Positions 1 through 34,754 of a stretch of DNA of 34,754 nucleotides are shown in pieces; the stretch's first letter is position 1, and the number at the start of each line of letters is the position of its first letter. This DNA is from Melioribacteraceae bacterium (GTDB lineage: Bacteria; Bacteroidota; Ignavibacteria; Ignavibacteriales; Melioribacteraceae), in the NCBI GenBank assembly GCA_026983955.1, contig JALSTB010000158.1, positions 1 to 34,754 on the forward strand. Direction: 5' to 3'. Made by a program: the position numbers and the translations under genes. Under the pieces are notes generated by a model. It made no database searches. It was not told where the DNA came from and worked only from the letters and a program-made list of their open reading frames with translations.

Positions 1-77
1 AGTAAATTAAATTCGAAAAAAAGAATCCGCAAAACACAAACAAAACCGGAAAACAAAAATACAACGGTTAAAATATT

Positions 78-94
78 TTCAATTAATAATTGAA
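78..94. other. 17-bp inverted repeat just upstream of the flippase gene
   Basis: The 8-base arms TTCAATTA and TAATTGAA are exact reverse complements separated by one base. The repeat ends 8 bases before the GTG start of the flippase gene. It could be an operator or a small leader structure, but the region is very AT-rich, so chance is a real alternative. The rest of positions 1-102 is A-rich and shows no coding frame or convincing -35/-10 pair. Confidence 0.3.
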
Positions 95-102
95 TTTGAA
101 TA

Positions 103-1560
103 GTGACTTTAAAAAAATTAAGCAAAAATACTTTAGTTTACACAGTCGGGAACATTGCGTTAAGAACTTCGGCTTTTATTTTGCTTCCCCTTTATTCCCA
201 TTTTTTAACGAAGAATGATTTCGGTATTCTTCAAACTCTATTGTTCACTATTCAAATAATGATTACTTTAATTGATGTCGGTGTTAGAACTTCACTTGTC
301 CGTTTTCTACACGAATCCGAAAAAGAGAAAACATTAAAGGAACTTTTGGGCAGTGCATTAACAATTAATTTATTCAGCGGGATAATTTTAATATCAATTT
401 CCGTAACTTTGTTACTACCTCTTTTCTCCTATTTCATTCCCAAACAAAATATACGGGATTTAATTCTGCTAACCGCATTGGCAGCAGCGGTTCAGACTTT
501 TGCTCTGAATATAATGACGTATTACCGTGCTAAAAACCTCGGCGCCCGATTTATGATGTTTAGCCTTGCTGCAGCGGTTCTGCTTATTTTGTTTACATAT
601 ATTTTTGTGGTAATCTACGGAATGGGAATAAAGGGTGCGTTATTGTCGTTAATTTTCAGTTACGGTATTTTGTGGGTAATAATTTCCGGCTTGGTCTATT
701 CCGGAAACGGGATTTCGGTTTCATCCCGGTTAATTAAAAGGCTAATGGTATTCGGAGCCCCTTTAATTTTAGCCATGGCAGGAGATTTGATGCTCAATAC
801 GGCAGGCTCGTTTTTCTTAGGCCGTTTTGAAAGTTACGAGGAAGTGGCTACTTACACAATGGCTTTTAAGATTGCACAGATAAGTTTAATTGTTTTAATT
901 ATTCCTTTTCAATTGGCATACGAACCTTATGTTTACTCAAATGCGGATAATCCTGAATTAAAACGCAACATATCCAAAATTACAACGTACTTAATGCTTG
1001 CTTTTCTGTTGTTATCCCTTGGAATTGTTTTTGTATTTAAAGATTTGCTTGCGTTGATTCTGGGTAAACATTTTTCGGACTCGTACAAATTGATTTATTT
1101 CATTTTGCCGGGCTTTGCTTTTATGGGATTGCAATACATTGGACAATCGCTTCTTCATATAAATAATAAAACCAACATTACGGGCACAACTGTGATTTTT
1201 TTCACAATTACCGGTATAATTTTAAATTATTTTACTATTAAAATTTTCGGAATTTACGGTATAATTTTTACTTTCAATTTAATTATGTTTTTTACCGCTT
1301 GTACATTGATTTTATTCGGACAAAAATCTTTCAAGATTGAATTCGAATACGGAAGGTTGGCGGTTATTGCTCTAAGTTTTATTGTATTGTTATCGATTTC
1401 ATATTTTTTAAGTAATTTTTCTTCGATTATTTACTATCCGTTCTTCGGAATGATTATTGTTCTTTTTATTACGGTATTGTATTTTTCGGAATTTTTAACA
1501 AGCAAGGAAAAATTACTAATTAAATCATTTGAATTATCAAAATTGTTTAATAAAAGCTAA
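103..1560 (+). CDS. Wzx-like polysaccharide flippase (MATE/MOP superfamily)
   Basis: The 485-residue protein is almost entirely hydrophobic helices, about 12-14 membrane spans. It opens with a short basic stretch (MTLKKLSKNT) and the pattern VYTVGNIALR..AFILLPLYSHFLT..DFGI, typical of polysaccharide-biosynthesis/oligosaccharide flippases. The family moves undecaprenyl-diphosphate-linked repeat units across the inner membrane. The start is GTG: an in-frame stop lies two codons upstream and the N-terminus matches the family, but no clear Shine-Dalgarno is visible. The next gene begins 3 bases after the stop codon, so this heads a rightward operon. It is the only flippase in the window and probably also serves the glycosyltransferases of the convergent leftward block. 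Family assignment is strong; the substrate is unknown. Confidence 0.85.
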   Translation: MTLKKLSKNTLVYTVGNIALRTSAFILLPLYSHFLTKNDFGILQTLLFTIQIMITLIDVGVRTSLVRFLHESEKEKTLKELLGSALTINLFSGIILISISVTLLLPLFSYFIPKQNIRDLILLTALAAAVQTFALNIMTYYRAKNLGARFMMFSLAAAVLLILFTYIFVVIYGMGIKGALLSLIFSYGILWVIISGLVYSGNGISVSSRLIKRLMVFGAPLILAMAGDLMLNTAGSFFLGRFESYEEVATYTMAFKIAQISLIVLIIPFQLAYEPYVYSNADNPELKRNISKITTYLMLAFLLLSLGIVFVFKDLLALILGKHFSDSYKLIYFILPGFAFMGLQYIGQSLLHINNKTNITGTTVIFFTITGIILNYFTIKIFGIYGIIFTFNLIMFFTACTLILFGQKSFKIEFEYGRLAVIALSFIVLLSISYFLSNFSSIIYYPFFGMIIVLFITVLYFSEFLTSKEKLLIKSFELSKLFNKS

Positions 1561-1563
1561 TTT

Positions 1564-2916
1564 ATGTTTTCAGGCGATTTATATAGCGTATTAATTCTAC
1601 TCTCCGCTGCATTGGCCGGAATTGGCATATTTTATATCTGTTACAAAAGATTTGAATTCGCTATTTTCTTATTTTTGTTATCACCGTGGATTTTCTCCGC
1701 TTTTTATACCAATTATCCTGAATGGATAAATTACGAACTTCAAACAGGGATTAACGGTTACCTGCGCGGCGGAACTTTGGCTATGCTGGGAGTTGCCGGT
1801 TTACTAAAATTTATTACCAAATGGCCTGAACACAAAGGCAAAATTTCACTGCCCTTTGTTTTACTTGGCATATTTTTATTATTGGCATTTGCATCTTATC
1901 TTTATTCACTTGATCAAAGATACACTTTTATTCGCGCTTCCCTTTTCACCACAGTATTTATGTTTATGCTGGGATTCTACAGCTGGTTGGATAGCAAAGA
2001 AAAATTCGAATCGGCTATTAATGCGGCTTACTATTACATTCTTTTTATGATTGTTATAAACTTAATTGCCCTGGTAATTCTTCCGCAAAGGGTTTGGTGG
2101 TGGAAAACACCAAGCAGGTTTTTAGGACTTTGGGATCACCCGAACAGCATGGGCGGATTTTTCATGCTTTCCTATCCCGTACTTCTATATAAATTGGAAA
2201 AAACCGAGGGCAATAATAAAATTATCGTAGCCATTGCAACAATCTTTGCTTTGTTAATGCACTTCCTTACCGGCTCAAGAACCACATTGCTGGCTTCAAT
2301 ATTCGGAATTTCCATCTGGCTCTTTATGAACAGAAAATGGACAAAATTAATTTATTTAACTCTGATTTTGAGTGTGTTCGCATTTTTAATTTTGCAATTT
2401 ATTCCTTCCAGTTTTCAACGTGGTGAAGGTACAGGTATAACCACTTTAACCGAGCGTGAAGATTTGTGGCAAGGTGCAATTTTAATGATTAAACAAAACT
2501 TGCTTGCCGGTTACGGTTACGGAACGGAAGCAAAAATATTTGCCGGACAAAAACTTTTTGATTTGCAAGGTAAATTCTTTATTGCAAGTGCCCAACAACC
2601 GCTGCACAACGGTTTTATATCCATTTTAGCCGGGGGCGGTATTTTTGTTTTCCTGCTTTGGCTTGCAATTATATTTATTCCTATATTTAAGTTTAAAAAT
2701 ATTAAAGATTTACCTCTGCAATCTTTTGTATATACTATTTTTCTCGTGGTACTTCTTACGAATATTACGGAAAATTCTCTTACAGGTTATATGTCCGAAA
2801 CCGATTTGTTTTTCTGGTTTGCATGGGTCGTAGGACTTAAAGCCTCGCAATCGATCCCGGGAGTTCAATCACAACCGGTTCATAACGAATATAAATTAAT
2901 TCCAGAAGATATATAG
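1564..2916 (+). CDS. O-antigen ligase/polymerase-like membrane protein (Wzy/WaaL superfamily)
   Basis: The 450-residue polytopic membrane protein has roughly 10-12 hydrophobic spans. Family-like features are the segment GLWDHPNSMGG (about residues 188-198), the HFLTGSRTTLLAS motif (about 233-245) with the conserved Ser-Arg, a large periplasmic loop, and a late PLHNGFISILAGGG segment. Such proteins either polymerise lipid-linked repeat units (Wzy) or transfer glycan to an acceptor (WaaL/O-ligase). Sequence alone does not separate the two. The ATG lies 3 bases after the flippase stop and the GT2 gene follows after 7 bases, so co-transcription is likely. A second, dissimilar Wzy-like protein is encoded at 17070-18428, so this copy may be the ligase or a specialised polymerase. 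Confidence 0.8.
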   Translation: MFSGDLYSVLILLSAALAGIGIFYICYKRFEFAIFLFLLSPWIFSAFYTNYPEWINYELQTGINGYLRGGTLAMLGVAGLLKFITKWPEHKGKISLPFVLLGIFLLLAFASYLYSLDQRYTFIRASLFTTVFMFMLGFYSWLDSKEKFESAINAAYYYILFMIVINLIALVILPQRVWWWKTPSRFLGLWDHPNSMGGFFMLSYPVLLYKLEKTEGNNKIIVAIATIFALLMHFLTGSRTTLLASIFGISIWLFMNRKWTKLIYLTLILSVFAFLILQFIPSSFQRGEGTGITTLTEREDLWQGAILMIKQNLLAGYGYGTEAKIFAGQKLFDLQGKFFIASAQQPLHNGFISILAGGGIFVFLLWLAIIFIPIFKFKNIKDLPLQSFVYTIFLVVLLTNITENSLTGYMSETDLFFWFAWVVGLKASQSIPGVQSQPVHNEYKLIPEDI

Positions 2917-2923
2917 AGTAAAA

Positions 2924-3790
2924 ATGAAAAAATATGTGTTAATTACTGCTGCAAAAAACGAACAAAGCTTTATCGAAAGTACCATTAATGCGGTAATCAG
3001 ACAAACAATTAAACCCGTGAAATGGATTATTGTAGATGATAATTCAACAGACAGAACGGCTGAAATAGTAAAGAATTATCATGAGAAATACGATTTTATT
3101 CAATTGGTACAAGTTAAAGACCAGAATCAAAACAGAAACTTTGCCTCGAAGGTATATGCGATAAACCACGGTATAAAACACCTTGAGGGTATCGAATACG
3201 ATTTTCTTGGTATTCTTGATGCGGATGTTACATTCGATATAGACCATTATGAAAGAATTTTGAACAAGTTCGATCAAAACCCGAAACTCGGTTTGGCCGG
3301 TGGTGAATTTTTTGACGTTTACGACGGAAAATTAAATCCCATTTTCAAAAGTTCCGGCAGCGTCCGGGGCGCTACGGCAATGTTCAGGCGGGAATGCTTT
3401 GAAGATACGGGCGGTTTCACACCTCTAAAATACGGGGGTGAAGATGCCGTAATTGAAGCTGCCGCCAGAATGCATGGCTGGCAAGTGCAATCGTTTAACG
3501 ACACCGTGATTTTACACCACAGACGAACCGGAAGTGAAACATTCAGCGTGTGGACAAGGAAATTTTTAGACGGACAAATTGCATATTCGATGGGTTACCA
3601 TCCGTTATTCCAATTTCTGAAATCTTTCCACAGATTTTTGGAAAAACCTTACGTTGTAGGCGGTGTTTTTATGCTTGCCGGATTTTTCTGGGCTTATCTC
3701 AACAAACACGACAGGTATGTTTCGAAGGATTTTATTAACCATATCCGCAAAGAGCAATTGAGAAGAATTAAACACCTTTCCATTAATTAA
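2924..3790 (+). CDS. Family 2 glycosyltransferase
   Basis: A GT-A type GT2 enzyme of 288 residues. It opens with YVLITAAKNEQSFIESTINAV, followed by the nucleotide-binding IIVDDNSTDRTAEIV (about residues 35-49), a DAD (DxD-type metal/nucleotide site, about 98-100) and a GGED motif typical of the catalytic region. It has a hydrophobic stretch near the C-terminus (VVGGVFMLAGFFWAYL) that could bind the inner membrane. It should add one sugar from a nucleotide donor to the lipid-linked repeat unit in the cytoplasm. Spacing is tight on both sides, between the ligase/polymerase gene and the deacetylase gene. The sugar specificity cannot be read from the sequence. Confidence 0.85.
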   Translation: MKKYVLITAAKNEQSFIESTINAVIRQTIKPVKWIIVDDNSTDRTAEIVKNYHEKYDFIQLVQVKDQNQNRNFASKVYAINHGIKHLEGIEYDFLGILDADVTFDIDHYERILNKFDQNPKLGLAGGEFFDVYDGKLNPIFKSSGSVRGATAMFRRECFEDTGGFTPLKYGGEDAVIEAAARMHGWQVQSFNDTVILHHRRTGSETFSVWTRKFLDGQIAYSMGYHPLFQFLKSFHRFLEKPYVVGGVFMLAGFFWAYLNKHDRYVSKDFINHIRKEQLRRIKHLSIN

Positions 3791-3802
3791 GCAACCTGTC
3801 GA

Positions 3803-4576
3803 ATGAAAAGAATCGTTAAACTGATTATAAGTTTTCTATATCTGCCGCTAAATAAAATTTTAATGTTCAAATCCCCGCTCCATTCGATTTTCTATTTTCA
3901 TTCCGTCTATAGAGAAACCCGTGGCAAATTCGAAGAGCAAATAAAATTTATTGAAAAACATGCCGCTCCGGTTAATTTAACAGAAAACGATGAACTTAAA
4001 CCGCGCAAAAAATATTTTTCATTAACTTTCGACGACGGATTTCAAAACTTATTGGAAAACGTAATTCCCTTTTTGGAAAAGAAAAATTTACCCGCTGTCA
4101 TTTTCATACCCACAAATTACATAGGTAAAAAACCCGAGTGGTCCATTTCAAACGAAATATACGAGAAAGATAAATCGGAATTTATAATGACCGTTGAACA
4201 AATAAAAAACCTTAACAAGCAATTATTTTCTATCGGTTCGCATACATGCTCGCATCCGTATCTATCGAAATTAACCGGAGAAGAGATAAAACATGAATTG
4301 CAAGAATCAAAAAGAATTTTGGAATCAATAGTAGATTACGAAATAGATATGTTGAGCTTCCCGCACGGCGATTATTCCCAGGAAGTAATTGAAATTGCGG
4401 AAGAACTTGGTTATAAAAAAATGTTCGGAATTTTAGCGGGCAATGTCAACTATAAAGACAAGCCAATCGGCAGAATATTTGTTTCGCCGAATGAATGGAA
4501 AATTGAACTTTGGTTAAAAATAAATGGTGGTTACAATTGGCAACAATTAGTCAAAAAACTAAAGGATTATATTTAA
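3803..4576 (+). CDS. Polysaccharide deacetylase (NodB homology, CE4)
   Basis: The 257-residue protein has the CE4 signature motifs. TFDDGF carries the catalytic Asp77 and metal-binding Asp78. The SHTCSHP motif gives the zinc ligands His147 and His151, and SFPHGDY (about 185-191) gives the third region. The N-terminus (MKRIVKLIISFLYLPL) is basic then hydrophobic and could be a signal anchor, but no clear cleavage site is seen. The family removes N-acetyl groups from GlcNAc-type residues in polysaccharides. Its place between a glycosyltransferase and two FemAB/GNAT-like genes suggests it exposes amines on the exopolysaccharide, which the neighbouring transferases might then acylate; that link is inference. 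The stop codon is about 50 bases before the preferred start of the next gene. Confidence 0.87.
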   Translation: MKRIVKLIISFLYLPLNKILMFKSPLHSIFYFHSVYRETRGKFEEQIKFIEKHAAPVNLTENDELKPRKKYFSLTFDDGFQNLLENVIPFLEKKNLPAVIFIPTNYIGKKPEWSISNEIYEKDKSEFIMTVEQIKNLNKQLFSIGSHTCSHPYLSKLTGEEIKHELQESKRILESIVDYEIDMLSFPHGDYSQEVIEIAEELGYKKMFGILAGNVNYKDKPIGRIFVSPNEWKIELWLKINGGYNWQQLVKKLKDYI

Positions 4577-4626
4577 CCGTTCCTTTCCGTTCAACCGGTT
4601 ATGAAAAAAAATCTGCCGGTAGTGCT

Positions 4627-5649
4627 TTGGGAACAGAAATCACACTTAAAAGCGAATCCGAATGGTTATCGATAATCGAAAAGTTCGAAGACGCCAATTT
4701 TTATCAAACCAGAACTTTTGGCAAGCACTCTCTGGGTGGTAGCAAACTCGAGCATTTTATTGTAAAGCAGAACGGAATTATTGTCGGTGCTGCGGAAGTA
4801 AGAATTCTTACAGTTAAATTTCTCAACCGTGGAATTGCTTATATCCGGTGGGGACCAATGTGGAAATTGAAAAACCGGAAACACGATTTCACCAAACTGT
4901 TATTAATTCTAAAAGAGTTGAGAAAAGAATATGTAATAAAACGCAAACTAAAATTGCGCATCTTCCCGGAATGTTATTCAAATAATAAATATTTAATTAG
5001 TATTTATCGCAAAGCGGGCTTCAAACTAAACAAACATCATCCGGAAGAAAAAACAATTTTATTGGATATTCGCTCAGACCTTAACACGATAAGAAATAAT
5101 TTCAAACGCAAGTGGCGCGCGAATCTCAAAAAAGCGGAAGCAATGAACTTGGACATAATTGAAAGCTATAATAATAAATTATTCAACAGCTTTTTTAGTA
5201 TTTACACCGAGATGCAAAAGTTGAAAAACTTTAAAGAAAATATAGATGTTAAATCTTTTGCGGAAATGCAACATGAGTTACCCGATAAATATAAAATGCG
5301 TGTATTTTTGGCACAGCAAAACGGAAAACCCGCTGCAGCTTTAGTGGGAACCGCTATCGGGAAAACCGGGATTTGTCTGCTTGCGGCGTCAAACCAATTG
5401 GGAAGAGAAACACGCGCTTCGTTCAAACTTCATCTTCATATGATTCGATGGCTTAAAAATATGGGTTGCGAATACTATGATGTCGGTGGAATCGATAAAG
5501 AAAAAAATCCCGGCGGATACAGATTCAAATCCGGTTTGAACGGTAAAGAAGTATCTTTCATCGGTACATTCGATTCTTGTATTTGCCCGGTCAGCTGGTT
5601 AATCACCACAGCCGGCGAATTATTTCTTAAGTTAAAATCTCTGTTTTAA
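4627..5649 (+). CDS. FemAB/GNAT-like transferase, copy 1
   Basis: The 340-residue protein resembles lipid II:glycine glycyltransferase (FemAB) and GNAT acyltransferase relatives found in exopolysaccharide loci. Visible blocks are YIRWGP in the N-terminal half, FKRKWRANLKKAEAMNL mid-protein, and YYDVGGIDKEKNPGGYRFKSGLNG near the C-terminus. The next gene encodes a clear paralogue. I place the start at TTG 4627 because it aligns to within two residues with the TTG start of that paralogue. An open frame extends back to ATG 4510, but those 39 residues overlap the deacetylase gene and have no counterpart in the sister protein. An ATG at 4601 followed by eight A is one base out of frame: a ninth A would give an N-terminus MKKKSAGSALGTE. 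That could mean a sequencing error or slippage. The exact acyl or aminoacyl donor is unknown. Confidence 0.8.
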   Translation: MGTEITLKSESEWLSIIEKFEDANFYQTRTFGKHSLGGSKLEHFIVKQNGIIVGAAEVRILTVKFLNRGIAYIRWGPMWKLKNRKHDFTKLLLILKELRKEYVIKRKLKLRIFPECYSNNKYLISIYRKAGFKLNKHHPEEKTILLDIRSDLNTIRNNFKRKWRANLKKAEAMNLDIIESYNNKLFNSFFSIYTEMQKLKNFKENIDVKSFAEMQHELPDKYKMRVFLAQQNGKPAAALVGTAIGKTGICLLAASNQLGRETRASFKLHLHMIRWLKNMGCEYYDVGGIDKEKNPGGYRFKSGLNGKEVSFIGTFDSCICPVSWLITTAGELFLKLKSLF

Positions 5650-5695
5650 TTATATTAGGATGCTAAAATAAGGACAATCTACCGGAATTGAAGAT

Positions 5696-6682
5696 TTGAA
5701 AATATATAAAAATCATTATGAAAATTGGGATAGTCTTCTAACGTTGTTCGATGATTCCAATATATATCAAACACCGGCTTTCGGGAAATTTTCGAAAGGT
5801 GGTGAAAAACTTGAATATTGCGTAATTGAGAACAACGGCGAGATTATTGCCATTGCACAAGTGAGATTAAAAACAATACCCGTTCTCAATAAAGGAATAG
5901 CCTATATCCGGTGGGGACCGCTCTGGCAATTACGTAATCAACAGCCCAGCCAAAACAATCTTCGATTAGCACTTCAAAAATTAAGTGAAGAATATTCCGT
6001 TAAAAGAAAGTTGGTATTACGTATTATGCCAAATGTTACCGGGGATAACGGAATACTCTCTTCATTGGGTTTCAAGAAACTTCAAAACCAAAAGCCATAC
6101 AGAACATTTATTGTTGATATTCGTGAAAGTTTGGAAGAAATACGTAAACGTTTCAGAAAAAAGTGGAGATACAGCCTTAAACAAGCAGAGAAAAAAAATA
6201 TTCAAGTTGAAAGCGGTGAATCCGTTGGGATGTTCGATACTTTCATCGGTTTGTACCGGTCAATGCACAGTCGTAAACAGTTCAAAGAATATGTGGATGT
6301 TGAAGCTTTCCGCAAAATTCAACAAGCTTTACCTTCCCGGAGCAAAATGAAAATATTCATTGCCTATATTGAAAATAAACCCGTTGCGTCAATTGTGGTT
6401 TCCGCAATGGGCAATACCGGTATTTATTTATTGGGCGGCTCGAATGAAACCGGTTTAAAGTATTCCGCATCTTACTTATTGCAATGGAAAGCAATCGAAT
6501 GGTTGAAGGAGAATGGAATACAATACTACGATTTGGGTGGAATTGATCCGGAAGCAAATCCCGGGGTCTACACTTTCAAAAAGGGAATGGGCGGAGAAGA
6601 TATAAGTTTTATAGGGACATTCGAAAAATCCGGCGGAATCCTCAGTCCGTTAATAGTAAAGCTTGGCGAAAAGCTAAAATAA
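5696..6682 (+). CDS. FemAB/GNAT-like transferase, copy 2
   Basis: The 328-residue paralogue of the preceding protein shares the blocks YQT.AFGK (about residues 24-31), GIAYIRWGP (67-75), FRKKWRYSLKQAEKK (about 152-166), and YYDLGGIDPEANPGVYTFKKGMGG near the C-terminus. These match FemAB-like peptidyl/acyl transferases with a double GNAT fold, as found in bacterial exopolysaccharide clusters. The start is TTG, with GGAATTGAAG upstream as a possible ribosome site; no better in-frame start is visible. The gene follows copy 1 after a 46-base gap, which fits tandem duplication. The two DNA copies still share the exact 17-base stretch coding for this motif (4840-4856 and 5903-5919). Likely role: acylation or aminoacylation of the polysaccharide or its lipid-linked precursor; this is inference. 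Confidence 0.8.
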   Translation: MKIYKNHYENWDSLLTLFDDSNIYQTPAFGKFSKGGEKLEYCVIENNGEIIAIAQVRLKTIPVLNKGIAYIRWGPLWQLRNQQPSQNNLRLALQKLSEEYSVKRKLVLRIMPNVTGDNGILSSLGFKKLQNQKPYRTFIVDIRESLEEIRKRFRKKWRYSLKQAEKKNIQVESGESVGMFDTFIGLYRSMHSRKQFKEYVDVEAFRKIQQALPSRSKMKIFIAYIENKPVASIVVSAMGNTGIYLLGGSNETGLKYSASYLLQWKAIEWLKENGIQYYDLGGIDPEANPGVYTFKKGMGGEDISFIGTFEKSGGILSPLIVKLGEKLK

Positions 6683-6739
6683 TTTCCGTTACTTAATTTA
6701 TCCACAGCACAAAATATTTTTTATTCCGGAAAGGTTTGA

Positions 6740-7528
6740 ATGAAAAGCGAATCAATGATTAATTATGCAACCTATAATGATTACAAGACAGTTGAAAAAT
6801 ATTCGAAGGTAAATTCGCTTCAAGAACCGGAGAGAAAAATTCTCGAATTGTTAAAACCGGCATTAAAAAACATGCGAATGCTTGATATTGGAGTGGGCGC
6901 CGGAAGAACAACCCGTTACTTTTCCAATCATGTTAAAGAATATGTGGGCATTGACTATTCACCTTTAATGATAGAAAGGTGCAAACACAATTTTGAGAAC
7001 CGGCCGGACAACATAAAATTTGAGATTATAGATGTGATAGATTTATCAGTATTCCCGGATAATTATTTTGATTTTGTTTTGTTCAGTTTTAACGGTATCG
7101 ATTATCTTTCCAAAGAAGAAAGGCAATTGGCATTTAAAAATATTTTGAGGGTCGGCAAAAACGGAGGTTATTTCAGTTTCTCTACTCACAATATTTTAAG
7201 TGTGAAAAACTTATTCGACTTTAAGAAACAATTTACAAGTAATCCCAAACAACTAATGCGGAACTTAAAAACATGGTTTCGATTGAAGCTTTTATACCCC
7301 CAACCGGATAAGCTTTACAAAAACCGGGATTATGTAATATTTAACGACGGATCGCTGAATTTCAATTTATTAACTTTTTACACCAATCCACAAATTCAAA
7401 AAGAAGAACTTTCAAAAAATTTTACCTGTATTAAGATGTTCGATTCAAACGGAAATATTATCAACGGAAATGAATTGGACACGGTAAATGATAACTGGAT
7501 TTATTTTTTGTGCAAGTTCAACAAATAA
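6740..7528 (+). CDS. Class I SAM-dependent methyltransferase
   Basis: A Rossmann-type methyltransferase of 262 residues. Motif I is MLDIGVGAGRTT (about residues 47-58), which binds S-adenosylmethionine. The acidic ribose-binding residue is in VGIDYSP (Asp72), followed by a further acidic loop IIDVIDL and FDFVLFSFNGIDYL. It is most like small-molecule or sugar methyltransferases of the Methyltransf_11/25 type. Its ATG is preceded by GGAAAGG at a usable distance. It is the last gene of the rightward EPS block, after a 57-base gap, and its stop faces the stop of the convergent beta-helix gene only 9 bases away. The target may be a sugar of the repeat unit, but the sequence does not show it. Confidence 0.82.
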   Translation: MKSESMINYATYNDYKTVEKYSKVNSLQEPERKILELLKPALKNMRMLDIGVGAGRTTRYFSNHVKEYVGIDYSPLMIERCKHNFENRPDNIKFEIIDVIDLSVFPDNYFDFVLFSFNGIDYLSKEERQLAFKNILRVGKNGGYFSFSTHNILSVKNLFDFKKQFTSNPKQLMRNLKTWFRLKLLYPQPDKLYKNRDYVIFNDGSLNFNLLTFYTNPQIQKEELSKNFTCIKMFDSNGNIINGNELDTVNDNWIYFLCKFNK

Positions 7529-7540
7529 GTGCAGCACTTA
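7526..7540. repeat. Perfect palindrome holding both convergent stop codons
   Basis: The sequence TAAGTGCAGCACTTA has 7-base arms around one central base. Its left TAA is the stop of the methyltransferase gene and its right end, read on the minus strand, is the TAA stop of the beta-helix gene. No T-tract follows on either strand, so it is not a standard intrinsic terminator. A stem of 5-6 pairs is possible on either transcript. It may be coincidental. Confidence 0.4.
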
Positions 7541-9049
7541 GTAACATTCACACGCACCGATATCAATTTTTTCATCAACTATTTCATTTCCCCAAAAGTC
7601 AGAATCCAAACCAACATACTTACCGGCATTTATACAAGGGGATGTATCTTTTAATTTAAATGTTTTAATATTTAATTGAGGATCGGCATTTATTCCGTTT
7701 CTGTCAAAACCGGTTCCGTTAACATAATTTCCCCACTGGGAATAATACTTTCCGCTGACCCAAACCAAATTTCCATCGTTTCTGAACCAGCAATTGTAAT
7801 CTATCAATTTATTTGCCGGGTTATGGATAAAGATCAGCGCGTAATATTCATCCCCAATCCCGATGTTATTAATAAGTTCAACATAACCCGAATCGTTTTC
7901 AAGAGTAAAACAAGTGCTTTCCGGCTGGTAAACCGTATTGTTATAAACAAACACACTGTCCGTATTATCTTGAATACTTATTCCAATTCCTTTTGTATTG
8001 AATAAAATGTTATAATAAATCCCGGCTTGTTTAATTTTGCCTCCGTTAAATGCATAAAGCTGAATACCCACTTCTTTTCCGTTAAAATTCAAATTATCGT
8101 AAACTTTATTATATCTAATTACAGTATTACGCAAAATATTTACCGAGTCGCCGTTATTCATAATATCAATTCCGGTATGATAATTATTGTAAACCGTGTT
8201 CCTTTCGATTGTATTGTTCTCAACCTTTGCATTTCCGAAAGCAGAAAGGTAAAAACCGTGTTGACCGTTTTCGTAAAGGATATTATTTGAGAAAAGACCG
8301 TTCCCGCCTTCGTATTGAATTCCTTGTCCATTGGATTCATCGGTCGCACCGTTGTGGTGGGAGATACAATTTTTAATAATCCAATTCTTTCCGTCAACTA
8401 TTCTTATGCCCGAATCGATTGTAAAAAGAATTTCAAAATTCTCAATGATTATATTTTCTGCTCCTTCGCCATACCAACCGGAAATAATTCCGAACTCTCT
8501 GACCGAAAGCTCAATCGATTTAAATTTTCCGGAGGGATTCCCAAAGGAGTAAACGTAAACCAAAGAGTCGTCGATGTAAAAATCCCGCTCCGAATTAAGA
8601 TCATTGAATGAAGTTTTTTTCCTTCCCCAGAAAATCGAACCGGCACTTACGAACCAGAGCCAATTTCCTTTAACTTGCGAAAGCGCTTTCCAAACATTCG
8701 GACTAACCTTTTCCCAATTTTGCAAAGCTTCGGATCCCAAAATTACCGGTTTTTTCCCCTTGCCATACGCTCCAACAGTAATAAAATTGCTTGAATCGCC
8801 GTTCCATTTGATGTTGAGTTCTTCGCGCCAGACCGAACCCCTTCTGAACAAAATACTGTCACCCGGCACAAAATCGAATGAATTTACTTTTTCGATAGTG
8901 CTCCATGCCGAATCGATTGAAGTACCGGGATTACCGTCGTTGCCCTTTTCGGAATCCACATAATAAGTTTTTGCTCGTACACCAAGGGAAAGTACGAATA
9001 TCATAAAAACAAAAAGGTGTCCCGTGAACACCTTTTTCAATTGGACCAT
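7538..9049 (-). CDS. Secreted right-handed beta-helix repeat protein
   Basis: The 503-residue protein has a signal peptide: basic MVQLKK, a hydrophobic core, and a likely cleavage after VRA at residue 26. The mature start KTYYVDSEKGNDGNPGT is typical of parallel beta-helix proteins (DUF1565/pectate-lyase-like). The centre carries repeated short strands with N and I/V ladders (IIIENFEILFTIDSGIRI, NNILYENGQHGF, YNILFNTKGIGIS). The C-terminus ends KIDIGACECY, resembling the D-I-G-A-x-E ending of many Bacteroidota beta-helix proteins. Such folds include polysaccharide lyases, epimerases and binding proteins, but no catalytic set can be assigned here. It is the last gene of the leftward EPS block, 12 bases after wecB. 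A strong terminator-shaped hairpin lies within codons 5-14. The next Met (codon 16) would leave too short a signal peptide, so I keep this start. Confidence 0.8.
   Translation of the reverse strand: MVQLKKVFTGHLFVFMIFVLSLGVRAKTYYVDSEKGNDGNPGTSIDSAWSTIEKVNSFDFVPGDSILFRRGSVWREELNIKWNGDSSNFITVGAYGKGKKPVILGSEALQNWEKVSPNVWKALSQVKGNWLWFVSAGSIFWGRKKTSFNDLNSERDFYIDDSLVYVYSFGNPSGKFKSIELSVREFGIISGWYGEGAENIIIENFEILFTIDSGIRIVDGKNWIIKNCISHHNGATDESNGQGIQYEGGNGLFSNNILYENGQHGFYLSAFGNAKVENNTIERNTVYNNYHTGIDIMNNGDSVNILRNTVIRYNKVYDNLNFNGKEVGIQLYAFNGGKIKQAGIYYNILFNTKGIGISIQDNTDSVFVYNNTVYQPESTCFTLENDSGYVELINNIGIGDEYYALIFIHNPANKLIDYNCWFRNDGNLVWVSGKYYSQWGNYVNGTGFDRNGINADPQLNIKTFKLKDTSPCINAGKYVGLDSDFWGNEIVDEKIDIGACECY
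9002..9037 (-). terminator. Terminator-like hairpin inside the start of the beta-helix gene
   Basis: On the minus strand the arms AAAAAGGTGT (9037-9028) and ACACCTTTTT (9020-9011) are exact reverse complements around a 7-base centre, TCACGGG. In RNA the stem extends inward through one U-G and one C-G pair, giving about 12 pairs with a 3-base ACG loop. The second arm continues into GTTTTT. This is the shape of an intrinsic terminator: A-tract, GC-containing stem, T-tract. It begins 25 bases after the wecB stop and 12 bases inside the next coding sequence. On the plus strand it also forms a 10-bp stem ending in five T, so it could act in both directions. Confidence 0.6.
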
Positions 9050-9061
9050 AAAGTTTGTTTC

Positions 9062-10156
9062 CTAACTGAGTTTTTCAACCAGAATCGATACTATTCTTTC
9101 TGCGGCTTTACCGTCCCATAACTCCGGAATTTGTCCTTCTTTTTTCTTTCCGTTGAGCACTTCAAGAGCGGCTTGCTCGGCTTTGTTCAGGTCGTTACCC
9201 AACAATTGGTTTGTGCCTACTTCAACAGTTACAGGCCTTTCCGTTGAAGTCCGCAAGGTAATGCATTGTACACCGAGATAAGTGGATTCTTCTTGAATAC
9301 CGCCGCTGTCGGTTAAAATTAATTCAGCATTTTTAGTTAGGGTAAGAAAATCGATATAACCAATAGGGTCGGTTAGAATAAGGTTTGAGTTCCGTTCGTC
9401 CAGAAGATTATATTCCGCAATGTTCTTACGTGTACGCGGGTGAATGGGGAAAATGACTTTTCTTTCACCGCTTAACCGTTCAAGCATAGCGATTAATTTT
9501 GTCAGTTGTTCTTTTGAATCCACATTACTGGGACGATGCAGTGTTACCAATATATAATTTTGCGGTTCCAGTCCGTAATCTTTTAATACTGTCCGACCGT
9601 TGGTTTTATCCAAGTAATAGACCAGACTGTCAATCATCACATTCCCTACAAAGAAAACTTTCGAACCGTCAACACCTTCGTGCTCGAGATTTTCCAATCC
9701 GCTTTTTTCGGTTACGAAAAGATAATCGGAAATAGCATCGGTAAGAACGCGGTTAACTTCTTCGGGCATTTTACGGTCGAAACTTCTCAATCCCGCTTCA
9801 ACGTGAACAACCTTAATATGCAGTTTGGCTGCGGTTAAACTACACGCAATGGTTGAATTAACATCCCCTACAACCAGAATCATATCGGGTTTTTCTTGCA
9901 ACAATACTTTTTCGAATTCCATCATCACCTTTGCCGTTTGCTCGGCATGGCTTCCGCTGCCTACACCCAAATAAAAATCGGGTTTCGGCAATTCCAAATC
10001 GTCGAAGAATACTTTCGACATTCTTTCATCGTAGTGTTGACCTGTATGGCAAATTAAATGTTGAACGCTATCTTTATACTTTTGAAACGCTCTGTGAATA
10101 GGTGCAACTTTCATGAAATTTGGGCGCGCACCCACAACGGAAATTATTTTTTTCAA
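9062..10156 (-). CDS. wecB: UDP-N-acetylglucosamine 2-epimerase, non-hydrolysing
   Basis: The 364-residue cytoplasmic enzyme interconverts UDP-GlcNAc and UDP-ManNAc. Family motifs are clear: GARPNFMKVAP (9-19), TGQHYD (38-43), VVGDVNST (95-102, with catalytic-type Asp98), HVEAGLRS (118-125, Glu120), PEEVNR (131-136), LHRPSNVD, and TDSGGIQEE near residue 285. Length matches the family. It belongs to the leftward EPS operon, 23 bases after the Wzi-like gene. The same operon encodes a UDP-hexosamine dehydrogenase and a WecG-type glycosyltransferase, so the product may be oxidised to UDP-ManNAcA and transferred, as in enterobacterial common antigen. That pathway is inferred from gene content. Confidence 0.95.
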   Translation of the reverse strand: MKKIISVVGARPNFMKVAPIHRAFQKYKDSVQHLICHTGQHYDERMSKVFFDDLELPKPDFYLGVGSGSHAEQTAKVMMEFEKVLLQEKPDMILVVGDVNSTIACSLTAAKLHIKVVHVEAGLRSFDRKMPEEVNRVLTDAISDYLFVTEKSGLENLEHEGVDGSKVFFVGNVMIDSLVYYLDKTNGRTVLKDYGLEPQNYILVTLHRPSNVDSKEQLTKLIAMLERLSGERKVIFPIHPRTRKNIAEYNLLDERNSNLILTDPIGYIDFLTLTKNAELILTDSGGIQEESTYLGVQCITLRTSTERPVTVEVGTNQLLGNDLNKAEQAALEVLNGKKKEGQIPELWDGKAAERIVSILVEKLS

Positions 10157-10179
10157 TTTAACCTCGTTTATTTAGCAAA

Positions 10180-11832
10180 TTACAAACCGTAATATAGAGA
10201 AAAAGAAAAATTATCAAAGTAATTTATTACAAAATTATTATCAGTTTCTTCAATCTTATTTCTCAAATGAGAATACCGGGTTTCAACAAACAAATCATGT
10301 AATATTTCATATTTTAAATTTAATCCGAATCCGTTATAATATTTTTTTAGACCGAAAAGAAATTCCGGTTGCGGCAAAGAATATTGTTGTTCTACCGTTC
10401 CCTTGCTTCCTTTACGGATAAAATGTCCCCATAGTGTTGCTTGGAGCCCACGTAAAAATCTGTAATTAGCCGATGCGTAAACAATATCGGCATTAGAGCC
10501 TATCCAATGGCCCATTAAATATGAATGATTTTCGTATGTTTGTGTTTGTATAAAATTACTGTACACAAAAGGATTAATTCTGGAATACTCAACGTTTAAT
10601 GTTAAATTTTCAAAAGGTAAATCAACTATTTCCATTCCAAAAGTAAAGCCGGTTTGATTTTTCCTCCGGCTGGCATCGAAGATTTTCTCAAAAGATATTT
10701 CGTCAATAAAAACTGTAAACCACACGTGTGTATTTTTCAAATGATTTTTAGAACTTATATTCAAGAAAAATTGACCGTTATCACCTTGGGTTATATCATA
10801 TTTGCTCAGATAATGGTCGGCAGCTTTGAAGAATATAACCGGAATCAAGTAAACCGGTTCAAACCTGTCGCTGTAAATCATCGATTCCCCAAGTGATATG
10901 GTTAAACCTTGTGCCGGAATCAACGATACCGTATGTGAAACAAAATATTTTTCCCTCGTTGTTCTTCTTTCATACAAATCAGCAGAATATGTTTTTATAG
11001 AATCGATTACATCCGAAGAAAGTTTAGCATGTATGTAATTAAAGCTGATCCAACCCGCCGGCTTCAAATCCAATCGCAAGTATGGGAAAGACGGGGCTTT
11101 GGACGATAACACGATTTTACCGCTTTTTCCGTACCCCCATTCAATAAAATCTTTACCGAGAGAAAATTCACCCCATTTCCAAGAAATTCCGAGATTCACA
11201 TTTATTTCACTATATTCTATTGAGTTTTGTGTTTTGTTGTTAATTATTATCCCGGTTTGCGGAGTGAATGATTTATCTATATCAATTGTGTTACCGCTTT
11301 CACCGTTATCTCTAAAGCTGAAGCTAAAACCTAAAAAAGAATCAAGGTAGCCGGAAAACCGGAGACCGTTCCAACGGTGAATATTAAATTGATTTTCCCG
11401 GGAAAATATTCTCGCTCCGGCAATGGGTTCCGCATTAATTTTCAAAAGTGTATCGGAGTAACTGAAAAATCTGAAACGCGAGAATTCGTCTTGACTGAAT
11501 ATTGTTCGATTATAATTATCGCTACGTTCCAAATTATAATCCGAAAGAAAAAAGGCGAGCTCTTCCCGCTCCAAATTTGTCAGCAAACCGTATTTACATT
11601 TGGCTTCGTTTAATTTGGTTACAATAGCGATTCTGGAAAGAGGCAGAATCAAATTATCGAATTCTATAACCCCTTTATTGCTCAATCTCCCCAAAAAATC
11701 ATATACGTCTTTATAAAGCGGTTCGTTAACCACTTGTGCTTTCAATTGGGAAAACATGAAAACGAAAAGCAAAGCGGGTAAGATTTTTGAATTAATGGAT
11801 CCAATAAAATGCGTGCGGATGTTAATATGCAT
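10180..11832 (-). CDS. Wzi-like capsule assembly outer-membrane protein
   Basis: The 550-residue protein has an N-terminal signal peptide (hydrophobic ILPALLFVFMFS, likely cut after LKA or nearby). The body alternates polar and hydrophobic residues as in a beta-barrel. It contains the segment LGKDFIEWGYGKSGKIVLSS and the following PYLRLDLKPAGWISFNYIHAKL, characteristic of the capsule-assembly Wzi family, and ends FSFSLYYGL with the terminal hydrophobic/aromatic pattern of outer-membrane proteins. In enteric bacteria Wzi helps attach or organise capsule at the surface. This protein is somewhat longer than the E. coli one. Its ATG overlaps the 3' end of the glycosylphosphotransferase gene by 11 bases, indicating translational coupling in the EPS operon. 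Confidence 0.85.
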   Translation of the reverse strand: MHINIRTHFIGSINSKILPALLFVFMFSQLKAQVVNEPLYKDVYDFLGRLSNKGVIEFDNLILPLSRIAIVTKLNEAKCKYGLLTNLEREELAFFLSDYNLERSDNYNRTIFSQDEFSRFRFFSYSDTLLKINAEPIAGARIFSRENQFNIHRWNGLRFSGYLDSFLGFSFSFRDNGESGNTIDIDKSFTPQTGIIINNKTQNSIEYSEINVNLGISWKWGEFSLGKDFIEWGYGKSGKIVLSSKAPSFPYLRLDLKPAGWISFNYIHAKLSSDVIDSIKTYSADLYERRTTREKYFVSHTVSLIPAQGLTISLGESMIYSDRFEPVYLIPVIFFKAADHYLSKYDITQGDNGQFFLNISSKNHLKNTHVWFTVFIDEISFEKIFDASRRKNQTGFTFGMEIVDLPFENLTLNVEYSRINPFVYSNFIQTQTYENHSYLMGHWIGSNADIVYASANYRFLRGLQATLWGHFIRKGSKGTVEQQYSLPQPEFLFGLKKYYNGFGLNLKYEILHDLFVETRYSHLRNKIEETDNNFVINYFDNFSFSLYYGL

Positions 11833-13207
11833 TCGGGTCGCCGGTAATAGTTTTAATAATGGTTTTAAATATAATTTTAATATCGAGCCAGAACGACCAA
11901 TTTTCGATGTACCATAAATCGAATTCTACTCTTTTCCTCATTTGGAGTTCGTTTTCCGTTGCCCCCCGGAAACCGTTTATTTGCGCCCAGCCGGTAATAC
12001 CAGGTTTAACCAAATGCCTTAGCATGTAATTGTCTATTTTGTCTTTCGCAAATACATTGAGCGGTGTTGGGTGCGGACGCGGACCAACAACGGACATTTC
12101 ACCTTTCAGAACATTTATGAATTGAGGCATTTCGTCCAAATTTGTTCTGCGTAAAAATTTACCGATTCCGGTTATCCGAGGATCACTTTTTGTTGCCTGT
12201 ACAAAATCACTTTGATTATTTACTTTCATAGTTCTGAATTTAAGAACATAAAATTTTTTGTTGCCTCTACCCCATCGCTCTTGTTTGAATAATACCGGGC
12301 CTTCCGAAGTCAATTTAATCAGCAATGCAACTACCGGAAACAAAACAGGAAAAACAAACAATATTACTAACAATGAAAAAACAATATCGAAAATTCGCTT
12401 GAGAATACGCCAATGAGTCGAATAAAGATAATCTTTTCTGACCGTTTCGATTTCGAATTTGTCAAAAATATTTAATCTGTCGTTACCGGTTGTATAGTTT
12501 TTGTATCCCCTTACCAATCTAACCCGTGTGGGATGTTTCTCGCTTGTTCTGATAATATCGTTTATTTGTTTATCGGAGAACTGTGTAGTATTAATTAGTA
12601 CATTATCAACTTTCGTATTTTCAAGAATTTTTTCCAAATCCGATATTTTACCGAGATACTTACCGTTTAACGACGGTACGGGAAAATCATTCAAAAATCC
12701 GGTCACATAATATCCGAGTTCCTTGTTTTTTCCGATCTGCTCGTACAAATCCAATGTAATCTCATTTCCACCGACAAATAAAATTGTTCTCAGATTCCTG
12801 CCTTTTTTTCTCAGCCTTTCCAAAACTTTTCTGAAGATTAATCTTTCCAAAGAAATAAAAGCAAACAACGAAATACCGTAAGCTGCAACCATAATTTTAT
12901 TGTGTGCAAATATATTCAGCAAAAAAAGAAGCGTTATTAAACTGATAAGTTGTATAACCGATTGATTAAATATTGATATTAATTCAAATTTAATATTTCT
13001 AATTTGAAATTCATCATAAATCCTGGTTTCCTTCGAAGAAATCATCCAAATCAGAATTAAAGAAGCGGAAACCACCAAAAACAAAGTATTAAAACTTTTA
13101 CCTTGCTCATTTGAGAAGTACCACCAATTGGAAACAAGCGTGAAATATAAAACGATTATATCCGCACCAATTCGTAAGAAGTTATATGTTTTTCTTTGGA
13201 AATCCAT
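11822..13207 (-). CDS. Polyprenyl glycosylphosphotransferase (initiating sugar-phosphate transferase, WcaJ/WbaP type)
   Basis: A 461-residue protein with the full polyisoprenyl-phosphate hexose-1-phosphate transferase layout. It has four N-terminal membrane helices (about residues 10-125) and a Rossmann-like CoA-binding/PglD-like segment (about 138-235, ILFVGGNE). A membrane re-entrant helix KRIFDIVFSLLVILFVFPVLFP (about 270-291) leads into the catalytic C-terminal domain with FKQERWGRGNKKFYVLKFRTM (about 307-327), LRRTNLDEMPQFINVLKGEMSVVGPRP (352-378) and KPGITGWAQINGFRG. It starts repeat-unit assembly by moving sugar-1-phosphate to undecaprenyl phosphate. It is the only initiating enzyme in the window. 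Start ATG 13207 is 3 bases past the WecG-like stop. The first sugar is not determinable. Confidence 0.93.
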   Translation of the reverse strand: MDFQRKTYNFLRIGADIIVLYFTLVSNWWYFSNEQGKSFNTLFLVVSASLILIWMISSKETRIYDEFQIRNIKFELISIFNQSVIQLISLITLLFLLNIFAHNKIMVAAYGISLFAFISLERLIFRKVLERLRKKGRNLRTILFVGGNEITLDLYEQIGKNKELGYYVTGFLNDFPVPSLNGKYLGKISDLEKILENTKVDNVLINTTQFSDKQINDIIRTSEKHPTRVRLVRGYKNYTTGNDRLNIFDKFEIETVRKDYLYSTHWRILKRIFDIVFSLLVILFVFPVLFPVVALLIKLTSEGPVLFKQERWGRGNKKFYVLKFRTMKVNNQSDFVQATKSDPRITGIGKFLRRTNLDEMPQFINVLKGEMSVVGPRPHPTPLNVFAKDKIDNYMLRHLVKPGITGWAQINGFRGATENELQMRKRVEFDLWYIENWSFWLDIKIIFKTIIKTITGDPNAY

Positions 13208-13210
13208 GTA

Positions 13211-13975
13211 TCAATCAAATTTTCTAATTCTCAATAACTCCAAAACGATATACAATAAAAATAAGGAGTTTGTAGTTAAATATCTTTTCCATAATCTTCC
13301 GGGTTCTTGCATCAATCTGTAAAACCATTCCAGGGAATTTTTTTTCATCCAACGAGGTGCATGTTTTAAATTACCGGCATAATAATCGAAACCCGCACCG
13401 ATACCAATCATCACTCCTCTTTTTAACTTCTTGTGATTTTCGAAAATCCATCTTTCTTGTTTCGGAGCGCCTAGTGCAACCCAAATAATATCGGGACTTA
13501 CCGAGTTAATTTTATTCATATAAACCGAGTTTTCTTCACCGGAAAATTCACTAAAAGGCGGTATAATATTACCGGCGATGATACAACCGGGTAGTGTTTC
13601 CGATATTTTATTCATTATTTTTTGTTGGGTTTCTTCGGTACCCCCAAACAGAAAATGTTTAACACCGTCGGGCACTCCCCATTCCAATGATTTTTCAAAG
13701 AAGGTCGGACCAAAAATCCGGGTAATTTGTTTTTCTCCTTTTATTTTTGCTATTACGGAAAGGGGCTTGCCGTCGGGCAATGAAAGATAAGATTTGTTTA
13801 TGATACTTTTATAATACTCGTCCCGTACAGCAGTAACAACCGTATGAACATTATTGACGGTAATATATCCTGCATTACCTTTTTTTATAAAACTCAAAAC
13901 TTCTTCATACGCTTGACGGTACGAATTTATTATTGAAATACGGGAGCCGAGGATTTTAGTTTCTTTCATTCCCAA
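13211..13975 (-). CDS. WecG/TagA/CpsF family glycosyltransferase (GT26)
   Basis: The 254-residue protein carries the family hallmarks: TVNNVHTV (39-46), LPDGKPL (66-72), FGPTFFE (88-94), FLFGGTEETQQK (108-119), IIWVALGAPKQERWI (163-177), and the C-terminal block GIGAGFDYYAGNLKHAPRWMKKNSLEWFYRLMQEPGRLWKRY (191-232). Members transfer N-acetylmannosamine or N-acetylmannosaminuronic acid to a lipid-linked GlcNAc. With wecB and a UDP-hexosamine dehydrogenase in the same operon, this enzyme probably adds the second sugar of the repeat unit. Its 5' end overlaps the upstream GT4 gene by 20 bases, so starts at Met1 or Met3 are equally possible. The hydrophobic C-terminal tail may touch the membrane. 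Confidence 0.9.
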   Translation of the reverse strand: MGMKETKILGSRISIINSYRQAYEEVLSFIKKGNAGYITVNNVHTVVTAVRDEYYKSIINKSYLSLPDGKPLSVIAKIKGEKQITRIFGPTFFEKSLEWGVPDGVKHFLFGGTEETQQKIMNKISETLPGCIIAGNIIPPFSEFSGEENSVYMNKINSVSPDIIWVALGAPKQERWIFENHKKLKRGVMIGIGAGFDYYAGNLKHAPRWMKKNSLEWFYRLMQEPGRLWKRYLTTNSLFLLYIVLELLRIRKFD

Positions 13976-15065
13976 TTACCGTATCTTTGAAAACCTTTTC
14001 CAAGGCATTCAGGTGATTTTCCAGTGTAAAATGCTCCAGGAATCTTTTTCTCCCTTGCTTTCCCAATTTGTTTCTCAATCCGGAATCATTTATTAATGAC
14101 TTTATTTTTGCCGCAGCAGCCGGAGGATTATTTACCGGAACAAGGAAACCGTTTAGCCCGTCAACTATAATTTCCGGTATTCCGCGGTTGATGGTTGCAA
14201 TTACCGGAAGTTCAAACATCATAGCTTCCAAGAGCACAAGCGGTTGGGCTTCGTACGCTTTACTGAGGAATACGAACAAATCAGCTCCGTTGAATATTTT
14301 CCATTTTTCTTCCCCGGTTACATTGCCTAAAATTCTTATGTTTTTTTCCAACTTATATTCTTTAATCAATTCGTTACATTTTATTGCCTCCTCATTTGAA
14401 ACGAAGTTTCCGGCAATATCCCAATAAAACTTTTTCATACTATTCTTCAAAATTTTTGCGCATTCCAGAATATCGTAAATGCCTTTCTCTTCCGAAATAA
14501 TTCCCACGGATAACAATGTAAAAACACTCCCACGATGTTTACTTTGATATTGCGGATAAACATCTTCGATGCCGTTCGGTACAACATATTCTTTTTTTGA
14601 GCGGAACCAAGTAATTTCATTTAAGTAATGCTTCGATAAAACAATACCCGCATCCGATTTTTTCAATACAACTCCGGCGATTAATTTTTCTATTGCATTC
14701 AAACGACTTAATAATCTATTAATTCCCCCTGCATGAAAATGAAAAACAATTTTTCTTGCCGTCCATCTAATTAGTAACATGGTAACAATATCACGGAAGA
14801 ACGGTATTCTATCCGGCCCGGCCGGCGGATAGTAAATTACATCTATCTTACTTTTTAGTCTTTCCTTCCATACTTTCAAAACTAATTTTGATAATGATAT
14901 AACTTTTGATATTTTAAACTTACCTATTTCATTAATTTCTCCGGAGTAATTCATACGAATATGTGTTTTTTCACACCAATCCCATTTAGCATCAACAAGG
15001 TATTTCTGCATTATGGCTTGACCGTGAAAAGGCGGCGGGGTTTGAGCAAGGATGAGGATTTTCAT
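13956..15065 (-). CDS. Family 4 glycosyltransferase
   Basis: A GT-B fold enzyme of 369 residues. The N-terminus MKILILAQTPPPFHGQAIM has the acceptor-side loop. The donor domain shows VPNGIEDVYP, LLSVGIISEEKGIYDILEC, ILGNVTGEEK, and the E-x7-E motif in EAQPLVLLEAMMFELPVIAT, followed by GIPEIIVDGLNGFLV. It should add one sugar with retention of configuration in the cytoplasm. Its ATG overlaps the FkbM gene stop by 4 bases and its 3' end overlaps the WecG-like gene by 20 bases, so these genes are translationally coupled. Donor sugar unknown. Confidence 0.88.
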   Translation of the reverse strand: MKILILAQTPPPFHGQAIMQKYLVDAKWDWCEKTHIRMNYSGEINEIGKFKISKVISLSKLVLKVWKERLKSKIDVIYYPPAGPDRIPFFRDIVTMLLIRWTARKIVFHFHAGGINRLLSRLNAIEKLIAGVVLKKSDAGIVLSKHYLNEITWFRSKKEYVVPNGIEDVYPQYQSKHRGSVFTLLSVGIISEEKGIYDILECAKILKNSMKKFYWDIAGNFVSNEEAIKCNELIKEYKLEKNIRILGNVTGEEKWKIFNGADLFVFLSKAYEAQPLVLLEAMMFELPVIATINRGIPEIIVDGLNGFLVPVNNPPAAAAKIKSLINDSGLRNKLGKQGRKRFLEHFTLENHLNALEKVFKDTVIGNERN

Positions 15066-15919
15066 CTTATTTGAAGCCCGTAAATTCCACTCAAATGTTT
15101 AATAATTTCGCGGTTGACAAATACAACATTGTTTTCACCTTTGATTATTTCACGTGTGAATAATCTACCATCATAATTGAAATAGAACGGTCCCTCAAAA
15201 TTTTTATTATTACATAACTCCACAATTTCCATTGCATCTTTATTGTTCAATTCACCAAACTCAACAATTATAAATTTTACATGGGAGAGATATTCACCAA
15301 AACCTTTCAATACATCCAATTCAAAACCTTCAACATCAATTTTTAAGAGAGAAGGAACAACATTAAATTCTTTACAAATTTCATCTCCCCTTTTTTTATT
15401 AACAATTATGTGCGGTTCGAATCCCGTTTTCACGAAACGGTTAACGGATGATTCCGCAAAATCCGAAAAACCGCTTCTTCCTTCGGTATTGCTCAAAGCT
15501 AATTTTAAGGGAATAATATTTTCCAGTCCGTTAATCTCAATATTTTTATAAAGTTGACTAAAAGTTTTCGGGTGCGGTTCGAAAGAATAGACCACAACGG
15601 TATTTTCTTCGGCAGCTATTAACGAATAAATTCCAACGTTTGCACCAACATCAAAAAACACGTTTTCTTTTTTGGAAAGCAGTTTTATCAAGTTCATTAT
15701 ATTATAATCATACATTTCCATACTATTTGCCAATGCACAGCCACCACAATTCTTATCTTCAACAATAATTATAAAATTTGATATTTTTATTTCAAATGGA
15801 TATAATTTTAATATTTTCCTTATTTGCCATAAAATATGTTTCGACAATGCTTTGGTTTTGTTAACATGTTTGTTCTCTAAAATCTGGTACAGCGTATTGA
15901 AGAGTTGTTTCGCCGGCAT
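15062..15919 (-). CDS. FkbM family SAM-dependent methyltransferase
   Basis: The 285-residue protein has the FkbM pattern: VFFDVGANVGIYSLIAAE (87-104) as the SAM-binding motif I, SFEPHPKTF (112-120) as the acidic second motif, and LLKIDVEGFELDVLKGF further on. The family O-methylates hydroxyl groups, often on sugars of exopolysaccharides or lipopolysaccharides. It sits between two GT4 genes in the operon, with a 5-base gap on one side and a 4-base overlap on the other, so the target is probably a sugar in the repeat unit. The first 50 residues are not part of the core domain. Confidence 0.85.
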   Translation of the reverse strand: MPAKQLFNTLYQILENKHVNKTKALSKHILWQIRKILKLYPFEIKISNFIIIVEDKNCGGCALANSMEMYDYNIMNLIKLLSKKENVFFDVGANVGIYSLIAAEENTVVVYSFEPHPKTFSQLYKNIEINGLENIIPLKLALSNTEGRSGFSDFAESSVNRFVKTGFEPHIIVNKKRGDEICKEFNVVPSLLKIDVEGFELDVLKGFGEYLSHVKFIIVEFGELNNKDAMEIVELCNNKNFEGPFYFNYDGRLFTREIIKGENNVVFVNREIIKHLSGIYGLQIR

Positions 15920-15924
15920 TGGAT

Positions 15925-17073
15925 TTAATGATTTGTGACAAATTCTTTTATTCTTTTAGCCGCTGTTTCATGATTAAAGAATTCCAGTTTACTCTTCGCA
16001 TTTATGGCGAAACGTTCCAATTGGGTTCTGTTAACGAAACAAAATTCTAGTACTTCCGCAAAGGAAATTTCATCAAACGGGTTAAAAACAAGACCGCTTT
16101 GTTTGTCTTGAATTAAATCCCCAGCAGAACCGGCAAATTCCGAAACCGCAACCGGCAGACCGCACGCAACCGCTTCATTTACCACCAACCCCCAAACATC
16201 ATTTCTTGTAGGTAAAATTAAGCAATCGGATGCTTTATAAATATCAACCAACCTGTCCGATTGAACGTAATCGATAATTTTAAAATTATCATACGGTTTT
16301 ATGCCTGTTACTTTTTTAAATTCATTTTCATTTCCTCCGGCAAACAAAAATAAAACATCCCCTGAATTAATTCCGGATAAAAATCTGTCAATTGCTTTTA
16401 AGTATAAATCCAAACCCTTTCTTTGTATGAATTGACCAACGTATAGAAACACAAATTTATCATTGGGGATATCCAGTTTTGCACGGGCATTTTTTTTTGT
16501 AATGTTACCGGAAAGTTTTTCAAAATAAGAGTTATCAATTGCTTCCGGTGAAATTACAATATCGTTTTGTGAAAAACCCAAGCTAAGTAAATATCCGGCT
16601 GATTTTCTGCCGAATGCAATTCCACCGTCGGATAATTTTGCCAAAAATTTTCGAATATGGCTTCTTATGAAATTTATATTGCTTTCCGATTGTGAAGTTA
16701 CCTCAGAAAGAATAAAAGTCTTTGCCCCAACTAACTTTCCTGCAATTAGAGCAAATAAAGTTCTTAAACCAAATTCGCTTGTTAAAATAATTTCCGGTTT
16801 TTCCCGCAAAACTATCTTGAAAATATAAAAGGGAAAATAGATGAAGCGTTGAAGTTCGGATTTATTAACCGAATAAGATACCGTTGAAATATAAGGTGCA
16901 TTATTTATTTCATAACGAAATTTTAATTCCGCTTCCGGTATTTTCCATTTTCTGTTAATCTCGGTTTTCCCGTCAAAATAGAATTTTATATCTCCGTTGA
17001 AAATTTCATTTAATTTATTGAACAGTCCAATTCTGTAAGGTGCAAGTATATTCGTAAAGTAAAGTATCTTCAT
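15925..17073 (-). CDS. Family 4 glycosyltransferase
   Basis: The 382-residue GT-B enzyme opens with MKILYFTNILAPYRIGLFNKL, typical of this family. The donor domain has FLYVGQFIQRKGLDLYLKAI, LLFAGGNENEFK and DCLILPTRNDVWGLVVNEAVACGLPVAVSEFAGSAGDLI. At the usual E-x7-E position the first acidic residue is Asp (D-VWGLVVN-E), a conservative variant seen in some family members. It starts with a 4-base ATGA-type overlap with the upstream Wzy-like gene. Likely a repeat-unit glycosyltransferase at the cytoplasmic face; sugar specificity unknown. Confidence 0.87.
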   Translation of the reverse strand: MKILYFTNILAPYRIGLFNKLNEIFNGDIKFYFDGKTEINRKWKIPEAELKFRYEINNAPYISTVSYSVNKSELQRFIYFPFYIFKIVLREKPEIILTSEFGLRTLFALIAGKLVGAKTFILSEVTSQSESNINFIRSHIRKFLAKLSDGGIAFGRKSAGYLLSLGFSQNDIVISPEAIDNSYFEKLSGNITKKNARAKLDIPNDKFVFLYVGQFIQRKGLDLYLKAIDRFLSGINSGDVLFLFAGGNENEFKKVTGIKPYDNFKIIDYVQSDRLVDIYKASDCLILPTRNDVWGLVVNEAVACGLPVAVSEFAGSAGDLIQDKQSGLVFNPFDEISFAEVLEFCFVNRTQLERFAINAKSKLEFFNHETAAKRIKEFVTNH

Positions 17074-18428
17074 TCCACAGGTTCATTTTTACCATAAATT
17101 ACATTAGCATACATCACTTGCAACAACAAAACTCCGATAAAAATTGCTTGGGGAATTTCGTAATAATTTTCTTGCATGCCTAATAAAAATAAAAATATTA
17201 TTCCAACCGAAGTTACGGCAGACAGGAATCTTTTATCAGGTTCAACAATCGATTTAGTTTTTAACTTCTTTATCAAAAGTAAAACAAAAGCAACCATTAA
17301 AACAAATGCTATAAAACCAAATTCAGATATTACGCTTAACCAAGAATAATAAGGTTGCTGACTTGAACCAAAATAAGTTATATCAGCTGTTGCTTCCATC
17401 TGGGCGATAATATATTGGTCAGCGAAATAATTGCTTTTGCTTTTTAAAAATGGGACCGATTTGGGATTATTTATTCCACCTAAATAATTTCCGCTTCCAA
17501 TTAAACTTGCACGACTTGAAAACTGACCCGGTCCTAAACCAATAAAAATTACCTCTTTATTTTCCGGAACAATTTCATTTAAAAAATTATTAGTTACTAT
17601 TGCACGCGGAATTTCATTTAGCAAATATTGATTTCCTAAATCGGCAATTTGATCTTTTCTATTAAAAATTAAAGCAATAACGGCAATCGAAATTACTCCA
17701 ATAATCATAAAAGAAGAAAACCGCCATTTTATTTTTCCAAAACCCAAATTAAACAATTCTTTTTTGTAAAAAACAATTGCTGTAACAAATACCGCTATAA
17801 GAAAAAATATTATCACATGAATGACGGACGCAAGCAACAAAGCTAAAACGCCAGGCAGCAAACTAATTCCAACATTTTTATTATGTCGTTTTTTTAAAAC
17901 CAAAACTCCTAACAGCAACATCGTCATATTTACGGCAAACATAGGATTTGAGAAAGCAGCTTCCGTATTTAACTGCGGATGAATAGTTCCCTCAACAAAA
18001 TCACCGCTGTCTCCGAAAAAATATCCTCTTATATGGAATCCGTAAATTGCTTGTATTAGACCATAGAAAGCTTCAAAAGTAAAAACAATTAGACAGACCC
18101 GTAGTATTTGCTTTAGCAGTTTATTGCTTGAAAGTTTTTTATTATCAACAAATAAAAGTATATAGAATGACGAATAGGTTAAAAAGGCGAGCAGATAATT
18201 TTGGATAACAAAGCTATCGTAAACTAAATAGTAAATGTAAAATAAAAGAATAATGACTATAACAGAGTAAATTCCTCTTAAAATAATAAATGGCTTTTCA
18301 TCTGTGAATAAAAACAATAGACCAATAAATATAAACGGTGAAAAATATGCTAAAATTTTTAATGGTGAGAAATTGATTAGCAGAGTTAGAAGAAAAGCGT
18401 AGTAATATGTTTTTTGAATTGTATCCAC
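17070..18428 (-). CDS. Wzy/O-antigen ligase-like polymerase
   Basis: The 452-residue membrane protein has about 10-12 hydrophobic helices with a large loop after about residue 250. The loop-region motif FIGLGPGQFSSRASLIGSGNYLGG and the following YYSWLSVISEFGFIAFVL are characteristic of Wzy-type polymerases of the O-antigen ligase superfamily. The start is GTG, and its G is the last base of the preceding TAG stop codon, so translation is probably coupled. It would polymerise flipped repeat units in the periplasm together with the Wzz-like protein. Its neighbours and its own DNA are visibly more AT-rich than the operon ends. It shows no obvious similarity to the other ligase-like protein at 1564-2916. 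Confidence 0.78.
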   Translation of the reverse strand: MDTIQKTYYYAFLLTLLINFSPLKILAYFSPFIFIGLLFLFTDEKPFIILRGIYSVIVIILLFYIYYLVYDSFVIQNYLLAFLTYSSFYILLFVDNKKLSSNKLLKQILRVCLIVFTFEAFYGLIQAIYGFHIRGYFFGDSGDFVEGTIHPQLNTEAAFSNPMFAVNMTMLLLGVLVLKKRHNKNVGISLLPGVLALLLASVIHVIIFFLIAVFVTAIVFYKKELFNLGFGKIKWRFSSFMIIGVISIAVIALIFNRKDQIADLGNQYLLNEIPRAIVTNNFLNEIVPENKEVIFIGLGPGQFSSRASLIGSGNYLGGINNPKSVPFLKSKSNYFADQYIIAQMEATADITYFGSSQQPYYSWLSVISEFGFIAFVLMVAFVLLLIKKLKTKSIVEPDKRFLSAVTSVGIIFLFLLGMQENYYEIPQAIFIGVLLLQVMYANVIYGKNEPVE

Positions 18429-19510
18429 TAATGTTTTTTTAATAATATTTTGCTTAATAAAAATTTAATTTTACCTTGTCCGTATTTAATATTTAATAAT
18501 CTGATCAGAAAATAGTTTGGAATGAAATTGGAGATTTTGTAAAAGAATAAAAGATGCTTTGATTTATTAGTTAATTGATGATTTAATAATTTCTTTTTCC
18601 AATACTTCATTTCTTCTTTATTTTTATTCAGCAAATTTAACACAAACATATCCTCTATATAAAACCAATTATTCTCAATATCATTGAGTTTAATTTTTTC
18701 ATTAATATTTTTACTTATCCATTCATTTGTAAAATGGTAAACCCATTTACTCAGTTCAATATTTTTCTTTTTCCCTTTCAGCATTTCATTTGGAGTTAAT
18801 ACTAAATTACTGTAATTAGTTAAATTTTTATTATGTAACCTGTAATATGTTAATATTCTTTCATTAGACACTGCAGGTGTTAATAGTAAGGATAGATTAA
18901 TTATTATTGCATCTATGTTTGATTTTAGTTTGATATCTAATGGGAAAATTTTTTGTGCAATTTCCTTCCTAATAGAAATTCCACTTGAAGGTGAAACATT
19001 TAAAATCCCCCCACTGTTTTTTATAACTGTTTCGGCCAACCAGCCTGACGGGATACTACTTATTAAGGGATAACGCCCCTCCCTTTTCCCGAATTTATTG
19101 ATTCTCATCATAGCATTAAAATGCACACCGCAATTTAGACAATTTTGAAAATCATTTTTTACATTTTCAATTTTGGTTTTTGCAAAATAATCATCCGAAT
19201 CCAAGAAACATATTATTTCCCCTTTTGAAATTTGGTAAATGCTATTTAATGCCGAAGCTATTCCACCGTTTTTATTTGCAATCAGTTTTATCCGCTTGTC
19301 TTTCTTCAAATATTTCCCAATTATTTCTAAGGACCTGTCGGTCGAACCATCGTCACAAATAATTAATTCGAAGTTAGAATATGTTTGCTTCAAAACACTA
19401 TTAATAGACTCATCAAGAAAATCGGCGTAATTATAATTCGTCATCCAAACAGATACTAACGGCTCGTCCGAGATTTTGCCCAATGGAATTGGTTTAACAG
19501 TTTTCTGCAT
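18428..19510 (-). CDS. Family 2 glycosyltransferase
   Basis: The 360-residue protein has a clear GT2 core in its first 150 residues: PLVSVWMTNYNYADFLDESINSVLKQTYSNFELIICDDGSTDRSLEII, ANKNGGIASALNSIY, and CFLDSDDYF carrying the D-x-D type site. The C-terminal 200 residues are Lys/Asn/Ile-rich and carry no motif I recognise. The coding DNA is extremely AT-rich: the first four 60-base rows from 18421 contain 49 G or C in 240, compared with 24 in 60 in a groEL row. A 95-base gap separates it from the Wzz-like gene, and a candidate promoter lies in that gap. Codon and base use suggest recent replacement or divergence of this cargo segment. Confidence 0.85.
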   Translation of the reverse strand: MQKTVKPIPLGKISDEPLVSVWMTNYNYADFLDESINSVLKQTYSNFELIICDDGSTDRSLEIIGKYLKKDKRIKLIANKNGGIASALNSIYQISKGEIICFLDSDDYFAKTKIENVKNDFQNCLNCGVHFNAMMRINKFGKREGRYPLISSIPSGWLAETVIKNSGGILNVSPSSGISIRKEIAQKIFPLDIKLKSNIDAIIINLSLLLTPAVSNERILTYYRLHNKNLTNYSNLVLTPNEMLKGKKKNIELSKWVYHFTNEWISKNINEKIKLNDIENNWFYIEDMFVLNLLNKNKEEMKYWKKKLLNHQLTNKSKHLLFFYKISNFIPNYFLIRLLNIKYGQGKIKFLLSKILLKKH

Positions 19511-19526
19511 ATAATTTAACTATTAA

Positions 19527-19555
19527 AGTATAAATAATATAGTATCGTTTTACAA
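19527..19555 (-). promoter_or_regulatory. Candidate internal promoter before the GT2/Wzy block
   Basis: On the minus strand TTGTAA (19555-19550) and TATACT (19532-19527) are separated by exactly 17 bases, close to the sigma-70-type consensus also seen at groESL. The -10 box ends 17 bases before the GT2 ATG, which leaves a short leader. The region is very AT-rich, so chance matches are expected. If real, it would let the central glycosyltransferase block be transcribed separately from the export genes. Confidence 0.4.
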
Positions 19556-19605
19556 AGAATACAAAGGCAAAGATTATAAAGACAGAATAGTATGAAATAA
19601 TTAAG

Positions 19606-20595
19606 TCAAATCTTAAAAAAAGAATGGATGTTGTTGCGAAAGATGAAAAATAAAAATGAGAAAAGTAGGCTCAGAACCAAAACCAATAAAAAGTTACTAA
19701 ATATTTTTGGTCCTGCTTTCTTTACCGGATCTTTTGCATATTCTTTTACATTTAAAACCGGCGTGTCTTTTATTTCTTCTATTTTAGATAATTCCAACTG
19801 TTTTCGTAATTCAACATAAACCGATTGCAATATTTCAATGTTTCTTAAAAACTCATTCTGTTTTAGCATTAAAGTCGGCGATTGAGAAATTTGTCTGTTT
19901 TTTTCCCTGAAATTTTTCAATTCATTTTCAGCTTGATTAAGTGAATCTCTTACTTGTATAATTCTCTTCTGAATATATCTGCTTTGTTCACTAGCATAGG
20001 TTCTTGTTTTGGTTTTAAGATAATTATCAAGCGAATGTATCAATTCATTTACAACATCCGCCGAAAGTTTCGATTCCGGCATACTTACGGATACAGTTAA
20101 TATTTTAGTTCTTCTGTCTAATCTCGTTTTAATCCTTTTCGAAAGATTTTCCATTGCCGCCAAAAATCTTTTGCGTTCCCTTTGCTCTTTTGGATAAGAC
20201 GCATAATCGCTCACGTCAAAATATTTAATTAAATCAACAGGTTCTTTAAATTCTTTGGTATTGTATTTATGGTAAATTACTTGCCTCAAAACAGATTCTG
20301 CAGATACTAAATTCTGATAAATTTCCGTTCCGGCTCCTTCATTTATGTTTATTCCCGCCAGTGATGCAAATTCGTTTAACCTAGTAAATGTTGATTTTCT
20401 GCCGACATCCGGCAATATGGAAACGGAACTTGAATAATAAGGTTTGATAATAAATAATAAAATTATTAAAGTTATAACTGCAATTATACCGTTAAAAATT
20501 AATAATTCCCTTCTGTATGTTCTAATTCTATTAATATAATCTTTTAATTTATCAATAGCTTGATTGTTTTCTGACATATAGTTTTTTTCTTCCAT
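19606..20595 (-). CDS. Wzz/GumC-like polysaccharide co-polymerase, no kinase domain
   Basis: A 329-residue chain-length-determinant-type protein. The topology is a short cytoplasmic N-terminus, a first membrane helix (about residues 31-50), a long periplasmic part rich in coiled-coil heptads (about 190-270), the VLNVKEYAKDPVKKAGPK segment typically placed before the second helix, and a second helix (about 298-318) ending in a short tail. The sequence KPYYSSSVSILPDVG after helix 1 matches the Wzz domain entry. No Walker A/B or tyrosine-rich tail follows, so there is no fused BY-kinase. It should set chain length and link Wzy to the export channel encoded next door, 15 bases away. Starts at Met1 or Met7 are both possible. 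Confidence 0.85.
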   Translation of the reverse strand: MEEKNYMSENNQAIDKLKDYINRIRTYRRELLIFNGIIAVITLIILLFIIKPYYSSSVSILPDVGRKSTFTRLNEFASLAGININEGAGTEIYQNLVSAESVLRQVIYHKYNTKEFKEPVDLIKYFDVSDYASYPKEQRERKRFLAAMENLSKRIKTRLDRRTKILTVSVSMPESKLSADVVNELIHSLDNYLKTKTRTYASEQSRYIQKRIIQVRDSLNQAENELKNFREKNRQISQSPTLMLKQNEFLRNIEILQSVYVELRKQLELSKIEEIKDTPVLNVKEYAKDPVKKAGPKIFSNFLLVLVLSLLFSFLFFIFRNNIHSFFKI

Positions 20596-20610
20596 ATTCT
20601 AACGGAATAT

Positions 20611-22992
20611 TTAACGGGTAAGATTATAAACAGTTAAAATAATTATTGTTGCGGAACTGATGATGCTAAAAGTATCCCTTATTATCGGCCAGGCATCTTT
20701 CTTTATTTCATAAATAGTTGGGACAAGAACAACCGAGCCTGGTAAGATTTCGGGATCCGGAACCAGAAAGAAACCCGAGGGTTCCCATTTTCTTCCGTTC
20801 GGTAAAATAACTATTTCGTTCCCTTCATCGGAGTTTTGAGTATAACCACCGGCTTGATTTATGTAGTAAGAAAGACTAGCGCCTTTTTTGTATTTCACTG
20901 TTGCCGGGATTCCGACTTCGCCAACAACATAAACAACATTTGGATTTTTAGGAATGAACACAGTGTCGTTCGCCTCAAGTTCTATGTTTTCATCAGAGGC
21001 GGGGTTTTGCACAATTTTATCCCAATTGATTGGGATTCTATCGGAATAGCCCTCAAGAATACTGGTTTTAAAAAAACTTTTATATTTGAATAAACTATCG
21101 GGCAAATCAGGCTTTTTAACCAAATCGAAGATTTTATTTTCCCGTTTAACATAAAATGCTTCTTTATAGGCTGTTTTTTTCAAGCCTCCAGCTCGCTGAA
21201 CCAAATCGAATACTTTTTCGTTCTCATCAAGCAAACTATAAGTTCCGGGTGAGTAAACTTCACCTACAATCGTAACCGTTTTAGGAACAATTTTCTTTCT
21301 GTCAATCTTTACCAAAACCCTGTCATAGTTAATCAATTCCAAATCTTCATCAGGTTTTATATCCCAATAATTCCGGGGTAAATCATACAGAATCCGTTCG
21401 GCAAATTTTTCGTGATGCAAAGTATCCATTCGTGTAATTTCAACCGATTTATAACAAGCGGAGTCTGTCAGTCCACCCGCCATCATGATTAATTTTGATA
21501 AAGTCAACCCTTCGAATTTCAAGTATTTCCCGGGATGTTTAACTTGTCCGACTATCTCAACAGTTTTTTCCGGAAATATTTCATTAATATCGAAAACATA
21601 AACGGAGTCCATGTTTTTTAATTCGATGTTGTCTCTTTTATCGTCCACCAAAGCTTTTTTGATATTAAAAGAATAAACCGCTTTTCTTTTATCGGGAAAT
21701 GTCCTGATTAAAATTGACTTTTCCATAAATGCATCCGGCAAAGTTCCACCTGCTTGTTCAATTAAATCTTTCACCTTCATACCAACCGGTTTTAAAGAAT
21801 AAACACCGGGATATTTAACTTTACCGGCTATAACCAAACGGTTTTCGTAAAGAGTGTCGATTGTGTCAACAGTTATCAAATCACCGTTTTTCAAATCAAA
21901 ATTACTTGAAAATATTTCGTCAATAGATTTAAAGTTTAAATCAAGAATCAGAATACCGTTATTGTATTTTTCCCTTTCCTCAAACGGAACAATCCGTTCA
22001 ACCGTTAATTTGCGATGGTAGGCATTGCTATTCAAGCCACCCGTATAACTCATTAACTTGCCAAGTTTTTCATTTTCTTTCATTTCATAAATTGCCGGGC
22101 GGAAGACTGCACCGCTAACCGCAACACGTTTGCCTGCCGGTGGAATAAAAACTATATCCCCGTCTTGTAATTGAACATCACTTGAATTATCTCCATTTAA
22201 AAGATAATCATATAAATCGATTCTGGATATGACCTTTCCTTTTCGTACAATACGGATATTTCTCAGCGAACCTTTCAGAGAAGGACCTCCGCCGAAATAG
22301 AGTGCAGTGAAAGCGGAAGAGAACGCTGGCAAAGTGTAACCGCCTGGCCGGTTTACTTCCCCCATTAAATAAACTTTAACGGTTCTGATTTTTCCGGTGG
22401 AAACATCAAGGAAAGTTTTGGCATCATTGTTCTTACCGCTTAGCGTTTCATATCTTTTTGAAAGAACATTTTTAAGTTTGATTTTTAATTGTTTTATTGT
22501 TAATCCATTAACATATACCAACCCTACGGTCGGGATATAAATATTTCCGTCTTGCCGCACAACCGGATTAGCATTCAGTTCAGATTCACCCCAAAGTGAA
22601 ATGATTATTTCATCACCCGGACCGACCCTGTAACTTTGCGGCACGGGAACATTTGCCGCGGGTGAGAAATTTTCCGGGGCATAGGTGAAAAATTTATATC
22701 CAAAGGCGGGCAACGTTCCAGCATCTTTACGGTGGGAAAATTCCGGTAAATAAAATAACGAATCGGGTAACGGTTCGTAAAGAGTATTTTTTAAAACATC
22801 AAATTTGGAAGTGTCATTAGTTTCCAAAGCGGCATTTCCGTTTTCCATAGAGTTCCCGGAAATTAGATCTTCAGCTTTCGAGGCTTTGATTTTTTCAAGT
22901 AACTCATCTTTGTTAAGATTTTCGAATTGACCGAACGTTAAACTCCCGTGCAAGAGAAGCAGTGTTGCGACCAATTGAATTATGTTTCTCAT
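20611..22992 (-). CDS. Polysaccharide export protein with six SLBB repeats (Wza-like)
   Basis: The 793-residue protein has a signal peptide (MRNIIQLVATLLLLHGSLTFG, cut near residue 21). The Poly_export domain begins YRVGPGDEIIISLWGE (121-136). Six SLBB-like repeats follow, each with a V.G.V..P..Y core, starting near residues 205, 289, 385, 477, 572 and 687. A C-terminal hydrophobic helix (about 774-790) could cross the outer membrane as in Wza. No lipobox cysteine is present near the signal peptide, unlike enteric Wza, which is a lipoprotein. The length is about twice that of classical Wza because of the extra SLBB units. It should form the periplasm-spanning and outer-membrane channel with the Wzz-like protein. 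It is second in the operon, 14 bases after the dehydrogenase gene. Confidence 0.9.
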   Translation of the reverse strand: MRNIIQLVATLLLLHGSLTFGQFENLNKDELLEKIKASKAEDLISGNSMENGNAALETNDTSKFDVLKNTLYEPLPDSLFYLPEFSHRKDAGTLPAFGYKFFTYAPENFSPAANVPVPQSYRVGPGDEIIISLWGESELNANPVVRQDGNIYIPTVGLVYVNGLTIKQLKIKLKNVLSKRYETLSGKNNDAKTFLDVSTGKIRTVKVYLMGEVNRPGGYTLPAFSSAFTALYFGGGPSLKGSLRNIRIVRKGKVISRIDLYDYLLNGDNSSDVQLQDGDIVFIPPAGKRVAVSGAVFRPAIYEMKENEKLGKLMSYTGGLNSNAYHRKLTVERIVPFEEREKYNNGILILDLNFKSIDEIFSSNFDLKNGDLITVDTIDTLYENRLVIAGKVKYPGVYSLKPVGMKVKDLIEQAGGTLPDAFMEKSILIRTFPDKRKAVYSFNIKKALVDDKRDNIELKNMDSVYVFDINEIFPEKTVEIVGQVKHPGKYLKFEGLTLSKLIMMAGGLTDSACYKSVEITRMDTLHHEKFAERILYDLPRNYWDIKPDEDLELINYDRVLVKIDRKKIVPKTVTIVGEVYSPGTYSLLDENEKVFDLVQRAGGLKKTAYKEAFYVKRENKIFDLVKKPDLPDSLFKYKSFFKTSILEGYSDRIPINWDKIVQNPASDENIELEANDTVFIPKNPNVVYVVGEVGIPATVKYKKGASLSYYINQAGGYTQNSDEGNEIVILPNGRKWEPSGFFLVPDPEILPGSVVLVPTIYEIKKDAWPIIRDTFSIISSATIIILTVYNLTR

Positions 22993-23006
22993 CTTAGTTT
23001 ATTTGG

Positions 23007-24344
23007 TTAGGATTTATAAATCTTATCTGATTTAACTCCAGCTTTTTCAAATGCGTTTCTGGTATCGACAATTACATTAGCATGCTTCTCAATAAATGCA
23101 TAATCGTAACCGGAATGATCGGTACTGAGTAAAACCAAATCGTAATTTTTCAAATTCTCTTCAGTTAAATCAACCGATTTCATTTTATAATCGTACTTTC
23201 TCATCGGGAACAAGCTGGGTACATACGGATCGTTATAATCTACTTCCGCACCGTACGCCGTCAGCAATTCAATTAATTTAAGTGAAGGCGATTCTCTCAT
23301 ATCGTCGATGTCTTTTTTATAAGATGCACCAAGAATTAAAATTTTGGAACCCTTAATGGATTTTTTATATTCATTCAATACATGTGCAACATTTTCAACA
23401 ACATAATACGGCATAGAGGTATTGATTTCACCGGCAAGTTCAATAAACCTGGTATTCAATTCATATTCCCGCGCCTTCCAAGTAAGATAAAACGGATCGA
23501 TAGGAATACAATGCCCGCCCAAGCCCGGACCGGGATAGAACGGATTGTATCCGAACGGTTTTGTTGATGCAGCATTTATAACTTCCCAAATATCAATACC
23601 CATTTTGTCGAAAACTACTTTCAGTTCGTTAACAAGAGCTATGTTTACTGAACGGTAAATGTTTTCCACCAATTTTGTTGCTTCGGCAACTTTCGGGGAA
23701 GATACCGGAACCGTTTTCACTATAACTTGATTGTATAATTCTACTGCCACTTTGTTACAATTTTCGGTAACTCCGCCTACCACTTTGGGAATTGTAGCGG
23801 TAGAGTATTTCGGATTGTTCGGGTCTTCCCTTTCCGGTGAAAAGGACAGATAAAAATCTTCGCCGACTTTAAATTTATAATCCCCCAAACCTTGGATTAC
23901 CGGTGCAGACTCAAACAACGGCAGTAATATTTCCTCTGTTGTACCCGGGTAAGTTGTGGATTCAAGAGAAACGATCTGACCTTTTCTCAAATATTTTGCA
24001 ACCGTGTTTGCAGTGCTTTCCACATACGACATATCAGGTTCCCTGTGCTCATTCAACGGAGTGGGAACACATATTATTATTGCATCAACTTCGGGTAATC
24101 TGCTGAAATCCGTTGTAGCGCTGAATTTCCCGCTATCCACAGCTTTCTTTATTTTTTCTTCGCTGATATGCTTTATATAACTTTTGCCTTCTTCCAACAT
24201 AGGAATTTTTTTCTCATCCACATCAAAACCCGTAACGTTAAATCCCTTTAATGCATATTCCAATCCTAATGGCAATCCTACATATCCAAGTCCGATAACA
24301 CCGATTACAGCTTCTTTGTTTTTAATTTTGTCGACTAATTCCAT
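23007..24344 (-). CDS. Nucleotide-sugar dehydrogenase, UDP-N-acetylhexosamine 6-dehydrogenase type
   Basis: The 445-residue enzyme shows the UDP-sugar dehydrogenase layout. The NAD-binding VIGVIGLGYVGLPLGLEYALKGFNVTGFDVD starts near residue 14 of the ATG-initiated protein. CVPTPLNEHREPDMSY follows, then the active-site loop GPGLGGHCIPIDPFYL with catalytic Cys279 and the C-terminal domain LILGASYKKDIDDMRESPSLKL. The SYIKHI and PTPLNE patterns favour the WbpA/WecC-like group acting on UDP-GlcNAc or UDP-ManNAc over UDP-glucose dehydrogenase. I choose ATG 24344 because AGGTG lies 6 bases upstream; a longer frame from GTG 24353 would start inside that site. It is first in the leftward EPS operon. 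The 114 bases between it and glgP are AT-rich and show only a weak promoter match. Confidence 0.9.
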   Translation of the reverse strand: MELVDKIKNKEAVIGVIGLGYVGLPLGLEYALKGFNVTGFDVDEKKIPMLEEGKSYIKHISEEKIKKAVDSGKFSATTDFSRLPEVDAIIICVPTPLNEHREPDMSYVESTANTVAKYLRKGQIVSLESTTYPGTTEEILLPLFESAPVIQGLGDYKFKVGEDFYLSFSPEREDPNNPKYSTATIPKVVGGVTENCNKVAVELYNQVIVKTVPVSSPKVAEATKLVENIYRSVNIALVNELKVVFDKMGIDIWEVINAASTKPFGYNPFYPGPGLGGHCIPIDPFYLTWKAREYELNTRFIELAGEINTSMPYYVVENVAHVLNEYKKSIKGSKILILGASYKKDIDDMRESPSLKLIELLTAYGAEVDYNDPYVPSLFPMRKYDYKMKSVDLTEENLKNYDLVLLSTDHSGYDYAFIEKHANVIVDTRNAFEKAGVKSDKIYKS

Positions 24345-24467
24345 GAGGCACACCTATAAATTTAATTAGTTAATATTTATATTTTTAATAATTTGATATT
24401 AATCAAGTTGGATTTTTCACAGCTTCGCTTTCTAAACCACATCCCCCGTTATTTGACTTCCATTTAA

Positions 24468-27032
24468 TTATGCCCAATGAATAACGCTTAACTCAAACGG
24501 ATTTATCAACAATTCGTGTTTGGGCAGAATTCTGAATGTAAATCCGAAGTGCCCCGTACTTTTACATACAATTTCACCTTCGAATTTATGGGTTTTCTTT
24601 TCCTTGTCCGAAGAAACATGACGCATGGTAATAGCATAGTTATTCGTAGTGTCTTCTTTCTCATCAACTTTACCGTAATAAATTTGAACCTCTACATCAT
24701 CTGGTGTCAGTTCCCCCAAATAAACTTCGGCGCTTAGTGCATATTTCGAATCCACTTTTATTTCACTGTCTTCTCTCAAAACCTTGGCATCCACAAATTT
24801 AATTTGATTCCAGTTTTTCAACAAGTTGGATTTCCAAATTGTAAACTCTTTCGCTTTCGCCCAATTATTTTCTTTCAAGTAATTTCTTTTTTTATCTGCG
24901 GTCAGATAAAATTTTGTAGTGTATTCTTCCACCATTCTGTTGGTATTGAAAATAGGACCCAAATCCCTCATAGAAGCTTTCATCATCGAAATCCATTTAC
25001 GCGGAAGTTGGTCTTCACCCCTTTCATAAAACAACGGAACGATTTCTTTTTCGAGGGTATCGTAAATTAAGCGGGATTCCACTTCGTCTTGGTAATCGGG
25101 ATCGGCATATTCTTCACCGTTACCAATTTTCCAACCGTATTTCGGATCGAACGCTTCATCCCACCAACCGTCTAACACACTGAAATTCAATCCTCCGTTG
25201 GCAATTACTTTCATTCCCGATGTACCGCTGGCTTCCAACGGGCGGCGCGGATTGTTCAACCAAACGTCGCACCCTTCAACCATATAACGTGCAATGTTCA
25301 TATCATAATTTTCGAGAAAAACAACACGCTTTCTGAACGGTTCCTCTTTCGCATAACCGATAATTTCTTGTATCAGCTTTTTACCTTCTTCATCTTGCGG
25401 GTGTGCTTTTCCCGCTATTATTAATTGTACGGGAAAATCGTTATTACCCAAAATATCGGCAAGTCTTTCCAAATTTCTGAAGATCAAAGTTGCTCTTTTG
25501 TATGTTGCGAACCTTCTGGCAAAACCGATTGTTAAGGCTTCGGCATTCAACACTTCTTTTGCAGCTTCAATTTCGGAAAGTGAACCTCCGCGGTTGATTA
25601 TTTGCTGGCGCAATCTTTTTCTGGCGAAGGATACCAACCGTTCTCTCCTTCTTTCATGTGTTCTCCAAAGTTCTTCGTCGGGAATTTCATCTACAGCTTG
25701 CCAAGCTTCTTTATCGGAAGTGTTCTGTAAAAAATTATCTCCAATGTAGCGGAACAAAAGTTCGTTCATTTCATTCGAGAGATGCGATCTGGTGTGAACA
25801 CCGTTTGTTACGTAATCAATCGGGATTTCGTCGAAGGGAATATCCTTGAATCCTTCAACCCACAATTTTTTGGAAACCTGTCCGTGCAATTTGCTAACGC
25901 CGTTAACAAATCCAGCCATATTCATTGCCAAATGCGCCATGTTGAAATTAGCCGGCGGTTTATCTTTTATGATTGTTCCCAATCTGTAAAATTCTTTGTC
26001 ACTTATTTTCAATTCATTTCTGTAATAATTCCCGAAATATTTTTCCACCAAATCGTTGTCGAATACATCAATTCCGGCAGGTACGGGCGTGTGCGTTGTA
26101 AAAACATTTGAATAGAAACCTATGTTTTTTGCTTCGTCGAATGACAACCCTTCTTGAATTAACATTCTGATTCTTTCCAGAGAGAGGAAAGCGGAATGCC
26201 CTTCGTTCATATGGCAAACCGAGGGTTTGATTCCCAAAGCGTGTAATGCCCTTATTCCGCCAATACCCAAAATAATTTCTTGCTGTATCCGGGTTTCTTT
26301 ATTACCACCGTAAAGAGCCCTTGTAATCCGCTTATCTTCGTCATTGTTCTCGGCTATGTTCGTATCGAGAAGATAAAGAGGAACTCTTCCGACTTGAATT
26401 TTCCAAATTTGGAAATAAACTTTTCGCCCCGGGAAATCCAGTGAAATTTTCAAGGGTTTATTTTTCGAGTCCGTTACTAATGTCATCGGTTGATTGTGGA
26501 AATCGGTAAGCTCATAACGCTCCTGCTGCCACCCGTCGGATGTAAGATATTGTTGAAAATATCCTTCCTTGTAACAAAGACCTACTGCCACAAGCGGTAT
26601 TCCCAAATCACTTGCCGATTTAAGATGATCGCCGGATAAAACACCCAAGCCGCCCGAATAAATTTGAAGGCATTCCGTTAATCCGTATTCCGCTGAAAAG
26701 TAAGCCACAAAAGGTTTATCATCACCTCTGTACCTTTTCTGATACCAAGTAACCTCTTGCATATAAATTGTAAGTTGAAGGTAAACTCTGTTCATGTGTG
26801 ATATGAAGCCGTCATCCTCGGAAGCTTCACGGAGAAGGTCTTGACTAATCTTTCCAAGCATCAAAACGGGATTGTGATGGGTATTTTCCCATAAATCGCG
26901 GTCTAACCTTCTGAAAAGTTCTTGTGCGTCTTGGTTCCACGACCAATGCAAGTTGTAAGCTATTTCGCGCAGAGGCTCCAGATTTTCGGGTAAACTGGGG
27001 ACAACATTGAACTGACCAATAAACTTTATCAT
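24468..27032 (-). CDS. glgP: Alpha-glucan (glycogen/maltodextrin) phosphorylase
   Basis: The 854-residue GT35 enzyme releases glucose-1-phosphate from alpha-1,4-glucans. The N-terminal LPENLEPLREIAYNLHWSWNQDAQELFRRLD is the DUF3417 extension of the short alpha-glucan phosphorylase subgroup. The core has YFSAEYGLTECLQIYSGGLGVLSGDHLKSASDL, CHMNEGHSAF, FTTHTPVPAGIDVF, IAGKAHPQDEEGK and the pyridoxal-phosphate lysine in SGTSGMKVIANG (about residue 605). The C-terminal tail with a beta-rich DDVEVQIYYG segment is usual for the subgroup. AGAGGA sits 4 bases before the ATG. The gene stands alone between the EPS block and divergent plsY, and serves storage-glucan metabolism, not EPS directly. Confidence 0.95.
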   Translation of the reverse strand: MIKFIGQFNVVPSLPENLEPLREIAYNLHWSWNQDAQELFRRLDRDLWENTHHNPVLMLGKISQDLLREASEDDGFISHMNRVYLQLTIYMQEVTWYQKRYRGDDKPFVAYFSAEYGLTECLQIYSGGLGVLSGDHLKSASDLGIPLVAVGLCYKEGYFQQYLTSDGWQQERYELTDFHNQPMTLVTDSKNKPLKISLDFPGRKVYFQIWKIQVGRVPLYLLDTNIAENNDEDKRITRALYGGNKETRIQQEIILGIGGIRALHALGIKPSVCHMNEGHSAFLSLERIRMLIQEGLSFDEAKNIGFYSNVFTTHTPVPAGIDVFDNDLVEKYFGNYYRNELKISDKEFYRLGTIIKDKPPANFNMAHLAMNMAGFVNGVSKLHGQVSKKLWVEGFKDIPFDEIPIDYVTNGVHTRSHLSNEMNELLFRYIGDNFLQNTSDKEAWQAVDEIPDEELWRTHERRRERLVSFARKRLRQQIINRGGSLSEIEAAKEVLNAEALTIGFARRFATYKRATLIFRNLERLADILGNNDFPVQLIIAGKAHPQDEEGKKLIQEIIGYAKEEPFRKRVVFLENYDMNIARYMVEGCDVWLNNPRRPLEASGTSGMKVIANGGLNFSVLDGWWDEAFDPKYGWKIGNGEEYADPDYQDEVESRLIYDTLEKEIVPLFYERGEDQLPRKWISMMKASMRDLGPIFNTNRMVEEYTTKFYLTADKKRNYLKENNWAKAKEFTIWKSNLLKNWNQIKFVDAKVLREDSEIKVDSKYALSAEVYLGELTPDDVEVQIYYGKVDEKEDTTNNYAITMRHVSSDKEKKTHKFEGEIVCKSTGHFGFTFRILPKHELLINPFELSVIHWA

Positions 27033-27095
27033 GTATTCCTCTTTAATTTATGCTATTTTACAATGGTAAATATATTCGAATATTAAACTTTGTAT

Positions 27096-27125
27096 TTTAT
27101 AGGATAATCCCGAGAAAAGCAACAA
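27096..27125 (-). promoter_or_regulatory. Candidate glgP promoter
   Basis: On the minus strand TTGTTG (27125-27120) and TATAAA (27101-27096) are 18 bases apart, about 64 bases before the glgP ATG. Just downstream, at 27072-27083, is the perfect 12-base palindrome ATATTCGAATAT, placed where an operator near the transcript start could lie. The region is AT-rich and the match is moderate. For plsY on the other strand only an isolated TATAAT (27048-27053) was seen, without a good -35. Confidence 0.33.
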
Positions 27126-27206
27126 TCTTTTTTCCCGTTTATAAAGCTATAATTTTTTCTTCACAAATACTTATTTTATACTCCATTAAAAATAAATTTT
27201 GGGAAA

Positions 27207-27845
27207 ATGGAATACGTAGTTAGCGCTGTCGTTGGGTACATTTTGGGCTCCTTGCCTACAGCATACATTCTTTTGAAACGCAAAGGAATTGACATTACCA
27301 AAAGAGGTTCCGGCAATGTTGGCGCATTTAATTCACTGGAAGTCAGCAAATCTAAATTGACCGGTCTTATCGTATTCGCGGTGGATTTCACCAAAGGATT
27401 ATTAAGCGTTCTTACAGTGAAATTTTTATTGGGCAATCAGTTCGAATACCAAATTACCGCATTATTGTTTGCCGTTTTCAGTCATTGTTACTCGCCTTGG
27501 ATTAAATTCAAAGGCGGGAAAGGATTGGCAACCGGCGCCGGCGGTACAATAATTTTGATGCCTGTAATTTTAGGATTATGGATTATCCTTTGGATTTTCG
27601 TTTACCTTTATAAAAAGAATATTCAGGTTGCCAATAGTGCAGCTTCGGGATTGGTTGCACTCCTTGCATTATTCACATCCGGTATTCTTAACAAGTATTC
27701 CAATCCTCCCGCAGCGAATAATAATTTTTTCGGTTGGATGACTCTTATTTTGTTTATTGTTATTTTAACAAAACACATTATTCCTTTAAAGGAGTATTTT
27801 TTGGAACAGCAGAATATCTCAAGGAAAAAACATGAGCACATTTAA
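27207..27845 (+). CDS. plsY: Glycerol-3-phosphate acyltransferase (acyl-phosphate dependent)
   Basis: The 212-residue inner-membrane enzyme transfers an acyl group from acyl-phosphate to glycerol-3-phosphate, the first step of phospholipid synthesis. It has about five to six hydrophobic helices and the three PlsY motifs: GSLPTAYIL with the nearby RGSGNVGAFN loop (about residues 36-45), HCYSPWIKFKGGKGLATGAG (about 92-111) and the later helix region. Length fits the family. GGG lies 4 bases before the ATG. It heads a rightward operon: its last 14 bases overlap the start of the HtrA-like gene. Confidence 0.93.
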   Translation: MEYVVSAVVGYILGSLPTAYILLKRKGIDITKRGSGNVGAFNSLEVSKSKLTGLIVFAVDFTKGLLSVLTVKFLLGNQFEYQITALLFAVFSHCYSPWIKFKGGKGLATGAGGTIILMPVILGLWIILWIFVYLYKKNIQVANSAASGLVALLALFTSGILNKYSNPPAANNNFFGWMTLILFIVILTKHIIPLKEYFLEQQNISRKKHEHI

Positions 27846-29037
27846 AACAATTTTTCTTTCGGCAGTTACCACTTTATTTATAGTGTCGGCGGGTTTTGCA
27901 TATTTTTATTACACACAGAATAAAAATTCAGGTCACAATCAAAGCAACAGTATTACCGTGCGGAATGCAGTAAATAATTTTGTGACGGACACTACGAAAG
28001 ATTCAATATCAAACAAACAAAAATCAAACGATGAACTTTACAATTCCCGCGAAACCGTAATAACCAAAACGGTTGCCAAGGTGAGTCCCGCAGTGGTTGG
28101 AATAACGGTAACGGAAATTCAAAAGTACAGGGATGTTTGGAGCTATGATCCTTTCTTCAGGGAATTTTTCGGCGACAGGTATTATTTGCGTGAAGTGAAA
28201 GGTTTGGGCTCAGGAACTTTAATTTCACCCGACGGCTACATAATAACCAACGATCACGTTGCCGGTAATGCGGTTAAAATAATAGTAACGTTAACCGACG
28301 GCAGGCATTTCGATGCCAAAGTTGTCGGTTCAGATATCACCTCCGATATTTGCCTGCTTAAAATTGATTCGGAAAACCTTCCCTATCTTAAATTCGGTGA
28401 TTCGGACGATATTCTTATAGGTGAATGGGTTATCGCTTTGGGCAATCCGTTCGGTTTGTTCGAATTGAACAAGAAACCAACCGTTACGGTCGGCGTTGTT
28501 AGTTCTTTGGGAATGAATTTGGGCGTTCAGAAAAACAGATATTATTACAACATGATTCAAACGGATGCGGCAATAAACACGGGTAACAGCGGCGGACCCC
28601 TTGTTAACAGTATCGGGGAAATAATCGGGATGAACACTCTAATTTATTCAGGCAGCGGTGGAAATATTGGTGTTGGATTTGCCATCCCAATTAATAAGAT
28701 AAAAGAAATTATTGCCGACCTGAAAGAGTACGGAAAAGTAGACCGGAATTTCTGGACAGGATTAAGCATTCAAACCATTACGGAAGGAATTGCCAAATAC
28801 TTTAACCTTAAAAATATCGAAGGGGTAATCGTAACGGATATAGTTCCCGATTCGCCGGCAGACAAAGCAGGCCTGCAAGTTGCCGATATTATCCTCGAAA
28901 TGAATAAAGTGAAAATTAACGATGACGTAACAATGATTAACCTTTTGCATACCTTCAAAACAAATGACACAGTGCATCTGAAAATTTTGCGCAAAGGGGA
29001 AACCCTGAACAAAACAATGATATTGGAGCCGAAATGA
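27832..29037 (+). CDS. HtrA/Do-like trypsin-type serine protease with one PDZ domain
   Basis: A 401-residue envelope protease. A single N-terminal hydrophobic helix (about residues 7-26) probably anchors it in the inner membrane facing the periplasm. The catalytic triad is visible: His142 in IITNDHVAG, Asp172 in SDITSDICLLK, and Ser253 in TGNSGGPLVN. One PDZ domain occupies about residues 305-400 (GVIVTDIVPDSPADKAGLQVADIILEMN). One PDZ and a membrane anchor make it DegS-like in layout, while DegP has two PDZ domains. The family degrades misfolded envelope proteins or acts in stress signalling. AAGGA precedes the ATG within the end of plsY, and the stop overlaps the purB ATG by 4 bases. Confidence 0.92.
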   Translation: MSTFKTIFLSAVTTLFIVSAGFAYFYYTQNKNSGHNQSNSITVRNAVNNFVTDTTKDSISNKQKSNDELYNSRETVITKTVAKVSPAVVGITVTEIQKYRDVWSYDPFFREFFGDRYYLREVKGLGSGTLISPDGYIITNDHVAGNAVKIIVTLTDGRHFDAKVVGSDITSDICLLKIDSENLPYLKFGDSDDILIGEWVIALGNPFGLFELNKKPTVTVGVVSSLGMNLGVQKNRYYYNMIQTDAAINTGNSGGPLVNSIGEIIGMNTLIYSGSGGNIGVGFAIPINKIKEIIADLKEYGKVDRNFWTGLSIQTITEGIAKYFNLKNIEGVIVTDIVPDSPADKAGLQVADIILEMNKVKINDDVTMINLLHTFKTNDTVHLKILRKGETLNKTMILEPK

Positions 29038-30335
29038 TAGAGCGTTATACACTACCTGAAATGGGTAAAATTTGGAAAGACGAATTCAAATACTCCACTT
29101 GGCTTCAAATTGAAATTCTTGCATGTGAAGCGCGCGCCCAAATGGGAGAAATTCCGTTTGATGATGTTGAAGAAATTAAATCGAAAGCTTCATTCGATAC
29201 CAAACGTATTTTGGAAATTGAAGAAGAAACCAAACACGATGTTATAGCATTTTTAACAAACGTTGCGGAGTATGTAGGACCCGCTTCACGCCATATCCAT
29301 TACGGAATGACCAGCTCCGATATTCTTGATACAACTCTTGCTTACCAAATGAAAAAAGCCGGTGAAATCTTATTATCGGATTTACACAAGTTGAAAGAAG
29401 TTTTGAAAAAAAGGGCACTTGAACATAAACACACCCTTTGTGTAGGAAGAAGTCACGGCATACATGCCGAACCGACAACCTTCGGATTAAAATTTGCCCT
29501 TTGGTATGAAGAAACAAAAAGAAATATTAAACGACTGGAAGAAGCAATTGAAAATATAAGTGTGGGGCAAATCTCCGGTGCTGTCGGAACTTTCGATCAT
29601 CTTTCGCCTAAAGTTGAGGAATACGTTTGCGAAAAAATGGGTTTGAAACCGGCTCCCGTTACCACACAAATAATCCAGCGAGACCGGCACGCTCAATATT
29701 TAAGCACTTTAGCGGTAACCGGGGCAACATTAGAAAAAATTGCGGTTGAAATAAGGCACTTACAACGCACCGAAGTTCTTGAAGCCGAAGAATATTTCTC
29801 GAAAGGTCAAAAAGGTTCATCGGCTATGCCACACAAAAGAAACCCGGTTGTGTCGGAAAGAATTTCCGGATTGGCAAGACTTCTGCGAAGCAATGCAATT
29901 GCCGCATTGGAAAACGTTGCGCTTTGGCACGAGAGAGATATTTCCCATTCTTCCGTTGAAAGAGTTATTATTCCCGATAGTACAATTGCCCTTAATTACA
30001 TGCTTCGCTTGGCAATTAACTTAATCGATAAATTAATTATCTATCCCGAAAATGCTTTGGAAAATCTGAATAAAACAAGAGGACTCATCTATTCGCAAAA
30101 AGTTCTGCTCAGGCTCGTTGAGAAAGGATTAACACGTGAAGAAGCTTACAAAATGGTTCAGGAACCTGCGATGCGGGTATGGCAAGATAAAACCACCGAT
30201 TTGAAAAGCGAACTAATGAACTCCGGTAAAGTTAAACAATATCTGTCGGATGAAGAAATCGCGAATATTTTCGATTCGAAAGAAATGTTAAAAAATGTCG
30301 ATTACATTTTTTCCCGGTCGGTAGAAACCGATTAA
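29034..30335 (+). CDS. purB: Adenylosuccinate lyase
   Basis: The 433-residue enzyme of the fumarase/aspartase superfamily acts twice in purine synthesis, cleaving SAICAR and adenylosuccinate with release of fumarate. Diagnostic blocks are MTSSDILDTTLA (92-103), GRSHGIHAEPTTFG (138-151) with the catalytic-type His, and the signature GSSAMPHKRNP (261-271) in the flexible loop holding the catalytic serine. The length is normal for bacterial PurB. Its ATG lies in an ATGATAG overlap with the protease stop, so plsY, htrA and purB form one transcript. No clear terminator hairpin follows in the 112 bases before the groESL promoter. Confidence 0.96.
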   Translation: MIERYTLPEMGKIWKDEFKYSTWLQIEILACEARAQMGEIPFDDVEEIKSKASFDTKRILEIEEETKHDVIAFLTNVAEYVGPASRHIHYGMTSSDILDTTLAYQMKKAGEILLSDLHKLKEVLKKRALEHKHTLCVGRSHGIHAEPTTFGLKFALWYEETKRNIKRLEEAIENISVGQISGAVGTFDHLSPKVEEYVCEKMGLKPAPVTTQIIQRDRHAQYLSTLAVTGATLEKIAVEIRHLQRTEVLEAEEYFSKGQKGSSAMPHKRNPVVSERISGLARLLRSNAIAALENVALWHERDISHSSVERVIIPDSTIALNYMLRLAINLIDKLIIYPENALENLNKTRGLIYSQKVLLRLVEKGLTREEAYKMVQEPAMRVWQDKTTDLKSELMNSGKVKQYLSDEEIANIFDSKEMLKNVDYIFSRSVETD

Positions 30336-30447
30336 TAAATAACAGAACCAACATTATCTGCAATATATAATTTCATTTTAAAACTTTTTGAAACAATTTA
30401 CATCTCACAACAGTAAAAAGAAACCGGATTACTTTAAAATTATAATA

Positions 30448-30476
30448 TTGACAAAAAAACGAATGTTTGATATATT
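30448..30476 (+). promoter_or_regulatory. groESL promoter
   Basis: A perfect -35 TTGACA (30448-30453) and a -10 TATATT (30471-30476) are separated by exactly 17 bases, the ideal sigma-70 spacing. The predicted transcript start is near 30483, inside the CIRCE element that overlaps the end of the -10 box. This shows that the organism uses a standard primary-sigma consensus at this gene. Confidence 0.85.
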
Positions 30477-30501
30477 AGCACTCGTCTTTAATGAGTGCTA
30501 A
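30475..30501 (+). promoter_or_regulatory. CIRCE operator (HrcA binding site)
   Basis: The arms TTAGCACTC and GAGTGCTAA flank a 9-base spacer and match the CIRCE consensus exactly. CIRCE is the binding site of the HrcA repressor, which loses activity under heat stress when GroE is titrated. It covers the end of the -10 box and the predicted transcription start, so bound HrcA should block initiation. An ATG inside the right arm (30491) is in frame with groES but has no ribosome site. The hrcA gene is not in the window. Confidence 0.95.
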
Positions 30502-30526
30502 TACAAAAACTTTACGGGAGGTAAAA

Positions 30527-30823
30527 ATGACTGAAGTAAAAATAAAACCTCTTGCCGATAGAGTTTTGATTGAGCCAAAAAAGGCGGAAGAAAAAACGAA
30601 AGGCGGTATTGTTTTACCCGATACTGCAAAAGAGAAACCTATCGAAGGTACCGTTATTGCAACGGGACCTGGAAGAATCACCGAAGACGGAAAACATATT
30701 GAAATGAACGTTAAACCCGGCGACAAAGTCTTATATGCAAAATATGCCGGAACCGAAGTAAAAATTGGTGATTCGGAATATCTCATTATGCGTGAAAGTG
30801 ATATTTTAGGAATTGTTGAATAA
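30527..30823 (+). CDS. groS: Co-chaperonin GroES
   Basis: The 98-residue co-chaperonin forms the heptameric lid of GroEL. It shows [12 protein letters not shown] at the N-terminus, the mobile loop [21 protein letters not shown] that docks on GroEL, then [10 protein letters not shown] and [17 protein letters not shown], ending [15 protein letters not shown] choose the ATG at 30527 because GGGAGG (30516-30521) lies 5 bases upstream and the length is normal. The upstream in-frame ATG at 30491 lies in the CIRCE element and would add 12 unrelated residues. groEL follows after 27 bases. Confidence 0.97.
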
Positions 30824-30835
30824 AAAACAAATTAA

Positions 30836-32488
<1,653 letters not shown>

Positions 32489-32510
32489 TAGATTGACTAC
32501 CATGAAAATT

Positions 32511-32538
32511 AAAGCCCGGCATTACGCCGGGTTTTTTT
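32511..32538 (+). terminator. Intrinsic terminator of groESL
   Basis: CCCGGC (32515-32520) and GCCGGG (32526-32531) form a 6-bp GC stem with an ATTAC loop, followed by seven T. An A-run before the stem extends pairing with the T-tract and could let it work in reverse for the convergent ppx/gppA gene, which ends 14 bases further on. Confidence 0.9.
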
Positions 32539-32551
32539 ATTTCCGGAAATT

Positions 32552-34105
32552 TCAGGTAAGTTTTACTGATTCTACCTTTGCTTTTTTACCAAATGTCTCT
32601 TCAAAAAGTGCTTTACGCCGGTTGAAACTCCACACCTCCAATTCTATAGACGAATTGTTTTTCACTTCGGGCGAAAAAATAATTTCACTTTTATCCCTTC
32701 TGATTTTCAATCCTGTGATTATCTGACTATGCGTACGGTCGAATGAATCCGCCAAACGGAGAATGGCGGAAAGTTTCCGGACAATATTTTTATTTCTCTT
32801 TGTTAAAACATTAAATTCTTTATGTGTTTCTTTCGGATGACTTTTACGGTGATACCGCGCAACATTTGCAATAATCCGGATTTCCGTTTCATTAAAACCT
32901 AATAATTCACTATTTAAAATAATATATTGACTGTGACGGTGATGCTGCGAATGTGAAATATGATAACCTATATCGTGCAAAATAGCTGCCGCTTCCAAAT
33001 ACTCACGGCACTCATTTTTCAAATTCAACTCGCCGGAAAGTTCATCGTAAATGTCGAGTGCCAGTTTTGCAACGTGGCGGCAATGGGTCCGGTCGTAATT
33101 ACAAGATTCCGATAAATTATTTACACTGTCAAATCTTATATCACACAGTTTTGGTTTTCCGGCTCTCCTTTCCTCCTTTTGCAAAGTATCGATAATAATT
33201 CCTTCGCGTAATGCATAACCGGATATGGTTAATTCTTTAATTTTCAATTTTTCGAATATCGTATCTAAAATTATAATTCCGGCGGGAATAATGTCCGCAC
33301 GTTTTGCATCGAGTCCTTTTATTTTCAGTCTGTCTTCCGGTGAAGGTGAATTCAAAATATTTTTTTTCACTTCCGTAAATTCCTTGTAGGTGAAAGTGAA
33401 ATTATTCAGAATTTTCGGTTGTGTGCTTTTTCTGTTTTTCTTGGAATAAATCATTAAACCGGTTGCCATGATGGTTCCGGAAGAACCTATGAAAATTTCA
33501 CAACCGATTGATTTAATTTCCCGGGTAATTTTGTAAAGCTCTCCTTCAACCCACTTTTTACAACTTTTAATTCTCTCCTTCGTTACAATAAAATCCGGGA
33601 AAAACCTTTGAGTTAAGCGTACTGCGCCAAGCTTAATACTGGTAGCATACTTTAAGTTTCCTTCTTTGCCGATTGCAAATTCGGTACTCCCTCCGCCAAT
33701 ATCGATACACAATACCTGTTTGTCATAAACGGGAACCGCTTTGAGCACTCCCAAATAAATCAGGCGTGCTTCTTCATATCCGCTTACAACTTCAATTTCA
33801 ATTCCCGTTTGTTCATAAACTTGTTTAATAAATTCATTTTTATTCAAGGCTTCACGCACCGCGCTGGTAGCGACCGCGCGGATTTTTGCATCGTGCGAGT
33901 CGGCTATTTTCTTAAATCTTTTCAGCGTCGCAATAGCCCTTTCCGCCGCGCCGGGATTAATGAACTTAATGTCACCAACATTCCCTTCGCCCAATCGTAT
34001 CACTTCCCTTTCACGATCAATTATTTCAAAGTTGCCGTCTGTTTTAACCCTGACAACAATCAAGTGGAATGAGTTGGTGCCGATGTCAATTGCCGCTAAA
34101 TTCAT
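32552..34105 (-). CDS. Ppx/GppA family exopolyphosphatase / pppGpp phosphohydrolase
   Basis: The 517-residue protein has the ASKHA phosphatase fold: AAIDIGTNSFHLIVV (4-18), the EEARLIYLGV segment with conserved Glu (about 111), the second phosphate loop CIDIGGGSTEF (133-143), and IGSSGTIMATGLMI (206-219). The C-terminal third is an HD-like region with HCRHVAKLALDIY (341-353), AAAILHDIGYHISHSQHHRHS (372-392) and NVARYHRKSHP (414-424). The family hydrolyses terminal phosphates of polyphosphate or converts pppGpp to ppGpp, and sequence does not separate Ppx from GppA. Its ATG overlaps the upstream GT9 gene by 20 bases, indicating co-transcription. Confidence 0.92.
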   Translation of the reverse strand: MNLAAIDIGTNSFHLIVVRVKTDGNFEIIDREREVIRLGEGNVGDIKFINPGAAERAIATLKRFKKIADSHDAKIRAVATSAVREALNKNEFIKQVYEQTGIEIEVVSGYEEARLIYLGVLKAVPVYDKQVLCIDIGGGSTEFAIGKEGNLKYATSIKLGAVRLTQRFFPDFIVTKERIKSCKKWVEGELYKITREIKSIGCEIFIGSSGTIMATGLMIYSKKNRKSTQPKILNNFTFTYKEFTEVKKNILNSPSPEDRLKIKGLDAKRADIIPAGIIILDTIFEKLKIKELTISGYALREGIIIDTLQKEERRAGKPKLCDIRFDSVNNLSESCNYDRTHCRHVAKLALDIYDELSGELNLKNECREYLEAAAILHDIGYHISHSQHHRHSQYIILNSELLGFNETEIRIIANVARYHRKSHPKETHKEFNVLTKRNKNIVRKLSAILRLADSFDRTHSQIITGLKIRRDKSEIIFSPEVKNNSSIELEVWSFNRRKALFEETFGKKAKVESVKLT

Positions 34106-34754
34106 TCAGCTCCATTTTTTCATTTGATAATATTTTTTTGCAAATATTGAACACATCTTCTACTTCAACGTCGTCAATTAAATCCGATTTACGGATAAAA
34201 TATTTGTTTGCCCCGATTGGCGCCCAGTTAAAAGGATTTGTCGGACCGAAAATCGAAACTTGTGGCGTGCCGGTTGTTCCGGCAACGTGCATAACTCCCG
34301 TATCATTCGTAACAAACAAGTCGCTTTCCGAAATCAAAGCGGCCAATTCGGGAATTGAACGGTTCAAGAAGACTCCGGTTTTCATTCCCAAATTATTTTT
34401 TACATAAGAGATTTCTTCATTGTCGCTGCTGCTTCCCGTAAGATAAAACTTTACCGGAAATACGGAATTTAATTTTCGAATTAATTCGATGTATTTATCC
34501 AACGACCAACGGTTTTTGGGTTTGCCCGCTCCAACATGTAAACCGATTAATTTATCGTTTTGTTCTTTGCCTAATTCTTCAATAAATTTTTTAGCGGATC
34601 GAATATCTTCTCCGGTAAAATCCACCGATGATGAAAAGTCTCCGGTATCAATCCCGAAGGGACGTACCAAATCGAGAATAAAATCCGATACGTGCGCATC
34701 CGGTTTTGCATTCCAATTCAAATCAATTCTTCTATCGAACAGAAAATTATACTT
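34086..34754 (-). CDS. Family 9 glycosyltransferase (heptosyltransferase-like), 5' end outside the window
   Basis: The open frame continues to the window edge, so at least 222 residues are present and the N-terminal part is missing. A TTG at 34721 is not a likely start because the codons before it read KYNFLFDRRIDLNWNAKPDA, which fits the middle of a GT9 protein. Diagnostic features are IGLHVGAGKPKNRWSLDKYIELIRKL, FYLTGSSSDNEEISYV and DLFVTNDTGVMHVAGTTGTPQVSIFGPTNPFNWAPIG, the nucleotide-sugar binding region of ADP-heptose:LPS heptosyltransferases. It probably acts in lipopolysaccharide core assembly. The 3' end overlaps the ppx/gppA gene by 20 bases. Confidence 0.88.
   Translation of the reverse strand, partial: KYNFLFDRRIDLNWNAKPDAHVSDFILDLVRPFGIDTGDFSSSVDFTGEDIRSAKKFIEELGKEQNDKLIGLHVGAGKPKNRWSLDKYIELIRKLNSVFPVKFYLTGSSSDNEEISYVKNNLGMKTGVFLNRSIPELAALISESDLFVTNDTGVMHVAGTTGTPQVSIFGPTNPFNWAPIGANKYFIRKSDLIDDVEVEDVFNICKKILSNEKMELNEFSGN

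Follow-up and report, generated by a model that had tools for sequence, protein, structure and literature searches.

A putative intrinsic terminator within the signal-peptide codons of a beta-helix gene that follows wecB in a Melioribacteraceae exopolysaccharide operon

The lambda tR2 terminator has been joined to the ninA start in construct W48, which the sections of PMC4824070 on that construct describe as an upstream gene followed by a start codon and by a terminator within the first codons of the new open reading frame (ORF). In pil1, as far as the leader-peptide part of PMC3894217 describes it, and in pyrBI, as cited in the same part of PMC4824070, a terminator overlaps or adjoins translated codons, which there belong to a short leader peptide. 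The portion of PMC2965389 on E. coli candidate attenuators reports 18 candidates less than 15 nt from a start codon, which were sought in 5' untranslated regions, before that codon. Here we describe a terminator-shaped hairpin in a genome of the Melioribacteraceae that resembles each of these systems in part. It has the same G-C core, A/U flanks, U-tail and distance to the last stop codon as an ordinary operon-end intrinsic terminator, but the start codon of a co-directional gene precedes its stem, so that the terminator is also coding. Its closeness to a start codon is similar to that of the E. coli candidates, whereas it lies after that codon. It overlaps translated codons as in pil1 and pyrBI, yet here the overlapped ORF belongs to the gene whose expression would be affected, and no sensor was seen. 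The closest published layout that we found, going by the sections of PMC4824070 mentioned above, is the lambda tR2/ninA construct; W48 is carried on a plasmid and has a short ORF, whereas the gene described here is chromosomal and has 503 codons. In the open literature searched, we found no description of a long chromosomal gene whose signal-peptide codons contain a terminator.

The DNA analyzed, hereafter the window, is a stretch of 34,754 nucleotides (contig JALSTB010000158.1, assembly GCA_026983955.1). A polysaccharide cluster that includes a Wzi-like gene, a sugar transferase, glycosyltransferases and an export protein lies on its minus strand upstream of wecB. The capsule assembly Wzi-like gene (10180..11832, minus strand; PF14052) is next upstream of wecB, which encodes a UDP-GlcNAc 2-epimerase-like protein (9062..10156, minus strand; PF02350, E 2.9e-107) and lies just before the hairpin. 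The final gene encodes a right-handed beta-helix protein of 503 residues with a signal-peptide-like N-terminus (7538..9049, minus strand; PF13229, E 2.1e-14), and its ORF starts 12 bases past the wecB stop codon. It converges with a plus-strand methyltransferase gene, the two ending 9 bases apart at 7528/7538. Two tandem FemAB-like genes (4510-6682) lie close to where the converging polysaccharide operon ends. A second copy of the locus was found in another Melioribacteraceae metagenome-assembled genome (G001, locus L033), hereafter the relative. The order Wzi-like ORF, wecB, beta-helix gene and converging methyltransferase-like ORF is common to both genomes (the first and last matched by eye), with a similar convergent layout in the relative, and the wecB and beta-helix proteins are 91% and 63% identical, respectively. 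In both genomes wecB has an apparent TTG start with GAGG just upstream (9062-10156; L033:1882-2973).

The hairpin occupies 9011..9037 on the minus strand. All elements listed in the initial annotation, namely exact arms, a U-G and a C-G pair inside them, a loop of 3 bases and a T-rich run, were confirmed when recomputed. The arms at 9011-9020 (AAAAAGGTGT) and 9028-9037 (ACACCTTTTT) form an exact 10-base complement, and in the minus-strand RNA a U-G and a C-G pair continue the stem inward to an ACG loop, for a total of 12 pairs. The outer stem carries an A-tract and a U-tract, and the U-rich tail, GTTTTTATG, lies directly 3' of the stem (9002..9010, minus strand). The relative's copy (L033:3006-3034) has 13 pairs, and its tail, TTTTTATG, follows the final paired C. 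Both are G+C-containing stem-loops, with a core of -7.2 kcal/mol in the window and -14.8 kcal/mol in the relative, and both are followed by a U-rich tract, with tail scores of 5.10 and 4.77, respectively. The stem starts 24 bases past the last base of the wecB stop codon (9062) in the window and 32 bases past it in the relative, and the G-C core begins about 29-30 and 33 bases past it, respectively. Measured from the ATG at 9047-9049, the stem starts 9 bases downstream, and the hairpin covers codons 5-13 of the beta-helix ORF (9049..7538), with the tail running from codon 14. The annotated position, 25 bases after wecB and over codons 5-14, differs from this by a single base and a single codon.

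The hairpin was compared with the terminator-like sites of the two genomes in a survey of 779,458 bases of the window's genome (G000; 61 stretches, one of them the window itself) and 363,200 bases of the relative's genome (20 stretches), 1.14 Mb in total, which used one in-house score and rough gene calls. Over both genomes, 23 of the 32 strong terminator-like hairpins were situated 8-44 bases past gene stops, a range that the wecB-end hairpin fits. In the window's genome there were 19 strong candidates, 17 of them less than 300 bases past a same-strand gene end and 2 elsewhere between genes; all but one of the 17 were at 8-44 bases, the wecB-end hairpin among them. Two of the 19 fell inside called genes, namely the wecB-end hairpin and L078:1835-1852. 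The latter was rejected as a second case of the arrangement because its gene start had been called too early, with a likelier ATG downstream. The 13 strong candidates in the relative's genome comprised 9 past gene ends, of which 7 were at 21-33 bases (the relative's hairpin copy included), 2 at other intergenic positions, and a further 2 within genes, one antisense (L128) and one far from any gene end (L129). The hairpin thus lies just after a gene end, like the other terminator-like sites of its genome. Ranked by overall score, the window copy was 25th of 113 candidates in its genome sample and the relative's copy 8th of 60. At the end of the beta-helix gene, no strong terminator was listed on the gene's own strand in either genome. 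Elsewhere in the window, a strong terminator-like hairpin was found at 32515-32531, 27 bases past the ORF at 30851-32488.

Conservation was assessed at the codon level between the window and the relative. Identical codons made up 54% of shared residues in the beta-helix gene and 50% in wecB. The hairpin and tail together span 13 codons, and each of the 9 non-Met codons for shared residues among them was identical (joint probability approximately 0.0007), as were all 7 shared codons of the stem alone (probability 0.005); both values assume independent codons and come from two sequences only. None of 544 comparable stretches elsewhere in the two genes had all shared codons unchanged. The longest run of unchanged codons in the beta-helix gene was 11 and, by count, was the hairpin stretch; another run of 9 unchanged shared codons was found elsewhere in the gene. 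The remainder of the signal peptide was poorly conserved, with 2 of the 11 residues just past the tail identical. Differences between the two hairpins were confined to changes in the loop, an outer A-U pair replaced by G-U, and a G-G mismatch replaced by a G-C pair. As judged from these two sequences, the distinctive feature is a set of unchanged codons inside an otherwise variable signal peptide. The initial annotation had proposed, as a check, comparing whether relatives keep the hairpin beyond what the protein needs, and in the one relative available the answer was affirmative, with 9 of 9 codons unchanged and the differences keeping or adding pairs. Codon-level conservation beside a start codon would also be expected if the hairpin were retained not as a terminator but as an mRNA structure that influences translation or message stability close to where a secreted protein begins. 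We consider this explanation improbable, given that the U-tail has been kept too and that terminator-like sites of the genome typically lie at a similar distance from the preceding gene stop.

Whether the hairpin exceeds what base composition and protein sequence would produce by chance depended on the measure used. Positions 1-20000 contained 20 terminator-like sites compared to 17.3 +/- 3.8 in shuffled sequences, which is the shuffle level; among these sites, the wecB-end hairpin has the most pairs. The fold of a 71-nt segment with the window copy was not unusual (z -1.34; 23 of 200 shuffles equally good), and the corresponding value for the relative's copy was z -3.47, with none of 200 shuffles equally good. 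Synonymous resampling kept the protein constant (40 residues in the window, 43 in the relative) and took codon frequencies from 19 window ORFs. The observed terminator score was reached by 1 of 5000 resampled versions in the window and by 0 of 5000 in the relative. Since a frequency of 1/5000 across the genes of a genome allows approximately one chance case, conservation carries more weight. Over the nine codons of the hairpin, simple nucleotide identity with the relative was 24/27, and identities of 24-25/27 also occurred in other, protein-conserved stretches of both genes, so that the identity of the hairpin is not exceptional by this measure. A chance origin would mean that the A-rich lysine codons followed by T-rich phenylalanine, leucine and valine codons of a signal peptide mimic a terminator. 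The peptide does favor A and T runs, and the resampling frequency in the window and the ordinary nucleotide identity are compatible with this explanation. It is nonetheless very unlikely, because a diverged relative carries the same hairpin without a synonymous change in the stretch and no resampled version of the relative's copy scored as high.

The position of the protein start determines whether the hairpin lies within the gene. Signal peptides were judged by eye. The upstream candidate, the ATG at 9047..9049 (minus strand), gives a 26-residue signal-peptide-like N-terminus, and an in-frame TTG at 9038..9040 (minus strand), which is kept in the relative, offers an alternative start before the stem. 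An ATG after the U-tail (9002-9004) was rejected, as the likely cleavage point would then be just 11 residues away, with no basic residue before R10. Among the N-termini of 29 rows (L016 internal), the shortest signal-peptide-like stretch was about 17 residues (L011, by eye), and these stretches in relatives usually have a basic residue near the start. From these comparisons we infer that the protein starts before the stem, at either the ATG or the TTG. Because both of these starts precede the stem, an mRNA for the full protein must be read through the putative terminator, which would make the hairpin a built-in attenuator. Given this predicted start, the hairpin is located at the start of the affected gene and on its transcript.

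The hairpin, its U-tail, its position and its conservation in one relative are observed features. Taken together, they suggest that the hairpin is probably a working intrinsic (Rho-independent) terminator, or attenuator, that sets a low and roughly fixed output of the beta-helix gene. Most transcription of the exopolysaccharide operon would stop past wecB, at about 9000-9010, and a minority of polymerases would pass the terminator to yield beta-helix mRNA. Synthesis of the secreted beta-helix protein would consequently be low and in roughly constant proportion to operon output. We infer termination in the cell, partial read-through and a low output as the purpose of the arrangement. The proposal in the initial annotation that the operon terminator is embedded in coding sequence and lowers the level of the last gene is thus the likeliest reading in view of form, position and one-relative conservation. 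Two observations count against it, namely that the hairpin was found in two genomes only and that the window copy is moderate (core -7.2 kcal/mol). The distance from wecB may also be relevant. For an E. coli system, the section of PMC4824070 on stop-codon distance reports full termination efficiency once the stop codon lies more than about 27 bases before the hairpin. The stem in the window, 24 bases past the wecB stop, falls slightly short of this distance, and termination might be somewhat impaired by a ribosome positioned at the wecB stop.

A different role for ribosomes was also part of the initial annotation, in which translation-dependent read-through was suggested. According to this explanation, ribosomes from the beta-helix start or from wecB would keep the hairpin open, as in pyrBI and pil1. 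The ORF is in frame through the hairpin in both genomes, an AGGA lies 14 bases before the ATG in the window, and there is precedent: the leader-peptide part of PMC3894217 documents ribosomes opening a terminator in pil1, and a passage of PMC5021804 reports that in E. coli ribosomes prevent intrinsic terminator hairpins when coupling is tight. However, an AGGA that begins 14 bases before the ATG is a poor Shine-Dalgarno match, at the outer limit of the spacings seen in this genome (5 of 457 ORFs at that spacing, compared to 20 at the peak spacing), and the relative has no clear Shine-Dalgarno match before the start. With the stem only 9 bases past the ATG, polymerase should complete the terminator before a new ribosome gets going. 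Furthermore, in a single E. coli construct described in the relevant section of PMC4824070, translation reduced the efficiency of a terminator 30 bp past the start codon by only about 10%. A loss of this size, together with the short gap and the poor Shine-Dalgarno match, makes translation-dependent read-through unlikely, and this suggestion was not upheld.

The wecB end and the hairpin region were searched for elements that could alter expression of the beta-helix gene. Approximately 350 bases before the wecB stop there is a hexamer resembling a -10 element, which reads TATAAT in the window and TACAAT in the relative; since it sits on the same Tyr-Asn codons in both genomes, it may reflect nothing more than the protein sequence. 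The wecB end contained no Bacteroidetes-type TAnnTTTG, and synonymous conservation was not raised at the wecB 3' end. In the minimum-energy and centroid folds, which were the folds compared, no antiterminator structure or sensor was seen; positions 8900-9150 contained one inverted repeat, and Rfam returned no match over 8000-10500 at E values up to 1. Within this scope no sensor or competing fold was seen, and the hairpin would be an attenuator by its geometry.

A regulated switch would require more, namely that the signal-peptide codons double as an attenuator and that an antiterminator, such as a second NusG-family protein, extends the operon conditionally. The section of PMC7593976 on UpxY describes these NusG relatives as activators of capsular polysaccharide operons in Bacteroides fragilis. 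A second NusG-family gene was found in all 4 genomes of the genus, and in the window's genome it lies between an HD/OB-fold gene and a histidine kinase gene (G000:C18:41512-41790; L146, L153). No NusG-family protein was found near the operon among the 23 window proteins scanned (a set without the rightmost ORFs), and no evidence links the second NusG to the hairpin site. We regard conditional antitermination at this site as very unlikely.

The hairpin was also assessed on the opposite strand. The initial annotation had raised the possibility that the plus-strand hairpin stops antisense transcripts, in this case those of the converging operon before they reach wecB, a role that can coexist with the attenuator proposed above. 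The portion of this claim that stood was the genomic setting, in that no strong terminator was found between the converging genes at 7528-7538 and the relative is also convergent. The hairpin itself was less favorable: its plus-strand core and tail are weak, all the more so in the relative, with plus-strand scores below those of the minus strand in both the window (19.6 vs 27.6) and the relative (17.3 vs 33.9), and the site lies 1.5 kb beyond the end of the converging operon. An antisense role thus has a slim probability and, with the weaker plus-strand version in both genomes, would be at best secondary.

Homologue searches covered 97 genomes, 79 genomes of the family and 164 of the order, in overlapping sets. 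Matches to the beta-helix protein at E 0.001 were obtained in 27 of the 97 genomes, and at E 1e-40 only in the window's genome, the relative and one further genome (G002). The G002 protein is 35% identical and is encoded on a different contig from that of the G002 wecB. A scan of viral contigs for the beta-helix locus returned none. The hairpin pattern occurred in 2 of 58 genomes. Among 30 wecB 3' flanks, the hairpin was absent from the 28 others, and a strong score was obtained in at least 3 of the 30, comprising the two hairpin copies and a different strong terminator at L043; this count is a lower bound because hairpins visible by eye at L040 and L042 were missed by the scan. The wecB flank of L039 has a terminator with a weaker tail. 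Likewise, among 30 beta-helix loci, examined over 125 bases around the likely start, a strong hairpin was absent from the other 28. In another genus of the family (L008, L037), wecB and a beta-helix gene share one 3.9 kb contig (G021:C153), where they are separated by an ORF that by eye looks acyltransferase-like, and the start of the beta-helix gene carries no strong hairpin.

If the attenuator reading is true, one stretch of DNA would serve as both a terminator and signal-peptide codons and would have been kept as such in two species. The arrangement would provide a simple means of holding one operon product at a fixed low ratio to the rest, and the locus would offer a natural test site for how far ribosomes protect the first codons of a gene from termination.
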